This document shows positions 1-64,000 of a stretch of DNA of 64,000 bases, in pieces (the first letter of the stretch is position 1; each line of letters opens with the position of its first letter). Under the pieces are notes generated by a model. That model was not told where the DNA came from, searched no databases, and saw only the letters and a program-made list of their open reading frames with translations. The stretch lies in the NCBI RefSeq assembly GCF_028369105.1, contig NZ_JAQNDO010000001.1, forward strand, positions 310,001 through 374,000, written 5' to 3'. Origin of the DNA: Polyangium mundeleinium (GTDB lineage Bacteria > Myxococcota_A > Polyangia > Polyangiales > Polyangiaceae). The position numbers and the translations under genes were made by a program.

Positions 1-660
1 AATTTCGAGCCGCAACGAAAGCGAGCAAAATCACCCCGAGGCCGCGCCGTCCAGGAAGTCGGGACGGTACACGCCATCGAGGGAGAGCTCATCCGGGTCG
101 AGGTCGCCGACGACATTCTCATCGCGCGGCGCGCCGCGAGCTGTCTGCTCGCGCCGGCGGCGGGCGACGCCGTGCTCGTCGTGCTCCTGGAGAGCGGCGC
201 GGCGTACGTGCTCGCGGTGCTCGAGCGGGACGCCGAGGCGAGCTCGCGGATCGTCTTGGAAGGGGATGCCTCGATCGAGGCGCCTTCGGGCAAGGTGCGC
301 GTGCTCTCGCGCGAGGGCGTGGAGGTCGTGACCGAGCAGGAGATCAGCCTGATCGCCGGGCGCGCGACGATTCAAGCGGCCGACACCGCCGTGTCCGCCG
401 AGCGCCTCGGCGTCTTCAGCTCCGCGGTGCATGCCGAGGTCGGCGTGGTGAAGGTCGTGGCCGAGGCGCTCGATTCGATCGCGGATCGGATCTTCCAGAA
501 GGCGAAGCGCGTCTATCGGGTCGTGACCGAGCAGGACAACCTCCGCGCTGAGAGCATCGACCACGCGGCCAAGCGCACGCTGAGCATGCGCGCCGAGCAC
601 GCGATCGTGATGGCGAAGGAGCTCGTGAAGGTCGACGGCGAGCAGATCCACCTGGGGTGA
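1..660 (+). CDS. DUF3540 domain protein, type VI secretion accessory (5' end outside window)
   Basis: The frame is open from base 1 to a TGA at 658-660, giving at least 219 residues, so the start lies upstream or very near the edge. The N-terminal part is beta-rich (GTVHAIEGELIRVEVADD, then DAVLVVLLESGAAYVLAVLER). The C-terminal half carries the long amphipathic stretch usual in DUF3540 (AEALDSIADRIFQKAKRVYR ending KVDGEQIHLG). DUF3540 genes sit in type VI secretion effector-loading cassettes with DUF2169 and DUF4150 genes. Only 4 bp separate it from the PAAR-like gene behind it, which supports one operon. The exact role is unknown; a tip or effector adaptor is inference. Confidence 0.75.
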   Translation, partial: NFEPQRKRAKSPRGRAVQEVGTVHAIEGELIRVEVADDILIARRAASCLLAPAAGDAVLVVLLESGAAYVLAVLERDAEASSRIVLEGDASIEAPSGKVRVLSREGVEVVTEQEISLIAGRATIQAADTAVSAERLGVFSSAVHAEVGVVKVVAEALDSIADRIFQKAKRVYRVVTEQDNLRAESIDHAAKRTLSMRAEHAIVMAKELVKVDGEQIHLG

Positions 661-664
661 TGCC

Positions 665-1057
665 ATGTTCGCGAATACGCAGATGATGGGAATGGATCTC
701 GGGTTTCCCGACGTGTGCCTCACGCCCGTGCCCGCGCCCACGCCGATCCCTTATCCGAACATCGCTGTCGGGGTGATGGCCGTGTCGGCCTGTTACAAGG
801 TCCTCTTCACGTGCACGCCCTCGCACAACATGACCACGTGTATTCCCATGACGAATGGCGACAACGCCGGCGTGGCCATGGGCGTGGCGTCAGGGACGGT
901 GATGGGGCCGGCGCGGCACCTGACGGCCGCGTTCCGTGTCCTCGTGGGCGGAATGCCCGCCACACGCATGACCAGCATGGCCCTGCAGAATTCGACGAAT
1001 TGCCCCGGCATGCGGATCGTGCCGAGCCAGCCGAAGGTGCTGCTCCTCGCGCCGTGA
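665..1057 (+). CDS. DUF4150 / PAAR-like domain protein
   Basis: A 130-residue single-domain protein with the features of DUF4150, a PAAR-like spike-tip fold: PDVCLTPVPAPTPIPYPN near the N terminus, a Gly/Ala-rich central part (GDNAGVAMGVASGTVMGP) and a conserved end (FRVLVGGMPATRMTS, then NCPGM). PAAR-like proteins cap the VgrG spike of type VI systems and carry effectors. It has no C-terminal effector extension, so it would act as a bare tip or adaptor. It follows the DUF3540 gene by 4 bp and is the last gene of that operon in view; the next gene is convergent, 9 bp away. Confidence 0.8.
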   Translation: MFANTQMMGMDLGFPDVCLTPVPAPTPIPYPNIAVGVMAVSACYKVLFTCTPSHNMTTCIPMTNGDNAGVAMGVASGTVMGPARHLTAAFRVLVGGMPATRMTSMALQNSTNCPGMRIVPSQPKVLLLAP

Positions 1058-1066
1058 GGCGTGGGA

Positions 1067-1558
1067 TCAGGGCTTCTTGACGCGCGGGGCGCCGTCGGGC
1101 GCGAAATCACCCTCGATCAGGATGCCCGCGCCTTCGGCCTTGTACGAGCCGCCTTCGAGGACCTGCCGCCCTTCCGTCGTCACCGAGAACGTGCCCGCCC
1201 AGCCCTGGCCGTCGTGGTTCTGCGCGCTGAGCCGGAACCAGGCTTCGCCCTTCGGGCCCGATGCTTTCGCGAGCACCGTCACGTTGTCCTGACCCTGCAT
1301 CGCGCGGACGAAGTCGCGACGGAGGGTCTTCGTCACGGCCAGCGAGACCGAGACCGGGCTCCCGAGCGCTGCCGCCACGGCCGGATCCTTCTCCACGAGC
1401 TCGACCGTCCGGGTGATCGGCGGCGCCGAGACCGTCCAGAGGTGCTTGCCCACGCACGAGGACAGGACGAGCGCGAAGAGAAGGACCACGCCGAGGGTGA
1501 CCATGACCTTGCCGGCAGACGACTTCGCAGGCTGGCGGACAGGCTGCATGCCGTCCAT
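1067..1558 (-). CDS. Coa1/Tim21-like membrane-anchored protein
   Basis: A 163-residue protein with one hydrophobic segment at about residues 16-34 that ends in LSSC, so it is either a membrane anchor or a lipoprotein signal. A soluble domain follows with the pattern of the cytochrome-oxidase-assembly Coa1 family: ELVEKDPAVAAALGSPVSVS, then SGPKGEAWFRLSAQN and a terminal GDFAPDG. An alternative ATG three codons in (MQPV) is equally plausible. Bacterial members of this fold are mostly of unknown function, and no oxidase genes lie nearby, so a role in oxidase assembly is not supported by context. It converges on the PAAR-like gene. Confidence 0.55.
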   Translation of the reverse strand: MDGMQPVRQPAKSSAGKVMVTLGVVLLFALVLSSCVGKHLWTVSAPPITRTVELVEKDPAVAAALGSPVSVSLAVTKTLRRDFVRAMQGQDNVTVLAKASGPKGEAWFRLSAQNHDGQGWAGTFSVTTEGRQVLEGGSYKAEGAGILIEGDFAPDGAPRVKKP

Positions 1559-1844
1559 GAAAGGCGCGCTGGCGAGTCGGTGTCAAGCGCCCTCGACGTG
1601 CGCCCCAGGACCGGACATTCTCGGTCCCATCCAGGGGGTCAATTTCGTTGCCATTCCAGGTTGGATCCCGTAATGATCGAATCCACCGAGCGTTGACGTC
1701 CGCAGCGCCCGGCCACAATCGAATGCAGCACCCGCGGGGCTGGGAGACCTTGCCCCGATAGCGCCTCTCCGGGGGCGCACGCCTCTTCGGAGGCTATTTC
1801 GCCAGGCAATGCCTGAACACGGACGAACTTGAAAGGCGGCCCTC

Positions 1845-2963
1845 ATGAGCGCCCTCGCTCTTGCATGGCCAGCCGCCCCGGGCGGCGGGCCGAGCGCTTT
1901 TCTTTGCGACGAATTCCTGGCCCCGCGCGAAAGGTCGCCGCGCGGGCCGATCGAGCCCGCGTGCGTGGAGATCACCACGCGCCTCGATCGCGCCCTCGAA
2001 GCGAGAGAGAGCCGCCTCCCGGATCTCGCCCTCTGCTTCGAGGAGTCCGCCCGGAGCGCGTCGCTCCTGGGTCGCCTGATCGACGCGCGGCGCCTCTACC
2101 GCGCGTCGATCGCGCTGCTCGCTTCGTCGTTTGATCGAAATGGGGATCTCACGGCGCTCGCCCTCGCGCTCCGCGCTGCGCTTGGCCTCGGTCGAATCGA
2201 AGGGTCCCTCGGACACGACGACGAGGCGCTTTTCTTATTCGAAAAACTCGCGGCCTTGCCGCTCGGCGGCTCGCTCGAAGCGGGTCCGCTCGTGGTGACG
2301 CCCGCGCGATGGGCCGAGGTGCGGGCGTTTGCGCCTCTGCTCGGGCCGAAGCTCGCGGCCGAGGCGATCGCCGCGGCGCTGGAGACGTTGATCACTGGCG
2401 CGCGGTACGACGTGGCCCTCGCCGTCGCCCGCGTTCGCGAGACGAACGATTCCCCCGCGCTCGACGCCTTCCGCCGCGAGGCGACGGCGACGGCGCTCGG
2501 TCGTATGGGCCTCTTTGGCGAGGCGCTCGTGTTTCTCGCGTCGGCCATCGCGCGCGAGCCTTTGCCCACGCGCCCGATCTTCGAGCAGAAGCGGGCCGAG
2601 GTGCTCGCGGCCTCGGGGCAGCTCGACGCGGCGCGGGCGCGCTCCTCGTTCGTCGTGGAGGCCCTCGAAGACCGCTTCCGAGCCTCTCCCGCGTCGCTCG
2701 ACGATCTCGCGCTCGCGGCGCGCGCCTTGCGCCTCCTCGCGATGCTCGGCCAGGTCCCCGCTTCGTTTGCCGTGCGCGCGTTCGAACTCGCGGGCCTGCT
2801 CGGCGACGTGCCGCTCGAAGCCGAGCTCGCGTTGCGGGTCGTCGCGAGCGACGCGTCCCGCGCCATGCGCGAGCGCGCGGCGAACGTGGCCGTGTCCCTC
2901 GTCGGGCACCACGCGCCTTCGTTTGCCGGGCTCCGCGATCGATTGTGTTCGATCGCGGCGTGA
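1845..2963 (+). CDS. hypothetical helical-repeat (TPR-like) protein
   Basis: A 372-residue, Ala/Leu/Arg-rich protein made almost entirely of predicted amphipathic helices, for example [20 protein letters not shown] and [20 protein letters not shown], as in degenerate TPR solenoids. There is no signal peptide or membrane segment. The ATG is preceded by a purine-rich AAAGGCGG about 7 bases upstream. It stands alone, with 286 bp of non-coding DNA before it. cysD follows after about 100 bp, probably from its own promoter. Function is not recognisable; a scaffold or protein-interaction role is a guess from the repeats. Confidence 0.65.
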
Positions 2964-2992
2964 GCGGGCTTGCCGCGCGGGGCTCGACGCCC

Positions 2993-3021
2993 TTGACAGA
3001 CGCCGTGTTCGCGCGATGTTC
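2993..3021 (+). promoter_or_regulatory. candidate sigma70-type promoter of cysD-cysNC
   Basis: A perfect TTGACA lies at 2993-2998. A 17-base spacer leads to ATGTTC at 3016-3021, a poor -10 match. If used, transcription would begin near 3028 and the coding start at 3064 would be preferred over the ATG at 3016, which would lie inside the promoter. Confidence 0.35.
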
Positions 3022-3063
3022 TGCTCCGACGCTCGGGCCTTGACCCAGCGCGTCGAGACCAGC

Positions 3064-3975
3064 ATGGCCCAGGGAAAGCTCACGCACCTCAAGATGCTCG
3101 AGGCCGAGAGCATCCACATTCTTCGCGAGGTCGTCGCGTGCTTCGAGCGACCCGTGATGCTCTACTCGATCGGCAAGGACAGCACGGTCCTCTTGCACCT
3201 CGCGCGGAAGGCGTTCCACCCCGCGAAGCTCCCGTTTCCGCTGCTCCACGTGGACACGACGTGGAAGTTCCGGGACATGTACGCCTATCGCGACGGCTAC
3301 GTGAAGGGCGAGCTCGGGGTGGATCTCCTCGTGTACACGAACGAGGAGGGGCGGCGGGCCGGCGTGGGTCCGATCACGCACGGGAGCAAGGTGCACACCG
3401 ACGTGATGAAGACGCAGGCGCTCAAGCTTGCGCTCGACAAATACGGGTTCGACGCGGCGTTCGGGGGCGCGCGGCGCGACGAGGAGAAATCACGCGCGAA
3501 GGAGCGTGTGTTTTCGTTTCGCGACAAGAACCACCGCTGGGACCCGAAGAACCAGCGGCCGGAGCTCTGGAACCTCTACAATACGGAGGTCCACAAGGGC
3601 GAGAGCATCCGGGTGTTTCCGCTGTCGAACTGGACCGAGCTCGACGTCTGGCAATACATCCACCAGGAAAAACTGCCGATCGTGCCGCTATATTTCGCGG
3701 CGCCGCGGCCGGTGGTGGAGCGCGACGGCGTGCTGCTCATGGTGGACGACGAGCGGCTGCCGCTGCGGCCGGGCGAGGTGCCGATGACGAAAAAGGTCCG
3801 GTTCCGGACGCTCGGCTGTTATCCGCTCTCGGGCGCGATCGAGAGTGAGGCGACGACGTTGCCCGAGATCATCCAGGAGATGCTCCTCGCGAGGCAGAGC
3901 GAGCGCCAGGGCCGGCTCATCGATTTCGATCAGTCGGGGAGCATGGAAGAAAAGAAGCGCGAAGGGTACTTCTGA
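3064..3975 (+). CDS. cysD: sulfate adenylyltransferase subunit 2
   Basis: The small subunit of ATP sulfurylase, which makes adenosine 5'-phosphosulfate from ATP and sulfate in the cytoplasm. The 303-residue product matches the family length. It shows the PP-loop ATP pyrophosphatase motif ([19 protein letters not shown]), the conserved [20 protein letters not shown] block, and the [10 protein letters not shown] and [10 protein letters not shown] signatures, ending in KKREGYF. The ATG at 3064 gives the conserved N terminus ([13 protein letters not shown]); an in-frame ATG at 3016 would add 16 unconserved residues. cysNC starts one base after its stop, so the two subunits are translated together. 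Confidence 0.96.
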
Positions 3976-3976
3976 G

Positions 3977-5896
3977 ATGAGCCACGAAGAAGACCTCGCC
4001 CATACCGATATCGAGGCCTACCTCGCGCGGAACGAGCGGAAGGAGCTTTTGCGCTTCCTTACGTGCGGGAACGTAGACGACGGCAAGAGCACGCTGATCG
4101 GCAGGCTGCTGCACGATACGAAGGGCATTTACGAGGACCAGCTCGCGGCCGTCGCCAAGGACAGCAAGGTCTTCGGCACGCAGGGCGGCGCGCTCGACCT
4201 CGCGCTGCTCGTCGACGGGCTGAAGAGCGAGCGCGAGCAGGGGATCACGATCGACGTCGCGTATCGGTATTTTTCGACGTCGCGGCGCAAGTACATCATC
4301 GCGGATACGCCGGGCCACGAGCAATACACGCGCAACATGGCCACGGGCGCGAGCACGGCCGAGCTCGCGGTGATCCTGATCGACGCGCGCAAGGGCGTGA
4401 CGACGCAGACGAAGCGTCACGCGTTCCTCACGAGCCTGCTCGGGATTCGCAAGGTCGTGGTGGCCGTGAACAAGATGGATCTCGTCGGGTATTCGCGGGA
4501 GGTCTTCGAGGAGATCCGGCGCGCCTACCTCGATTTCGCGGCGCTCTTGCCGGACCGGCATCACTGGTTCCTCCCGATGAGCGCGCTCGCGGGGGACAAC
4601 GTGGTCGAGAAGAGCGCGGCCATGCCCTGGTTCGAGGGGGAGCCGCTGCTCGAATTGCTGGATACGGTGCCGCTCGACGAGGCGTCGAACACGGTGGACC
4701 TGCGCTTCCCCGTGCAATACGTGAACCGGCCGAGCCAGGAGTTCCGGGGATTTGCCGGGACGATCGCGTCGGGGGCGGTGCGGGTCGGCGACGAGGTGGT
4801 CTCGCTCCCGTCCGGGCGGACGAGCAAGGTCGCGCGGATCGTGGCGTGGGAGGGTGATCTCGCGGAGGCCGCGGCGCCGATGTCGGTGACGTTGACGCTC
4901 GAAGGCGAGATCGACGCGAGCCGTGGAGATGTCTTGTGTCACGCGGACAATCGGCCCCAGATTTCGACGCGCGTGCTCGCGATGCTCGTGTGGATGGACG
5001 AGCGGCCGATGGTGCCGGGGCGCGAATACTGGATCAAGCACGGGCCCTTGCGCACGCCGGGCAGCGTGACGCGGATCGTGCACCGCGTGGACGTGAACAC
5101 GCTGGAGAAGAGCGACGCGCCGGCGCTCGCGTTGAACGAGATTGGGCGCGTGGAGCTACGCACGAGCCGGCCGCTTCTGTTCGACGCGTACACGAAGAAC
5201 CGGGCGACGGGCGCGTTCGTCGTGATCGACCGCGTGACGAATGGAACCGTCGGCGCGGGGATGATCGTCGAGAGCGGGGAAGGGCGCTGGGACGATCCGG
5301 CGCAAGGCAGGCTCACGCGGGCGGAGAGCGCGGTCACGGGCGAGGAGCGGGAAAAACGGTATGGGCAGCAGCCCACGACGATCCTGATCACGGGGCTCGC
5401 GGGGTCCGGAAAAACCAGCGTGGCGCGGGAGGTCGAGCGCAGGCTTTTTGATCTCGGCCGCGCGGTGGTGGCGATCGACGGGCAATCGATGCGGCACGGG
5501 ATGAACCGGGACCTCGGCTTCTCCGCGTCGGACCGCTCGGAGAACCTGCGCCGCTCGATGGAGGTCGCGAAGCTCCTGAACGACGCGGGCCTGCTTTGCG
5601 TGGCGTCGCTGGTCGCGCCGGAGGACGCGGTACGGCAGCGCGCGCGAGAGCTCGTGGGCCCGGAGCGGTTTTTCCTGGTGCACCTCGCCGCGCCGCTCGA
5701 ATGGTGCCGCGAGGTCGATCGGAGCGGGATTTATCGGGATGCCGCCGCGGGCAACGTGTCGAACGTGCCGGGGCTCGATTTCCGGTACGAGCCGCCCGAG
5801 GATGCGGACCTCGTGCTGCCGAGCCATGAGTTGAGCGTGGCGGAATGCGCCGAGCGAATCGTGCGGGAGCTCGAGCGGCGAGGGCGCATCGTGTAG
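3977..5896 (+). CDS. cysNC: bifunctional sulfate adenylyltransferase subunit 1 / adenylylsulfate kinase
   Basis: A 639-residue fusion. Residues about 25-450 are the CysN GTPase, which drives ATP sulfurylase: P-loop GNVDDGKSTLIGRLL, switch motif DTPGHEQYTRNM, base-specificity NKMD, then EF-Tu-like barrels. Residues about 470-639 are adenylylsulfate kinase CysC, making PAPS: P-loop GLAGSGKTS and the lid/substrate motif RSENLRR. The start is one base after the cysD stop. CysNC fusions are common in proteobacteria. With cysD it forms a complete sulfate-to-PAPS module; no reductase or sulfotransferase is in view, so the fate of PAPS (assimilation or sulfation) is open. Confidence 0.95.
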   Translation: MSHEEDLAHTDIEAYLARNERKELLRFLTCGNVDDGKSTLIGRLLHDTKGIYEDQLAAVAKDSKVFGTQGGALDLALLVDGLKSEREQGITIDVAYRYFSTSRRKYIIADTPGHEQYTRNMATGASTAELAVILIDARKGVTTQTKRHAFLTSLLGIRKVVVAVNKMDLVGYSREVFEEIRRAYLDFAALLPDRHHWFLPMSALAGDNVVEKSAAMPWFEGEPLLELLDTVPLDEASNTVDLRFPVQYVNRPSQEFRGFAGTIASGAVRVGDEVVSLPSGRTSKVARIVAWEGDLAEAAAPMSVTLTLEGEIDASRGDVLCHADNRPQISTRVLAMLVWMDERPMVPGREYWIKHGPLRTPGSVTRIVHRVDVNTLEKSDAPALALNEIGRVELRTSRPLLFDAYTKNRATGAFVVIDRVTNGTVGAGMIVESGEGRWDDPAQGRLTRAESAVTGEEREKRYGQQPTTILITGLAGSGKTSVAREVERRLFDLGRAVVAIDGQSMRHGMNRDLGFSASDRSENLRRSMEVAKLLNDAGLLCVASLVAPEDAVRQRARELVGPERFFLVHLAAPLEWCREVDRSGIYRDAAAGNVSNVPGLDFRYEPPEDADLVLPSHELSVAECAERIVRELERRGRIV

Positions 5897-5954
5897 GTGC
5901 GTGGCACCACGTCGTCGGCGTTGACAGGCCTTGGGAATGTGTTCCGATGGCGTC

Positions 5955-7502
<1,548 letters not shown>

Positions 7503-7556
7503 ACACGCGCTCCGGCTGCTCGCCAGCGGACCTCGTTCGCCTTATACACACGCCCC

Positions 7557-8450
7557 ATGTCGACCGCCGTCCTCGTCTCCTGCCACGGCACCGTCTCCCG
7601 CACCGCCGACATCCCCGCGTTCCTGAACAACATCCGCCGGGGCCGCCCGACGCCGCCCGAGCTCCTCGCGGAGGTCACGCATCGGTTCGAGGCGATCGGC
7701 GGCTCGCCGCTCATGGCCATCACCGACGCGCAGGCGCGCGCGCTCGAAGCGCGGATCGGCATTCCGGTGGTCGTGTCGGGCCGGCTCTGGCATCCGTATC
7801 CGACCGAGGTCCTGCCTGGGCTCGTCGCGAAGGGCGTGCGGGCGCTCGTGTCGCTCCCGCTCGCGCCACAATCGGTCGACGTGTATCACGGGCCCGTCCG
7901 CGAGGCCGCCGCGAGCCATCCGGAGCTTTCCATCCGCGCGGTGCCCGCCTGGGGGATGGAGCCCGCGCTGATCGACGCGTTCGTCGAGACGATCGACGAG
8001 GCGCTCGCCGCCGTGCCCGAGGCGGAGCGGACGGCGGTGCCGATCGTCCTCTCGGCGCACAGCCTGCCGCGCCGGGTGATCGCCATGGGGGACAAGTACG
8101 AAGCACAATTCCGCGAAATGGCCGGCGCCGTGGCGGCGCGGCTCGAAGCACGTGGTTTTTCCACGCGTATCGCCTTCCAGAGCCAGGGCGCGAGCGCCGA
8201 GCCGTGGCTCGGGCCGGACCTCGCCGAGACGTTTGCCGCTCTCAGAGCCCAAGGTGCGAACGCGGTGCTCGTCGCGCCGATCGGGTTTCTCGCCGAGCAC
8301 GTGGAGACGCTCTACGACCTCGACATCGAGGCGCCGACGATCGCCGCGAAGGCGGGGCTCGGGCGGTTCTACCGGGCCAAGGCGGTGTGCGACCGGCCGC
8401 GTTTCGTCGACGCGATCGAGGCCGTCGTGCGGCGGGAGCTCGACCGGTAG
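7557..8450 (+). CDS. hemH: ferrochelatase
   Basis: A 297-residue enzyme inserting ferrous iron into porphyrin at the end of heme synthesis. Key features: N-terminal ISCHG-like start (VLVSCHGTVSRTADIPAFLN), FLNNIRRG, the SAHSLP block with the metal-binding His, and the C-terminal GFLAEHVETLYDLDIE with the conserved His and Glu. Cytoplasmic or membrane-peripheral. Whether the substrate is protoporphyrin or coproporphyrin cannot be read from sequence here. No other heme gene is near. TATACA at 7543-7548 lies only 8 bases before the ATG and no ribosome binding site is visible, so the transcript may be leaderless. Confidence 0.9.
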   Translation: MSTAVLVSCHGTVSRTADIPAFLNNIRRGRPTPPELLAEVTHRFEAIGGSPLMAITDAQARALEARIGIPVVVSGRLWHPYPTEVLPGLVAKGVRALVSLPLAPQSVDVYHGPVREAAASHPELSIRAVPAWGMEPALIDAFVETIDEALAAVPEAERTAVPIVLSAHSLPRRVIAMGDKYEAQFREMAGAVAARLEARGFSTRIAFQSQGASAEPWLGPDLAETFAALRAQGANAVLVAPIGFLAEHVETLYDLDIEAPTIAAKAGLGRFYRAKAVCDRPRFVDAIEAVVRRELDR

Positions 8451-8588
8451 GGTTTGGCGGCGACAGCCACCCGGAAAATGTACCTGACGAACGGCATGGA
8501 ACTTTGCATGCCTCCGTGCTGCAAGGGCTTGTCCCGCGTGCGGCTTCGCTGGTAGTTCTCGATCTGTCACGATCGGAGGCCCGCACAG

Positions 8589-9188
8589 ATGGAACGCGAA
8601 CGAACGTCCCTCTTCGCGCGTCGCGCCCTCGCGCTTCTCGGAGGCGCGGCCCTTGTCGGCACGACCTTGCTCGGACCCGAAGCCGCCGCCGGAGGCTCGG
8701 CGCCGCCCGACATTCGGGTGGTCGAGGTGAAAGGCAGCGACACGCCGAAGGTCGTGGCGAAGGCCGTGATCGATCAGCCGCCCGAGAAGGTGTGGCAGGT
8801 GGTCTCGGAGTGCGCGAGCTACAAGAAGCGCATGCCGCGCATCGAGGCGTCGAAGCTCGTCAAGCAGGACGGGAACAAGCACACCTGCGAGGTGACGATC
8901 GCGATGCCCTTCCCGCTCTCGAACCTGACGGCCGTGACCGAGGCCGTGCACGAGGTGAGCGACAAGGGGATGTCGCGGCGCTGGAAGCTCTTGCGCGGCG
9001 ACTACAAGTTCAACGAGGGGAGCTGGGAGGTGAAGCCCCACGACGGCGGCAAGAAGAGCCTCCTCGTGTACACGGTGCACGCCGAGCCGAACACCGCCCT
9101 TCCCGGCTGGATCCGCGAAGCCGCACAGAAGAAGGCGATCCCGGAGCTGTTCGAGCGCGTCGGGGACGAAGCGGCGAAGCTGAAGTGA
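8589..9188 (+). CDS. SRPBCC/START-like domain exported protein
   Basis: A 199-residue protein with a signal peptide (basic start, then RRALALLGGAALVGTTLLG). The mature domain, about residues 45-199, has the helix-grip order of polyketide-cyclase/START-type proteins: a first strand VVAKAVIDQPPEKVWQVVSE, repeated strands, LLVYTVHAEPNTALPGWI, and a long C-terminal helix AAQKKAIPELFERV. Such domains bind lipids or other hydrophobic ligands; the ligand here is unknown and the location is probably periplasmic. It stands alone after ferrochelatase, separated by 138 bp, and is followed directly by the tandem hairpin repeats. Confidence 0.7.
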   Translation: MERERTSLFARRALALLGGAALVGTTLLGPEAAAGGSAPPDIRVVEVKGSDTPKVVAKAVIDQPPEKVWQVVSECASYKKRMPRIEASKLVKQDGNKHTCEVTIAMPFPLSNLTAVTEAVHEVSDKGMSRRWKLLRGDYKFNEGSWEVKPHDGGKKSLLVYTVHAEPNTALPGWIREAAQKKAIPELFERVGDEAAKLK

Positions 9189-9209
9189 GCGTTGGGGGTA
9201 CGGTAGGCA

Positions 9210-9317
9210 AACCGGGGGTTTGGGGGGCAGAGCGCAGCGTTAGCTGCGTGAGCCCCCCATCGCGAACCGGGAGTTTGGGGGGCAGAGCGCAGCGTTAGCT
9301 GCGTGAGCCCCCCATCG
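9210..9317. repeat. two tandem copies of a 53-bp palindromic element (55-bp period)
   Basis: The copies at 9210-9262 and 9265-9317 differ at one position. Each holds a nested palindrome: an outer GGGGGGC/GCCCCCC stem and an inner CGCAGC-GTTA-GCTGCG hairpin. The pair lies between convergent genes, so it can act as a bidirectional terminator. The minus-strand gene at 9295-10239 takes its last codons and its TAA stop from copy 2, and copy 1 carries the same TAA. The design (outer G-run stem, 3-4-base spacer, inner 6-bp stem) recurs at 29863-29914. Confidence 0.85.
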
Positions 9318-10239
9318 TGGAAGGCGCGAGAAGGGCGCATCGGCCGAGCAAACCTCGCTTCGGGTCGTGCAGCGCATCGCGCTCCGGCACGTCGTCTGCG
9401 GGGGCGAGCGCGAGGAAGCGGCGTTCTTCCAGGCGCAAGAGCGCCGTGTCGAGCGCGCTGCGTGATACCTCCGGCATGTGTGCGCGCAGCGCCGAGAGCG
9501 GAATGCCGCCGGAGGCGCGGTCGTCCGACTCCAGCGTGCCCATGGCGTCGAGGATCCTCGCTTCGGCGTAGGCCTCGGGGCCGAGCTGGCGCAACGAGAC
9601 CACGCGCTCGATGTGCGACGCGAGCACCTCGAGGTCCGCGTCCTCCATCGTCCACACGAGGTCCGCGAGCGCGCGCGCCGTGCTCCGCGCATGCGAGGCC
9701 GCCGGGTTCGGCGCCGTGCGCTTCATGGAGAGGCGCGCGACAAACTGCTGCACACGTCCCCAGATCGAAGGCGAGGAGACCGGCGGCTCCTCGGAGGCCG
9801 GGACCGGGGTTTCGTCCCAGGAGGTCGCGGGTTCGTCCGCGCACATCGAGGTTTCCCAGCCGAGGTCGGCCCATGGGCCCGGGGCCCGGGGCTCGCCGAG
9901 GTGGGTAAAGCGTGCCGAGGGTAACGTCTTCCGATCGGACCGTATTGACAATTCGGCGAGGGCAGCGAGCGCCGCGTCGTCATCGTCGGAGTCGGCGAAC
10001 GCCGCGGGGAGGACCGGCTCGGCGGGTTCGTCGTCGTCCCAGGCTTCCGCGTCGCCTCCGTATCGACCTTCTTCGTGCCCGAGCAGCGCAATCTCCCGTT
10101 CGTCCGGGCTCATGGCGCGGGTCGCGGGGCCGTCGCTCGACGCGACTTCGTCGGCGAAGAGCCCTTCCATCGCGCGCTTCGTGGGTGCGTCGTGGCGGGT
10201 GTCGGGCGACTCGTCGTGGAGGAAGGGGTCGATGGTCAT
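9295..10239 (-). CDS. hypothetical acidic protein with possible winged-helix C terminus
   Basis: A 314-residue protein of unknown function. The first half is acidic and low in complexity (AEAWDDDEPAEP, DSDDDDAALAAL). The C-terminal part is structured, with AHSIERVVSLRQLG-type helices followed by PLSALRAHMPEVSRSALDTA and RLEERRFLALAP, the spacing of a helix-turn-helix with a wing. No signal peptide. The end is unusual: the last residues (MGGSRS) and the stop codon are supplied by a palindromic repeat copy, so the original C terminus may have been replaced. Upstream is a 342-bp non-coding stretch. Confidence 0.6.
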   Translation of the reverse strand: MTIDPFLHDESPDTRHDAPTKRAMEGLFADEVASSDGPATRAMSPDEREIALLGHEEGRYGGDAEAWDDDEPAEPVLPAAFADSDDDDAALAALAELSIRSDRKTLPSARFTHLGEPRAPGPWADLGWETSMCADEPATSWDETPVPASEEPPVSSPSIWGRVQQFVARLSMKRTAPNPAASHARSTARALADLVWTMEDADLEVLASHIERVVSLRQLGPEAYAEARILDAMGTLESDDRASGGIPLSALRAHMPEVSRSALDTALLRLEERRFLALAPADDVPERDALHDPKRGLLGRCALLAPSTMGGSRS

Positions 10240-10581
10240 GGCGTCGTACAGCGAGTTGGACGGGGCAAACCCCAGGAAGGTTTCACTGTCCCAAAGGCCG
10301 AGGCAACGAGACTCTTTCCGGCGTATGCACTTTTTGGTTTGGCCAGGTGCACAGAGCCGAGTTGATCGTGACCAGGGCGGTAGGACGGATCCGCCCTCCT
10401 GGGGCTTGCTCCTAAGGGAGGCCGGGCCGGCATGCGCCGATCAGACCTCCCCTGCTTTCCTACATGTGTTGAGAAGGCCATTCGTCCGAACGAAAGCGAC
10501 GAGGCCGTTTTTTTTTTCGACGCGCGTGGGTTTCGTGCTCCAAACCACAGCGCGGTCGTGGGGCGGGAGGAGTAGGGAGAA
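10240..10581. other. 342-bp non-coding stretch
   Basis: No convincing gene is seen. It holds the upstream region of the minus-strand gene at 9295-10239, a 7-bp inverted repeat (10374-10380 with 10391-10397) and a T10 run at 10508-10517. The T run is not preceded by a hairpin, so it is not called a terminator. Confidence 0.5.
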
Positions 10582-10815
10582 CTACTCGGAGCAGATGTAC
10601 TGGAGCGGGCAGGACTCGGCGATGGCACAGGTGTCGCCGCACTCCTCGAAGCAGCTCACGCACTGCTGGTAGGCTGCGTCGCTCATGCAGGCGGCCTTGG
10701 CGGTGCGTTCGATGTCGCACTTGGTCTGGGCCTCCTCCTGCGAATAGCCGCCGCAGGCAGCGAGGACGAGGCCAAGGAAGGACGTGAGGACGATGGTTTG
10801 GAGGGCGCGTCGCAT
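10582..10815 (-). CDS. small Cys-rich lipoprotein
   Basis: A 77-residue protein. The ATG at 10815 is preceded by AAGGAG at 10822-10827, a strong ribosome binding site at good spacing. A lipoprotein signal peptide (MRRALQTIVLTSFLGLVLAA, then Cys-Gly-Gly) is followed by about 55 residues containing eight further cysteines (CDIERTAKAACM, CVSCFEECGDTC, CPLQYIC), so the mature peptide is probably disulfide-bonded on the cell surface or in the periplasm. It resembles other small Cys-rich myxobacterial lipoproteins in general layout; function is unknown. Not part of an obvious operon. Confidence 0.75.
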   Translation of the reverse strand: MRRALQTIVLTSFLGLVLAACGGYSQEEAQTKCDIERTAKAACMSDAAYQQCVSCFEECGDTCAIAESCPLQYICSE

Positions 10816-10992
10816 GATGATCTCCTTGGTAAGTGCGTTCGACCCCCTCATACCACGACCACGCGAAGCCACGCGCAGGCGTTCCGGCGGGTGGGCACTC
10901 GAGTTTCCACTTTGCTAGCCCGCGTACGCTGCAGGTCGGTATCTTCCCTCGCGCGGACGAGGTCTTACGGTACGCGGAGGGTGCGTCGAGGC

Positions 10993-11439
10993 ATGGTCAA
11001 GCCGGAGGTTCGGGAGGAGTGGTCGCCGCTCCGGGCGGGGAGTCCGCATCTGTATCGCTTCGAGGCGCCGGACCTCTTCTTCAGTCGTACCCAGGGCGAC
11101 GTCTCCGGCGCCGACCTGGCGCGCATGTTCGATCTCGTCGAGGAGTTCGCGGCGCGCGCGGGGAGGCGGCTATTCTGGATGGCAGACATCTCGCGGGTCG
11201 GGAAGCTGAGCGAGGAGGTCGGCAAGCTCGCCCTCGCGCGGGACCTCAAACCGTTCCTGCGCGGGGCGCTCATCTACGGGGGCAGCTTTCACCAGCGGCT
11301 CCTCGCGACCATGGTAACGAAGGCCCTGCACGTCCTGAAGCCGGAGCGGAGGACGGACAGGGTCGTCTTCTGCGCCACGGAGGCCGAAGCGAGGGCGGTC
11401 GTCGAGGAGCAGCGGCGTCTTCAAAACGCCGCGTCGTAG
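10993..11439 (+). CDS. SpoIIAA/STAS-like domain protein (paralogue A)
   Basis: A 148-residue cytoplasmic protein. The layout EAPDLFFSRTQGDVSGADLARM, then RLFWMADIS, GALIYGGSFHQRL and FCATEAEARAVVEEQRR fits SpoIIAA/STAS-like folds: strand with xGxV, central strand ending in D-I-S, and a C-terminal strand-helix. It is closely related to the next gene and more distantly to the protein at 33095, so this is a small paralogous family. The role is unknown; STAS-like domains usually act in signalling or protein interaction. The start at 10993 aligns with its tandem paralogue. Confidence 0.65.
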   Translation: MVKPEVREEWSPLRAGSPHLYRFEAPDLFFSRTQGDVSGADLARMFDLVEEFAARAGRRLFWMADISRVGKLSEEVGKLALARDLKPFLRGALIYGGSFHQRLLATMVTKALHVLKPERRTDRVVFCATEAEARAVVEEQRRLQNAAS

Positions 11440-11565
11440 GGGCGTTCTGCGGCGGAGGCCGCATTCCTGCTTTGCTGGCCGGTCGTTGCGCAAGTCAGTA
11501 TGTTTCCCGATGGGGCGAGGGTTCCCAGGTATGGGGGGGAGGATACGTCGAGGCATGGAGGCGCG

Positions 11566-12018
11566 GTGAAGGCAGAGTTGTCGGAGGATTGGTCGTCGCT
11601 CGGGGCGCATCGGTATCGATTCGAGGCGCCGGACCTCTTCATCGTTCGTGTCGTGGGTGACGTCAGCCTCTCCGATACGCAGACCATGTTCGAGAGGATC
11701 GAGGATCTGTCCGAGAAAGCAGGGCGGCCGATCTTCTGGCTCTCGGATATCTCGGGGCTCGGGCAGGTGACCCCGGCCGCCCGCAAGTTCCCCCTGAAGC
11801 TCGATCCCACGCGGTGGCTCCGGGCCACGGTCGTGTTCGGGGGCAACTTTCACCAGCGGCTCGTGGCGAACCTCGTGATGAAGGCGATCCCGCTCCTGCG
11901 TCCGAGTCGGCAAATGAGGCCCCTTTCCTTTTTCACCACCGAGGCCGAGGCGCGGGCGTACGTCGAGGAGGAGCGGCGCAGCGGGGGGCAGAACGTCGTG
12001 AGAGGCAACGAGCCATGA
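11566..12018 (+). CDS. SpoIIAA/STAS-like domain protein (paralogue B)
   Basis: A tandem paralogue of the preceding gene: RYRFEAPDLFIVRVVGDVSL, RPIFWLSDIS, VFGGNFHQRLVANLV and FFTTEAEARAYVEEERR match position by position. The GTG at 11566 is chosen because it aligns with the paralogue's ATG and has GGAGG just upstream; an in-frame ATG at 11500 would add 22 residues that look like duplicated upstream DNA. The stop overlaps the start of the double-CXXCG gene (ATGA, 12015-12018), so the two are translationally coupled. That links this fold to an immunity-type gene. Confidence 0.65.
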   Translation: MKAELSEDWSSLGAHRYRFEAPDLFIVRVVGDVSLSDTQTMFERIEDLSEKAGRPIFWLSDISGLGQVTPAARKFPLKLDPTRWLRATVVFGGNFHQRLVANLVMKAIPLLRPSRQMRPLSFFTTEAEARAYVEEERRSGGQNVVRGNEP

Positions 12019-12629
12019 AGTTTTTCGTTTTGCAGAGCGGTGTCGGGTCGAGCCACGAGACGGCCTTTGCGCCGCTCGAACCCCAGTTCAAAGAGGGGCT
12101 CACGTGCCCGGCCTGCGGGCGTACGCTCACGGAAAAGGAATGGCTCCCGCCGCTCCGCGCCGAGCTTTTTGCGCGCGGCGAGGCGCCCGGGGACGTGGCG
12201 TTCGCGTCGGGTCTCGATTTGCTGATCTCCGAGCGTCTCCTCGACGCGTGGCGCGCGGAAAAGCTCTCGGGGCTGCACGGGCTGAAGGAGGTCGAGATCC
12301 GGAAGGTGCACCCGGAATCGGCCGCGCCGCATGCGCGGTATCACCTCGCGATGGCCGGCTACGGAATGACGCAGATCGACCCGAAGCGGAGCCACGTCGT
12401 GCGCGAGGGCGAACCCGATTGCCTGCAATGCATGGGCGGCGCCGAGGTCGTGCTGGTCGAGGGAATGACGATCGACGAGCCGACGTGGAGCGGCGAGGAC
12501 GTCTTCGTGCCCTGGGGATTCAGCGGTTGCCTCGTGGCGACCGAGCGGGTGCTCGCCCTGCGTGACAAGTATGGCCTGACGAACGTGACGCTCGTGCCGA
12601 CGGAGGCCTTCGCCTGGAAGCGACCTTGA
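12015..12629 (+). CDS. double-CXXCG motif protein, SitI6-type immunity family
   Basis: A 204-residue soluble protein starting MKFFVLQSG, with Cys31-Pro-Ala-Cys34-Gly and Cys136-Leu-Gln-Cys139, a probable zinc-binding pair. This layout matches the myxobacterial paralogous double-CXXCG family, whose M. xanthus member SitI6 is the immunity partner of the SitA6 lipoprotein toxin. The family match is from memory of its motifs, so it is moderate. No SitA-like toxin lies next to it; upstream is the coupled SpoIIAA-like gene and downstream a convergent gene. It may be an orphan immunity gene or have another partner elsewhere. Confidence 0.65.
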   Translation: MKFFVLQSGVGSSHETAFAPLEPQFKEGLTCPACGRTLTEKEWLPPLRAELFARGEAPGDVAFASGLDLLISERLLDAWRAEKLSGLHGLKEVEIRKVHPESAAPHARYHLAMAGYGMTQIDPKRSHVVREGEPDCLQCMGGAEVVLVEGMTIDEPTWSGEDVFVPWGFSGCLVATERVLALRDKYGLTNVTLVPTEAFAWKRP

Positions 12630-12635
12630 GGAAGA

Positions 12636-13478
12636 TCAGGGGGTCTTTTTCTCGCGCAGGAGCGCGACCATCGCCTCGGCGACGCCGGCCGCGGACGCCG
12701 GGTTTTGTCCCGTGACCAGGCGGCCATCCACCACCACCTGCTTTTGCCATTTCGGCGCGCCGACGAAGCGCCCGCCCCGCGCGACGAGGCGATCTTCGAG
12801 CAGGAAGGGCACCACGTTTTCGAGCTTCACCGCGCGCTCCTCCTCGTTCGTGAAGCCATTCACTTGCTTGCCGGCAACGAGGTACGCGCCATCCGAGAGG
12901 CGCACGTTCACGAGCGCCGCGGGGCCGTGGCAGACCGCCCCCACCACGCCACCCGCCTCGTAGATCCGCGCTGTGGCCTTCACGAAGCTCGGATCGTCCG
13001 GAAGATCCCACATGGCGCCGTGTCCTCCGGCGAAAAAGATGGCCGCGTAACGCGAGGGATCCACCGCGCTCGACGGCAAACTCTCGTGCAAGCGTCGCGT
13101 CACCTCGGGATCGTCGAGGAAGGCGGCGTTCACCGCGTCGTCGCGGTCGACGCCGTCGAGCGGGACACGCCCGCCGCGCACCGAGGCGAACTCGACGACG
13201 ATACCCGCCCGGGCGAACACCGCGTACGGGTGCGCGATCTCGGGCAGGAAGGCGCCGGTGCTCTCGCCGGTATCGCCCTTCTTGTCGTGGCTGGTCATCG
13301 CGAGCAAAACAGGCTTCGTCACAGGGGCCTCCTTGGGTGCTGGTTTGTCGGGAACGACGTCCTTCGCGGTCGCGGAGGACGTGGCCGGTCCGCCGCACGC
13401 GGCGAGCAGGGCCGCGGCGAGCAGCCACACGGGCCGGGTGCGACCGGCGACCGGCCGATCCGTTTCGGGGTTCGACAT
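12636..13478 (-). CDS. DJ-1/PfpI family lipoprotein (type 1 glutamine amidotransferase-like)
   Basis: A 280-residue protein starting at the ATG at 13478, which gives a lipoprotein signal (PVWLLAAALLAAC). The DJ-1/PfpI domain spans about residues 55-280: LLAMTSHDKKG, the acidic FLPEIAHPYAVFARAG, FFAGGHGAMWDLPDD, and the nucleophile elbow AVCHGPAALVN with catalytic Cys-His. This is the arrangement of Hsp31/YajL-type proteins, here exported and membrane-anchored, which is less common than the cytoplasmic form. The gene is divergent from a LysR-type regulator with 77 bp between starts, so that regulator may control it. Substrate unknown. Confidence 0.85.
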   Translation of the reverse strand: MSNPETDRPVAGRTRPVWLLAAALLAACGGPATSSATAKDVVPDKPAPKEAPVTKPVLLAMTSHDKKGDTGESTGAFLPEIAHPYAVFARAGIVVEFASVRGGRVPLDGVDRDDAVNAAFLDDPEVTRRLHESLPSSAVDPSRYAAIFFAGGHGAMWDLPDDPSFVKATARIYEAGGVVGAVCHGPAALVNVRLSDGAYLVAGKQVNGFTNEEERAVKLENVVPFLLEDRLVARGGRFVGAPKWQKQVVVDGRLVTGQNPASAAGVAEAMVALLREKKTP

Positions 13479-13555
13479 GCCCCTCTTGATAATCGTCCCC
13501 GTGCGCGTCCGGTAGACGACCCCGCGTCGAAGCATTTGTACTATCGTGTTGAACG
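13479..13555. promoter_or_regulatory. divergent promoter region between DJ-1 lipoprotein and LysR genes
   Basis: 77 bp between divergent starts, the usual place for LysR-type operator sites. TACTAT at 13539-13544 is a good -10 for the LysR gene, 11 bases before its ATG, implying a very short leader. No single LysR box was defined with confidence. Confidence 0.4.
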
Positions 13556-14518
13556 ATGACGGCGCCGAGCCTCGCGGGCACGCTCCCCAACCTCGAAGCC
13601 TTTTGCCGCACGTACGAGACCGGCAGCTTCACCAAGGCCGCGCGTGTCCTCTCCGTCACCCCGCAGGCCACCAGCCGGAGCGTCGCCCGGCTCGAGCGCG
13701 CCCTCGGCGTCACGTTGTTCCGCAGGACCACGCGCAGCCTCGCGCCGACCGACGCGGCGCGCCGTTATTATGACCTCTGCGTGCAGGCCCTCTCGCTCCT
13801 CTCCACGGGCGAACGCGAGCTTGCCAGCGGAAAGAAGGCCGTGGAGGGGCGCGTGCGCATCAGCGTGCCCACCACGTACGGCCATCACCGCCTGCTGCCC
13901 TCCCTCGGCACATTTCGCGAGCGTTATCCCGGCATCGGCGTCGAGGTGAACGTCTCCAACCAGAACGTCGACTTCGTGCGTGACGGCTACGACCTCGCCA
14001 TCCGGATGGGCGCCATCGACGACAAGACCCTCGTCGCGCGCAAGCTCGGCGATTTCGCGCTGGGCGTGTATGCGAGCCCCTCGTATCTCGCCCGCCACGG
14101 CGCGCCGCGCACGCCCGACGAGCTCGACGAGCATACCTGCGTGGCCTTCGTCATGCCGCGCTCGGGCCGCGTGCTCCCGTGGACGTTCATGCCCGCGCCG
14201 GAGAGGTTCGAGCCGGAGGCACCTTATCGATGCTCGGACGACGTGCTCGGCATCGTCACGCTCGCGCGCGCCGGGGTGGGGCTGGTGCAGGTGTACGACT
14301 TTCTGGTGGAGGACGAGGTGGCGCGCGGCACGCTCGTCGAGGTGCTCGGTTCTTTTCGCGGCAAGAGCCGCCCGTTTTCGCTGCTCTACCCGAAGAGCGT
14401 GGAGCCCTCGCGCCCGGTGCGCGCGCTCATCGATTACATCGTGGCGACGGCGCGTGAAGGGCGCGTGAGCCCTGGGGCGCTCGTGCCGACGGAGGCGCCC
14501 GCCCGAAAGCGTCCGTGA
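13556..14518 (+). CDS. LysR family transcriptional regulator
   Basis: A 320-residue DNA-binding regulator. The N-terminal winged helix-turn-helix is typical: LEAFCRTYETGSFTKAARVL, TPQATSRSVARLERALG, TLFRRTTRSLAPTDAA. Residues about 90-300 form the periplasmic-binding-like effector domain (GRVRISVPTTYGHHRLLPSL, VDFVRDGYDLAIRMG). The sequence style is that of the LysR group that includes DsdC/CrgA-like proteins. It is divergent from the DJ-1-type lipoprotein gene, the likely target together with its own promoter. The inducer is unknown. It converges on ligD with 6 bp between stops. Confidence 0.93.
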   Translation: MTAPSLAGTLPNLEAFCRTYETGSFTKAARVLSVTPQATSRSVARLERALGVTLFRRTTRSLAPTDAARRYYDLCVQALSLLSTGERELASGKKAVEGRVRISVPTTYGHHRLLPSLGTFRERYPGIGVEVNVSNQNVDFVRDGYDLAIRMGAIDDKTLVARKLGDFALGVYASPSYLARHGAPRTPDELDEHTCVAFVMPRSGRVLPWTFMPAPERFEPEAPYRCSDDVLGIVTLARAGVGLVQVYDFLVEDEVARGTLVEVLGSFRGKSRPFSLLYPKSVEPSRPVRALIDYIVATAREGRVSPGALVPTEAPARKRP

Positions 14519-14524
14519 GGGGCG

Positions 14525-17089
14525 TCAGGCGACGTGGCGGCCGAGGGCGAGCTTTTCGAGCCGCTCGATGGCCGCGAGCACGGAGGGGGTTTCCGTGAGC
14601 AGTGCCGCCATGGGGTCGAAGATGCGCGCGACGCGGCGGGGAACCGTGCGGATGTCGAAGGCGCGCGGATCGAGGGTATCGTCGACCTCGTCCCAGGTGA
14701 GCGGCGTGGAGACGCGCGCGCCGGGGACCGCGCGCAGGGCGTAGGGGGCGACGATGGTGCGAGACGCGCCGGTTTGTCCGGTATCGACATATACGCGCGG
14801 GCCGCGGCGCTGCTTCGAGCGCTCCATGGTGGCGATGTCGGGGTGTCTGCGGACGAGCATGTGCCCGAGCAGATCGGCGAGCGCGCGCGCCGTCTCGTAG
14901 GAGATCGCGGGGCCGAGCGGGACGAAGACGTGCAGGCCCGACTGGCCGGAGGTCTTGGGAAAGCCCGTGAGGCCGATCTGTTTGAGCAGATCCTCGAGCG
15001 AGCGCGCGAGGGTGATGACGTTGGCGAAGGTCCCGCCGCTGACGTCGAGGTCGATGTTGAAGAAGTCGGCCTCTTCGAGGTGCGGGACGCGGGAGGCGAT
15101 CACGTGAATGGGGATCGTGCCGAGGTTCGCGACGTAGAGGAGCGTGGCCTCGTCGCGGATGTGGAAGACTTCGAGGAGGTCCTCGCGCCCCGGCAGGCGG
15201 ACGCGGAGCGTGGGCACCCAGGCGGGCAAGCCTGCAGGGACGTTCCATTGATAAAAAAATTTGCCGGTGATGCCGTCGGGATACCGCACGAGCATCACCG
15301 GCCGGTCGCCGAGGTGCGGCAGAAGGACGGGCGCGACGGCGGCGTAATATTCGGCGATGTCCTGCTTCGTGATGCCGTCCGCGGGGAAGAGGACCTTGTC
15401 GGGGTTGGCGACGGGGACCCGGGTCGGTTCATCCGCGGCGCCGCCCGTGTGGGTGGACTCCGCCGCGAGGCGTTCGATCTCGGCCTCCTCTCGATCCGCG
15501 TGCGGCGAGGCCACGCACTCCTCGGGCGCGACGTCGTCCCGGATCCCGCGAAACACCGGGAAACGGAGATTGCCGTCGTCGGTATACCCGGAAAAACGCA
15601 CGGACACGACGAGCTCGGGGCGGACGTGGACGCGGCCGCGCGGCGCGGCGTTGTAAGGGCCACGCGCGGTGGGTTTGTCCGTGCGCAGGGGGGTGAGGCG
15701 CGCGAGCAGGGCTTCAATGGAACTTGCGTCGAGGCCGCTGCCGACCTTGCCGCGATAGCGCAGCTCGCCGGCCTCGTAGGCCGCGACGTCGAGCGCGCCG
15801 AGCCGGGCGCGGCCGCCTTCGCCGAGGGTATAACCGACGACGACGAAATCGTCGTCGCGCTCGCACTTGAGCTTGATCCAGTCGTACGAACGGGAGGGGC
15901 CGGGGCGATAGGGGGCGTCGCTGCGTTTGGCGACGAGGCCCTCCATTCGGCGCTCGCGGCAGAAATCGAAGAGCAGGGTGGGGTCGCCCTCGATCATGTC
16001 GAGGGTGCGGATTTCGCCGGGCGCGCGGACGAGGCTTTGCAAGAGCTCCTTGCGCGCGTGGAGCGGGAGGCGGCGCAGGTCGCGGTCACCGATCGCGAGC
16101 AGGTCGAAGACCACGAAAAGGACGGGGATTCGGGTCTCGGCGCGACGGATGTCGGCGCCTTTCGCGAGGTGGATGCGCTGAGCGAGGCGCTGGAAGCTCG
16201 GCTGGCCGGCCTGGTCGAGGGCGATGATCTCGCCGTCGAGGACGAGGCGGGCGGCGGGGAGCTTGTGGACGGCGCGCGCGACCTCGGGATAGACGCGCGA
16301 GACGTCGCGGAGGTTTCGCGACTGGAGGAGGACGTCCGCGCCGTTTTTCCGGGCAATGCAGCGGACGCCGTCCAGCTTGAGCTCGAAGATGTAGTTCGAG
16401 CCGAGCAAGCCCTTCGGCGCCGGGCTGGCGCGCATGGGGATCATGGTTGGCTCGATGGAACCGACGGGCGCGTCGAGGGCCGCGGCGCGCGCTTCGAGCT
16501 CCGAGGCGATGTCCGAGGCGTGGCCGAGCTCGCCGATGTCGAGGCCGGAGAGGACGGAGCGGGGTTTTTCCTGGACGATGTCGCCGCCGGGCGCCGCGAA
16601 GGCGTCGTGTTTTTTGAAGAGGAGCCAGTCCTTCTCGGAGTCCTTCAGCCGGACCAGGAGGAAGCGGCCGTGGAGCTTGTGGCCCGAAAGCTCGAACTCG
16701 AGTTTGCCCTTGCGTAACTGCTCCTCGGCGGGTTCGTCCAGGTACCGAACGCTGCCGGAGTCCCAGACGATCATGGGTCCGGCACCGTAATTGCCCTCGG
16801 GGATGACGTCCTCGAAATGGAGATATTCGAGGGGGTGCGGCTCGGTGCGGACGGCGAGGCGGCGCTCGCCCGGATTCAGCGTGGGTCCCTTGGGCACGGA
16901 GAAGCTCTCGAGCGCGCCGCCTACCTCGAGGCGCAGGTCGTAATGGCGGCGGCGAGCGTCGTGCAGGTGCACGACGTACGCGCCTTCCCGCGTCGCACCG
17001 GGCGAGCTCGAAGGGCCCCCGAAGGGCTCGGGGGTTTGCCCGGGATCACGCTTTTTCCGGTATGCATCGAGCTTGGCCTGTCCGTCCAC
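14525..17089 (-). CDS. ligD: ATP-dependent DNA ligase D (phosphoesterase-ligase-polymerase)
   Basis: An 854-residue non-homologous end-joining enzyme. Domain order is 3'-phosphoesterase at about 35-190 (VVHLHDARRRHYDLRLEVGG with the HxDLR block), ligase at about 215-520 (ELKLDGVRC with the nucleophile Lys, VLDGEIIALD, MEGLVAKRSDAPYRPG, WIKLKC) and primase-polymerase at about 560-854 (FFNIDLDVSGGT acidic metal site, TSGQSGLHVFVPLG). This is the Pseudomonas-type order. The start is a GTG at 17089 with GGAGG upstream; an open frame runs much further upstream but is unconserved. It is divergent from ku, 45 bp between starts. The Pro usually following DLD in the polymerase motif is Val here. Confidence 0.93.
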   Translation of the reverse strand: MDGQAKLDAYRKKRDPGQTPEPFGGPSSSPGATREGAYVVHLHDARRRHYDLRLEVGGALESFSVPKGPTLNPGERRLAVRTEPHPLEYLHFEDVIPEGNYGAGPMIVWDSGSVRYLDEPAEEQLRKGKLEFELSGHKLHGRFLLVRLKDSEKDWLLFKKHDAFAAPGGDIVQEKPRSVLSGLDIGELGHASDIASELEARAAALDAPVGSIEPTMIPMRASPAPKGLLGSNYIFELKLDGVRCIARKNGADVLLQSRNLRDVSRVYPEVARAVHKLPAARLVLDGEIIALDQAGQPSFQRLAQRIHLAKGADIRRAETRIPVLFVVFDLLAIGDRDLRRLPLHARKELLQSLVRAPGEIRTLDMIEGDPTLLFDFCRERRMEGLVAKRSDAPYRPGPSRSYDWIKLKCERDDDFVVVGYTLGEGGRARLGALDVAAYEAGELRYRGKVGSGLDASSIEALLARLTPLRTDKPTARGPYNAAPRGRVHVRPELVVSVRFSGYTDDGNLRFPVFRGIRDDVAPEECVASPHADREEAEIERLAAESTHTGGAADEPTRVPVANPDKVLFPADGITKQDIAEYYAAVAPVLLPHLGDRPVMLVRYPDGITGKFFYQWNVPAGLPAWVPTLRVRLPGREDLLEVFHIRDEATLLYVANLGTIPIHVIASRVPHLEEADFFNIDLDVSGGTFANVITLARSLEDLLKQIGLTGFPKTSGQSGLHVFVPLGPAISYETARALADLLGHMLVRRHPDIATMERSKQRRGPRVYVDTGQTGASRTIVAPYALRAVPGARVSTPLTWDEVDDTLDPRAFDIRTVPRRVARIFDPMAALLTETPSVLAAIERLEKLALGRHVA

Positions 17090-17134
17090 AGGGGCCTCCG
17101 GGATCGTCCACGACCTTTGCAAGGATCGATGCGC

Positions 17135-18046
17135 ATGGCTGCGCGATCCACGGGTACGGGGACCATCTCGTTTGGCCTGGTTTCCATTCCGGTCAAGATG
17201 TACACGGCCACGTCTTCCCACGGCGTCGGTTTTCACATGCTTCACAAGAAATGTGGGACGCGGGTCAAGCAACAATTGTTCTGTCCGTACGACCGCGAGG
17301 TGGTCGAGCGATCGGACACGATGCGGGGGTTCGAGTACGCGCGGGAGCAATACATCGAGGTGACCGATCAGGACCTCGACGCGGTGCGCGCCGAGCGGAC
17401 GGACCGGATCGATATCGTGGAGTTCGTCCCGGCCGAGACCGTCGACCTGCTGTATATCGACAAGACGAATTACCTGGGCCCGGACAAGGGCGGCGCGCGG
17501 GCGTACAAGCTGCTCGCGGACGCGATGGAGCGGACGAAGACGTTTGCGGTCGGCCGGTATGGCGTCCGCGGCAAGGATCAGCTCGTCCTTTTGCGACCGT
17601 ACAAGGGCGGGCTCCTCATGCACCAGGTGTATTACGCGGACGAGGTGCGGCCGTTCGAGGAGATCGCGCCGCCGGCCAAGGTGGATTTCCGGCCGCAAGA
17701 AGAGGACCTCGCGGACCGGCTCATCAGCGAGCTGTCGACCGACGCGTTCCACCCGGAGAACTACCACGACGAATACCAAGAGCGGCTGACGGAGCTCATC
17801 GAGAAGAAGGCGGCGGGGCAGGAGATCTCGCTGCCGCCGGCCGAGCCGCAGGCGCAGATCATCGATCTGTTCGAGGCGTTGAAGCAGAGCCTGTCCGCAA
17901 AACAAAAGGCCCCGGCCGCGGCCGCGCCGCAGGAAGCGGAGGAGGCCGCGGCCGAGGAGGCGCCTGCGGAGGAGCGCGCGCGTCCGTCGGTGAAGAAGGC
18001 CGCGCCGAGGCGCGCGCCGCGCGAGCGCGTGAGGAAAGCAGGATAA
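17135..18046 (+). CDS. ku: non-homologous end-joining protein Ku
   Basis: A 303-residue protein that binds DNA ends as a homodimer and recruits LigD. The core is typical: TISFGLVSIPVKMYTAT, GFHMLHKKCGTRV, KQQLFCPYDREVV, YLGPDKGGARAYKLL, and MHQVYYADEVRPFEEI. The C-terminal 70 residues are Ala/Glu then Lys/Arg-rich (SVKKAAPRRAPRERVRKAG), the basic tail that helps DNA binding in bacterial Ku. AAGGA at 17121-17125 could serve either the ATG at 17135 or the one two codons earlier at 17129. Divergent from ligD, so the two form a complete NHEJ module under a shared short intergenic region. Confidence 0.95.
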   Translation: MAARSTGTGTISFGLVSIPVKMYTATSSHGVGFHMLHKKCGTRVKQQLFCPYDREVVERSDTMRGFEYAREQYIEVTDQDLDAVRAERTDRIDIVEFVPAETVDLLYIDKTNYLGPDKGGARAYKLLADAMERTKTFAVGRYGVRGKDQLVLLRPYKGGLLMHQVYYADEVRPFEEIAPPAKVDFRPQEEDLADRLISELSTDAFHPENYHDEYQERLTELIEKKAAGQEISLPPAEPQAQIIDLFEALKQSLSAKQKAPAAAAPQEAEEAAAEEAPAEERARPSVKKAAPRRAPRERVRKAG

Positions 18047-18100
18047 CGGAGAGCGAGCAGCGTCGTCGGCGGGCGCGCTCCGTGGTACATAGGCGGGATC

Positions 18101-19945
18101 ATGGGAGATCCGGACAAACCCGCCAAGAATGCGTCCCTCAGCCGCTTGCTCGGGCTCGCTCGTCCGGAGACCGCTCGGCTTGCGGGCGGGACCGTGTTCC
18201 TCGTCATCGGCACGCTGATGGGGCTGCTCGTCCCGCAGGCATTCCGGGTGATCCTGGATCGCGCGGTGGGCCAGGTGGGCGGCTTCTGGACGATCGATCG
18301 CGCGGCGCTCGCGCTCATCCTGGTGGCGGCCGTGCAGGCGGCCGCGACGGCGCTGCGTTTCGTGCTGTTCACGAGCGCAGGCGAGCGGGTGGTGACGCGC
18401 CTGCGGCGGGATCTCTTCGAGCACCTGCTCGCGCAGGAGATCGCGTTCTTCGACGAGCGGAAGACGGGCGAGCTGACGAGTCGGCTCGCGGCGGACACCA
18501 CGCTCGTGCAAAACGCGGTGAGCGTGAACATCTCGATGGGGCTGCGTTTCGCGGCGCAGGTGCTCGGCGGCGTCGGCTTCCTCGTCTACACGTCACCCAT
18601 TCTCACGGCCGTGATGCTCGGGGTGGTACCGCCGGTGGCGCTCGGCGCCGTGGCGTATGGGCGCCGGGTGCGCAAGCTGTCGCGCGAGGCGCAGGACGCG
18701 CTCGCCCGGTCGAACGAGGTCGCCGAGGAGACGATCGCGGGCATCCGGACGGTGCGGGCGTTCGCCGCGGAGAAGACGGAGGCGGGGCGATACACGAACG
18801 CGGTATGGGACGCCTTCGCCGTGGTATGGCGGCGCATCGTGACGAGCTCGGTGTTCATGAGCGTCTCGTCGTTCGCGGCGTTTGCGGCGCTCGCGCTGGT
18901 GCTCTGGTACGGCGGGCGGCTCGTTTCGCAGGGAGCGATGACGCCCGGCGGATTGACGTCATTTTTGATTTACACGCTCATGGTGGCGTTTTCGCTCGGC
19001 GGGATCAGCGAGCTGTGGGCCGACTTGATGCGGGCGTCGGGCGCGGCCGAGCGGGTCTTCGAATTGCTCGATCGCCCCCCGACGATTCCGCTCACGGAGG
19101 GCGCGCGGCCCGGTTCGGTGGAGGGTCGTATCGAGCTCTCGCGCGTGAGCTTCGCGTATCCCTCGCGGAAAGACCTGCCCGTGCTGCGGGACCTCGATCT
19201 CGTGATCGCGCCGGGCGAGGTGGTGGCGCTCGTGGGGCCGTCGGGATCGGGGAAATCGACGATCGCGGCGCTGCTCCTGCGTCTGTACGATCCGACAGGC
19301 GGGCGGATCGCCCTCGACGGAAAGGATTTGCGGGAGCTTTCGCCGGAATGGCTGCGACGTAACGTCGGGGTGGTGTCGCAAGAGCCGATGCTGTTTTCGT
19401 GCAGCGTTGCGGACAACATTCGGTATGGCCGGACAACCGCGACGGAGGCCGAGGTGGAGGCGGCGGCGCGGGCGGCGAACGCGCACGAGTTCGTGTCGAA
19501 GTTCCCGGAGGGATATGCGACGCTCGTGGGGGAGCGGGGCGTGAAGTTGTCCGGCGGGCAGAAGCAGCGGGTGGCGATCGCGCGCGCGGTGCTGAAGGAT
19601 CCGCGGATCCTGGTGCTCGACGAGGCGACGAGCGCGCTCGATGCGGAGAGCGAGCACCTCGTGAAAGAAGCACTCGACCGATTGATGAAGGGGCGAACGA
19701 CGCTGATCATCGCGCACCGATTGTCGACGGTGATGGGGGCGAATCGGGTGGTGGTGATCGAGGACGGAAAGATCATCCAGAGCGGGGACCACGCGACGCT
19801 GATGCAGCAAGGCGGGCTTTATCGGAAGCTCGTGGAGCGGCAGCTCGAAGGTGGGCGAGAGGGGGCGAGGGGGGAGGTTGTGAAGGGGCCGTCGGTCAAC
19901 GCATTGGCGATCGTCCCGACGGTCGAGGGGGCGCAGGTTCTTTGA
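18101..19945 (+). CDS. ABC transporter, fused permease and ATPase (MsbA/TAP-like exporter)
   Basis: A 614-residue half-transporter. The N-terminal six-helix domain covers about residues 25-310 (AGGTVFLVIGTLMGLLVPQA, VFMSVSSFAAFAALALVLWY). The ATPase has Walker A GPSGSGKST, Q-loop VSQEPML, signature LSGGQKQR, Walker B ILVLDEATS and an H-loop His in IIAHRLS. The ATPase resembles the TAP/MsbA/lipid-exporter group. A homodimer in the inner membrane is expected; substrate unknown. TACATA at 18086-18091 is 9 bases before the ATG with no ribosome binding site, suggesting a leaderless transcript. Confidence 0.9.
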   Translation: MGDPDKPAKNASLSRLLGLARPETARLAGGTVFLVIGTLMGLLVPQAFRVILDRAVGQVGGFWTIDRAALALILVAAVQAAATALRFVLFTSAGERVVTRLRRDLFEHLLAQEIAFFDERKTGELTSRLAADTTLVQNAVSVNISMGLRFAAQVLGGVGFLVYTSPILTAVMLGVVPPVALGAVAYGRRVRKLSREAQDALARSNEVAEETIAGIRTVRAFAAEKTEAGRYTNAVWDAFAVVWRRIVTSSVFMSVSSFAAFAALALVLWYGGRLVSQGAMTPGGLTSFLIYTLMVAFSLGGISELWADLMRASGAAERVFELLDRPPTIPLTEGARPGSVEGRIELSRVSFAYPSRKDLPVLRDLDLVIAPGEVVALVGPSGSGKSTIAALLLRLYDPTGGRIALDGKDLRELSPEWLRRNVGVVSQEPMLFSCSVADNIRYGRTTATEAEVEAAARAANAHEFVSKFPEGYATLVGERGVKLSGGQKQRVAIARAVLKDPRILVLDEATSALDAESEHLVKEALDRLMKGRTTLIIAHRLSTVMGANRVVVIEDGKIIQSGDHATLMQQGGLYRKLVERQLEGGREGARGEVVKGPSVNALAIVPTVEGAQVL

Positions 19946-19987
19946 GCCTTCACCGCAGAACTCGTGGTAGTCTCATCTTGAACCATC

Positions 19988-20782
19988 ATGCCCGGATGGG
20001 AACTCCACGACGGCGACAAGAAACTCGGCCCGATGAGCGAGGAGGCCGTGCGCTGGGCCATCATGCGGGGTTTGCCCTCGTCGACGCGGGTGCGGCCCGA
20101 GGGGCAGGAGGCGTGGATCGCGCTCGATGATCACCCGGCGTTCGCGGACGAGCTCGTCGCGCGGAGCTCGCGAGAGGGGCGGGCGCCGAGGCGCGGGCGG
20201 TGGCTCGCGTATACACGGATGGAGCTCGTACGCGTGGCTGTGGCGCTCGCCTCGGTCGTCGTGGCGGTGGTGGCGTATGGCCACGTCGCCGAAAACAAAG
20301 ATGGGATCGTGCGCGAGATCGAGGATCGATGGCGCGAGAGCACTGCGCAGATCCCATCCGCGGAGCCGGCGCGCCCCGCGGCGTCCGTGGAGGAGCCGGG
20401 CGCGGTCGAGCAGGCGATCGAGGCGGCGAACGCCGCGCAGCTCTCCACGAGCGAGCGGATGAAATTGGCGAGCGCGGTGCTCGCGGATGCGCGGATGGAT
20501 GGGCGCGCGGCGGTTTGCAAGGCGCGGGCGCTGCTCGAGACGTTGCCTCCGGCGGAGAAACGAAAGCCCGAGGTGGCGCGGGCGCTCGCGCAGCTCTCGT
20601 CGAAGGAGCTGCCGCTTTTGCGGGCCGAGCAGGCCGAATTCGAGAAGACACGCGGGGTCCTCTGCGGCGACGGTACGAAGCCGAGGGATTGTCCCTGCCA
20701 CGGGGCTCACGAGGCCTGTTGCGTGCTCCACAAAGGCGTGGCGCGGTGCGAGCCATTGCCGACGCGCATTCGCTGTCCCTGA
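19988..20782 (+). CDS. GYF-like (DUF4339) domain membrane protein
   Basis: A 264-residue protein. Residues 1-55 fit the GYF_2/DUF4339 pattern (WELHDGDKKLGPMSEEAVRW, ending EGQEAWIALDDHPAF). One membrane segment at about residues 78-98 (VRVAVALASVVVAVVAYGHV) is followed by a helical region and a Cys-rich C terminus (CGDGTKPRDCPCHGAHEACC, CEP, CP). The GYF-like part would face the cytoplasm and the Cys-rich part the periplasm, where disulfides can form. Function is unknown; DUF4339 often tags membrane proteins in large-genome bacteria. It follows the ABC exporter by 42 bp but probably has its own start signals. Confidence 0.65.
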   Translation: MPGWELHDGDKKLGPMSEEAVRWAIMRGLPSSTRVRPEGQEAWIALDDHPAFADELVARSSREGRAPRRGRWLAYTRMELVRVAVALASVVVAVVAYGHVAENKDGIVREIEDRWRESTAQIPSAEPARPAASVEEPGAVEQAIEAANAAQLSTSERMKLASAVLADARMDGRAAVCKARALLETLPPAEKRKPEVARALAQLSSKELPLLRAEQAEFEKTRGVLCGDGTKPRDCPCHGAHEACCVLHKGVARCEPLPTRIRCP

Positions 20783-20835
20783 GCGTACCGAAAAATTCTA
20801 CGCAACTGCGGAGGGGGTCGCGTCGATGAAGGGGC

Positions 20836-21894
20836 ATGACGCGATGGTCCATCGTTGTGCTCGGGGTGCTTGGGGTATCGGCGTGCCGGGAGGAGAATCC
20901 GTTGGAGGTGCAACATATTTCTTCCGCGGATGAAGCGTGGTATGGTGTGGGGTTTGGCCTGCAAGGGGAGGTCGTGGTCTTCGACGGGAAGACCGGGGCC
21001 GTGACGAGCTCGGCCGAAGGGGGCGGAGGGACGCCGCGCGACGTGGCGGTCGATCCGGACGCCTCACGATTGTGGGTGCTCGAAGAAAATGAGGATGCGT
21101 CGGGCGGCGAGATCCGTGTGTGTCCGCTCGACGAGGGCGCCGTGGGGGCGTGCGCGCACGCGGCGTGGGTGGATGGAGGAGCCGCGCTTTTCGCGACGGA
21201 CGGGGGGCTGTGGGTGTTCGAGCAAGGGGCGTACGGGCCTCGGTGGAAGGTGCTGCGGGAAGGCACGATCGCAAAAGGGGTCTACGCGCCGCGGCCCGCT
21301 TCGGTGTGGAGGGAGGGGGACCGGATGGAGGTGCTTTCGTACGGCGTGAACGAGGACCGATTGACGCGGATGTCGGGGACGCTGACGGAAAACGGGTTGG
21401 TCGTGACGACGGGCCTCGACCTCGGGGCGCCGGCGCTCCAGCCGCCGACAGCGCGATTCGTTCCGCTGTCGGCCGAATCCGGGCTGCTTTGGGACGTGGT
21501 GGGAGGTGATATTGCCGCGCGGAAGGTGGGCGCGCAGAGTGCGGAGGCCGCCGTGATGCTCGGGGTCGGGCCGGGAATCGAGAGGATCGAAGCGGCGGCG
21601 GTGCTCGGCGGGGCGGCGCTCGTGCTGTCGACGAATACATTGTGGGTCGTGGAGCTCGGGCAGGAAAACGGGGGTCTCGGCGTGACCGCGATCGCGCTTG
21701 GGGGGGAGGTTCGTCGGGCTGGTACGTTTTTCTCGCGAGACCTGGCCACGGCCGGGGACCGGGCGCTCGTCGCGACCGACCAGGGCGTGCGCGCCATCGT
21801 GGTGGAAAAGGATGGCGGGCCTGTTTTCCTCGACGAACGGTTCGAGGGCAGCTCCCTGCGAGGTCCGCTTTGGGTCGTGCGCGCTGCGAATTGA
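20836..21894 (+). CDS. hypothetical lipoprotein, beta-propeller-like
   Basis: A 352-residue protein with a short lipoprotein signal (MTRWSIVVLGVLGVSAC). The rest is beta-rich with repeated blade-like elements: GEVVVFDGKTGAVTSSAEG, PRDVAVDPDASRLWVLEE, GGAALFATDGGLWVFEQG, ALVLSTNTLWVVELG, RALVATDQGVRAIVVEKDGG. Such V-x-D-x-x-G-x-L-W-V patterns suggest a beta-propeller, but no named family is recognised. It starts 53 bp after the GYF-like gene on the same strand. GGGG lies just before the ATG. Cell-surface or periplasmic location is inferred from the signal. Confidence 0.65.
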   Translation: MTRWSIVVLGVLGVSACREENPLEVQHISSADEAWYGVGFGLQGEVVVFDGKTGAVTSSAEGGGGTPRDVAVDPDASRLWVLEENEDASGGEIRVCPLDEGAVGACAHAAWVDGGAALFATDGGLWVFEQGAYGPRWKVLREGTIAKGVYAPRPASVWREGDRMEVLSYGVNEDRLTRMSGTLTENGLVVTTGLDLGAPALQPPTARFVPLSAESGLLWDVVGGDIAARKVGAQSAEAAVMLGVGPGIERIEAAAVLGGAALVLSTNTLWVVELGQENGGLGVTAIALGGEVRRAGTFFSRDLATAGDRALVATDQGVRAIVVEKDGGPVFLDERFEGSSLRGPLWVVRAAN

Positions 21895-21965
21895 CGCGCC
21901 GCGTGCCACCAAGATGTCACGAAAAACGGAGTGCGGTTCGGGGGGAAAACCTGTACATTCGAGCC

Positions 21966-23675
21966 GTGGCCTCCTCCCGAACCTTCATCCTTTGGGCTTT
22001 TGGGTTGGTCTCGGTCGTGGGTTGCTCGGACGAGCCGGTGCTCACGCCGAGCAACCCCCTTCCGGTGGACGTCGACGAGGGCAATGGAGGCAGCGGCGGC
22101 GACGCCGGGTCGGGTGGCGTCGGCGGCGTCGGCGGGACAGGCGGCGCAGGGGGAATGGGCGGCGTCGGGGGAATGGGCGGCGCGGGCGGAACAGGGGGCG
22201 TGGGCGGCGCGGGCGGCAGCGGCGGCGACGGGGTCCCGGTCGAAACCGATTGCATGGCCGACCTGGGTACGCCCGAGGTGTCCAAGGTGGGGATGCCCGG
22301 AAAGCTGCGGCTCATCGGGTGTGTGGTCACCCCGGACAAGGCATTCGCGGGCGAGGTGCTCATCGAGAGCGATACGCTGACGTGCGTGGGCCCGTCGTGC
22401 GAGAACGCGCCGGGCGCCGCGGAGGCGACGGTCGTCAAGACGCACGGGGTCATCCTGCCGGGGATGATCGATACGCACAACCACATCCTGTTCGATATCT
22501 TCGACGAGTCGGACTGGAGCCCCTCGAAGGCGTACGGCAACCACAACCAGTGGCCGAACGAGCCGCGTTACCAGGCGATGGTCGACGCGAAGCAATACAT
22601 GAACGGCGAGGGGACGCCGAACCTCGACCCGGGCTTCGGCTGCGAGATGAACAAGTACGGCGAGATGAAGGGTCTCGTCGCCGGGACGACGAGCATCGCC
22701 GGCGCGGCGAACCCGATTGACAAGACGTGTTATGGGTCGCTCGCCCGGACGATCGATCAGAAGGCGAACGACCTCGGCGCGGACAAGGTGCAGGTCTCGA
22801 CGTTGTTCCCGCCGTCGAGCGGCGATACGGTCTGCAGCAACTTCCTCGTCGACAAGACGGACGCGTACGTCATTCATTGCGGCGAGGGCGTGGACGAGAC
22901 GGCGAAAAAAGAATTCACGACGCTCGGGACGGCGACGAACCCGGATGGCTGCCTGTACGCGGCAGAGACGACGATCGTCCACGGGACGGCGTTCGGGGCC
23001 GACGAATTCGGGGTGATGGCGGACAAGGGCATGAGCCTCGTGTGGTCGCCGCGCTCGAACGTGTTCCTGTACGGCGGCGGGACGGACTTCACGAAAACGA
23101 CGAACGTGCCGATGGCCTTGTCGCTGGGCATCAACGTGGCGCTGGCGCCGGATTGGTCGCTCGGGGGCAGCCAGAACCTGCTCGACGAGCTGCGCTTCGC
23201 CAACAGGGTCGACAACGAGGCCTTCGGCGACGTGCTGTCGCCGGCCATGCTGGTCCGCATGGTGACGGTGAATGCGGCGAAGGCGCTGGGGCTCTCGGAT
23301 GTGCTCGGGTCGCTCGAGGTCGGGAAAAAGGCGGACGTGACGGTGATCACGGGGGATGCGAGCGTGCCATTTGATACGGTGCTCGCGGCGCGGCCGAAGG
23401 ACGTTTCGCTTGTTGTGGTGAATGGGGTGCCGCTTTATGGAGACGCCGTGCTCGCGGCGCTTGGGCCGCAAGCGCCGGGCTGCGAGGCGCTCGATATCTG
23501 CGGGGCCGCGAAATTCGCGTGTGTGGCCGAGACGGGCGGCACGACGGCGAACAAGTTCGGGCAGACGTGGGCCGACATTACGCAGATCCTGTCGTCGGAG
23601 CTCAAGACGTACGACGATATGAACCTGACGCAGTGGGATTTCGCGCCGCTCGCGCCGCTCGTGAAATGCGAATGA
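21966..23675 (+). CDS. amidohydrolase family lipoprotein with N-terminal Gly-rich spacer
   Basis: A 569-residue protein. The GTG at 21966 gives a lipoprotein signal (VASSRTFILWAFGLVSVVGC). A Gly-rich tract of about 50 residues then works as a spacer from the membrane. The amidohydrolase domain follows: LPGMIDTHNHILFD with the HxH metal motif, IVHGTAF with a further His, LALAPDWSLGGSQNLLDEL with the metal-binding Asp, and the terminal LEVGKKADVTVITGDA typical of the superfamily. It would hydrolyse a C-N bond of an unknown substrate outside the inner membrane. It is a single gene with a convergent methyltransferase gene 4 bp after its stop. Confidence 0.8.
   Translation: MASSRTFILWAFGLVSVVGCSDEPVLTPSNPLPVDVDEGNGGSGGDAGSGGVGGVGGTGGAGGMGGVGGMGGAGGTGGVGGAGGSGGDGVPVETDCMADLGTPEVSKVGMPGKLRLIGCVVTPDKAFAGEVLIESDTLTCVGPSCENAPGAAEATVVKTHGVILPGMIDTHNHILFDIFDESDWSPSKAYGNHNQWPNEPRYQAMVDAKQYMNGEGTPNLDPGFGCEMNKYGEMKGLVAGTTSIAGAANPIDKTCYGSLARTIDQKANDLGADKVQVSTLFPPSSGDTVCSNFLVDKTDAYVIHCGEGVDETAKKEFTTLGTATNPDGCLYAAETTIVHGTAFGADEFGVMADKGMSLVWSPRSNVFLYGGGTDFTKTTNVPMALSLGINVALAPDWSLGGSQNLLDELRFANRVDNEAFGDVLSPAMLVRMVTVNAAKALGLSDVLGSLEVGKKADVTVITGDASVPFDTVLAARPKDVSLVVVNGVPLYGDAVLAALGPQAPGCEALDICGAAKFACVAETGGTTANKFGQTWADITQILSSELKTYDDMNLTQWDFAPLAPLVKCE
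22086..22231 (+). repeat. Gly-Gly-X coding tandem tract
   Basis: About 16 imperfect GGNGGCNNN units in frame encode a Gly-rich linker between the lipid anchor and the amidohydrolase domain. Such tracts can slip in length between strains. Confidence 0.85.
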
Positions 23676-23679
23676 TCGC

Positions 23680-24276
23680 TCAGGCCGTCTTGCGAAAGAC
23701 GAGCGAGTGATTGTTGGCGGGCATGGGGACGGTCTCCTCGTGCACGAAGCCGGATTGACGTGCGAGGCGCTGGAGGTCGTCGAGGTCGCGCACGCCCCAG
23801 GACGGGTCCCTTTCCCGTAACGAGGCGTCGAAGGCCTCGTTGCTCGGCGCCGTGAAGGAGCCCGAGAATCGATAAGGGCCGTACGTGAAGAGCACGCCGC
23901 CCGCGGGGAGGATGCGCGCGGCGCCGCGGAAGAGGCCCTCGCACGCGCGGAAGGGGGCGATGTGGATCATGTTGATGCAGACGATGGCGTCGGCGCGAGA
24001 GACGGGCCAGGTGTCCTCGGAGGCGTCGAGCCGGAGCGGGCGGAGGAAATTCGGGAGATCGAGCTCAGCGCGGTACGCTTCGATGCTGATGAGCGCGTCG
24101 GAGTCGGGGTCGGTCGGCTGGAACGTGACGCTGGGGAGGTGCGCCGCGAAGTGGGCCGTGTGCTGACCCGAGCCACTCGCGATTTCGAGGGCAAAGGCGC
24201 CGTCCGGGAGGACACGTCGGAGGATGTCCAGGATGGGATCGCGATTTCTCTCGGCTGCAGGGGCGCGTCGCTTCAT
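23680..24276 (-). CDS. DUF938 domain SAM-dependent methyltransferase
   Basis: A 198-residue protein. The ATG at 24276 has GGAGG six bases upstream. It shows the DUF938 set: AAERNRDPILDILRRVLP, the SAM-binding motif ALEIASGSGQHTAHFA, LPSVTFQPTDPD, AIVCINMIHIAPFRACEGLF and FTYGPYRFSGSFT, ending NNHSLVFRKT. DUF938 proteins are class I methyltransferases of unknown substrate. Its start region is divergent from the lipoprotein gene at 24323, with TATCCT at 24295-24300 in between. Confidence 0.88.
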   Translation of the reverse strand: MKRRAPAAERNRDPILDILRRVLPDGAFALEIASGSGQHTAHFAAHLPSVTFQPTDPDSDALISIEAYRAELDLPNFLRPLRLDASEDTWPVSRADAIVCINMIHIAPFRACEGLFRGAARILPAGGVLFTYGPYRFSGSFTAPSNEAFDASLRERDPSWGVRDLDDLQRLARQSGFVHEETVPMPANNHSLVFRKTA

Positions 24277-24322
24277 GGGGGCCTCCGGGTGGTGTATCCT
24301 CGGGCGCGTGGAGCTTAGCAAG

Positions 24323-25531
24323 ATGCGCGCGTGGAAAGCAAAGCGAGGTTTGTGGATCGCGATCCTCGGGGCCTCGACGTTTGGCTGCCAGATCGTGGGC
24401 GGGCTGCCCGGCGAGCTTTCGCTCGATGAGGACCCGGGCAGCCTGCCTCCGCGGGATCGGCTGGTGTGGGAGGCGATCGAGCCCGGGCCGGAGATGGTCT
24501 ACACGATGCCCGATTGGCTCATTTACATCAATAAGACCGACACGCCGCGCACGTCGCAAATTGGTCCGAATGCGCTGCGGATCGGATACCAGAAGAACGA
24601 GCCGAGGCCCCGCAACGTGGGGACGGGCTGGGGGCTCGCGCTGGAGACGGAGCGGACGAATTTGAATCCGCGGAGCAGGTGGGGAGGCGCCGGGTGGATC
24701 ACGCCGGCCCAGGCGATGATGGCCACGCAGGACGCCCCCGATCCCGCAGGCGGAATGGATGGCGTGGCCCTGCTCTCCGCGGGAAAGCAGTCGTCACCCG
24801 GGATGATCGTGGACGGTGCGATTGCCTCGGCGTGGATCGCGGGCACGCAGGGAACGGGGCCGTTTGCGTATTTCGCGTACGGCAATGCGTTCGTGACCGT
24901 GGGCGACGCGGCATGGAAGCGGTACGAGGTGAGGACCGTCGAGGAGCAGCCCGTCCTTCGATTGACGACGGAGGCGGTTGGGGCGGAGCCTGCCATCGAG
25001 CAGCCGACGGCGATGACCGTGTACGCGGCGCAGGTGGAGGTGGGGACATATCCTTCGAGCTTCATTCCGACGACGGGGGCGCCGGCGCTCCGGGAGGCGG
25101 ATCTCTTGCACGTCGACATGGAAACGCTGGCCCCGTCGGGGTATTTCGACGTGACGATCCGGTATGCGCCGCATTACGCGCAGAGGGAGCAGGTCGTTGA
25201 TCAAGATCTCGTCGCGCTGGAGGACGACAGCGTCTTTTTTCGGATGAAGGCCGGGGCGATGGGAGGCACGTTGACGCTGCTCAAGGTGGGCTCGCCGGAC
25301 AGCCTGCGGATCGAGGGGCTCGACTGGTCGCGGGATCAGGAACTCGAAGTGCGGGTGCAGTACCTGCCGAATCGGCGGCTGATTTCGATCAAGGGCGCGA
25401 CGAAGGGAGATGCGACCGTGTCGAAGCTCGGGCGGGTCGAGCCCGTCGGGAAGGATTCCACCGTGTGGTTGCTCGGAGACAACGACGGTCCGCAGGAGAG
25501 CGTGGATCTTCGGTACATCGAGATTCGATAG
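24323..25531 (+). CDS. lipoprotein with phage-fibre/lectin-like domains
   Basis: A 402-residue protein with a lipoprotein signal (KRGLWIAILGASTFGC). The middle part, ALETERTNLNPRSRW through VYAAQVEVGTYPSSFIPTTG and ALREADL, closely resembles the head-fibre/carbohydrate-binding module found in phage structural proteins (pattern TNLxxxS...W, then A-Q-V-E-x-G-xY-SSFIPTTGA). The C-terminal part is a beta-sandwich-like strand series (LEVRVQYLPNRRLISIKGA). It may bind glycans at the cell surface. An in-frame GTG at 24308 is an alternative start: a -10-like TATCCT at 24295-24300 would place the transcript start very near it. Confidence 0.6.
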   Translation: MRAWKAKRGLWIAILGASTFGCQIVGGLPGELSLDEDPGSLPPRDRLVWEAIEPGPEMVYTMPDWLIYINKTDTPRTSQIGPNALRIGYQKNEPRPRNVGTGWGLALETERTNLNPRSRWGGAGWITPAQAMMATQDAPDPAGGMDGVALLSAGKQSSPGMIVDGAIASAWIAGTQGTGPFAYFAYGNAFVTVGDAAWKRYEVRTVEEQPVLRLTTEAVGAEPAIEQPTAMTVYAAQVEVGTYPSSFIPTTGAPALREADLLHVDMETLAPSGYFDVTIRYAPHYAQREQVVDQDLVALEDDSVFFRMKAGAMGGTLTLLKVGSPDSLRIEGLDWSRDQELEVRVQYLPNRRLISIKGATKGDATVSKLGRVEPVGKDSTVWLLGDNDGPQESVDLRYIEIR

Positions 25532-25555
25532 GAATTGTCCCGCCAAACGGGTCCG

Positions 25556-25924
25556 TCAGCGCAGGTAGAGCCAGAGCCAGCTCCCCGCGCCGAAAAGGAC
25601 GCCCGTCCCGAGGAGCACGCCGAATCCGCCGAGAAAGATCCATTGCCCGCGCTTCTTCGACTGCGCGAGCCCCCACGCGAGCGCGAAGAGGTGCGCGAGG
25701 ACGAACACCACGCCGGAAGGCCAGGCGACGAGGCGGACGACGAGCTGGCCCATCGCCTTGGTGTCGTGCTCAAGCTCGGAGAGGCGCTCGAAATGCAGGT
25801 GGATCGTGAGCGGCATCGAGGCGACGGCCCACACGAAGGCGAGGGGGTAGCCAAAGAAATGCCCGACGGCGAGGCGCTCGAGGAAGAGGCGGAGCCGAAA
25901 TCGAGGCGGGGCAGGCGCGTTCAC
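25556..25924 (-). CDS. small membrane protein of unknown function
   Basis: A 122-residue protein with about three hydrophobic segments: FGYPLAFVWAVASMPLTIHL, LVAWPSGVVFVLAHLFALAWG and IFLGGFGVLLGTGVLFGAGS. The GTG start overlaps the stop of the upstream amidohydrolase (GTGA, 25921-25924), so it is translationally coupled as the last gene of a three-gene operon. Nothing identifies a function; it may anchor or accompany the amidohydrolases. Confidence 0.65.
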   Translation of the reverse strand: MNAPAPPRFRLRLFLERLAVGHFFGYPLAFVWAVASMPLTIHLHFERLSELEHDTKAMGQLVVRLVAWPSGVVFVLAHLFALAWGLAQSKKRGQWIFLGGFGVLLGTGVLFGAGSWLWLYLR

Positions 25925-27264
25925 CGGGCGATGGGGAGTTTTCTGTAGCGCGTGAACAGGGCCGATTGGCGGTTCGTGAGGTCGACCTTCTTGCCGCGAA
26001 TGACGACGGCGAGCGGGCGCGAGGCGATTTCGAGAGGATCGCCGGACCAGACGACGAGGTTCGCCACCTTGCCCGGGGCGAGCGTACCGTATTTGGCGCC
26101 GAGCCCGAGCGCCGCGGCCGGGGCGCTCGTAATGGCAGCGATGGCCGCGGCGTGCGGCAATCCCGCGCGGACGGCGTTGCCGGCGACCTGGCGGAGCTTG
26201 CGCGCATTGTGGGTGTCGTTCGTGGTGATGACGACGGGGACGCCAGCGGCGTGGAGGAGCGCGGCATTGTCGTCGCGCATGCCGAGGGTGTCGAAGGTCG
26301 TGGGGCCGGGTTCGAGGGGATTGACGATCACCGGGACCTTCGATTCGGCAAGGCGAGGCGCGATCTTCCAGGCCTCGGCGCCGCCCGCGATGACGGGGCG
26401 GAGGCCGAACTCCTTGGCGAGCGCGATGGCGGCGAGGATGTCGGAGGCGCGATCGACGTGGAAGACGACCGGGACCCGGCCGGCGAGCGCGTCGCCGACG
26501 GCTTCGAGGTCGAGCCGGCTCGCGGCGAAGGGGCGGCTCTGGTTGCGCTCCCAGGCGGCGCGGTTTTTCTGGAACGTACGGGCGTCGTCGAAGACCTCCC
26601 GCGCGAGGTGCAAGGCCGCCGCAGGGCCGCCGCGATCGCCGTCGAGGCTGCCGTCGAGGTGGACGTGAAGCGCGAGGGGGCCCGCGGCGAGCGCCGATTC
26701 GCGGGTGTCGCCGTCGAGGTCGGCCCAGGTGGATTGTCCGGAAAAGAGGCCGCCGAGCGGGACGACAGCGGCGGAGGTGACGCCCTCGGCGCGCGTGATG
26801 CCGACGACGGTGGAGGCGGGATTGTAGCCGTCGGCGGCGCGGAAGGCCGCGCGAATGGGGTCTTTGCCGCCGCGGTCATCGTCGTGCGTGGAGTCTTCGA
26901 GCGAGATCTCGACGAGGCCGATGGATGTGAGCGCGTCGACGAAGCCAGGCGTGACAATGGCGCCCTTGGCGTCGATGGTCGTGACGCCGGTCGGGACGGC
27001 GAGGCCCTTGCCGATCTTCTGCACGAGGCCTTTTTCCACGAGGATCGTGGCATCTTCGAGGATCTCGCCCGTGCCCGTATGAACACGGCCGCCGACGATC
27101 GCCAGGGGCGCGGCGGCGGCAGGCTCGGTGGCCTTCGCCGCCGCGGGGGCCGGGGCTGGCGCGGGGCGGGCGGGCTGCGCGAGGGCCTCCGTCGCCGCGA
27201 AATGGGTGGTCAGGACGAACAGGGACGAGGCAAACGTCTTTCGCAGGGATCGGGGGTTCGTCAC
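25921..27264 (-). CDS. amidohydrolase-like exported protein lacking the HxH metal motif
   Basis: A 447-residue protein with a signal peptide (RKTFASSLFVLTTHFAATEALAQ cleaved near AQP) and a Pro/Ala linker. The fold is that of imidazolonepropionase-like amidohydrolases (AIVGGRVHTGTGEILEDATI, IDAKGAIVTPGFVDA, GTLAPGKVANLVVWSGDP). At the first metal site, where HxH is expected after PGFVDA, it reads LTSIG, so two metal ligands are missing. It may be a non-catalytic partner of its neighbour. Its GTG at 27264 overlaps the stop of the upstream gene (GTGA) and GGAGG precedes it. Confidence 0.8.
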   Translation of the reverse strand: MTNPRSLRKTFASSLFVLTTHFAATEALAQPARPAPAPAPAAAKATEPAAAAPLAIVGGRVHTGTGEILEDATILVEKGLVQKIGKGLAVPTGVTTIDAKGAIVTPGFVDALTSIGLVEISLEDSTHDDDRGGKDPIRAAFRAADGYNPASTVVGITRAEGVTSAAVVPLGGLFSGQSTWADLDGDTRESALAAGPLALHVHLDGSLDGDRGGPAAALHLAREVFDDARTFQKNRAAWERNQSRPFAASRLDLEAVGDALAGRVPVVFHVDRASDILAAIALAKEFGLRPVIAGGAEAWKIAPRLAESKVPVIVNPLEPGPTTFDTLGMRDDNAALLHAAGVPVVITTNDTHNARKLRQVAGNAVRAGLPHAAAIAAITSAPAAALGLGAKYGTLAPGKVANLVVWSGDPLEIASRPLAVVIRGKKVDLTNRQSALFTRYRKLPIAR

Positions 27265-28889
27265 GGCGCACCTCCGGGCAGAAGGGTCGTGGGCCGGCCG
27301 GTGTCTTGGCCGAGTTCGAAATCGCTCCAGGGTGGGCGTTTTTTGCCTTTTTGGTACACGGTGGCGCCGTCGATCCAGACCTCCTCGGCCGAGGCATAGA
27401 CCGAGAAAGGATGGCGGTCCCAAAGGACGACGTCCGCGTCCTTGCCGACTTCGAGTGTGCCGACGCGTTTGTCGATGCCGAGGGCCCAGGCCGGGTTGTA
27501 CGTGAGCCATCGAATGGCCTCCTCGTCCGTGAGGGGCATTCCGGCGCGTCGGCCGCTGGCGAGGGCTTTGCTCGCCTCCTGGTTCATGCGCTGGACGCCC
27601 TCGGCCGAGTCGGTGTGTACGATCGGGAGGGCCCCCGATTCTTGCAGGAGCGCGATGTTCTCGGGGATGCCGTCATACGCCTCCATTTTGAAGCCCCACC
27701 AATCGGCCCAGGTGGAGACGGAGACGCCCTTTTTCGCGAGGATGTCGCGGATCTTGTACGCTTCGAGGGCGTGGTGGAAGCTCCGCACCTGGAAGCCCAC
27801 CTCGTCGGCGAGCGCGAGCATGGCGAGCATGTCGTCCGCGCGATAACAATGGATGTGGACGAGGACCCTGCCGCGCATGGCGCCGACGAGCGTCTCCTTG
27901 GCGGGGTCCCGCGGGGGCGTGGCGTCCGGGTCGCTCGGTCGCGGAGGATCGAGGGGTTTGTCCCAGTCTTTTTGCCATTCGGCGCAGGGAGGGTACGAAG
28001 GATCGTCGTTGCATTGCGCCTGCTGCTTCTGGCGGGATTCGACCTCGGCCTCGTAAGCGGCGCGCTTCTTTTGGTCGTCGCGGAGGCGGTTCGCCTCGGT
28101 GGTGCGATGTCGTTGCCAGTCGTCTTCGTATTTTTTCGCGTCGAGGAAGGCTTTGCGTTGCATGGCGAGGTTGCCCATGCGCGTGCCGGGCGCCACGTGG
28201 CGGCCGTTGCCGTAGGTGCGCTTGGGATTCTCGCCGCAGGCCATCTTCAGGCCGTCGGGCGCATTCGGGAAGTGCATTTGCCGCGGCGAGAGGGCGGGGC
28301 GGAGCTTCAAGGTGACGGAGCGGCCGCCAATGAGGTTCGCCGAACCGGGGAGGATCTGGAGCGTGGTGACGCCGCCGGCGACGGCGCGCTCGATGGCCGG
28401 ATCCTGGGGCCAGAAGCCGTCGACGGTCTGCACGTCGGGCGTGACGGGCGAGCTCGCCTCGTTGCCATCGAGGTGCGCGACGGTGCCCGGCATCGGATAG
28501 ACGCCAATGTGCGAGTGCGTGTCGATGATGCCGGGCGTGACGAACTTGCCCGCGGCGTCGAGGATTCGCGCGCCCTCGGGCGGCGTGAGGTCCCCCTCGG
28601 CGACCTGCGCGATTTTGCCGCCCTGAAGGAGAATGCTGCCGCGCGGGATCGTCTTGCCCGTGGCGAGCCAGAGCGTCGCATTGCGGATGAGGATCGGCGG
28701 CGATGCGGCGGCGGGCGTCTCGATGCCCGCGGCGGTGGAGGGGCGCGCTTCCCAGGGGAAAGGGACGTCGGGCGGAGGCGCCTCGGCCTTCGCAGGCGAG
28801 CTCGGAGGCGCGGATGTCGAGGAGGAGGCGCAGGCGGGAAGAGCGAGGAGGAGCGGCGAAAGGAGCCGGAACGCGCGGCGGGAGAACAT
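27261..28889 (-). CDS. amidohydrolase family lipoprotein
   Basis: A 542-residue protein. The ATG at 28889 gives a lipoprotein signal (FRLLSPLLLALPAC). The amidohydrolase domain has an intact first metal site (TPGIIDTHSHIGVY), HIHCYRADDM, SFHHALEAYKI, an IVHTDSAEG block and the closing GTLEVGKDADVVLWDRHPFS. Between about residues 210 and 330 is an extra charged, helical insert rich in Lys, Arg and Gln. It is the first gene of a coupled operon with the HxH-less homologue and a small membrane protein. The pair probably forms a heteromeric periplasmic hydrolase; the substrate is unknown. Confidence 0.82.
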   Translation of the reverse strand: MFSRRAFRLLSPLLLALPACASSSTSAPPSSPAKAEAPPPDVPFPWEARPSTAAGIETPAAASPPILIRNATLWLATGKTIPRGSILLQGGKIAQVAEGDLTPPEGARILDAAGKFVTPGIIDTHSHIGVYPMPGTVAHLDGNEASSPVTPDVQTVDGFWPQDPAIERAVAGGVTTLQILPGSANLIGGRSVTLKLRPALSPRQMHFPNAPDGLKMACGENPKRTYGNGRHVAPGTRMGNLAMQRKAFLDAKKYEDDWQRHRTTEANRLRDDQKKRAAYEAEVESRQKQQAQCNDDPSYPPCAEWQKDWDKPLDPPRPSDPDATPPRDPAKETLVGAMRGRVLVHIHCYRADDMLAMLALADEVGFQVRSFHHALEAYKIRDILAKKGVSVSTWADWWGFKMEAYDGIPENIALLQESGALPIVHTDSAEGVQRMNQEASKALASGRRAGMPLTDEEAIRWLTYNPAWALGIDKRVGTLEVGKDADVVLWDRHPFSVYASAEEVWIDGATVYQKGKKRPPWSDFELGQDTGRPTTLLPGGAP

Positions 28890-28955
28890 TGGGCGGGACG
28901 GTATCACACCCGGACGAACGCGCGGGGCATCCACGTATCGCAGCTTGCTGCGAGA

Positions 28956-30221
28956 TCACGCTGCGGGCGCATTCTCCAGCGCGGGTCGTCGCGCGACGAT
29001 GAGCACGTTGGAGAAGGGCGTGGAGCCCCACGCCGGCAGGACATCACAGTGGAAGCCGCGCGCTTCGAGGAGCGCGGTGATGCTTTGCGCAGGCCGGAAA
29101 CGAACACGCTCGCCGCGGTTGAACCGTACGGCCGTGAAGATTTTCTCTTCGAGCAAGGTGGCGAAGCTGCGGAAGCCTCGCTCGGTGTCGGCCTCGCGCA
29201 CGAGCAGGCGGCCGCCGGGTTTCACGTGGTCGGCAGCGCAGCGGAGGATCGCGTCCTGCTCTTCGATCGTGAAGTAGTGGAGGAGGTCGATGAGGAGCAC
29301 CGTGTCGGCCGGCGTGGCCTCGAAGCGGCGCGCGTCCTCGCGGGCAAACGTGGCCTCGGCGGGCCCGGCGCCCTCGGGACGCGTGGCGGCGGCGCGGCGC
29401 GCGGCCTCGATCTTGGTCTCGTCCCAGTCGAGGCCATGCGCGCGCGTGGCGCGGCCGAGATCGAGGAGGAGGATCGGGAGCTGGCCGCGGCCGGTGCCGA
29501 TGTCGAGCACGTCGCCGAGCGCGCCGTCGCGCGGGCCCTCGATGTCGGCGATGAGGCGCGCGATAGGGTCGAGCGAGAGCTTGATGCGAACGTAGTGGAA
29601 GAGGCTCTTGTCGGCGGCAGAAGGGCTCTCGGGCGAGGCGAAGCGCGAGGCGACGCGCTCGGCGGCGACGATCCAGGGAGGCGCGTTCTCCGGGAGGCGG
29701 TAGGGCGGGAGCGCGCCCGAGGCAGGGCGGATGGCGCGTTTGGCGAGGACGAATGTGACGGTGAGGGCGAAGCCAGCAGCGGCGAGGGCGAGGCCGACGA
29801 GGGGAGCGCCGACGAGCATGTAGCCGGCGAAGTCGACGACCGTGCGGTAGCTGGCCTCGATCGGGGGTTTGGGGGCGTAGCTCGGCTCGCCCGAGCGCAG
29901 CCCCCAAGCGTCAACCGCGTGATCGAGGCGGAGCCATGCGCCGGTGCGGAGGCGCGCGCCGACCTGGATCTCCGCGGTGATGAGGAAGGGCGCGAAGAAA
30001 GGGTTCGAGACGTTCGCCGCGGCGTACGCGAGCACGGCGTGCAGGCGGAGCCTCAGGCAGACGACGAGGACGAGGAGGAGGTGGAAGCCGAAGACGGGGA
30101 GCGAGCCGATGAACAGGCCGATGGCGACGGCGGCGCCGAGCCGCGCGGGAGAGAGGTCCTCGCCTTGGAGGTCACGGAAGGCGCGCCGGAGCTCCTCGCG
30201 CCAGAGGGAAAAGGTCGCCAA
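28956..30221 (-). CDS. DUF2062 membrane domain fused to class I SAM methyltransferase
   Basis: A 421-residue fusion. Residues 1-170 are DUF2062: a short amphipathic N terminus, GLFIGSLPVFGFHLLLVLVV, the YAAANVSNPFFAPFLI signature and a last helix. Residues about 235-421 are a methyltransferase: DVLDIGTGRGQLPILLLDLG (SAM loop), TVLLIDLLHYFTIEEQD and a final strand pair. DUF2062 proteins sit next to glycosyl- or methyltransferases in lipid/polysaccharide genes, so a membrane-held lipid or glycan methyltransferase is likely. Residues 103-120 (WGLRSGEPSYAPKPP) are encoded by a palindromic repeat inserted in frame between two membrane segments. Confidence 0.8.
   Translation of the reverse strand: MATFSLWREELRRAFRDLQGEDLSPARLGAAVAIGLFIGSLPVFGFHLLLVLVVCLRLRLHAVLAYAAANVSNPFFAPFLITAEIQVGARLRTGAWLRLDHAVDAWGLRSGEPSYAPKPPIEASYRTVVDFAGYMLVGAPLVGLALAAAGFALTVTFVLAKRAIRPASGALPPYRLPENAPPWIVAAERVASRFASPESPSAADKSLFHYVRIKLSLDPIARLIADIEGPRDGALGDVLDIGTGRGQLPILLLDLGRATRAHGLDWDETKIEAARRAAATRPEGAGPAEATFAREDARRFEATPADTVLLIDLLHYFTIEEQDAILRCAADHVKPGGRLLVREADTERGFRSFATLLEEKIFTAVRFNRGERVRFRPAQSITALLEARGFHCDVLPAWGSTPFSNVLIVARRPALENAPAA
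29863..29914. repeat. palindromic repeat element inserted in frame in a coding region
   Basis: Nested palindrome: outer TTGGGGGC (29869-29876) with GCCCCCAA (29900-29907), inner GCTCGG (29880-29885) with CCGAGC (29891-29896), followed by GCGTCAA. It has the same architecture as the tandem copies at 9210-9317 and shares the end CCCCCAAGCGTCAA with the element at 30234-30263. It lies inside the DUF2062-methyltransferase gene without breaking the frame. Confidence 0.75.
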
Positions 30222-30233
30222 GTCTCAGGTGGG

Positions 30234-30263
30234 ATTTGGGGGAGCGGAACCCCCAAGCGTCAA
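30234..30263. repeat. short palindromic repeat between genes, related to the 29863 element
   Basis: TTGGGGG (30236-30242) pairs with CCCCCAA (30250-30256) over a 7-base loop, followed by GCGTCAA as in the 29863 element; the inner hairpin is missing. The TGA stop of the TPR gene (30260-30262) lies in this GCGTCAA tail. It can act as a terminator-like hairpin between the two minus-strand genes. Confidence 0.7.
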
Positions 30264-31015
30264 GTTGGAGTTGATGCGCCCTCGCGGGACCGTCGGGGCT
30301 GCTTGGCCGCGCGCGCGTTGCGCTGGGCCTCGACCAGGCGAAGGTACATCTTCGCGCTCTTGTTGTCCGGGTCGACCGAGAGCGCCGCGCGGAAACAAGT
30401 GACGGCCTGATCGGGGCTGCCGAGGGCGAGCATCGTGAGGCCGAGGAGGACGTGGGCCGGCGCGTACCGCGGGTTCGCCTCGATGGCCGAGGTGTAGTGC
30501 TCGCGGGCGAGGGCGTGGTTGCCCTGATCGCGGTAGAGGTTGCCGAGGCGAGCCTGCAAATCGGGGAAACGCGGGCAGAGATCGACGGCGCGGCGCAGCT
30601 CCGCGATGGCGTCGCGTGGGCTGCCGGCGTCGAGGTAGGCCTGCGCCAGGTCCGCGTGCATGTTGGCGATTTTGCCGCGGACGAAGGGGTCCGAGGTGGT
30701 GCCCGTGTGCTCCGACTGGATGCGTCGATAGACCTCGCGCGCGGCCTCGTAGTCGCCGAGGTCGGCGTGGGTGACCGCGAGGTTCATGAGCGCCTCGGTG
30801 TAGGCGGGGTTGATGCGCGCGGCGTTCGCGAAGTGAAACCGCGCGCCCAGGAGATCTCCGCGATCATGGAGGATCACGCCCAGCATGTCGTGCACGTCGG
30901 CGAGCTCGCCGTGGAGCGCGAGCGCTTCTCTCAGGGCGGGCTCGGCGCGGTCGTAATCCCGTCGTTGGTAGTGCTCGCGCGCGACGCGGAGCAGGTCCTT
31001 GAGGCGCTCATCCAT
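30260..31015 (-). CDS. tetratricopeptide repeat protein
   Basis: A 251-residue cytoplasmic protein of about six TPR units. Examples: AREHYQRRDYDRAEPALREA, GDLLGARFHFANAARINPAY, GDYEAAREVYRRIQ, GSPRDAIAELRRAVDLCP, GNHALAREHYTSAIEANPRY and GSPDQAVTCFRAALSVDP. Each has the A-x-x-x-Y/F-x-x-A-I/L pattern ending in -NP- or -CP-. A basic tail follows. It would be a protein-interaction scaffold; partners are unknown. The stop codon lies in a palindromic repeat. It is upstream of the DUF2062 fusion on the same strand. Confidence 0.85.
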   Translation of the reverse strand: MDERLKDLLRVAREHYQRRDYDRAEPALREALALHGELADVHDMLGVILHDRGDLLGARFHFANAARINPAYTEALMNLAVTHADLGDYEAAREVYRRIQSEHTGTTSDPFVRGKIANMHADLAQAYLDAGSPRDAIAELRRAVDLCPRFPDLQARLGNLYRDQGNHALAREHYTSAIEANPRYAPAHVLLGLTMLALGSPDQAVTCFRAALSVDPDNKSAKMYLRLVEAQRNARAAKQPRRSREGASTPT

Positions 31016-31050
31016 GCCCCAAAGCTTACGTCGGCCAGGCCGACTCGGCG

Positions 31051-33126
31051 ATGCGTGGGCGCAAAAAAGCCTACGTTTTCCAGTACTTCGACCGAGGCGG
31101 AAGCTCGGGCGTGTGCATGCACGCCGCTCTTGCCGCCTTCGTCTGCTCGGGGTACGTGCATGCCGTGGCGGACGTCCCGGAGCCGATCATCCCCGTCGAA
31201 GAGCGCAGAGGTCCGCAGGGGCCCGAGCTCGACGACATGAACGATCCGTCGCCCGAGCCGGGAGGGAGCGTCGCGGACGCTTCGAGGTCCAAACGTCCGC
31301 GACTGGTCGTGCCGCTGCGAAGGCGCGAAGCCGAGGGCCCGCCCGCCGCGCCGCGCGGGCCGCTCTCGGGGCTCGCGGGCGGCGGCGCAGGTCCATCGCC
31401 TTCGTCCGGGCTCGAAGGCCCGTCGGCGCGGCCGCTGCCGCGCGCGCACGGAGGCGTGTACCTGACGCCGCGCATGACGGCGATCTTCGGCGGCCTGTTC
31501 GGGCTCGCGACGGTGACGTCGATCATCGCGCTCCTGATCCAGGTGGTGCCGCCGCGCAACGAGCGCGCGCTCATCGCAGGCGCAGGGCTCACGCACCAGG
31601 CCTCGACGCCGGAGAATGCGAAAGGCGGTCCGAACGCGCAGGCGACGAAGCGCAAGCGCGAGCCGGTCCCGGGTCCGTGGCGGTTGTCGGAGCTCGCGAA
31701 GGATCCGTCGGTGCAGATCGTGTCGGGCACGATCGATCGCAGGAGCTTCGTGGAGGCGCTCGCGGAGAAGGACGTTCCGAAGGCCCAGACCTACCGGATC
31801 ATGAAGGCCTTCGAGGGGACGCGGAAGTTCGACAAGTGCGGCCGCAAGGACAAGTTCTTCGCGGCGCTCGATCGCGCGACGAAGCGCGTGCGCGCTTTCG
31901 AGTACGAGGTCTCGTCGCTCGAGGTCTACCAGGCGCGCGAGGATCAAGGCGGCATCCTCGCCGGCACGCGGCTCGACATGAAGGTCGCCGAGGCCGAGGT
32001 CGTGGGCGCGTTCTACGTGAGCAAGGACGTCGTCGCGTCGTCTCTGGCCGGCGGCTTGGAGGACGGGGTCCTCACGACGATCGATGACGCGCTCGGCGGT
32101 CGTATCTCGTCGGAGGCGTTCGAGGAAGGCTCCACGGTGCGCGTGATCGCGGTGGAGGAGACGGCGCTCGGGATGTTCGCGCGATACAAGAAGATCGTCG
32201 CGCTCGAGTACAGGCCCGCCGATCCCGCCGAGAAGCCGATCCGCATCTACTTCTTCAACGGGCAGGAGGCGCGCGGCTACTGGGACGATCACGGCAAACA
32301 GCCGTACTCGGGCGGCTGGCGCTCGCCGCTCCCGGGCGCGCCGGTGACGTCGCACTTCAACCCGAAGCGGCTACATCCGGTGCTGAAGCGGCCGATGCCG
32401 CACAACGGCACGGACCTCGGCGCGCCGACGGGGACGCCGGTGTACTCAGCCTACAAGGGCACGGTCGACTGGGTGGGGCCCGCCGGGCCGAGCGGGAACC
32501 TGGTGACGATCATGCACCCGAACGGCGTCCAGACGGGCTACGCGCACCTCTCGCGCTTCGCGCCCGGCATCAAGGTCGGCATGAAGCTCGGCGTGCATCA
32601 GCTCGTGGGGTACGTCGGTTCGACGGGCCGATCGACGGGCCCGCACCTGCACTTCAGCGCGAAGAAGGACGGCAAGTTCTTCGACGCCTTGACGCTGCAG
32701 ATGGACGGCGAGCGCGTGCTGCCGCCGATCGATCGCGCCGCGTTCCTGGAGGCGAAGGCCGAGCTCGATCGGCGTCTCGACGCGATCCCGCTCCCGGAGC
32801 CGCCGCCCGAGAAGCCCGCGCCCGCAGCCGCCGCGCCGGGCGCGCCGCCGTCGCCCGCGGGGAGCGCCGCGCCTGCCGCGCCGGGCGCGCCGCCGTCGCA
32901 GCCGGCGGGTGAGCCGGCCGCGGCCCAGCCAGGCTTCGTCGAGGAGACGGGCGACGATGAGGATGAAGGGGGCGGCCAGCCGATCCCCGCGCCGCTCTTG
33001 AACGGCCTGCCCATGGGACCGTCGTCGGCGACGCCGATCGGGTCCGCGGCGGGCAAGAAGCCGCCGGCCGCGCCTGCGCCGGAGGCGCCCCCGGATGATC
33101 CGGGTGAAGAGTCCGAGGCACATTGA
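31051..33126 (+). CDS. M23 family (LytM-type) metallopeptidase, membrane-anchored
   Basis: Up to 691 residues. A cytoplasmic, Pro/Arg-rich N terminus precedes one membrane segment (MTAIFGGLFGLATVTSIIAL, about residues 142-166). An OapA/LysM-like region follows (EVSSLEVYQAREDQGG). Next comes the peptidase at about 430-560: HNGTDLGAPTGTPV with the first zinc ligands (HxxxD), then TGPHLHFS with HxH. The last 140 residues are Pro/Ala-rich and disordered. Family members cut peptidoglycan cross-links or regulate amidases in the periplasm. The start is uncertain: ATGs at 31051, 31117 and 31240 all lack clear ribosome binding sites, and the shortest would give a conventional cytoplasmic tail. Confidence 0.85.
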   Translation: MRGRKKAYVFQYFDRGGSSGVCMHAALAAFVCSGYVHAVADVPEPIIPVEERRGPQGPELDDMNDPSPEPGGSVADASRSKRPRLVVPLRRREAEGPPAAPRGPLSGLAGGGAGPSPSSGLEGPSARPLPRAHGGVYLTPRMTAIFGGLFGLATVTSIIALLIQVVPPRNERALIAGAGLTHQASTPENAKGGPNAQATKRKREPVPGPWRLSELAKDPSVQIVSGTIDRRSFVEALAEKDVPKAQTYRIMKAFEGTRKFDKCGRKDKFFAALDRATKRVRAFEYEVSSLEVYQAREDQGGILAGTRLDMKVAEAEVVGAFYVSKDVVASSLAGGLEDGVLTTIDDALGGRISSEAFEEGSTVRVIAVEETALGMFARYKKIVALEYRPADPAEKPIRIYFFNGQEARGYWDDHGKQPYSGGWRSPLPGAPVTSHFNPKRLHPVLKRPMPHNGTDLGAPTGTPVYSAYKGTVDWVGPAGPSGNLVTIMHPNGVQTGYAHLSRFAPGIKVGMKLGVHQLVGYVGSTGRSTGPHLHFSAKKDGKFFDALTLQMDGERVLPPIDRAAFLEAKAELDRRLDAIPLPEPPPEKPAPAAAAPGAPPSPAGSAAPAAPGAPPSQPAGEPAAAQPGFVEETGDDEDEGGGQPIPAPLLNGLPMGPSSATPIGSAAGKKPPAAPAPEAPPDDPGEESEAH

Positions 33127-33580
33127 GCGCGTCGGGGATCGTTTGAGCCGCAACGAATCGTCGAAGCCGGTGCAGATCGCGCAGGCGGGCGACAGCGTGC
33201 TCGAAGTGGAGGAACCCGACCTTGTGATCTACCGCCTCGGCGGGGTCGTCGAGGGGCACCAGCTCCGGACGCTGCGCGTGGCCGAGGGCCAATGGAACGC
33301 GGGCAAGCCCTACTTGCTCGTGCTGGTCGACATCTCGCGCCAGATGAGCTCGACCATGGACGCGCGCAAGGCGTCCACCGAGCCCGCGCTCGGGACGCAC
33401 AACCGCGCGATCGCGATCTGCGGCGGCAACCACTACGTGCAGGTCCTCTCGGACCTCGCGGTTCGCGCGATGCGCTCGCTCACGCGTACCGAGGTGCAGG
33501 TGCGTTTCTTCCCGGACGAGGAGATCGGGCGGGCCTGGCTTCAGGCGCAGCGCGACGAGCTCGCGTCGAAGGCGAGCTGA
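33095..33580 (+). CDS. SpoIIAA/STAS-like domain protein (paralogue C)
   Basis: Up to 161 residues. The pattern VEEPDLVIYRLGGVVEGHQL, KPYLLVLVDISRQ, RAIAICGGNHYVQVLSDLAV and FFPDEEIGRAWLQAQR aligns with the two tandem genes at 10993 and 11566, the central D-I-S and the G-G-x-x-x-Q/Y-x-x positions being shared. The ATG at 33095 overlaps the M23 gene by 32 bp and has GGAGG nine bases upstream; a TTG at 33143 is the alternative. The overlap suggests co-translation with the peptidase gene. Role unknown, probably signalling or partner binding. Confidence 0.65.
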   Translation: MIRVKSPRHIERVGDRLSRNESSKPVQIAQAGDSVLEVEEPDLVIYRLGGVVEGHQLRTLRVAEGQWNAGKPYLLVLVDISRQMSSTMDARKASTEPALGTHNRAIAICGGNHYVQVLSDLAVRAMRSLTRTEVQVRFFPDEEIGRAWLQAQRDELASKAS

Positions 33581-33617
33581 TCTCCTCCGTGGGCAAGGGC
33601 CACCTCGGGACAAAACA

Positions 33618-33662
33618 CCAAAACCCCCTGTCCGTCCCGTGAAGGGGGAGAGGGGGTTTTGG
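33618..33662. terminator. bidirectional terminator
   Basis: A 12-bp perfect stem, CCAAAACCCCCT (33618-33629) with AGGGGGTTTTGG (33651-33662), with a 21-base loop. The A-run and T-run at its ends suit termination from both sides. It separates the SpoIIAA-like gene from convergent rpsI. Confidence 0.75.
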
Positions 33663-33680
33663 GGACCAAACGGGCAGCGA

Positions 33681-34076
33681 TCAGCGCTTCGAGTACTGGA
33701 AGCGCTTGCGGGCGCCCGGCTGACCGTACTTCTTGCGCTCCTTCTTGCGCGCGTCGCGCGTCAAGAAGCCGGCGCGCTTCAGCGAAGCACGGCGCTCGGG
33801 GTCGGCGAGGCAGAGGGCGCGCGCGATGCCATGGCGCATCGCCTCGGCCTGCGCGCTGTGCCCGCCGCCGGACACCGTGGCTTGCACGTCGTACTGGTCG
33901 ACGAGCTCGAGGAGCTCGAGCGACTGACGCATGATCATCTGGTTCGTCTCGCGCACGAAATAGTCGTTCGCGCCACGAGCATTCACCGAGATCTTGCCGG
34001 AACCCGGCGAGATCCACACGCGCGCGACGGCCGTCTTGCGCTTACCGGTAGCGTAGATGCGATTGTTCTCGGGCAT
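33681..34076 (-). CDS. rpsI: 30S ribosomal protein S9
   Basis: 131 residues, the usual S9 length. Signature parts are [40 protein letters not shown] and the basic tail [24 protein letters not shown], whose last residues reach the P-site of the ribosome. It follows rplM by 14 bp in the standard rplM-rpsI order, so one transcript from the promoter at 34578-34606 is expected. Confidence 0.98.
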
Positions 34077-34090
34077 GGATCGGCCTCAGT

Positions 34091-34534
34091 TCACGCAAGG
34101 GGCTGCGGCTTCTGCGCCGCATGGGGATGATCCGGTCCGGCGTACACCTTGAGCTTCGTGATGAGCTCGCGGCCGAGGATGTTCTTCGGGAGCATTCCCT
34201 TGACCGCCTTGACGATCGGCAGCTCGGGCTTGCGCTCGAGCAGGTGACCGTACGCCTCGGTCCGGAAGCCACCCGGCTCACCGCTGTGCCGGACGTACTG
34301 TTTCTGCTCCAGCTTGCGTCCCGTGAGCGCCACCTTCTGGGCGTTCACGATGATCACGAAATCCCCCGTATCGACGTGGGGCGTGAACGTGGGCTTGTTC
34401 TTGCCACGCAGGATGGTCGCAACTTGCGAGGCGAGGCGGCCGAGGGGCTTGCCCTCCGCGTCGATCACCCACCATTTACGATCTGCGAGCGCCTGCGCAG
34501 GCTTAGCGCTGTACGACTTGGGGACAGGATTCAT
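34091..34534 (-). CDS. rplM: 50S ribosomal protein L13
   Basis: 147 residues. Signature parts are [63 protein letters not shown] and [20 protein letters not shown] followed by [11 protein letters not shown]. The ATG at 34534 (MNPVPKSY) has GGAG about eight bases upstream; a longer frame start at 34555 is not supported. It is the first gene of the rplM-rpsI operon and an early assembly protein of the large subunit. Confidence 0.98.
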
Positions 34535-34577
34535 CGCTCGGACTCCGAGGGACACCAGCTAGCTGAAAGGGGCGCAA

Positions 34578-34606
34578 CTTCTACAGGCGGGGTGGCGGTC
34601 TGTCAA
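34578..34606 (-). promoter_or_regulatory. sigma70-type promoter of rplM-rpsI
   Basis: On the minus strand a perfect TTGACA (34601-34606) is followed after exactly 17 bases by TAGAAG (34578-34583). This gives a leader of about 35-40 bases before the rplM ATG. It is the best promoter match in the window. Confidence 0.7.
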
Positions 34607-34727
34607 GGATCGACGAGGGCAAAACCGCATCGGATCGTTCGTGATCCACCCGTCCTCACACCCGAAGGGTGCGTAAAACCCGCCGCGTTGACGGCAAGGC
34701 CACCCTTGGCCGACCTTGCCTGGACCC

Positions 34728-35951
34728 ATGATTGCTTTCGAACCGACCGAAGACCAGCGGTTGATGCAGGACGCCGTGGCGGAATTCGCGAAAGCCACGC
34801 TTCTGCCCCGGACACGCGAGCTCGAACACGCGCGCGGCGTGCCCGAGGACATCCGGCGCACGGCACACGAGATGGGGCTCGGGCTCGTCTCGGTCCCCGA
34901 GGCCGCCGGGGGCCAGGGCCAAGGGCTCGTGACCGCCGTGCTGATCGAGGAAGAGCTCGGCGCCGCCGACGCAGCCGCAGCGTTTGGCCTCGCAGGGCCC
35001 GGCGCGTTCGGTCGCGCGGTGATCGAGCTCGGCGGACCGGAGCGCGCAGCCGAGCTGCTCGCCGGCTTCGCAGAGGAAGGCGGTTGGGACCGGTTCGGCG
35101 CGGTCGCGTGGAGCGAGCCCGGGCCGTGTCGCACGCACGAAGGTTTCGCGACGAAGGCCGAGCGGACCGACGAGGGCTACCGGATCACGGGGAAGAAGGC
35201 GTTCGTGGGGAACGCGGCGCTCGCCGATCGGTTCCTCGTGTTCGCGCAGGTGGAGCCCGAGCGCGGGTGGGGCGGGATCGGCGCGTTCGTGGTGCAGCGA
35301 GACAACACCGGGATCCGCGTGGGGGAGCGGCACAAGACGCTCGGGCTCGACGCGGCGAGCTTCGGGGAGGTCGTGCTGGAAGGCGCGGTCGTGCGCGACG
35401 CGGATCGGCTGCATGGCGACGGAGGCGAGGAGGGTTTTACCCGCGCTGCGCTGCGCTTCTTCGTGAAGCATGCGCTCGTCGTGGCGGCGCGGGCGGTGGG
35501 GCTCTCGCGCTTCGCGTTCGAGCTGGCGCGCGAGCACTGCGACACGCGTGTCGCGTTCGGAAAGCCGATCGGCCACTTTCAGGCCGTCGCGTTCACGCTC
35601 GCGGATCGAGCGATGGACGTGGAGACGTCGCGCTGGCTCGTGTGGAAGGCGGCGGCGGCGTGGGACGCGGGTCTGCCGGAGCGGGATGCGCTGCTGGCGT
35701 CGGCGCGCGCGGCGGCGCACGCGTTCGAGGCGACGATGCGCACGGCCGATGACTGCGTGCAGCTCTTCGGCGGCTCGGGCTTCATCCGCGACCTCGTGGC
35801 CGAGAAGCTGATGCGCGACGCGAAGCAGCTCATGCTCGCCGCGCCGACGGCCGAGCAGCTCGATCAGCTCGCGAGCGCGATCGAGCTCGGGCAGAAGCTC
35901 GATCCCGCGCTCGTGCTGCCCACCCCCGACACCCAGGCGATCTTCACCTGA
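34728..35951 (+). CDS. acyl-CoA dehydrogenase family protein
   Basis: A 407-residue flavoprotein of the acyl-CoA dehydrogenase fold: N-terminal helices (FEPTEDQRLMQDAVAEFAKA), the substrate/FAD loop at FGAVAWSEPGPCRTHEGFAT, KAFVGNAALADRFLVFAQ, and the C-terminal helical part (YCDTR-like CDTRVAFGKPIGHFQAVAFTL, QLFGGSGFIRDLVAEKLMRD). It would oxidise an acyl-CoA at C2-C3 in fatty-acid or branched-chain breakdown. The catalytic Glu cannot be placed with certainty. The ATG at 34728 is preferred over a TTG at 34716. It is paired with another acyl-CoA dehydrogenase gene 22 bp downstream. Confidence 0.88.
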   Translation: MIAFEPTEDQRLMQDAVAEFAKATLLPRTRELEHARGVPEDIRRTAHEMGLGLVSVPEAAGGQGQGLVTAVLIEEELGAADAAAAFGLAGPGAFGRAVIELGGPERAAELLAGFAEEGGWDRFGAVAWSEPGPCRTHEGFATKAERTDEGYRITGKKAFVGNAALADRFLVFAQVEPERGWGGIGAFVVQRDNTGIRVGERHKTLGLDAASFGEVVLEGAVVRDADRLHGDGGEEGFTRAALRFFVKHALVVAARAVGLSRFAFELAREHCDTRVAFGKPIGHFQAVAFTLADRAMDVETSRWLVWKAAAAWDAGLPERDALLASARAAAHAFEATMRTADDCVQLFGGSGFIRDLVAEKLMRDAKQLMLAAPTAEQLDQLASAIELGQKLDPALVLPTPDTQAIFT

Positions 35952-35973
35952 CGGACCGAACGAGGAGCCGACG

Positions 35974-37197
35974 ATGATCGAATTTGCTTTGAGCAAGAAG
36001 CAACACGAGCTGAAAGAGGCGCTCCAATCGCTCGGACGTCACGTGATCCGGCCGATGAGCCTCGACATGGATCGCAACAAGGAGGTGCCGGAGTCGTTCC
36101 TGCGCAACTTCATGATGATGTCGAGGGGCTTCCGCTCGGACGACATCGCGGAGTTCTCGGAAGGCACGCCGCGCAAGGAGCGAGATCCGAGCAAGCCCTC
36201 CGAGGCGAACCGCACGGCGGTGATCGCGGCCGAGGAGCTCGCGTGGGCAGACGCGGCGATTCCGCTCAGCATGCCGGGGCCGGGGCTCGGCGCGCCGCCG
36301 GTGCGCGCGACGGGGACGCCGGAGCAGAAGAAGCGGTTCCTCGGGATGTTCCGCGACATGGATACGGGCCCGCTCAAGTGGGGCGCGTACGGGCTGACGG
36401 AGCCGGGCGCGGGCAGCGATGTGGCGGGCATCCGCACGAGCTGTCGCAAGGACGGCGCGCACTGGGTGCTGAACGGGCGCAAGTGTTACATCACGAACGG
36501 CGGCCGCGCGGTGTGGACCGTCATCTTCGCGACCGTGGATCCTTCGCTCGGGCGCGCGGGGCATCGCGCGTTCGTGGTGGAGAAGGGGACGCCCGGGTTC
36601 GAGGTCGGCAAGATCGAGGACAAGATGGGGCTGCGCGCGAACGAGACGGCGGAGCTCGTGCTCGAGGATTGTCGCGTGCCGGAGGAGAACCTGCTCGGCG
36701 GCGAGGAGGCGTATCGATCGAAGGAGGGCTTCATGACGGCGATGAAGACCTTCGACAACACGCGCCCGCTCGTCGCAGCGATGGCCGTGGGCATCGGGCG
36801 CGCGGCGTACGAGTACGCGCGCGACTTCGTGAAGCAGAACTACGTGCTCGGCCGGCCGATCCCGAGGTACGCGGCGATCGCAGAGAAGCTTGCGAAGATC
36901 GGGCGACGTCTGGAGGCGGCGCGGCTGCTCGTGCACCGCGCGACATACCTCGCGGACATGAACATCCCGAACGCGAAGGAGGCGAGCATGTCGAAGGCCG
37001 CGGCGGGGCAGGCCGCGACGCTCGCGTGCATCGACGCGATCGAGATCTGCGGCGCGCACGGGACGCTCCAGGCAGAGCACGCGCTGCTCGAGAAGTGGTT
37101 CCGCGACATCAAGGTCTACGACATCTTCGAGGGCACCGGGAACATCCAGCGCGTGGTCATCTCGAAGCGGATCGTGTCGAACCTGAAGTCATTTTGA
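35974..37197 (+). CDS. acyl-CoA dehydrogenase
   Basis: A 407-residue enzyme of the same family as its neighbour but more canonical. Features include YGLTEPGAGSDVAGIRTSC (FAD-binding signature), WVLNGRKCYITNGG, and the C-terminal KWFRDIKVYDIFEGTGNIQR, with the catalytic-region Glu in YDIFEGTG. This resembles medium/short-chain dehydrogenases. It lies 22 bp after the first gene, so the two are likely co-transcribed and may form a heteromer or act on different substrates. It converges on the RiPP exporter gene with 42 bp between stops. The electron acceptor (ETF) genes are not in the window. Confidence 0.92.
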   Translation: MIEFALSKKQHELKEALQSLGRHVIRPMSLDMDRNKEVPESFLRNFMMMSRGFRSDDIAEFSEGTPRKERDPSKPSEANRTAVIAAEELAWADAAIPLSMPGPGLGAPPVRATGTPEQKKRFLGMFRDMDTGPLKWGAYGLTEPGAGSDVAGIRTSCRKDGAHWVLNGRKCYITNGGRAVWTVIFATVDPSLGRAGHRAFVVEKGTPGFEVGKIEDKMGLRANETAELVLEDCRVPEENLLGGEEAYRSKEGFMTAMKTFDNTRPLVAAMAVGIGRAAYEYARDFVKQNYVLGRPIPRYAAIAEKLAKIGRRLEAARLLVHRATYLADMNIPNAKEASMSKAAAGQAATLACIDAIEICGAHGTLQAEHALLEKWFRDIKVYDIFEGTGNIQRVVISKRIVSNLKSF

Positions 37198-37239
37198 CAT
37201 CAAACGAAGCGGGCTCGGCCTCGGGGGGCTCGATCCGGC

Positions 37240-39351
37240 TCAGCGCATCCGGGTGACGCGTCCGCCGCGGACCTCGTAGACGATGTCGGCGACCGAGACG
37301 AGGTGCGAACGATGCGCGACGACGATGCGCGTCGGGGCCAGGTTGGCGAGGACGGCCGCGATGCGCGTCTCGTTGTCGGCATCGAGGTTCGCGGTGCCCT
37401 CGTCGAAGAGGATGATCTTCGGCTGGCGGTAGAGGGCGCGCGCGATGAGGATCCGCTGCCGCTGGCCCCCCGAGATCTGCGCGCCCATGTCCCCGACGAG
37501 CGTGCCGTACTCCATCGGCATCGCCTCGATTTCCTCGGCGATCGAGGCATCGCGGGCCGCCGCGCGGACCCGGTCCATGTCGATCGTCGCGTCGAAGAAG
37601 GCGATGTTCTCGGCGATCGAGCCGGCGAGGAGCGTGTCATCCTGCATGACGGTCCCGAACCGCTCGCGCCAGCCGTGCCGGTGGACGTCGCGGATCGAGG
37701 CGTCGTCGAGGAACACGTCGCCCTCGCTCGGCGTCTCGATGCCGAGGATGATCTTGATGAGCGTGGACTTCCCGCTCCCGGACGGCCCCACGATCGCCAC
37801 GCACGCGCCGGCCGGGACCTCCAGGGAGACGTCGTCGAGCACCAGCGGCTCCGTCGCCGCGTACCGGAAGCGGACGTTCTTCAGCGACAGCGCGCCCGCG
37901 CCGTCGACCGGCATGTCGCGTCCGCCCACGGGCTCCGCTTCGGCGAGCATGAGGTCGTCGAGCCGACGCAGGTGGACGCTGACGAGCTGCAGGGAGGACA
38001 GGTTCTCGGTGAGCGTGCCGAACCGCTCACGGAACACGCCGCGGTACGCGAGGAAGCCGAAGAGGGTGCCGAGGGGCACGGGATCGGCGCCCACGCCGAG
38101 CACTCCGATTCCGAGGACGAGCACCCATTCGACGGCCCCGATGGTCGAGGCGGCCGATTCCACGCCGGTGTGCAGGCGGCTCAGGCGCATGTTGGCGTTG
38201 AGGACACGGACGAGGTCGTTCTCCCACAACGCGAACCGCTGGGCCTCCCGCCCCGCGAGCTTGATGGCTTGCACTGCGCGGATCGATTCGAGGAGGCGGG
38301 CGAGCTCTTTTCCTTCGGCGTGCAAGAGCTCGTCGGAGAGCTCCCGTTGCCGCGGCAGCGCCGCGAACCGCATCGTGGTCTCGACGGCGAGCCCGAGGAT
38401 CACGATCGCCGCGAGCTTGGGGCTGAATCGGATCATCAGCGCGGCGGTCACCACGCTGACCGCGAGGTCGATGAGCAGGGGAATCGCCCGATCGGTGACG
38501 AAGCGCCGGATCGCGTCGACTGATCGGACGCGCGCCAGCACGTCGCCGAGGATCTGACGCTGGAAGAAGGACACCGGGAGCGAGAAGAGACGCCCGACGA
38601 TGTGCGCGGAGACGCGGTGGACGAAGAGATTGCCGAACCGCGTGACCAGCACCCCGCGTGTCCACGACGCGCCTGCTTGCACGACGATCATCAATGCAAT
38701 GCCCGCGACGATCGCCAGCATGGCCGGGTCGGACGTGCCCGCCGCGGGGTGACGGTCGATCAGGGACCGGTATGCGAAAGGCAGGGAGACGATGGATACC
38801 TGGAGCAGGACCGTGAGCCACAAGGCTCGAAGCGCGACTGATCGCAGGTGCGGATCGTCGAACCACGCCCGCCGGAAGCTCCGCGAGAGCGCGAGGGGCT
38901 CGCGGGAGAACGCTTTCGTCGGCGTGAGCTCGACCGCGATTCCGGTGAAGGAGGGAGATACCGCGTCGATTTTCATGCGCACGCGGCCACGCGCAGGGTC
39001 CACGATCCACGCGACGTCTCCCGCGAGTTTCTCCAGGACCACGAAATGGTCCATGTTCCAGTGGAGAATGGCGGGCGTCTTCAGATCACCGAGGCGGTGA
39101 AGGCCGATGCGCACGGGGCGCGCCGCGAGGCCAAGCGCCCCCGCGAGGCTCATCAGCATGCGCAGGCTGAGTCCGCGCGGCGTGGTGGTGAGCTTCGCGC
39201 GAAGCGCCGCGAGGTCGGCCTCGAGCCCCCAGGACGAGGCGACCATGGCGAGGCACGCGAGCCCGCACTCGCTGGGCTCTCCTTGCAGAATGATGGGGAC
39301 GGCTCGCGCAGGGCGAGGGGGCGAGGCTTCGTTGTCGGCGACGCTGGCCAT
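37240..39351 (-). CDS. peptidase-containing ABC transporter (C39, double-glycine exporter)
   Basis: A 703-residue PCAT that trims a Gly-Gly leader and exports the core peptide. The N-terminal C39 peptidase has oxyanion Gln23, nucleophile Cys29 (QGEPSECGLACLAMV), His102 (HWNMDHFVVLEK) and Asp118 (IVDPARG), all intact. A six-helix membrane domain covers about residues 165-440. The ATPase has Walker A GPSGSGKSTLIK, signature ISGGQRQR, Walker B IILFDEGTA and AHRSHL. The Asp-Glu-Gly in Walker B replaces the more usual Asp-Glu-Ala. It is the last gene of the operon carrying the Gly-Gly precursor at 42103, its likely substrate. Confidence 0.92.
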   Translation of the reverse strand: MASVADNEASPPRPARAVPIILQGEPSECGLACLAMVASSWGLEADLAALRAKLTTTPRGLSLRMLMSLAGALGLAARPVRIGLHRLGDLKTPAILHWNMDHFVVLEKLAGDVAWIVDPARGRVRMKIDAVSPSFTGIAVELTPTKAFSREPLALSRSFRRAWFDDPHLRSVALRALWLTVLLQVSIVSLPFAYRSLIDRHPAAGTSDPAMLAIVAGIALMIVVQAGASWTRGVLVTRFGNLFVHRVSAHIVGRLFSLPVSFFQRQILGDVLARVRSVDAIRRFVTDRAIPLLIDLAVSVVTAALMIRFSPKLAAIVILGLAVETTMRFAALPRQRELSDELLHAEGKELARLLESIRAVQAIKLAGREAQRFALWENDLVRVLNANMRLSRLHTGVESAASTIGAVEWVLVLGIGVLGVGADPVPLGTLFGFLAYRGVFRERFGTLTENLSSLQLVSVHLRRLDDLMLAEAEPVGGRDMPVDGAGALSLKNVRFRYAATEPLVLDDVSLEVPAGACVAIVGPSGSGKSTLIKIILGIETPSEGDVFLDDASIRDVHRHGWRERFGTVMQDDTLLAGSIAENIAFFDATIDMDRVRAAARDASIAEEIEAMPMEYGTLVGDMGAQISGGQRQRILIARALYRQPKIILFDEGTANLDADNETRIAAVLANLAPTRIVVAHRSHLVSVADIVYEVRGGRVTRMR

Positions 39352-39355
39352 GGGC

Positions 39356-39574
39356 TCAGCGGGCTCCCAGATACAAGGCGACGAGGCCGGCCGCCGCCAG
39401 CAACGTCAGGACGGCGAGAATCGCGTGCTCGGCGAGCAATCGGCCTTCCCACGGCTCACCGGCTCCACGTGTGGCGTGCGCAGCCACTGCCTCCGGGCGG
39501 TAGAGTCGATGATTGTCCCGCCGGTTGCTCTTGCCGCCTTTTTCCTGGCTCTCGCTCGCCTTGCTTTCGCTCAT
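39356..39574 (-). CDS. small single-TM protein of the peptide cluster
   Basis: A 72-residue protein. The first half is hydrophilic (MSESKASESQEKGGKSNRRD) and one membrane segment near the end reads HAILAVLTLLAAAGLVALYL, closing with GAR. The ATG overlaps the stop of the HExxH gene (ATGA, 39571-39574) and its own stop is 4 bp before the PCAT start, so it is firmly inside the operon. It is too short to be a full HlyD-type adaptor. It may be a transporter subunit, an immunity peptide or a membrane tether for the enzymes. No family is recognised. Confidence 0.7.
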   Translation of the reverse strand: MSESKASESQEKGGKSNRRDNHRLYRPEAVAAHATRGAGEPWEGRLLAEHAILAVLTLLAAAGLVALYLGAR

Positions 39575-40737
39575 TGTCGCGCTGCGGAATCGACCGCGTT
39601 GCACACGCCCCGCCAGAACCGCTGGCCGGCCTCCGTGAGGGTCTTGCTCTGGTCGAGGGCGGGCCGGTAATCCTCGTCGAACCAGCGCTGGTGGACGCTG
39701 AATCGATCCTGCGAGGCGGCGTCGAGCCCGGTCGTCCGGCGGAGCGCGTGGTAGTAAACGATCATGTTTCCCACTGCGTGCGCCCCGGAGAGGACCCGCT
39801 CGATCGGCCGGTGCGCCCGCTTGATCGGAGAGTAGTACACTTCGTCGCTCCCTGTCTGCACGAACGGAGCGACCATCGAGTAGAGCAGCATGTGCTGGTG
39901 GGCGCACTCATGGACGAGGAGCTCGCCGCAGAACGCCGCGTCGTCGGGCGTTTCGATCGCAATGAGCCCGGGATGATCGTAGGAGCTGCCGGATTGGGCC
40001 TCGTGGCTGCCGCTCCGGTCGAGGAGCAAGCACCCCGCGGCCGTGCTCGCGACCCAGGGCGCGAAGAGGGGCGCGCTCTCCAGCAAGAGCCGCCAGGCGG
40101 CGCGAATGACGTCGATGCGCTCCTGCGGCGCGGTCACGGTCGCGGGCGGGGCGGGCGGAGGGCCTTCAATCCAGGGGAATCCCTCGACGGAATGGCGCAG
40201 CCCGCTGACCGTGACGTACCGCGGCGCGAGACCGCCGCTCGGAAAAACCCTCCACGGGCCTCCCGGCGCCTCGGCCGGGAGGAGGTTTTTCTCCGGCGAG
40301 AGGACGTACGTCGCATGGCCCAGATCCGAATGAACCGTCGTCTTGTTTTCCCCCGCCGCGAGGCGGCACGCCCCTTGGATGGGTTCGAGCCACCCGTCGA
40401 GGTAAAGCCATTGCGGCGTGTCGATTTCGATCTCCACGACGCCCGACCCGCCCATGCCGCCGTGCAGTGCGGCGAGCTGGAGCGCGGCGAGCGCGGGGGC
40501 GTCGTTTCGCAGGGCGAGCAGGGCCAAACCCATTTCGGGGCGCCATGCGCTGCCTCGGCCCGGGGTGAACGCGACGAGGGCGCGGGCGGGTTCGTCCTTT
40601 CCCGCCCGCGTCAATACGTCCGCCACCCGGCGGCGCGTCGCATGGAGGCGACCTGCCGCGAGCGAGCGCACGGCGCCGACGGCGTCGCCGTGGACGGGCG
40701 ACGCGAAGATGTCCGCGTGGGAGGAGATGTCTGCCAT
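39571..40737 (-). CDS. HExxH-motif peptide-modification enzyme
   Basis: A 388-residue protein. A helical N-terminal half precedes the metal motif His276-Glu-Cys-Ala-His280, in LLVHECAHQHMLLYSMVAPF. A further His in RVLSGAHAVGN (about residue 320) may be the third ligand. This layout fits the HExxH-motif family found beside or fused to FxsB-type radical SAM maturases; some members are reported as 2-oxoglutarate-dependent peptide beta-hydroxylases rather than proteases. It starts 13 bp after the radical SAM stop and overlaps the next gene by 4 bp. Which residue of the precursor it modifies is unknown. Confidence 0.75.
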   Translation of the reverse strand: MADISSHADIFASPVHGDAVGAVRSLAAGRLHATRRRVADVLTRAGKDEPARALVAFTPGRGSAWRPEMGLALLALRNDAPALAALQLAALHGGMGGSGVVEIEIDTPQWLYLDGWLEPIQGACRLAAGENKTTVHSDLGHATYVLSPEKNLLPAEAPGGPWRVFPSGGLAPRYVTVSGLRHSVEGFPWIEGPPPAPPATVTAPQERIDVIRAAWRLLLESAPLFAPWVASTAAGCLLLDRSGSHEAQSGSSYDHPGLIAIETPDDAAFCGELLVHECAHQHMLLYSMVAPFVQTGSDEVYYSPIKRAHRPIERVLSGAHAVGNMIVYYHALRRTTGLDAASQDRFSVHQRWFDEDYRPALDQSKTLTEAGQRFWRGVCNAVDSAARQ

Positions 40738-40750
40738 GGGTTTGTCCGGC

Positions 40751-41998
40751 TCAGCGTGGAGGGGACGCCTGTTGCCCGTTCTCCGGGACGCCCCCCGGGT
40801 CGGGGGCGGGCGCGGGGTCGATCGCGGCGATCCTGTTCGTGATCTCGGAGAGGGGAATCCCGTTCCGGACCAGGAATGCGGCGATCTCCGCGTAGATGTC
40901 TTGCAGCCCCTTGCAATACAGCGATTTGTTGTCGAACCGGAGGGCCTTGGAGAAACGATTGATCGGTCGCCCCGCCTTGCAGATGTTCCACCATCCGCAC
41001 GCCTTGCACCCTTCCGGTCGTTTCAGCGACGCCTCGGCCTGCTCGCGCCATGCATCCGATTCGACGAGGTCTTCGAGGCCGTGGGTCGCGATGTTGAGGC
41101 CCATGGAGGCGAAGCGCGGATCGACGACGCGCAGCGTATCCTCGGGGGCCAGGTCGCCGTTCGACGAGACGGAGATGATGTTTCGATAGTCGTCGCGATA
41201 CGTCCGGAGGAGGTCCATGGCTTGCGCGCTCACCATCGCGGACAGGAGCTCCGAGAAGACGCGGATGTGGACCTTGGGGTTCTTGTCGCGCAGCCACGCG
41301 CGGCAGGCCGAGAGCAAATATCGCTCGACGCCGCGGACGATCTCCTCGTTCACGCCCGAATCCCACGTGTAATCCGGGGTCAAAAAGCTCATGTCGGTCA
41401 CGCCCAGGGTGTGGACGAAGTGACGGTACACAGCGCCGCCGTCGGCCCCGGGGTTGATCACCGCGAGGAGCCCGGGCGCGCTGAGCCTTTTTTGCGCCGC
41501 GGCCTCCTGGAGCAGGCGTAGCCCCGCGACCGTGCGGTCATACGAGCCGCGGTCCTTGAGGTCGAGCCGGTGCTTGTCGTTCACGGCGGGCGGCCCGTCG
41601 AGCGATACGCCCACGGAGATTTGATACTTCTCGAAGATATCGATCCACTCGTCGCGGACGAGGACCCCGTTCGTTTGCAGGCCGAAGTCGAAGCGGAATC
41701 CTTCCTCGTGCTTGCGGAGCCTCTCGCACATGTCCGCGAACCGGGCGCGTGGCATCAGCAGCGGCTCGCCGCCGTGAAAGATGAGCGTCACCCGCTCGAT
41801 GCCGTACGTCTTCGCCGCTCGCGCCGAGAACGCCCCGAGAGAGTCGACGACCTCCGGCGACACGAGCGGAGGATGTTTCTTCCAACTGTCGTCGCCGGCG
41901 AAAAAGAAATAGCAATAATCGCATTTGAGATTGCAGCGCTCGCTTACCTTGAATACGATGTTCAGATACTCGGCGGTTCGACGGATGTCCTGAAGCAT
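40751..41998 (-). CDS. radical SAM/SPASM peptide maturase, cyclophane-forming type
   Basis: A 415-residue enzyme. The radical SAM cluster motif is Cys22-x3-Cys26-x2-Cys29 (ERCNLKCDYCYFFFAG), followed by the GGEP motif (FHGGEPLLMP), LQTNGVLV and VSLDGPPAVND. The C-terminal SPASM-like region has Cys331, Cys334, Cys340 and Cys362 (CKACGWWNICKAGRPINRFS, SLYCKGLQDIY). The CxxC-x5-C and DNxSxYC spacing is that of the FxsB/XyeB/GrrM group, which joins aromatic side chains to a neighbouring beta-carbon, making three-residue cyclophanes. The gene follows the precursor gene with a stem-loop between them. The exact subfamily cannot be fixed without alignment. Confidence 0.87.
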   Translation of the reverse strand: MLQDIRRTAEYLNIVFKVSERCNLKCDYCYFFFAGDDSWKKHPPLVSPEVVDSLGAFSARAAKTYGIERVTLIFHGGEPLLMPRARFADMCERLRKHEEGFRFDFGLQTNGVLVRDEWIDIFEKYQISVGVSLDGPPAVNDKHRLDLKDRGSYDRTVAGLRLLQEAAAQKRLSAPGLLAVINPGADGGAVYRHFVHTLGVTDMSFLTPDYTWDSGVNEEIVRGVERYLLSACRAWLRDKNPKVHIRVFSELLSAMVSAQAMDLLRTYRDDYRNIISVSSNGDLAPEDTLRVVDPRFASMGLNIATHGLEDLVESDAWREQAEASLKRPEGCKACGWWNICKAGRPINRFSKALRFDNKSLYCKGLQDIYAEIAAFLVRNGIPLSEITNRIAAIDPAPAPDPGGVPENGQQASPPR

Positions 41999-42045
41999 CT
42001 CGCGCTGATTCCTTTCGTATCCAAGGCCCGCGTTCGAGCCACCGA

Positions 42046-42073
42046 GCGCGGCCTCTTTATAAGGAGGCCGCGC
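42046..42073 (-). terminator. stem-loop between precursor and maturase genes (attenuator)
   Basis: A perfect 10-bp stem, GCGCGGCCTC (42046-42055) with GAGGCCGCGC (42064-42073), and an 8-base loop. It has no U-run, so it is more likely a partial terminator or an mRNA-stabilising 3' hairpin. It sits 29 bp after the precursor stop and 47 bp before the maturase start, where it could raise the precursor-to-enzyme ratio. Confidence 0.6.
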
Positions 42074-42102
42074 CCGGCGGACTCACTCCACGTGGTGGAG
42101 GC

Positions 42103-42255
42103 TTACTTCTGCTGCTGCTTGAACTGGACGTGCAGGCTGAAGCCGCCGCCCGTGACCTCGTCGATGTGGGCCTCGATGAGGTCCTCGGCACCTTCGAAGT
42201 CCATGCTGTCCTCGTCGGCGAGGCGATCCTGGATCTGCTTCTCGATGTCGTTCAT
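42103..42255 (-). CDS. double-glycine RiPP precursor peptide
   Basis: A 50-residue peptide. The ATG at 42255 is preceded by AGGAGA at 42262-42267 with 6-base spacing. The leader (MNDIEKQIQDRLADEDSM...) is acidic and helical and ends with a double-glycine site: AEDLIEAHIDEVTGGG, with hydrophobics at the spacing C39 peptidases read. The core after Gly38 is FSLHVQFKQQQK, with aromatic residues at Phe39, His42 and Phe45, every third residue. That spacing matches the ring-x-x motif of three-residue cyclophanes. It is first in the operon with the maturase, HExxH enzyme and C39 exporter. No homologue is recognised. Confidence 0.8.
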   Translation of the reverse strand: MNDIEKQIQDRLADEDSMDFEGAEDLIEAHIDEVTGGGFSLHVQFKQQQK

Positions 42256-42275
42256 GGTTTTTCTCCTGCTCGTGA

Positions 42276-42296
42276 ATTGCTCCGGTGAGGAGCAAT
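42276..42296 (-). promoter_or_regulatory. 5' leader hairpin of the precursor transcript
   Basis: A perfect 8-bp inverted repeat, ATTGCTCC/GGAGCAAT, with a 5-base loop, ends 8 bases upstream of the precursor's ribosome binding site. If the promoter at 42302-42330 is used, the hairpin forms the very 5' end of the mRNA. It could stabilise the transcript, or serve as an operator in DNA form. Confidence 0.5.
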
Positions 42297-42301
42297 ACTC
42301 A

Positions 42302-42330
42302 GATTTATCAATCTCCGTGTCGTCCCACAA
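42302..42330 (-). promoter_or_regulatory. candidate promoter of the peptide operon
   Basis: On the minus strand TTGTGG (42325-42330), a 17-base spacer and TAAATC (42302-42307). The match is moderate. The surrounding 294-bp intergenic region (42256-42549) is richer in A/T than the window and also holds TAGAAT at 42385-42390 on the plus strand, a possible -10 for the divergent ABC operon. No regulator gene lies in or beside the cluster. Confidence 0.35.
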
Positions 42331-42549
42331 GCACATTCGTTGACGTGTCGTCTTCGGAGAAGGCCGAGATGCGGTTGCGTGTTGTAGAATTCAATTGGTG
42401 GTGCAACAGAATGCTCGGAGCGGCCCGCGTCGGCGCTGTTTTGCGTTTTTTGTGCGGAGCGATGAAATTTCTGGGTGGCGTAAGACGAAGTCTCGTACCA
42501 TCGGCCCCTTCCGCGGGCGCGTCCGCTACGGCCGGAAGAGGTTCCGTTG

Positions 42550-43284
42550 ATGGATCCCCTGATCCAGATCGAGTCGATCACGAAGGTGTACTGGATGGGG
42601 CAGATCGAGGTGCACGCGCTCCGCAATGTCTCGCTGGAGATCCGGAAGGGCGAGATGGTCGCCATCATGGGCGCCTCCGGGTCGGGGAAGTCGACGATGC
42701 TCAACGTCATCGGGACCCTCGACCGGCCGACGGAGGGGCGATATCGTCTCGATGGAGAGGATGTGGGGGCGCTCGACGAGGTCGAACTCGCGCACCTCCG
42801 AAACCGCAAGATCGGGTTCGTTTTCCAGTCGTTCAACCTCCTGCCCCGGGACTCCGCCCTCCAGAACGTGGAGCTGCCGATGATCTATTCGGGTATCCGC
42901 CCGTCGGAACGCCGAGCACGTGCGCGGCGCGCGCTCGTGCGCGTCGGCCTCGCCGAGCGTATCGATCATCTGCCGAACCAGCTCTCCGGCGGCCAGCAAC
43001 AACGCGTCGCCATTGCCCGCGCGATCGTCAATGAGCCCTTGCTCCTGCTCGCAGACGAGCCCACGGGGGCGCTCGACTCCGCCACGACGGTGCAGGTGAT
43101 GGGCCTCTTTCGCGAGCTCCACGCCCAGGGAATGACCGTGGTCGTCGTGACCCACGACGAGGCCATCGCCGCTTATGCGGATCGGGTCATCACCTTCAAG
43201 GACGGGGCCTTGGTCTCGGACGCGTCGAAGTTTGTCGCGGCCAGCCCAGGGGCCGCCGCAGCCGCGCAGGGAGCCACAGCATGA
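42550..43284 (+). CDS. ABC transporter ATP-binding protein (MacB/LolD type)
   Basis: A 244-residue ATPase: IQIESITKVYWMGQIEVHAL, Walker A GASGSGKSTMLN, Q-loop FVFQSFNLLP, signature LSGGQQQR, Walker B LLLADEPTGALDS and H-loop VVVVTHDEA. This matches the MacB/LolD group, which work with FtsX-like permeases. The ATG at 42550 is preferred over the adjoining TTG; GAGG lies eight bases upstream. It heads a four-gene operon with each start overlapping the previous stop, divergent from the RiPP precursor. It probably energises export of, or immunity to, the peptide; that link is inferred from position. Confidence 0.92.
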   Translation: MDPLIQIESITKVYWMGQIEVHALRNVSLEIRKGEMVAIMGASGSGKSTMLNVIGTLDRPTEGRYRLDGEDVGALDEVELAHLRNRKIGFVFQSFNLLPRDSALQNVELPMIYSGIRPSERRARARRALVRVGLAERIDHLPNQLSGGQQQRVAIARAIVNEPLLLLADEPTGALDSATTVQVMGLFRELHAQGMTVVVVTHDEAIAAYADRVITFKDGALVSDASKFVAASPGAAAAAQGATA

Positions 43285-44399
43285 GCGCGAAGCGGAAGCG
43301 GCGGTGGCCGTGGCTGCTCGCGCTCATCGTGATCGTCGCGCTCGGCGTCGTGATTTCGCAGCGCGGCGGCGCGGGAGCGGCTCCGCTCGACCCCGCGCTC
43401 GTCGTGACGGCGAAACGCTCGGAGTTGGTCCTCGAGGTGGTCGAGACGGGGAAGGTGGAGGCGCGCAACAAGGTCGAGCTCAAATCGAAGGTCCCGGGCC
43501 AGGTGGCCGAGGTCCTCGTGGACGAAGGCGCGCAGGTGAAAAAAGGAGACCTGCTCGTCGTCCTCGATCCGACGGATTATCAACGCGAGCTCGCCCGCGC
43601 CGAAGCCGAGCTCGCGAACGCGCAGGCGTCGGTAGCTTATGCCAAACTCGTCCTCGGCCGGAAAACCGCGGGTGTCGAGGGGGCCGTCGTCCCCGCGCAC
43701 GAGCTCGATGCGGCCCGGCACGACCTGGCCACGAAGGACATCTCCGTGCGGCAGGCGCGCGTCGCGGTGGACATCGCCCGGGATCGCCTTCGATACACGA
43801 AGATCGTCGCGCCGATGGCCGGCACGGTGATCCAGCGCGGAATCGAGCCGGGCGAGGTCGTCACGCCCGGCGTGCAAGCCACCTTCAATGGCGAGGCGCT
43901 GCTCGTCGTGGCGGACCTCTCGACGCTGGTCGTCAAAATCGAGGTGAATCAGATCGACGTGGCGAAGGTCCAGCTCGGGCAGGCCGCGACCCTGACGCTC
44001 GACGCGCTCCCCGGGAAAACCTACGAGGCGCGCGTGACGAAGATCGCGCCGGCGTCGACGCGCCCGCAGGGCAGGGACGTGGACGTGTTCCCGATCGAGG
44101 CCGAGCTCACCGCGGCTGACGCGCAAATCAAGCCGGGGATGTCCGCCGACGTGCGGATTCGTCTCGACGTACGCCGCGACGTCCTCACGCTGCCGATCGA
44201 GGCGGTCCGGGAGAGCGGCGGCAAGGCGCGCGTCACGCGCGTCCACGACGGCCCCGAGGGCCGACAAACGACGGAGGAGGTCGAGGTCGTCCTCGGCGCG
44301 CGCACCGATCGTGAGGTCGAGGTGGTGCGTGGGCTCGAGGAGGGGAACCGCGTTCTGCTCGAACCGGGGTCTGCCGCCGCAAACGAGACGCAGATGTGA
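43281..44399 (+). CDS. efflux periplasmic adaptor (MacA/HlyD-like)
   Basis: A 372-residue membrane-fusion protein. One N-terminal membrane segment (RWPWLLALIVIVALGVVISQ) precedes a lipoyl/barrel-sandwich half (ELKSKVPGQVAEVLVDEGAQ), a helical hairpin (LARAEAELANAQASVAYAKL), the second lipoyl half (RLRYTKIVAPMAGTVIQRGI) and beta-barrel parts. MacA-type adaptors join an inner-membrane MacB pump to an outer-membrane TolC channel. The start overlaps the ATPase gene (ATGA). The helical hairpin is compact compared with HlyD. No outer-membrane channel gene is in the cluster, so a TolC from elsewhere would be needed. Confidence 0.9.
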   Translation: MSAKRKRRWPWLLALIVIVALGVVISQRGGAGAAPLDPALVVTAKRSELVLEVVETGKVEARNKVELKSKVPGQVAEVLVDEGAQVKKGDLLVVLDPTDYQRELARAEAELANAQASVAYAKLVLGRKTAGVEGAVVPAHELDAARHDLATKDISVRQARVAVDIARDRLRYTKIVAPMAGTVIQRGIEPGEVVTPGVQATFNGEALLVVADLSTLVVKIEVNQIDVAKVQLGQAATLTLDALPGKTYEARVTKIAPASTRPQGRDVDVFPIEAELTAADAQIKPGMSADVRIRLDVRRDVLTLPIEAVRESGGKARVTRVHDGPEGRQTTEEVEVVLGARTDREVEVVRGLEEGNRVLLEPGSAAANETQM

Positions 44400-45622
44400 T
44401 GTGGACGAGTCACCTCGTGATCGCCGCCAAGGCGCTCGTGGCGCACAAGCTCCGCTCGCTCCTGACGGTCACGAGCATCATGATCGGCGCGTTCGCCATC
44501 GTCCTCATGTCGTCGCTCGCCGAGAGCGGGCTCCAGACGCTCAGCCGCGGCATCGAGGAGATCGGCGGCGCTCGGCTGCTCCTCTTCGTGCCCAAGGTGC
44601 CGGAGCGCGCCGCGCGCAAGCAGGGCATGTACACGCTCGGCTTCGAGCTGCGCGACAAGGCGCGCTACTTCGATCGGGTCCCGCACGTCGTCGAGACGGC
44701 GATGTACGCGTCGCTGGGCACGAAGGACATCCTCTCGGCGAAGGGGAAGCAGGAGCGCACGTCCCTCGTCGCCAGCGACGAAAGCTTCTTCGCGGCCTAC
44801 GGGATGCGCATCGGTCGAGGGCGCGCGTTCACCGAGGAGGAGAACAAGCGCCACGCGCGGGTCTGCGTCGTCGGCCACAAGCTCGCGGAAAAACTCTGGG
44901 ACGGTGATCCGCTCGGGCAAAACGTCACCATCGGCGTGCTGCGGTGCCGGGTCGTCGGCGTCCTCGCGAACAACGAGCGGTTCGGCGTCGGGTTCGGGTT
45001 CGATTGGGTCGACTTGCTCATCGCGCCGCTCGAGACCGTGGCGGAGCTCTTGCCGCGCACGCGGTTCGAAACGACGGTCGTCGCGAAGACCGACGACGCG
45101 ACGCAGAACGACGCGGTCAAGCGCATCGTCAACGCGCGCCTCGTCTCGCGCCATCGCGGCGTCGACGATTTCACGATCTACGACTTCAGCTCGATCATGG
45201 GGAAGTTCGAGATGATCTTCCTGATCATGGAGGCCGTCGTCGGCCTGATCGCCGGCGTCGCGCTCCTGATCGGCGGGATTGGCGTGATGAACATGATGCT
45301 CGTGAGCGTCTCGGAGCGCGTGCGCGAGATCGGGATCCGCAAGGCCCTCGGCGCGACGCCGCGCGACATCGGCGCGCAGTTCCTCGTCGAGGCCATGCTT
45401 CTCTCCGGCTTCGGGGGTCTGCTCGGCACGGCCGCAGGCGCGCTCGTCGCGCTGGTCGCGGCGCCGCTGATCGCATCGGCCATCCCGACCTGGGTCGGCT
45501 CCGTCTCGACCGGCGCGGCCACGGCCGCGCTGCTCGTTTCACTCGGCCTTGGTGTGGGTTTCGGCTGGTTGCCGGCGCGCCGCGCGGGCGGCCTCGATCC
45601 TGTCGTGGCGATGCGGCGATGA
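44399..45622 (+). CDS. MacB-like ABC permease, first of two
   Basis: A 407-residue FtsX-superfamily permease: a first membrane helix (LLTVTSIMIGAFAIVLMSSL), a large periplasmic MacB_PCD domain at about residues 45-270, then three helices with the permease signature (MNMMLVSVSERVREIGIRKA, LGATPRDIGAQFLVEAMLLS) and an ending ARRAGGLDPVVAMRR. The ATPase is separate (42550). The ATG at 44399 overlaps the adaptor stop (TGATG); a GTG one codon earlier is possible. The periplasmic domain contains several Lys/Arg-rich stretches. Together with the next gene it likely forms a heterodimeric pump. Confidence 0.9.
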   Translation: MWTSHLVIAAKALVAHKLRSLLTVTSIMIGAFAIVLMSSLAESGLQTLSRGIEEIGGARLLLFVPKVPERAARKQGMYTLGFELRDKARYFDRVPHVVETAMYASLGTKDILSAKGKQERTSLVASDESFFAAYGMRIGRGRAFTEEENKRHARVCVVGHKLAEKLWDGDPLGQNVTIGVLRCRVVGVLANNERFGVGFGFDWVDLLIAPLETVAELLPRTRFETTVVAKTDDATQNDAVKRIVNARLVSRHRGVDDFTIYDFSSIMGKFEMIFLIMEAVVGLIAGVALLIGGIGVMNMMLVSVSERVREIGIRKALGATPRDIGAQFLVEAMLLSGFGGLLGTAAGALVALVAAPLIASAIPTWVGSVSTGAATAALLVSLGLGVGFGWLPARRAGGLDPVVAMRR

Positions 45623-46869
45623 GGTTCTTCGATCTGCTCCGATCCGTGCGGTTCGTCGTCGGCGGGCGGCTGCGCGCCCTGCTCACGCTGCTCGGCGTGA
45701 TGATCGGATCAGGCTCCATCGTGGTCCTCGCCTCGCTCCTTCGAAGCGGGGAAGAAGCGCTGCTGCGCGCCAGCCAGGAGGCCACCGAGAGCGACCTCGT
45801 CCAGGTGCGTCGCGAAGAAGCGAACGCGCGAGACCGCAAGCGCACGCGGCGTGAGCTGTCACGTGACGATGCCCGCGCGCTCCGCGCGTCCGGCGGCATC
45901 CGCGGCTTCGAGGCGCAGAGCGAATCGACGAAGCGAACGGAGGCACACGCAGGCGACAAGAAGACGAGCATCACGCTCGTCAGCGCCACGCCAACCGCGC
46001 GTTCGCTCTATCGCCTCGAGCTCGCGCGAGGTCGTTTCTTCGTCGACGCGGACCTCGAACGTCGCGCGAGGGTGTGCATCCTCGGTCATGAGGTCTGGCA
46101 GAAGCTCTTCGGCGATCGGGGCTTCGCTGCGTTCGAAGCCGACGATCTCCCTCGGATCCTCGTCGAGGGGCACGCGTGGACGGTGATCGGCGTGCTCGTG
46201 AATCGTCCGATCTTCGGCTCGACGGACAGCACCGACATCTGGAACCGAAAGGTGCTCGTCCCCGAGACGACCTACGACGCGATCCTCTCGCCGAACCACG
46301 CCGTGAACCGCATCTACGTGCGACGAACGGACACGGCCGAGGTGACGACGCCGCTCTCCACGCTGCGGAGCATCGTCTCGTCGACGCTCCTGCGCAGGCA
46401 CCTCGGCGTGAAGAACTTCAAGGTCGAGGACGACGAGAGCAGCAGTCAGGATCGGCTCATCCTGAGCGTGGTGGAGCTCTTGCTCCTGAGCACGAGCCTC
46501 ATGGCTCTGCTCGTCGGCGGCATCAACATCATGAACATCATGCTCGTGACCGTGACGGAACGGACCCGCGAGATCGGCATCCGCCGCGCCGTCGGCGCTC
46601 CACGCCGCGCCATCCTGGCCCAGTTCCTCCTCGAGGCTGCGGCCGTCTCCTCGGTCGGCGGCGCGTTCGGCGTGCTCGGAGGCGTCGGCGTCTCGTGGCT
46701 CTTGGCCCAGGTGATGACGCAGGTGGTGGGCCCTTGGGACCACCACGTCGAGCCCTGGTCCATCGGCCTGGGCCTCGGCCTCGCGCTGGTAACGGGCGTG
46801 ATCTTCGGCTTCTACCCAGCCTGGCGCGCAGCGCGGCTCGACCCCATCGAGGCGCTCCGCACCGAGTAG
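45619..46869 (+). CDS. MacB-like ABC permease, second of two
   Basis: A 416-residue paralogue of the preceding permease with the same architecture: first helix (LLTLLGVMIGSGSIVVLASL), periplasmic domain, then MNIMLVTVTERTREIGIRRA, VGAPRRAILAQFLLEAAAVS and a final ARLDPIEALRTE. Its start overlaps the previous stop (ATGA, 45619-45622). Two different FtsX-type permeases with one ATPase and one adaptor suggest an asymmetric LolCDE- or MacB-like assembly rather than the MacB homodimer. It is the last gene of the operon; tRNA genes follow on the opposite strand. Confidence 0.9.
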   Translation: MRFFDLLRSVRFVVGGRLRALLTLLGVMIGSGSIVVLASLLRSGEEALLRASQEATESDLVQVRREEANARDRKRTRRELSRDDARALRASGGIRGFEAQSESTKRTEAHAGDKKTSITLVSATPTARSLYRLELARGRFFVDADLERRARVCILGHEVWQKLFGDRGFAAFEADDLPRILVEGHAWTVIGVLVNRPIFGSTDSTDIWNRKVLVPETTYDAILSPNHAVNRIYVRRTDTAEVTTPLSTLRSIVSSTLLRRHLGVKNFKVEDDESSSQDRLILSVVELLLLSTSLMALLVGGINIMNIMLVTVTERTREIGIRRAVGAPRRAILAQFLLEAAAVSSVGGAFGVLGGVGVSWLLAQVMTQVVGPWDHHVEPWSIGLGLGLALVTGVIFGFYPAWRAARLDPIEALRTE

Positions 46870-46911
46870 GCGCGGCGTGCGTCCGGACGCATCATCGAGC
46901 GCGATCTTGAT

Positions 46912-47001
<90 letters not shown>

Positions 47002-47070
47002 AAGCGCACGCGCGACAACGCGCCGGTAGCTTGGGGCCATCGGCGCGCGTCACGTTTACGCTGGTCTGTG

Positions 47071-47157
47071 CGGAGAGAGCGGGATTCGAACCCGCGGTAC
47101 CCGTGAGGGTACACCTGATTTCGAATCAGGCACCTTCGGCCTCTCGGTCACCTCTCC
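47071..47157 (-). tRNA. tRNA-Ser (anticodon CGA)
   Basis: An 87-base class II tRNA gene ending at the discriminator base; CCA is not encoded (CAC follows). The anticodon loop TTCGAAA gives anticodon CGA, decoding UCG. The last acceptor pair is G-U. It lies 69 bp from the GGA tRNA and shares its arms; a tandem duplication with anticodon change is plausible. Confidence 0.95.
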
Positions 47158-47231
47158 GCGGGCGAAGATGGCAAAAGGCGGCCGCCTGGTCAAGCATCGT
47201 CCGTCCTTGCCAACGAAGAAATATCCAGCGT

Positions 47232-49444
<2,213 letters not shown>

Positions 49445-49530
49445 CTACCTCGCGGAGGCGGCGGGTCTAGCGCGTGCCCGCCGCGAACGCCACGGATCCG
49501 GGGCATCGTTGTGTCGGTGCCCACGGCATA

Positions 49531-49559
49531 ACTGTAAATATTTGTAACAATTACGTAAA
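49531..49559 (-). promoter_or_regulatory. candidate guaB promoter in an A/T-rich island
   Basis: On the minus strand TTTACG (49554-49559), exactly 17 bases, then TACAGT (49531-49536). It lies in a 40-bp stretch (about 49527-49566) rich in A/T, in sharp contrast with the surrounding DNA; TTGTAACAA at the centre is a small palindrome. The island may also serve the divergent kinase gene. Confidence 0.5.
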
Positions 49560-49674
49560 TTTGGCAGCTCAGAGCGCCTGTTTTCAGCATGTCGGACGCC
49601 CGTTCGCGAGAGAAGGCGGGCGGCGCGGCGCGGCTATTGAAAGCGGAACACTGCACGCTTAGAAGGAAGATCCC

Positions 49675-51166
<1,492 letters not shown>

Positions 51167-51189
<23 letters not shown>

Positions 51190-52246
51190 GCCACGCGGTC
51201 CCGCTGCGCTGTCGTGCACAGAAGTCGCTCGCTCCCCGCGGACAATCCGCTCGGCGGGCGCTCGCCGTGCGCGCGTCGGATCCGTGCTCATCGCGTGCCT
51301 CGGAGCGTCGTTCGTCACCGCGCCGCCTCGCGCCGCGCAGGCGCAGAGCGCGTCGGTCCCCGATCCCGCGGCGGCGGCGCTCTTTCAGGCGGGCCGGGAT
51401 CTGCTCGATCGCGGCAACTGGAAGGACGGCTGCGCCAAGTTCGAGGCGAGCATGATCCTCTACCCCGCGGCGAGCACGCTGCTCAACATCGCGCGATGTT
51501 ACGAGCATGAAGGAAAGCTCGCGCTCGCGTGGTCGGCCTACCAGCGCGCGCTCGTCCTGAACCGCGAGACGCAAGGGGAGGAGCGCAAGCGCGCGCTCGA
51601 GGACGTGGCGCAGAAGGGGCTCACGAAGATCGAGCCGCGCCTGCCGCGCATCAAGATCGCCGTCAGCGGCGGCGCGCCCCCGGGGCTGCGCGTCACGCAC
51701 AACGGCAAGGACGTGCCCGTCGCGCTGCTCGGCACCGTGATCCCCGTGGATCTCGGCCAGCAGTCGATCAGCGCCGACGCGCCCGGCTACGAGCCGTTCG
51801 CGACGACCGTCGAGGTGGCCGAGGGCAAGGTCATCGACGTCGCGATCGCGCTGCGCACCGACGCGGAGGCTGCGGGAGGCCGTCGCATCCCGATCTGGGC
51901 GTGGGCCGCCGGGGGCGCGGGGATCGCGCTGCTCGCGGGCGCGGCCGCGTTCCGGATCGATCAGGCTTACATCGAGGGCAAGCAGTCGGGCATCTGCGAC
52001 GGCGACGTCCAGAAGAACTGCCCGCCGCTCACGTTTTACGACCCCGCGTCCGACAACACGCGCAAGAACCGGAGCAACGCCCTCTTCATCGGGCTCGGCA
52101 TCGGGGGCGTCGCGGCGCTCGGCGTCGCCGTCGTCGGCATCGTCACGGCGCCGTCGTCGAAGCCGCGCGTCGCGTCGGCCTCGGTCACGCCGTGGACCTG
52201 GGTGGAGCGGGAGGGCGCGGGGGTCGGGATCGGAGGTCGTTTCTGA
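51167..52246 (+). CDS. exported TPR/PEGA-like protein with two membrane segments
   Basis: A 359-residue protein overlapping the kinase gene by 23 bp; a GTG at 51179 is an alternative start. After a signal-like segment (VGSVLIACLGASFVTAPP) comes a TPR-like part (AALFQAGRDLLDRGNWKDGC, NIARCYEHEGKLALAWSAYQ) and a beta-domain like PEGA (RVTHNGKDVPVALLGTVIPV, then ISADAPGYEPFATTVEVAEG). Two hydrophobic segments follow (AWAAGGAGIALLAGAAA; ALFIGLGIGGVAALGVAVVG). The order kinase, TPR-PEGA protein, lipoprotein suggests an envelope-sensing unit, but the signal is unknown. Confidence 0.75.
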
Positions 52247-53733
52247 TGGACCGCACGGATCGCAGAGCTCTCCTCGCGCTGGCCCTCGGGCTCGCGGCGA
52301 TCGGCGCGCCTTCCTGCGCGGCCGAGGACGCCCAGCCGGGGACCCGGATCCCCAACACCACGACCGGCGGCGGCGGGCGCGAGGGCGGAGATCCTGTCTG
52401 GCAGAAGAGCTTCGGCCAAACGGCCGTCGACTCGTACCAGAGCGTCCACGACATGGCCGTCCTGCGCGACGAGGGCTTCCTCTTCGCCGTCGTGGATTTC
52501 GACGCTCAGCTCGAGATCCCGAACCTCGCAGGCACCCCGTACGTGACCACGGGGAAGCTCGACCTCGCCGTCGTGAAGATGTCCGTCGTCGAGGGCGACG
52601 CGGTGTGGGGCAAGCACATCGGCGATCCCGCCGAGCAGTACCGGACCACGGTGGCCGTCGACAAGGTCGGCAACGTCGTCCTCGCGGGCGGGTGGGAAGG
52701 GCCGTTCGCCGTCGACGGCGCCATGGCGGCCGCGTTCGGCGGGATCGACGCGTATGCGGTGAAGCTCGACGCGAACGGCGTGGCCCAGTGGGTCTACCGG
52801 GTCGGGGACGCGGAGACGCAGTTCGCGACCGACGTCGCGTTGGATCCGGAGGGGAACGTGATCGTGGTCGGCGTGGTGAGGGGGACCGTCGACTTTGGCG
52901 ACGGCGTCCCGAGCCCGCCGAACCCCGGCACGGACATCTTCGTCGTCAAGCTCGACCCTGCGGGCAAGCACCTCTGGCACCAGCGCGTCGGTAGGGCGGC
53001 GAGCGACGACCCGAAGAACCCGAGCGCGTCGGTCGAGGTCATGCCGAGCGGCGACATCGTCGTCGCGGGCAACCTGAACGAGACGCTCACGTTCTCGGGC
53101 TGCACGCTCCCGCAGTACGGCGGCTCCGATGCGTTCGTCGTGCGGCTCGCGCCGGACGGCTCCTGCGTGTTCGGAAAGACCTTCGGCCCGGCCGAGGATC
53201 AGCGCGCGTACGGCCTCGCGATCGGCCCGTCGAACGAGATCCTCGTGACGGGCGAGTTCGCGGGCACGTTCGACCTCGGCGGGGGCGCCACGCTGAAGAG
53301 CCGGGGCGGCACCGATCTCTTCGTGCTCGCGCTCGACGCCACGGGCCAGCACCTCTGGAGCCGCCGCTTCGGCTCATTCGGCAACCAGGTCGGCCGATCG
53401 ATCGCGGTCGCGCCGAGCGGCGAGATCGTGGTCGGCGGCGAGTACCGGGGCGTGCTCGAGTTCTACGATGAGGACGCGGTCGTCAACGTCCAGAGCGGCG
53501 GGTCGCCGGGCGACGTGTTCGTCCTGAAGCTCGACGCAGCAGGGCAGGTCTTGTGGGGGAAGGGCTTCGGCGCTGACGACGGGCAGGCCGCGACCACCGT
53601 CGGCGTCGACAGCAAGGAGCGGGTTTTTGTCGGCGGCTTGTTCGAGCGCTCTCTGTCGCTGTCCGCGGACGAGACGCTGATGAACAGCAGCACGTACAAC
53701 TCCGACGGCTTCGTCTTCGCGCTCTCGCCCTGA
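52246..53733 (+). CDS. SBBP-type beta-propeller repeat lipoprotein
   Basis: A 495-residue protein with a lipoprotein signal ending APSC. It is built of about seven repeats of the SBBP type, each about 50 residues: DAYAVKLDANGVAQWVYRVG, DIFVVKLDPAGKHLWHQRVG, DLFVLALDATGQHLWSRRFG, DVFVLKLDAAGQVLWGKGFG, with intervening VAPSGEIVVGGEYRGVLEF elements. It would form a surface beta-propeller. Its ATG overlaps the stop of the TPR/PEGA gene (TGATG), so it is the third gene of the kinase operon. Ligand unknown. Confidence 0.82.
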   Translation: MDRTDRRALLALALGLAAIGAPSCAAEDAQPGTRIPNTTTGGGGREGGDPVWQKSFGQTAVDSYQSVHDMAVLRDEGFLFAVVDFDAQLEIPNLAGTPYVTTGKLDLAVVKMSVVEGDAVWGKHIGDPAEQYRTTVAVDKVGNVVLAGGWEGPFAVDGAMAAAFGGIDAYAVKLDANGVAQWVYRVGDAETQFATDVALDPEGNVIVVGVVRGTVDFGDGVPSPPNPGTDIFVVKLDPAGKHLWHQRVGRAASDDPKNPSASVEVMPSGDIVVAGNLNETLTFSGCTLPQYGGSDAFVVRLAPDGSCVFGKTFGPAEDQRAYGLAIGPSNEILVTGEFAGTFDLGGGATLKSRGGTDLFVLALDATGQHLWSRRFGSFGNQVGRSIAVAPSGEIVVGGEYRGVLEFYDEDAVVNVQSGGSPGDVFVLKLDAAGQVLWGKGFGADDGQAATTVGVDSKERVFVGGLFERSLSLSADETLMNSSTYNSDGFVFALSP

Positions 53734-53739
53734 CGCGGG

Positions 53740-54789
53740 CTACGTTCGCTTCGCGGCGACGTGGATCTTCCCGGCCGGCCCGTCGTCGAGCCTGCCCACG
53801 ATCGCCCGCGCCGGCGTGCCTTGCGCTTCGAGCGCCGCGACGAGCGCATCCACGCGTGACGGCTCCACCGCGATGAGCAGCCCGCCCGAGGTCTGCGCGT
53901 CGGAGAGCACGAGCTCGGCGGGTTTGTCGATCCCGTCCTCGTAGCTCACATGATCCTTCAGGAAGCGCCAGTTCGCGTGTGTCCCGCCGGGCGCGATGCC
54001 TTCCTTCACGTAGGTCCACGCCTCCTCCACGACGGGCACCGCGTCGAGCCACACCGTCGCGCCGCATCCGCTCGCGGCCACCACGTTCCGCAGGTGCCCG
54101 AGCAGCCCGAAGCCCGTCACGTCCGTCGCCGCGTGCACGCCTACGGCCGTCATCGCCTCGCAGGCGTCGCGGTTCAGCGTCGACATCAGCCGGATCGCCT
54201 TCCCGATCGCGCCGCGCGTGTCCTTGTTCTGCTTCGCTGCCGTCGTCAGGATCCCGATCCCGAGCGGCTTCGTCAGCACGAGCAGATCGCCCGGACGACC
54301 TCCCGCGTTCGACACCACGCGATCCGGATGCACCACGCCCGTCACGGCCAGGCCGTAGATCGGCTCGTCCGTCTTGATCGTGTGGCCTCCAACGAGATCG
54401 ATCCCCGCCTCGCGCGCCTTCTCGGCCCCGCCGCGCAGGATCTCCGCGAGGATCGAGGCGTCGAGCGTGTCGTCGGGGAAGCCCACGAGGTTCAGCGCCG
54501 TCAGCGGCTTGCCGCCCATCGCGTACACGTCGCTGAGCGCGTTCGTCGCGGCGACCGCGCCGAAGTCGTACGGATCATCGACGACGGGCGTGAAGAAGTC
54601 CGTCGTCAGCACGAGCGCCGTGTCTGCGGAGAGCCGGTAGACGGCCGCGTCGTCCGCTGTGCTCGTCCCGATCATCACGTTGGGATCGGTGATCGGCGGC
54701 AGACCTCGGAGGAGCGGGAAGAGGTAGCCGGGCGGGTGTTTCGCTGCGCAGCCGGCGCGCTTGGCGACCTGGGTGAGCCGTACGGTCAT
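53740..54789 (-). CDS. selD: selenide, water dikinase
   Basis: A 349-residue enzyme making selenophosphate from selenide and ATP. The catalytic motif is Cys14-x-x-Lys17 (RAGCAAKHPPG), a Cys rather than selenocysteine form. Further blocks are DDAAVYRL, TTDFFTPVVDDPYDFGAVAA, NALSDVYAMGG, GGHTIKTDEPIYGLAVTG and ATDVTGFGLLGHL, ending with TSGGLLIAV. Selenophosphate feeds selenocysteine or selenouridine synthesis; no selA, selB, selC or mnmH is in the window. The stop is 6 bp from the convergent lipoprotein gene. The ABC1-kinase gene lies upstream on the same strand. Confidence 0.95.
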   Translation of the reverse strand: MTVRLTQVAKRAGCAAKHPPGYLFPLLRGLPPITDPNVMIGTSTADDAAVYRLSADTALVLTTDFFTPVVDDPYDFGAVAATNALSDVYAMGGKPLTALNLVGFPDDTLDASILAEILRGGAEKAREAGIDLVGGHTIKTDEPIYGLAVTGVVHPDRVVSNAGGRPGDLLVLTKPLGIGILTTAAKQNKDTRGAIGKAIRLMSTLNRDACEAMTAVGVHAATDVTGFGLLGHLRNVVAASGCGATVWLDAVPVVEEAWTYVKEGIAPGGTHANWRFLKDHVSYEDGIDKPAELVLSDAQTSGGLLIAVEPSRVDALVAALEAQGTPARAIVGRLDDGPAGKIHVAAKRT

Positions 54790-54807
54790 GGTTCGTCCCT
54801 CGACGCG

Positions 54808-56202
54808 CTACGCAGGAAGGGGGTGCACCCCGTCGCGGATCCAGCCCTCGCTGATGGTGCGGAACGACGCCTCCGTGCCGAGCCCGGCCATCACCGAGGC
54901 GAGGCCCCATTGCAGGCGGTTCACGAACGTGAAGTCCTGCGGCATCTTGGGCACGTGCGGGATGTTCGGGATCGCCTCGCCTTCCTTGAAGGCCAGGCTC
55001 TTGATGCCGCGCGCCAGGAACTGCACCGTCTCGCGTGATTTCTCCCGCGAGCAGACCCACGTGCCCTTCGTCGTGAGCGGCATCATGAGCTCCATCGTGT
55101 AGCTCCGGTAGAGATCCCAGGTCTCGTCGTTCGGGTCGTAGCCGAGCACCTCGATGCACGCGCGATCGAACTCGACCCAGTCCCCGTCGAGCGCGGCGCG
55201 CATGTACCGCTTCATGTCGTTCACGAGGTCGGGCGGCAGCATCTTCACGCAGCCGAAATCCAGGAACCAGACGCGCCCGTCGGGCAGGAAGCGGTAGTTG
55301 CCCGGGTGCGGGTCGGCGTAGAGCACGCCGTAGCGGAGCATCGACCGGAACGTGAAGCGCCAGATCGCCTCGCCGGCGCGGTTGCGCGCCTCCTGGCTGC
55401 CTTCCTTGCAGAAGTCGGCGTAGGGCGCGCCGTCGGCGAAGCTCGTGGTGATCACGCGCCTCGTCGTGAGCGAGTGGTGGACCTCGGGGATCAGGATGTC
55501 CGGCTCGTCCGTGTTGAGGCGGCGGAAGAGGTCGGCCATCTCGGCCTCGCGGCCGTAGTCGAGCTCGGCCAGGAAGACCTGCCGGATCTCGTCGAGCGTC
55601 TGCGTCGCGTTGAGCTTGCGCGAGAGCGGCTTGATCATCGTCTCGAGCAGCGAGATGCTCTTCAGGTCGTTCTCGATCGCCTTGTCGATCCCGGGGTATT
55701 GCACCTTCACGGCCACGCGCTCGCCCGACTTCGTGACGGCGCGGTGCACCTGACCGATGCTCGCGGCGGCGAACGGCTCGCGCTCCCACTTCGCGAAGAC
55801 CTCCTCGGGCGGCGCGCCGAGCTCGGTCTGGATCATCTGCGCGGCGGACTCGGCCGAGAGCGGCGGCGCCTTGTCCTGGAGCTTCTTCAGCGCGGCCTGG
55901 AATTTGTCCTCGTGGCCGGGCGGGGCGAGGCCGTCGATGTAGCTCGCCATCTGGCCGAGCTTCAGGGGCAGGCCCTTCATCTCGCCGAGCGTCTTCAGCA
56001 TCGCCTCGGCGGTCTTCTTGACCTCGGCGGCCATGCGCTCTTTCGCGGCGGCCTCCTCGTCCTCGGTGCGAGGGCTCTTCGAGAGCGCGCGTTTGGCGCC
56101 TTCGAGGGCGAAGGGGATCGAGCGCGGGGCGAGGCTCGCGAGTCTCGCGAGCCGGCCGAGCCGGGAGGTCGGCGGCTTGTCCTTGGGCTTGTCGTCGGCC
56201 AT
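54808..56202 (-). CDS. ABC1/UbiB (AarF) family atypical kinase
   Basis: A 464-residue protein. The diagnostic KxGQ motif is present (LPLKLGQMASYIDG), as are the Ala-rich loop (AAASIGQVHRAV), the catalytic Lys (VAVKVQYPG), ExD region (FLAELDYGREAEMA), DPHPGNY and the metal-binding LDFGCVKM. UbiB/ADCK proteins have ATPase activity and support ubiquinone or lipid metabolism. There are no C-terminal membrane helices of the UbiB type. The ATG at 56202 (MADDKPKDKPP) is chosen; another at 56259 adds 19 residues. It is upstream of selD by 18 bp and may be co-transcribed with it. Confidence 0.9.
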   Translation of the reverse strand: MADDKPKDKPPTSRLGRLARLASLAPRSIPFALEGAKRALSKSPRTEDEEAAAKERMAAEVKKTAEAMLKTLGEMKGLPLKLGQMASYIDGLAPPGHEDKFQAALKKLQDKAPPLSAESAAQMIQTELGAPPEEVFAKWEREPFAAASIGQVHRAVTKSGERVAVKVQYPGIDKAIENDLKSISLLETMIKPLSRKLNATQTLDEIRQVFLAELDYGREAEMADLFRRLNTDEPDILIPEVHHSLTTRRVITTSFADGAPYADFCKEGSQEARNRAGEAIWRFTFRSMLRYGVLYADPHPGNYRFLPDGRVWFLDFGCVKMLPPDLVNDMKRYMRAALDGDWVEFDRACIEVLGYDPNDETWDLYRSYTMELMMPLTTKGTWVCSREKSRETVQFLARGIKSLAFKEGEAIPNIPHVPKMPQDFTFVNRLQWGLASVMAGLGTEASFRTISEGWIRDGVHPLPA

Positions 56203-56383
56203 GCGGGGGCGCGGCGCCTTGGGGGCCGCAAGGGTTACTTGGGCTTGGTCGACCAGCATCGTCAAGGGAGATGGCTGCTTGCGCCGAGGAAATCGTGCCG
56301 TAGACGATCCTCGCCCCGCCGCGCTACCGTCGCGCCTGCCATGCGTGGGCGCGCATGAACGCGCCTGCGACGAGGAGTTCCCG

Positions 56384-56881
56384 ATGAAGCCTGCCCTCCT
56401 GGTCATCGACGTACAGAAGCAGTTTTTCGACGAAAGCCCCGAGACGGCTCGCTCGCTGACGAACGCGATCGAGTACATCAATGCCGGCATCGCGTTGTTT
56501 CGCGCGAAAGGTCTGCCCGTCGTCTGCGTGCAGGACATCGGCGAAGAGGACCAACGGGTCCCGGGCACCACGCGCTTCGAGGTGCCCGAAAGCGTGAAGG
56601 TCCTCCCCTCGGACCTGCACATTCACAAGACGTACGGAAATTCGTTCAACAAGACGCCGCTCGCGGGCGCTCTGCGCGAGCTCGACGTCGATACCGTCAT
56701 CCTCACCGGATATTGCGCCGAACATTGCGTGCTCTCCACCTACCGCGGCGCGCTGGACCACGACTTCACGCCGGTGATCCTTCGGGGCTCGCTCGCGAGC
56801 GGCGTCGCGGAGAACATTCCGTTCGTGGAGCGCATCGGTGACGTCATTTCGTATGGCGCGCTGAAGCGGGTCCTCGGCTGA
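56384..56881 (+). CDS. isochorismatase family cysteine hydrolase
   Basis: A 165-residue cytoplasmic hydrolase. The ATG has GAGGAG six bases upstream. The catalytic triad of the family is visible: Asp in LLVIDVQKQFF, Lys in HIHKTYGNSF, and Cys in LTGYCAEHCVLSTYRGA. Family members include nicotinamidases, N-carbamoylsarcosine amidases and isochorismatases. The substrate cannot be told here; the lack of the nicotinamidase zinc-site pattern makes a general amidase role more likely. The GNAT gene follows after 45 bp. Confidence 0.9.
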   Translation: MKPALLVIDVQKQFFDESPETARSLTNAIEYINAGIALFRAKGLPVVCVQDIGEEDQRVPGTTRFEVPESVKVLPSDLHIHKTYGNSFNKTPLAGALRELDVDTVILTGYCAEHCVLSTYRGALDHDFTPVILRGSLASGVAENIPFVERIGDVISYGALKRVLG

Positions 56882-56926
56882 TCGGGGGCTCGTGGCATCG
56901 GGCCATCGATCGATGGGACTCGCAAC

Positions 56927-57367
56927 ATGATCCGTCGCGCTGACCTCACCGACCTCCGCGCCGTCTTCGCCGTCGAGCGCGACGTCTTCGGCACGCACGT
57001 CTATCCAGACTTTTTCTTCCGGCAGGCGTTCGATCTTTGGGGCGATACCTTTTTCGTGGCCGACGGCGAAAATGGCTCGCTCGACGGATACGGCATCGGA
57101 GCCAGCTCGCACGAGCCCGGCGTCCTGTGGGTCCTCTCCCTCGCCGTTCGAGGCGCGTCCCGGGGTCGCGGGCTCGGCAAAGCGCTGATGCACGCGCTGC
57201 TCGCGGCGATGAAGGCCCGGGGGACGTCCTCGGCCAAGCTCACGGTGCACCCGGACAATCCGGCCGTGGCGCTCTACCGGAACCTCGGATTCGAGGTCAT
57301 CGGCGAGGAGCCGCACTATTTCGGCGAGAAGGACCCCCGGTTGGTCATGGAGCTGCGATGGGGATGA
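56927..57367 (+). CDS. GNAT family N-acetyltransferase
   Basis: A 146-residue RimI-like acetyltransferase: MIRRADLTDLRAVFAVERDV, the beta-strand before the acetyl-CoA loop (GVLWVLSLAVRGASRGRGLG with the R/Q-x-x-G-x-G/A motif), KALMHALLAAMKARG, and the final LTVHPDNPAVALYRNLGFEV typical of GNAT proteins. It would acetylate an amine of a small molecule or protein N terminus. Substrate unknown. It lies behind the isochorismatase-like gene on the same strand and may be co-transcribed. Confidence 0.92.
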   Translation: MIRRADLTDLRAVFAVERDVFGTHVYPDFFFRQAFDLWGDTFFVADGENGSLDGYGIGASSHEPGVLWVLSLAVRGASRGRGLGKALMHALLAAMKARGTSSAKLTVHPDNPAVALYRNLGFEVIGEEPHYFGEKDPRLVMELRWG

Positions 57368-57396
57368 AATGGCTCGCGGGGCGGGTCGGGAGAGGG

Positions 57397-58170
57397 TCAG
57401 CCAGTCGCGGAGGCCTCATCGGCGCCGTCGTCCTCGACAGCGCGGCTTGGCGGCTTGATATGGGTGAGCGCGAATGCCTTGAGGAGCGCGGGCTGCGATT
57501 GTGAAGCTGCCGCCAGCCGCGCGGTGTTTCTCGCCGAGCGGCACAGGGTCACGATGATCCCGTCGATGACATCCATCTGCTCGGTGGAGAGCTGCGTGCC
57601 GGTCCCCTCGCGCGCCTCCGCGGCAGCGCGCAGCGAGGCGGCGGCCGCGGTGAGCGACAGCAACGCCGTCGTCCCCCCGCGTTTCTTCGCGACCTCGACC
57701 ACGGCCTCGCTGCTCAACGTCGCCCGGAGCGCGTCGAGCTGCGTCGCGAGCTTCTCCGCGTCGTCCGGGAGCACGCTCGTGCGATCGAGCGTCGTCTCCA
57801 CTGTGCGCGCTGCGTCCTCGCACCCCGCGTCCTCCAGCACGCGGTGCGCGGCCACGAGGACCGATCGCGCGCGTGCGCGCGCGCCCTTCGCTTCCGTGGT
57901 CGCGGCGAGATAAGCCTGGCTCGTCGACCTCTTTTTCCCGGCGGCCTCGTCGCGCCCCACGCCTGCGTCGATCAGCGCATTGCGCGCGGCTTCGAGTAGC
58001 ACCGCGTCCTCGGAGGCGAACCCGCCGTCGAGGAGAGCCGACGCGTGCGAATCGAGGGCGTGGAGGGTCTTGTTCGCCTGCTTGAGCGTGTCGCTGGACC
58101 CGTATGCGCGGCCGATGCGGAGGTAACGGTCGCGGCCTTTGGGGGAGATCGTCGCGAGATCGAGGGGCAT
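57397..58170 (-). CDS. hypothetical helical protein
   Basis: A 257-residue Ala-rich protein without signal or membrane segment. It is predicted to be almost all helix, with heptad-like stretches (EGARARARSVLVAAHRVLED-type, LATQLDALRATLSSEAVVEV). It begins MPLDLATISPKGRDRYLRIG. No family is recognised. It may be a structural or chromosome-associated protein. Its start faces the 21-bp tandem repeat region, which therefore sits in or near its promoter. Confidence 0.6.
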   Translation of the reverse strand: MPLDLATISPKGRDRYLRIGRAYGSSDTLKQANKTLHALDSHASALLDGGFASEDAVLLEAARNALIDAGVGRDEAAGKKRSTSQAYLAATTEAKGARARARSVLVAAHRVLEDAGCEDAARTVETTLDRTSVLPDDAEKLATQLDALRATLSSEAVVEVAKKRGGTTALLSLTAAAASLRAAAEAREGTGTQLSTEQMDVIDGIIVTLCRSARNTARLAAASQSQPALLKAFALTHIKPPSRAVEDDGADEASATG

Positions 58171-58644
58171 GTTCGTGTCCTACCTGCGCATATGCGCGGT
58201 TCTGAGGTTGTAAAGACGCCGTCAGCGGGAGCGTTCGACGAAGTCGAGTGTGCATTCACGGGTCGGAATTGTGCCTTCGTGCCGGCAACGTTTGCCGCGG
58301 CGGAGCGAGCGTGTGCAATCACACGTCTGCGCGCTGCATTCCTGCGGTCGGTGCGTGCCTTCATGGGTTTGATGTGTGCCGTCACACGTCGAGGGCCTGC
58401 CTTGGGGTGGGGCGAGCGTGCCTTCGCGGGGAGAGGGTGTGCCCTCCCACGTGGATGGCGTGCCGTGGCGGGGTTGAAGGACGCATCCGCGGGGGAGGGA
58501 TTTGCCGCGCGGGGGCGGTGGCGTGCAATCTCTTGTCCCCGCGTCGAGGCTTGTTGCAGAACGGCTCGCCAGGAAGAACGCGAGCCCGCGCACGGCGCCA
58601 CGGGGGTGGCCTGGTGAGGCCTTGCGCAAACGGAAGGCACTTCC
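58171..58644. other. 474-bp intergenic region dominated by 21-bp repeats
   Basis: No convincing gene. 58249-58542 is the tandem repeat; 58543-58644 is the upstream region of the toxin-like gene. A 141-codon plus-strand frame (58192-58617) spans the repeats because 21 is a multiple of three, but it lacks a ribosome binding site. Confidence 0.6.
58249..58542. repeat. 14 tandem degenerate 21-bp units
   Basis: Units begin at 58249 and every 21 bases after it, each opening with a form of TGTGCCTTC (variants CGTGCCTTC, TGTGCAATC, TTTGCCGCG). The first nine bases are conserved and the last twelve vary. Because 21 bp is seven codons, several frames stay open: the plus frame reads heptads like CAFTGRN, CAFVPAT, RAFMGLM; the minus frame reads GTPSTWE, GTPSPRE, GTHQTHE. 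Whether either is translated is unknown. Confidence 0.85.
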
Positions 58645-59914
58645 ATGGCCTGGTCGTCGAACCGCTTTGTTCGGCTTTGGCTCCTCGTGCTCCTCGCTTT
58701 GGGCGTCTCGGCATGGCTCCTCGGGTGCGCCGCGACAGGCGCGCACACGCAGGCGTGGGCGCAGACGACGCCGAACGGAATGAGGTTGTTCCGCATATGC
58801 CGGCGCCATCCCCACGTCGACCCGAATGCGCGTTATTGGTACGACGTGGGGGACGGGACGCCTCGAACGACGTTCCTGCCGCTCGACGAGCTCTTGGAGA
58901 GCCGCGAGGCCAAGGTCATTTATATCCATGATGCCAACGCGCCCTCCGAGAGCCGGAAGCTTCTGGGGATTGCGTTCCAGCATCTCCCCTGCGACAAGCC
59001 GCCGCCCCCCCCCGCCGGAGAAGCTCGCGGCGACGGAGAAGGAGGACGGAGAAAAGAAGGGCGAGGCCGGGCGCGCCGAGCCGCCGACGTCGCGGCGGAA
59101 ATCGCTGCCGCGACCGATCGCGAGACCGTCGGAGCGGGAGCGGTGCGCGGCCTATCGGGAGCCAGGTCAGACGCGGCAACGCGGCGGCGCGGGTTCACGT
59201 ACGTGCACGAGGATCCTGGTCAAGCGGCCCGGCGGGGAGCCGGCCGTCGCGGAAAATCGACCGCGCCCGGTCGAGGCGCCCGCGCCCGTACCGAAGGACC
59301 CGAGCGAGGTGCAGCCGGGTGAAGTATGGAGGTATGAGGACTGGAGCCAAACCCCGGAGGAGACGGCGCGGCTCGATCGAGCCCAGGAGTGCCTCACAGG
59401 CGCTTGCCATGCCCGGCACAAGAACTTCCAGCCGAAGGACAAGAAGAAGCCCGCCGGGACGCACCATGGGCAGTCACTGTCAACGGGAAGTGGGAGCGCG
59501 GGGGGAGCCAGCACGCCGCAGCCGGCGGCGAAGTCGACGGTCAAGACGAGGACCAAGCCGGTCGGGAAGCCGAACGGAGGGGCGGCGGGGCAGGGGGGCA
59601 GCGGGAGCGCGGCGGATCCTCCACCGCAGGCCAAACCGAAGCGGGGAGGCGAGAACCCGGCGGCGGCGCGGGGGCGGCAGGTGCACAAGGAGTTCACGGA
59701 GAAGGTCGAGGCGAAGAAGGGAGAGGGGTGGGATCCCCGGCCGAGCATCAAGAAGGATGGCAAGGAACTGCGGCCCGACGCACTCACGCCAAATGGGAAT
59801 CCGATCGAGCTGAAGCCGAACACGCCGACGGGCAAAGAAGCGGGCAAACGCCAAATGAAGAAGTACGAAGAGGCGTTTCGGAAGAAGGGACGGGTGATCT
59901 ATTATGAACCCTAA
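58645..59914 (+). pseudogene. lipoprotein toxin gene with C-terminal PD-(D/E)XK-like nuclease domain, frameshifted at a C9 tract
   Basis: The ATG at 58645 encodes a lipoprotein signal (FVRLWLLVLLALGVSAWLLG, then Cys28). The frame runs through a Pro-coding run of nine C's (59005-59013), after which the coding pattern continues one frame over to 59914; the first frame would stop at 59322. The C-terminal 90 residues (GRQVHKEFTEKVEAKKGEGW, LRPDALTPNG, PIELKPNTPTGKEAG, ending RVIYYEP) show the Asp...Glu-x-Lys order of PD-(D/E)XK nucleases, as in SitA-type toxins. The downstream gene overlaps it by 11 bp and looks like its immunity partner. The shift may be slippage-based switching, a true mutation or a sequencing error. 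Confidence 0.7.
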
Positions 59915-60566
59915 GCGAGTCCTGCGGGACCGAATGAGCCACATCTTCAAGATGCGGGTCACGCCCACGCTCCACGCGGCGGGCTTCAAGAAACGAGGGA
60001 TCGTGTACGTGCGGGAGGTGGGGAGCGTCCAGCATCTCTACCATCACGAGAGTGACGAGCTCAATACGGCCGAGGAATACAGTTTTACCACGAATTGTGG
60101 GGTTTACATTCCCGGGGTCAGAACTGTCTACTGGGGTCCACACAGCGTCGAACCCAAGGCACCTGACGCAGCGGACGGCGTCCTGCACGTGCGACCCGGA
60201 TTCCTGACACCGGCGGGCAATCCGTGGTGGCATCTCACGTCCTCCGATGGGCCCGAGAAGGACGATGAAGTAGGGCAGGAGCTGCGGCGGCTCGTGGAGA
60301 CGGCGGCCCTGCCCTTCTTCGACCGGTTCCGGGACGAACGCGCGGTCGCGGAGTTCTGCTCGCAGCCCCGCAAGAAGGAAGATCGATTCATCAATCCCCG
60401 TGAAGATACGTTCGAGCTCTTCTATGCCGCGATCCTCTGGAAGCGGCTCGGGTGCAAGGACAAGTGTCGCGAATGCATCGAGCGGGAGCGGTCGAAGACC
60501 AAGAAGCGTTATGGCGCCAAGACCGACGAGGCGTTCTTCGCGCGCTTCTCGTGCGACGACGACTGA
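59904..60566 (+). CDS. DUF4304 family protein, probable immunity protein
   Basis: A 220-residue soluble protein. The DUF4304 pattern is clear in the first 80 residues: a helix ending VTPTLHAAGFKKRG, IVYVREVGSVQHLYHHESDE, then AEEYSFTTNCGVYIPG. The C terminus is charged (CKDKCRECIERERSKTKKRY). DUF4304 proteins occur behind polymorphic-toxin genes and are regarded as immunity-type proteins. It starts inside the last codons of the toxin-like gene and is itself intact although the toxin frame is broken, the expected state if immunity is kept when toxin is off. Confidence 0.75.
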   Translation: MNPKRVLRDRMSHIFKMRVTPTLHAAGFKKRGIVYVREVGSVQHLYHHESDELNTAEEYSFTTNCGVYIPGVRTVYWGPHSVEPKAPDAADGVLHVRPGFLTPAGNPWWHLTSSDGPEKDDEVGQELRRLVETAALPFFDRFRDERAVAEFCSQPRKKEDRFINPREDTFELFYAAILWKRLGCKDKCRECIERERSKTKKRYGAKTDEAFFARFSCDDD

Positions 60567-60615
60567 CGCGTTTGCTGCGAAGGGCCGGCCCGCGGGCGCG
60601 CGCTCGTGGGCTGCT

Positions 60616-61035
60616 TCACGGGAGCACCTCGATCGAATCCGGCGTGAGAATGGGCAATTCGCCCTGAATGAGGCATTGCTCTTGCGGCCCGCACTTGTGA
60701 ATCCGGAGCTTGCCCCGCACCCGCACGCGTTTTCCCACGGTCGTCTTCTGCCAATCCGCGCCGAGGTGCTTTTTCAGGTCGTCGCGCGGGATCAACACAT
60801 CGGCGACCGACCCGAATCCCTTGCTCGGATGCAGCTCGCCCTCGCGCGTCTCGACGCCCTCTTCGGCCTGCTTCGGCGCATCCGCGGCCTTCGGCTCCTC
60901 AGCCTGCTTCGGCGCAACCGCGACCTTCGGCTCCTCGGCCACCGGGGGCGGACTCGCCGCCTCGCGACAGCCCTGCGTGAACACCAGCCCGGCGAGCGTG
61001 ACGGCAAGGGCGAAACGGCTTGAAACGACGCGCAT
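60616..61035 (-). CDS. hypothetical lipoprotein with OB-like C-terminal domain
   Basis: A 139-residue protein. The ATG at 61035 gives a lipoprotein signal ([20 protein letters not shown] then QGC). A repetitive charged linker follows ([24 protein letters not shown]; a 14-residue unit repeated twice). The C-terminal 60 residues ([51 protein letters not shown]) have the strand order of a small OB fold. Function unknown. Its start is 58 bp from the divergent acyltransferase gene. Confidence 0.7.
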
Positions 61036-61093
61036 GAACCCATGATGTCGAGCGCGCTCGGCCGCCGCAAGCAGAGTATCTTGGCATCGCAGG

Positions 61094-62014
61094 ATGAACG
61101 CGGACCTCGTCGAGATCCTCCACATCGCGCGCGCCGAGATGGCCGGGCACCTCGCGAAAGATCGCGGCCCGCTCGCCCTTCGCGCGGCCGAGATCGTCCT
61201 CCATCCTGCGGCGCTCTCGCTCGCGAAACACCTCGTCGCCTTCGACCACGACCTCGCGCGCCTCGGATCGCTCCGCCGCGCTTCGCTCGTGATGCTCGAT
61301 CGGTACGGCGTGCGCGCGCGCCTCGCCGACGCCTCGGGCGGCCCGCACGACCTCACCGCGCGGCGCGCAGCTCTGCCCGAGCGTGGCCCTCTCCTCGTCG
61401 TGTCGAACCACCCCGGCCTTTACGACGCCCTCGCGCTCTTTTCAGCGGTGGGCCGCGACGACCTCGCCGTCATCGCGGCCGCGCGGGATCTGCTCTTCGC
61501 CTTGCCCCACGTCCGCAAGCATCTGCTCTCCGCGCCGCCCGACGCGCGTGCCGGTCTCGCGCTCCGCGTTGCCGCCCGTCACCTCACGCGCGGCGGCGCG
61601 CTCTTGCACTTCCCCGCGGGCCGCATCGAGCCGGATCCCCGCCTCGTTCCTCCCGGCGAGAGCGTGCTCCACGCCTTCCAACCCGGCCTCGACGCGCTCG
61701 TCACGCTCGCGGCGCGCGCGCGCCCCGACCTCGTCGTCGTGCCCGTGATCGTCTCGGGGGTCGTCTCGCTCCGCGCACGCGCCTTCGCGTCTGCGCTCGC
61801 GGGCCACGCGGGGTTGACCGATGCGTTCGTGCCGCTCCTCCAGCTCACGCTCCCAGGCTTCGGCGACGTCGACGTGCGTGTCACGATCGGCCCCGCGCTC
61901 GACGTCGCGGAGCTCGGCGCCGAGCCCTCCGCGCACCTGCGCCTCGCCCTCGAACGCCTCGCGCGTGCCCTCCCGCGCCCCCCTGGCGCGGCGCCCGCGG
62001 AGCCTCTACGTTGA
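61094..62014 (+). CDS. PlsC-type lysophospholipid acyltransferase family protein
   Basis: A 306-residue protein with the acyltransferase HX4D motif ([15 protein letters not shown]) and a FPAGRIEPD block replacing the usual [17 protein letters not shown] strand follows, as in PlsC. It lacks the typical N-terminal membrane helices but contains hydrophobic stretches, so it is probably a peripheral membrane enzyme acylating a lysophospholipid or related acceptor. A -10-like TATCTT (61077-61082) lies 11 bases before the ATG; GCAGG is the only ribosome-binding-like sequence. nadA follows after 8 bp, probably in one transcript. Confidence 0.8.
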
Positions 62015-62022
62015 GGCCCACG

Positions 62023-62976
62023 ATGAGCGAAACCGTCCGAGGCAAGATCGACCCGGGTCTGGATCTCGAGGCCGAGATCGTGCGGCTCAAGAAGGAGCGC
62101 AACGCCGTCCTGCTCGCCCACTACTACCAGGAGGGTGACATCCAGGATCTCGCGGACTTCCTCGGCGACTCGCTCCAGCTCGCCCAGCAGGCGAAGAAGA
62201 CCACGGCCGACGTCATCCTCTTCGCGGGCGTGCACTTCATGGCCGAGACCGCGAAGATCCTGAACCCCGATCGTATCGTCGTCGTGCCCGACCTCGAGGC
62301 CGGCTGCTCGCTCGCCGACGGCTGCCCGGTCGACCGTTTCCGCGCCTGGCGCGCGAAATACCCCGACGCCGTCTCGATCACGTACATCAACTGCACGGCC
62401 GAGGTGAAGGCCGAGAGCGACTACATCTGCACCTCGTCGAACGCTGAGAAGATCGTCCGCGCGATCCCCGAGGACAAGGAGATCCTCTTCGCGCCCGACA
62501 AGAACCTCGGCCGCTGGCTCGAACAGAAGACCGGCCGAAAGATGCGGCTCTGGCAGGGAAGCTGCGTGGTGCACGAGACCTTCAGCCTGCGCAAGATCAT
62601 CGCCCTGCGCGAGGAGCACCCCACGGCCAAGCTCATCGCGCACCCCGAGTGCGAGGAGGCGCTCCTCCGCATGGCCGCGTTCATCGGCTCGACGACCGCG
62701 CTGCTCAAGTACACGCAGACCGACGACGCGCAGGCCTACATCGTCGCGACCGAGAGCGGCATCGTGCACCAGATGCGCAAGGCCTCGCCGCACAAGACGT
62801 TTTTGGAAGGGCCGCCCGAGAAGAACTGCGCCTGCAACGAGTGCCCCTTCATGCGCCTGAACACGATGGAGAAGGTCTACCTCGCGCTGCGCGACCTCGA
62901 GCCCCGCATCGAGATGCCCCTCGACCTGCGCGAGCGCGCTCGGGTGCCGATCGACCGGATGCTCGCGCTCTCGTGA
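62023..62976 (+). CDS. nadA: quinolinate synthase A
   Basis: A 317-residue [4Fe-4S] enzyme that condenses iminoaspartate and dihydroxyacetone phosphate to quinolinate in NAD synthesis. Signatures are [51 protein letters not shown] (first cluster Cys), [11 protein letters not shown] (second), [20 protein letters not shown] and [19 protein letters not shown] (third Cys region). Length and motifs are complete. nadB and nadC are not nearby. The ATG at 62023 is 8 bp behind the acyltransferase stop. Confidence 0.97.
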
Positions 62977-63004
62977 GCCATCGGGCCGGCCGCTCCCTTC
63001 GAGC

Positions 63005-63430
63005 TCAAAGGTTCGTCGGGGCGTCGGGCTTGCCGGTCGCCAGCTTGCGCACGAGCGCGCGCAGCTCGGACGGGTCGTAGGGTTTTTCCAGGAGCAGGTT
63101 CTCTACGCGCGCGAAGAAGGCGCGCACGTCGCTCGTGAACGCCGCGCCCGTGAAGAACACGATCTGCCGCGCCACCTCCGGCGCCGTCACGAGCAGTCGT
63201 TCGTAGAGCTCGAACCCGTTCATCCCCGGCATCCGCACGTCGCACAGCACCACGTCGAAGCGCGCCCCCGCCTCCACCACCGCGAGCGCCTCGTGCCCGC
63301 TCGACACCGTGGTCACCTCGTGCTCGTTCGCGAGGAGCCGTCGGATCGAAGCCACGATGAACGGCTCGTCGTCGACGAGCAGCACGCGCGTCCGCCGCGC
63401 GGATCCCCCATGTTCCGCCGTCGTTCCCAT
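63005..63430 (-). CDS. single-domain response regulator
   Basis: A 141-residue protein that is essentially a receiver domain: VLLVDDEPFIVASIRRLL with the acidic pair, the phosphoacceptor Asp in VVLCDVRMPGMNGFELYERL, conserved Thr in IVFFTGAAFTSDVRAFF and the Lys in LLLEKPYDPSELRALV. No output domain, so it works like CheY or as a phosphorelay part. The ATG at 63430 is used; a longer frame reaches 63517 but is unconserved. No histidine kinase is adjacent. The next gene upstream on this strand is the deoxynucleoside kinase. Confidence 0.9.
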   Translation of the reverse strand: MGTTAEHGGSARRTRVLLVDDEPFIVASIRRLLANEHEVTTVSSGHEALAVVEAGARFDVVLCDVRMPGMNGFELYERLLVTAPEVARQIVFFTGAAFTSDVRAFFARVENLLLEKPYDPSELRALVRKLATGKPDAPTNL

Positions 63431-63614
63431 CGTCGTGCCAATGAGCCCCACGCCAACTCCAGGAATTCCAATAGGTCGCCCATCGCTGAGCATTGCGCAA
63501 GCGCCAAAAGCGAGCATGCGGCAATTTGCCGCCCAGTGCCAATGGGTTGACGCGGGGTGACGCCAACTTCGCGTAACGCAATGACCGCAATGGTGCGGCT
63601 GTCAGGCGAAATGT

Positions 63615-64000
63615 TCAGCCGAGGTGCTTCTCGATCGCGCGGATGACCTCGAGCCTGTCGAAGAGCCGCTCCACGTAGTCGAGCCGATCGGTCTCGATGA
63701 CCATCGTCGGCGAGAGGTCGTACCGTGCGTGCCATTCCTCGTAGAGCTTGTCCAGCGCAGCGAGGTAGCTCTTGGGTACTTTGCGTTCAAAGTTTCGTCC
63801 CCGCTGCCGGATGCGCCGCACGAGGGTCGGCAGAGGACACCGCAGATAGATCATCAGGTCCGGCGGGCGGATCTCCTCGCGCAGCGTCCGATAGAGGTCG
63901 TCGTACATCTGCCAGTCGCGGGCGTCGATGTAGCCGGCCTGGTGCAGGTGCGCGGCGAAGATCTCCGCGTCCTCGTAGAGCGTCCGATCCTGCACGATCG
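63615..64000 (-). CDS. deoxynucleoside kinase (5' part outside window)
   Basis: The C-terminal 128 residues of a deoxynucleoside kinase of the dGK/dCK/TK2-like group; the ATP-binding N terminus is beyond base 64000. Visible motifs are QDRTLYEDAEIFAAHLHQAG (the E/DR-S/T block), YDDLYRTLREEIRPPDLMIY, LRCPLPTLVRRIRQRGRNFE (LID region with the Arg cluster) and YLAALDKLYEEWHARYDLSP. It phosphorylates deoxynucleosides in salvage; which base cannot be told. 184 bp separate it from the response regulator downstream. Confidence 0.88.
   Translation of the reverse strand, partial: IVQDRTLYEDAEIFAAHLHQAGYIDARDWQMYDDLYRTLREEIRPPDLMIYLRCPLPTLVRRIRQRGRNFERKVPKSYLAALDKLYEEWHARYDLSPTMVIETDRLDYVERLFDRLEVIRAIEKHLG

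Follow-up and report, generated by a model that had tools for sequence, protein, structure and literature searches.

A probable xenorceptide-like RiPP cluster of Polyangium mundeleinium with a predicted peptide hydroxylase and a possible two-step export route through a MacAB-type pump

The 64,000-nucleotide stretch of the Polyangium mundeleinium genome analyzed here (the window) probably carries a triceptide-type, xenorceptide-like RiPP cluster that includes an additional hydroxylase and whose export route is rewired. The chemistry, that of a hydroxylated triceptide, can be strongly inferred, and the best reading of the neighboring genes is that the peptide is moved, or tolerated, through a MacAB-type pump after its release into the periplasm; two-step export via the periplasm and MacAB is put forward as a new, testable hypothesis.

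The RiPP operon consists of five minus-strand genes, which encode, in order, a precursor peptide (42103-42255, 50 aa), a radical SAM (rSAM) maturase (40751-41998, 415 aa), an HExxH protein (39571-40737, 388 aa), a short one-TM protein (39356-39574, 72 aa) and a C39-peptidase ABC exporter (37240-39351, 703 aa). A sequence check confirmed all five genes of the first-pass annotation, with their coordinates, sizes and quoted motifs, and the matches of the three large proteins to known families are strong, so the locus is not a product of chance. An orthologous cluster, whose five proteins are 95.8-100% identical, occurs in a congeneric species (G148). The earlier description of the spacing (gaps of 4-13 bp or ATGA overlaps) holds for the last three junctions, i.e., 13 bp between the rSAM and HExxH genes, a 4-bp overlap between the HExxH and one-TM genes, and 4 bp between the latter and the exporter gene, but not for the precursor and maturase genes, which are separated by 104 bp containing a hairpin. 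Similarly, the proposed cluster span of 37240-42255 is right as to its five genes but not as to its end at 42255, since a divergent MacAB-type operon (42547-46869) lies in the same island. This island of nine genes (37205-46913, 9.7 kb) is missing at the corresponding site in three congeners (G149, G150, and G151), in which its flanks adjoin each other; blastn of the window against the congeners places the end of left homology at 37204-37206 and its restart on the right at 46910-46916, with 56-160 bp between the flanks. The right boundary coincides with the 3' end of a tRNA-Ser(GGA) gene (46914-47001, minus strand). An origin by tRNA-directed integration was rejected despite this boundary, as no exact repeat of at least 12 bp of the tRNA gene was found in 36801-37600, at the other edge, and no integrase is among the listed island genes.

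The precursor, recognized from the outset as a 50-residue Gly-Gly peptide, comprises MNDIEKQIQDRLADEDSMDFEGAEDLIEAHIDEVTGG followed by the predicted core GFSLHVQFKQQQK (residues 38-50; 42106-42144, minus strand), with Gly-Gly at residues 36-37. It thus combines the two features of triceptide (XyeA-type) precursors, a GG leader (VTGG immediately before GFSLHVQFKQQQK) and a core of contiguous aromatic-x-x units (F39-S-L, H42-V-Q, and F45-K-Q), which are followed here by Q48, Q49, and K50. Because of what is known of C39 biology, the core would by analogy be released by a cut after GG. None of the NCBIfam profiles matched the precursor; its leader resembles those of sister precursors from loci L049 and L135, a likeness equalled by 2 and by 0 of 1000 shuffles, respectively. 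The protein is 100% identical in G148 (one synonymous and no non-synonymous difference). The intercistronic hairpin between the precursor and maturase genes (42035-42085, minus strand) has a 17-bp GC-rich stem, an 8-nt loop and 4 further pairs; the minimum free energy of the region is -65.3 kcal/mol over 121 nt (z -6.28), and none of 200 shuffles was as stable. It is absent from the terminator list obtained for the operon strand by a terminator scan, and it probably stabilizes or attenuates the transcript.

The maturase appears to be a XyeB-like radical SAM/SPASM enzyme of the three-residue-cyclophane type, as had been suggested. Its top NCBIfam matches were XyeB, YhhB, and FxsB, all of which are cyclophane-forming families, albeit none at its curated cut-off (XyeB TIGR04496: 327.4 bits, E 9.6e-98, against 450), and in the rSAM tree it fell within the XyeB clade, a 20-row set that includes the Xenorhabdus and Photorhabdus XyeB proteins (98/94; inner order weak). 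Both of the motifs reported for it were found, namely CxxxCxxC at C22/C26/C29 and the SPASM cysteines C331-x2-C334-x5-C340 plus C362; the Pfam SPASM model scored 15.9, below its cut-off of 21.5. The nearest solved relative by sequence was the rSAM domain of ChlB. The HMM search gave no grouping with unrelated rSAM families, and assignment to a wrong family was ruled out by the NCBIfam matches together with the tree. The family does not fix the position and number of the cyclophanes, because the score of 327 bits stays below the XyeB cut-off of 450. XncB makes cyclophanes from Phe and Trp, and His and Tyr serve in other 3-CyFEs (excerpts of PMC11002830). A point against the proposed cyclization is that neither Leu nor Gln is named as a cyclophane partner residue in the literature excerpts.

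The 703-aa exporter combines Peptidase_C39 (Pfam, 4e-31), ABC_membrane, and ABC_tran domains, and the reported intact triad was located at C29/H102/D118, so that all parts of a PCAT are present (triad, TM, and ATPase domains); its best NCBIfam model, TIGR03796, reached 417 bits, below the cut-off of 853. Triceptide operons pair such a C39 ABC exporter with a full-length HlyD, whereas the HlyD slot of xenorceptide operons is taken here by the 72-residue one-TM protein noted earlier. The short protein itself is plainly visible in the sequence: it has a YRPEAV-motif tail and a hydrophobic segment at residues 51-69 by hydropathy, and it ends three residues later, without the periplasmic lipoyl, alpha-hairpin, and barrel domains of HlyD. 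In sequence it bears a weak likeness to the N-terminal part of an HlyD truncated just behind its TM helix, and it may derive from HlyD: 15 of 1000 TM-preserving shuffles scored as well against a full-length HlyD profile, and 25 of 1000 against a leave-one-out profile. The corresponding values for sister stubs and the full-length profile were 0 of 1000 each for L054, L135, and L136, 10 for L049, and 272 for L131; an HlyD origin of the L131 stub is thus unsupported (174 of 1000 with the leave-one-out profile). The AlphaFold2 model of the L054 stub, in which strands and no long helix were drawn after the TM segment, is too weak for use (pLDDT 51.6). The reading of the 72-aa protein as a pseudogene was discarded in view of its dN/dS of 0.11 against G148, i.e., across two species, and of like open frames in five sister clusters.

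The plus-strand operon, divergent from the precursor gene, encodes a MacB/DarD/LolD-type ABC ATPase (42547-43284; ABC_tran 2e-35), a 372-aa MacA-type membrane fusion protein (43281-44399; TIGR01730 RND_mfp 181 bits, above the cut-off of 94.9; HlyD_D23 1e-22), and two MacB/FtsX-type permeases, the first at 44396-45622 (MacB_PCD 5e-32, FtsX 3e-19) and the second at 45619-46869 (its ATG at 45619 opens a frame of 416 codons; MacB_PCD at G000:C1:355679-356344, i.e., 45679-46344 of the window). All three components of a MacAB-type pump are therefore present, with scores below the MacA, MacB, and Dar equivalog cut-offs; the ATPase gave 281 bits with PRK10535 MacB and 238 bits with DarD, its second-best NCBIfam match, both below the respective cut-offs. 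MacB_PCD is scarce, with 8 matches across the 13.25-Mb genome, two of which lie within the island.

A recurrent association was observed in related clusters. In all six clusters with an XyeB-clade maturase, a standalone HExxH protein and a C39 exporter, a short TM protein (72-164 aa; a simple hydropathy window shows a single strongly hydrophobic segment) replaces the full-length HlyD and MacB-type permeases lie nearby, whereas all nine XyeB clusters with C39 and without HExxH have HlyD at full length, and no MacB permease occurs in the flanking sequence searched (mostly 8 kb; 5 kb for L042-L044, with 15 kb of annotation for L044; 1.3 kb upstream for L048). The contrast gives a one-sided Fisher value of 2e-4, which ignores shared ancestry, and it held when both groups were searched again with a single MacB profile and the own locus was excluded; on the rSAM tree the combined state (HExxH, stub, and MacB) needs at least two changes. 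L131, L135, and L136 were found through HExxH similarity and not through stub or pump, and L031, as the ortholog of the window cluster, was counted as the same event. The Fisher test leaves out the XyeB-clade loci L043, L055, and L056, in which no HExxH protein of the TIGR04267 family, C39, HlyD, or MacB permease was seen, and the survey leaves out the short loci L040 and L041 and the other rSAM loci L059-L127. The stub lengths of L136 (85 aa) and L054 (147 aa) both presuppose internal starts, in frames of 102 aa and 173 aa, respectively. Apart from the window cluster and its ortholog, no sister locus showed a MacA, and L136 alone showed a MacB-like ATPase. The cluster of Luteibacter anthropi (L049) shares with the window the order precursor, rSAM, HExxH, short TM protein, C39 ABC and has two MacB permeases upstream; it differs in its core (GYSQWSASHNKDPATTQPTQQ), its 133-aa stub, identities of 26% (HExxH) to 39% (rSAM), and a flank in which no MacA or MacB ATPase was seen. 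Two sister clusters have His-based cores (AHGSAHGSAHAS and AHLDIHNSAHQS). A further locus pairing rSAM with HExxH (L137, genome G502) falls outside the XyeB clade and gave no C39 match in the stretch examined. A prospective application of the stub/MacAB rule, fixed beforehand, yielded no new member among 233 Luteibacter-family genomes and 337 genomes of the verrucomicrobial phylum.

It is rather unlikely, though worth serious attention, that the chemistry is as proposed and the MacAB operon is an unrelated drug-efflux system sharing the island, in which case the C39 ABC protein would export in one step via an adaptor encoded elsewhere and the 72-aa protein would be only an accessory or chaperone of the ABC exporter. 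MacB-type permeases are indeed widespread (13 of 14 control genomes, with 62 matches in the highest, a verrucomicrobial genome), the window stub is only weakly HlyD-like, and darBCD is dispensable for darobactin production according to excerpts of PMC9055067. However, MacA had no match at E 1e-60 in the cluster-less congeners G149, G150, and G152, RiPP operon and MacAB form one stretch absent from three congeners, and the six-of-six and nine-of-nine pattern connects the pump with the stub.

For the HExxH protein, membership of the aKG-HExxH peptide beta-hydroxylase family is indicated by both score and fold, and the hydroxylation that had been suggested is accordingly a predicted activity. The protein scored 76.6 bits with TIGR04267 (cut-off 40), and the motif is HECAH at 276-280, including the two histidines, H276 and H280, named before; H276, E277, and H280 are invariant in all 15 aligned sequences. 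Its AlphaFold2 model matched the HExxH domain of ChlB (8s5f) along the full length (Z 22.0 over 294 residues) and SjiH (22ob; Z 21.0 over 307 residues), followed by a next row at Z 7.7, with rows 3-50 as background; in the N-terminal half of the model, residues 56-202 have pLDDT below 50. It is quite improbable that the enzyme acts instead as a peptidase on precursor or product: HExxH is a zincin motif and PflC, of the same broad family, hydrolyzes a leaderless substrate (excerpts of PMC12636437), but a C39 protease is already encoded in the cluster, and the family score and the gap between Z 21-22 and 7.7 led to the rejection of a plain protease. Oxidative backbone cleavage or C-terminal trimming in the QQQK tail, yielding a shorter, C-terminally amidated product, has an equally slim chance; the core does end in QQQK and PflC/PosC cleave oxidatively beside a Gln run, but PosC cut at Ala and partly Gly, not at Gln, Ser, or Val at that position (both from excerpts of PMC12636437), and both Ala and Gly are missing from this tail. 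That the cluster is decaying or silent is most improbable, since, despite a patchy presence across the genus and a promoter scan (sigma-70-type sites only) without any promoter-like match, frames are intact in two species, the precursor is unchanged, and the seven island genes measured against G148 have dN/dS of 0.04-0.27, indicating purifying selection.

Several known systems share parts of this arrangement. The xenorceptide XyeA-XyeB cluster of Xenorhabdus bovienii (L044) has a short Gly-Gly precursor, an aromatic-x-x core, an XyeB-clade rSAM enzyme, and a C39 ABC exporter; it has no HExxH protein, its HlyD is full-length (406 aa), and no MacB-type gene is annotated within 15 kb, so that, compared with it, the window has HExxH and MacAB in addition and a 72-aa stub for HlyD. 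ChlB (8s5f and 9gm3), which Morishita et al. in 2024 are said to have described as a fused rSAM-aKG-HExxH protein, likewise directs a cyclophane rSAM enzyme and an aKG-HExxH hydroxylase to one peptide; in the window these are two genes 13 bp apart, the maturase belongs to the XyeB clade, and C39 and MacAB serve export. Among solved HExxH structures, the nearest in sequence is SjiH (22nu/22ob; E 1.6e-10), which is on a par with ChlB by fold; no paper on it was found in the open-licence literature. PflC/PosC, PesO, and BpmH/BipH, which are likewise standalone aKG-HExxH enzymes from RiPP clusters, have MNIO or B12-rSAM partners rather than an XyeB-type maturase in the excerpts of PMC12636437, PMC13060819, and PMC12707348. 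The darobactin cluster also places a C-C crosslinking rSAM enzyme (DarE) beside an ABC-type exporter with a membrane fusion protein (DarBCD); as given in excerpts of PMC9055067 (DarA, DarE, and DarBCD), it has a different crosslink and no C39 exporter, HExxH protein, or HlyD stub. The claim that the locus matches no described product is therefore too broad, as pairs of rSAM and standalone HExxH enzymes and XyeA/XyeB/C39 operons are known, but it stands for the full combination: no described cluster with an XyeB-type rSAM, standalone HExxH, truncated HlyD, C39 exporter, and MacAB was found in the open-licence literature.

In the proposed pathway, the 50-aa precursor would be produced in excess over the enzymes, aided by the hairpin behind its gene. 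The XyeB-like enzyme, judging from its family, would couple one or more of F39, H42, and F45 to residue +2 at its beta carbon, giving one to three three-residue cyclophanes. The standalone aKG-HExxH protein, an Fe/2-oxoglutarate oxygenase by family, would then beta-hydroxylate core residues, for which the best candidates may be the Gln run Q47-Q49, as PflC/PosC hydroxylate consecutive Gln (excerpts of PMC12636437), or His42, as with ChlB-type enzymes. The C39 domain would cut after Gly36-Gly37, and the ABC exporter would free the core into the periplasm, because its HlyD partner, shortened to a membrane anchor, could not extend as far as a channel in the outer membrane. From its linkage, the MacAB-type pump might take up the peptide from the periplasm and pass it through a TolC-like channel, for export, self-protection, or both. 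As a tentative generalization, somewhat short of an even chance, when an aKG-HExxH enzyme joins an XyeB-type maturase in Gram-negative cyclophane RiPPs, the HlyD adaptor may lose its channel-reaching domains (72-164 versus about 400 aa) and a MacAB-type pump may take over, so that the peptide first enters the periplasm and is then, as a second step, expelled or kept away from its own target in the outer membrane.

The operon appears to extend the known family of outer-membrane-targeting peptide antibiotics. BamA, which is sought after as a target in Gram-negative pathogens, is blocked by xenorceptides and by darobactins (excerpts of PMC12971899), and a hydroxylated relative would widen the chemical space of the BamA-blocking group. 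As a two-enzyme system, in which cyclophane formation and subsequent hydroxylation are assigned to separate proteins, it is suited to questions of residue choice and order in aKG-HExxH enzymes, and the two sister clusters with His-based cores are further targets for genome mining. Finally, the stub/MacAB pattern poses a concrete question, that is, whether the peptide is handed over from the C39 exporter through the periplasm to the MacAB pump.

The locus is a triceptide/xenorceptide-type variant in which known parts occur in a new combination, and it is larger than the five-gene operon, as divergent MacAB-type genes are included. All five genes were borne out at the positions claimed in the first-pass annotation, together with the motifs reported for them: C22-x3-C26-x2-C29 and C331-x2-C334-x5-C340 plus C362 of the radical SAM maturase (rSAM), HECAH (residues 276-280) of the HExxH protein, and the intact triad C29, H102 and D118 of the exporter, an ABC protein with Peptidase_C39, ABC_membrane and ABC_tran domains. 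The tight spacing also described holds for the last three junctions (13 bp for rSAM/HExxH, a 4-bp overlap for HExxH/72-aa one-TM protein, and 4 bp for the latter and the ABC gene), but the precursor/rSAM gap is 104 bp rather than 4-13 bp. This gap contains a 17-bp GC-rich hairpin, and the fold stability of the precursor/rSAM stretch exceeded that of 200/200 shuffles (z -6.28). Neither the precursor nor the 72-aa protein matched any NCBIfam family at E 1.

The best NCBIfam models for the maturase were XyeB (327 bits, cut-off 450), YhhB (257) and FxsB (230), all families of cyclophane-forming peptide maturases; it stayed below the cut-off of each, and this ranking agrees with the XyeB/FxsB-like assignment proposed earlier. 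Its nearest solved relative by sequence was the ChlB radical SAM domain (9gm3, E 2e-40). A second, distant cyclophane-type rSAM (31% identity) is present in the source genome (contig C1, 4102211-4103293; locus L036, 7158-8300), with a candidate precursor of 84 aa. The HExxH protein passed the cut-off (40) of TIGR04267, the "aKG-HExxH-type peptide beta-hydroxylase" family, with 76.6 bits, and its nearest solved relative by sequence was 22nu (E 1.6e-10), identical in sequence to 22ob (entry title SjiH-Ni). The AlphaFold2 model of this protein (pLDDT <50 for residues 56-202, then mostly 64-96 in the part starting at 203) matched the ChlB HExxH domain 8s5f (Z 22.0, 294 residues) and SjiH 22ob (Z 21.0, 307 residues), after which the score dropped to Z 7.7. 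The family match and the predicted ChlB/SjiH-like fold thus favor the putative hydroxylase-type role suggested for it.

Relatives were collected by a contig scan with an XyeB-type alignment (best 80 of 478 confirmed candidates); searches at the level of the order (183 genomes), the phylum (377) and the Luteibacter order (250) contributed more. Among the relatives listed, an XyeB-clade rSAM, a standalone HExxH protein and a C39 ABC co-occurred in the window (ortholog L031), two clusters of a single Luteibacter anthropi genome (L049 and L131), L135 (genome G667), L136 (genome G713) and a verrucomicrobial MAG (L054). The HExxH-family protein of L131 had no TIGR04267 match at E 0.001 and was related to protein P0003 by blast only. 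Gene order in L049 matches that in the window, and the L049 precursor ends in GGGYSQWSASHNKDPATTQPTQQ. The likeness of the window leader to that of L049 was equalled in 2/1000 shuffles and to that of L135 in 0/1000; it was weaker for XyeA of the Xenorhabdus bovienii cluster L044 (22), L054 (48), L136 (115) and L131 (380). Precursors of L135 (AHGSAHGSAHAS) and L054 (AHLDIHNSAHQS) carry His at every fourth residue; Ala-Ala or Ser-Ala occupies their expected Gly-Gly site (L135 5013-5198, L054 7612-7800). Standalone HExxH proteins also occur beside other rSAMs of the broad type, Rhodococcus sp. DMU1 and Rhizobium lusitanum being two cases, and the rSAM-HExxH pair alone is therefore not unique; the earlier statement that the combination was unmatched is thus partly right, as open-licence papers gave no described cluster with the full set of parts.

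Several other arrangements were seen. A 311-aa protein (7108-8043 in L131), by eye similar to a prolyl-4-hydroxylase-type oxygenase, adjoins the L131 cluster, and L040 and L043 each have an XyeB-like rSAM beside a long HExxH protein, of 469 and 524 aa respectively, without HExxH-profile match. One cyclophane-type rSAM lies amid three HExxH-profile matches in Sphingomonas pituitosa (L059, 5784-10330). In two Polyangiales genomes, G084 and G121, a Gly-Gly precursor of 72-74 aa, in which an LPGGGS element is repeated, lies between two standalone HExxH genes (L032 6868-9385, L033 6979-9986), L032 additionally having an rSAM and a C39 ABC; these are HExxH-rich RiPPs of a different type.

In the Xenorhabdus xye operon, a full HlyD adaptor gene precedes the C39 ABC. 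In the six HExxH clusters, the enzymes are followed by a protein with one strong hydrophobic segment, a stub of 72 (window), 133 (L049), 157 (L135) or 164 aa (L131), or, with starts chosen by the analyst, 85 (L136) or 147 aa (L054, where the C39 ABC is divergent). The window stub ends 3 residues past this segment. Against an N-terminus profile of full-length HlyD, stubs of L054, L135 and L136 scored above 1000/1000 TM-preserving shuffles, and the numbers surpassed were 990 for L049, 985 for the window and 728 for L131; because of these outcomes, an HlyD origin judged by sequence is well supported for the first three, likely for the next two and unsupported for L131.

A MacB-type permease was found nearby in 6/6 HExxH clusters by blast, Pfam MacB_PCD positions (five genomes) and a leave-tested-locus-out MacB profile, and the sole match of a full-length HlyD profile (E 1e-5) in these loci was MacA of the window's ortholog (1e-6). 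Among HExxH-less XyeB clusters with C39, an HlyD-like adaptor was present in 9/9 (393-439 aa in clean frames; part of a 906-aa frame in L050) and a MacB permease in 0/9 of the flanks examined; XyeB-clade loci without C39 (L043, L055, L056) had neither. The pattern gave a one-sided Fisher value of 2e-4 with shared ancestry ignored. The chance of a MacB_PCD match in a 21-kb stretch was 0.013 in the source genome, 0.036-0.071 in three others and 0.28 in the verrucomicrobial one. Across the rSAM tree there are at least two changes of the combined state, and the sister of the window is an HlyD-type Paracoccus pair (95/81). A check of the stub/MacB pattern in fresh genomes, fixed beforehand, yielded no new member in 233 genomes of the Luteibacter family and 337 of the verrucomicrobial phylum.

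The MacAB-type operon (42547-46869; ATPase, MacA-type fusion protein and two MacB/FtsX permeases) is divergent from the precursor gene. Homology to congeners G149, G150 and G151 ends at 37204-37206 and returns at 46910-46916, with 56-160 bp between the homology ends in these genomes, which shows that the island represents one insertion or deletion between them and the window. On the right, the island is bounded by the 3' end of a tRNA-Ser(GGA) gene (46914-47001). The maturase had no match at 1e-40 in G149-G152, nor MacA at 1e-60 in G149, G150 and G152; a search for the flank marker at 1e-180 gave no hit in G152. G148 has the ortholog island, in an alignment of 96.1% identity over 19.9 kb, with an identical precursor. 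Between the two genomes, dN/dS for seven island genes (permease 2 left out) was 0.10 (rSAM), 0.12 (HExxH), 0.11 (72-aa protein), 0.12 (C39 ABC), 0.27 (ATPase), 0.05 (MacA) and 0.04 (permease 1), and 0.09 for the flanking acyl-CoA dehydrogenase. In a region of G151 (L145; contig C230, about 10074-23967), a 54% MacA homolog with an adjoining ATPase gene and another long frame lies near a very large gene (2734 aa) that by eye is NRPS-like, a hint at a role of this pump lineage in natural-product export.

It is proposed that cyclophanes would be formed at F39/H42/F45, with beta-hydroxylation following. In the excerpted text of PMC11002830, XncB links Trp/Phe to Asn/Arg, and the use of His and Tyr is described for other enzymes that form three-residue cyclophanes. 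Excerpts of PMC13060819 document aKG-HExxH enzymes on His, Asp, Phe, Gln and Pro, and those of PMC12636437 describe consecutive Gln as the substrate of PflC/PosC. By analogy, the FKQQQK tail would fit such action, with Gln as a possible target. Given its membership of the PCAT family, the C39 protein would cleave behind Gly37 and export the core. HlyD-type adaptors connect exporters of the inner membrane with the channel in the outer membrane. A partial text of a review (PMC8277102) describes periplasmic adaptors and outer-membrane factors as partners of PCATs. As the stub has no periplasmic domains, bridging by it would not be possible, and the adjacent MacAB may carry out a second export step or protect the producer.
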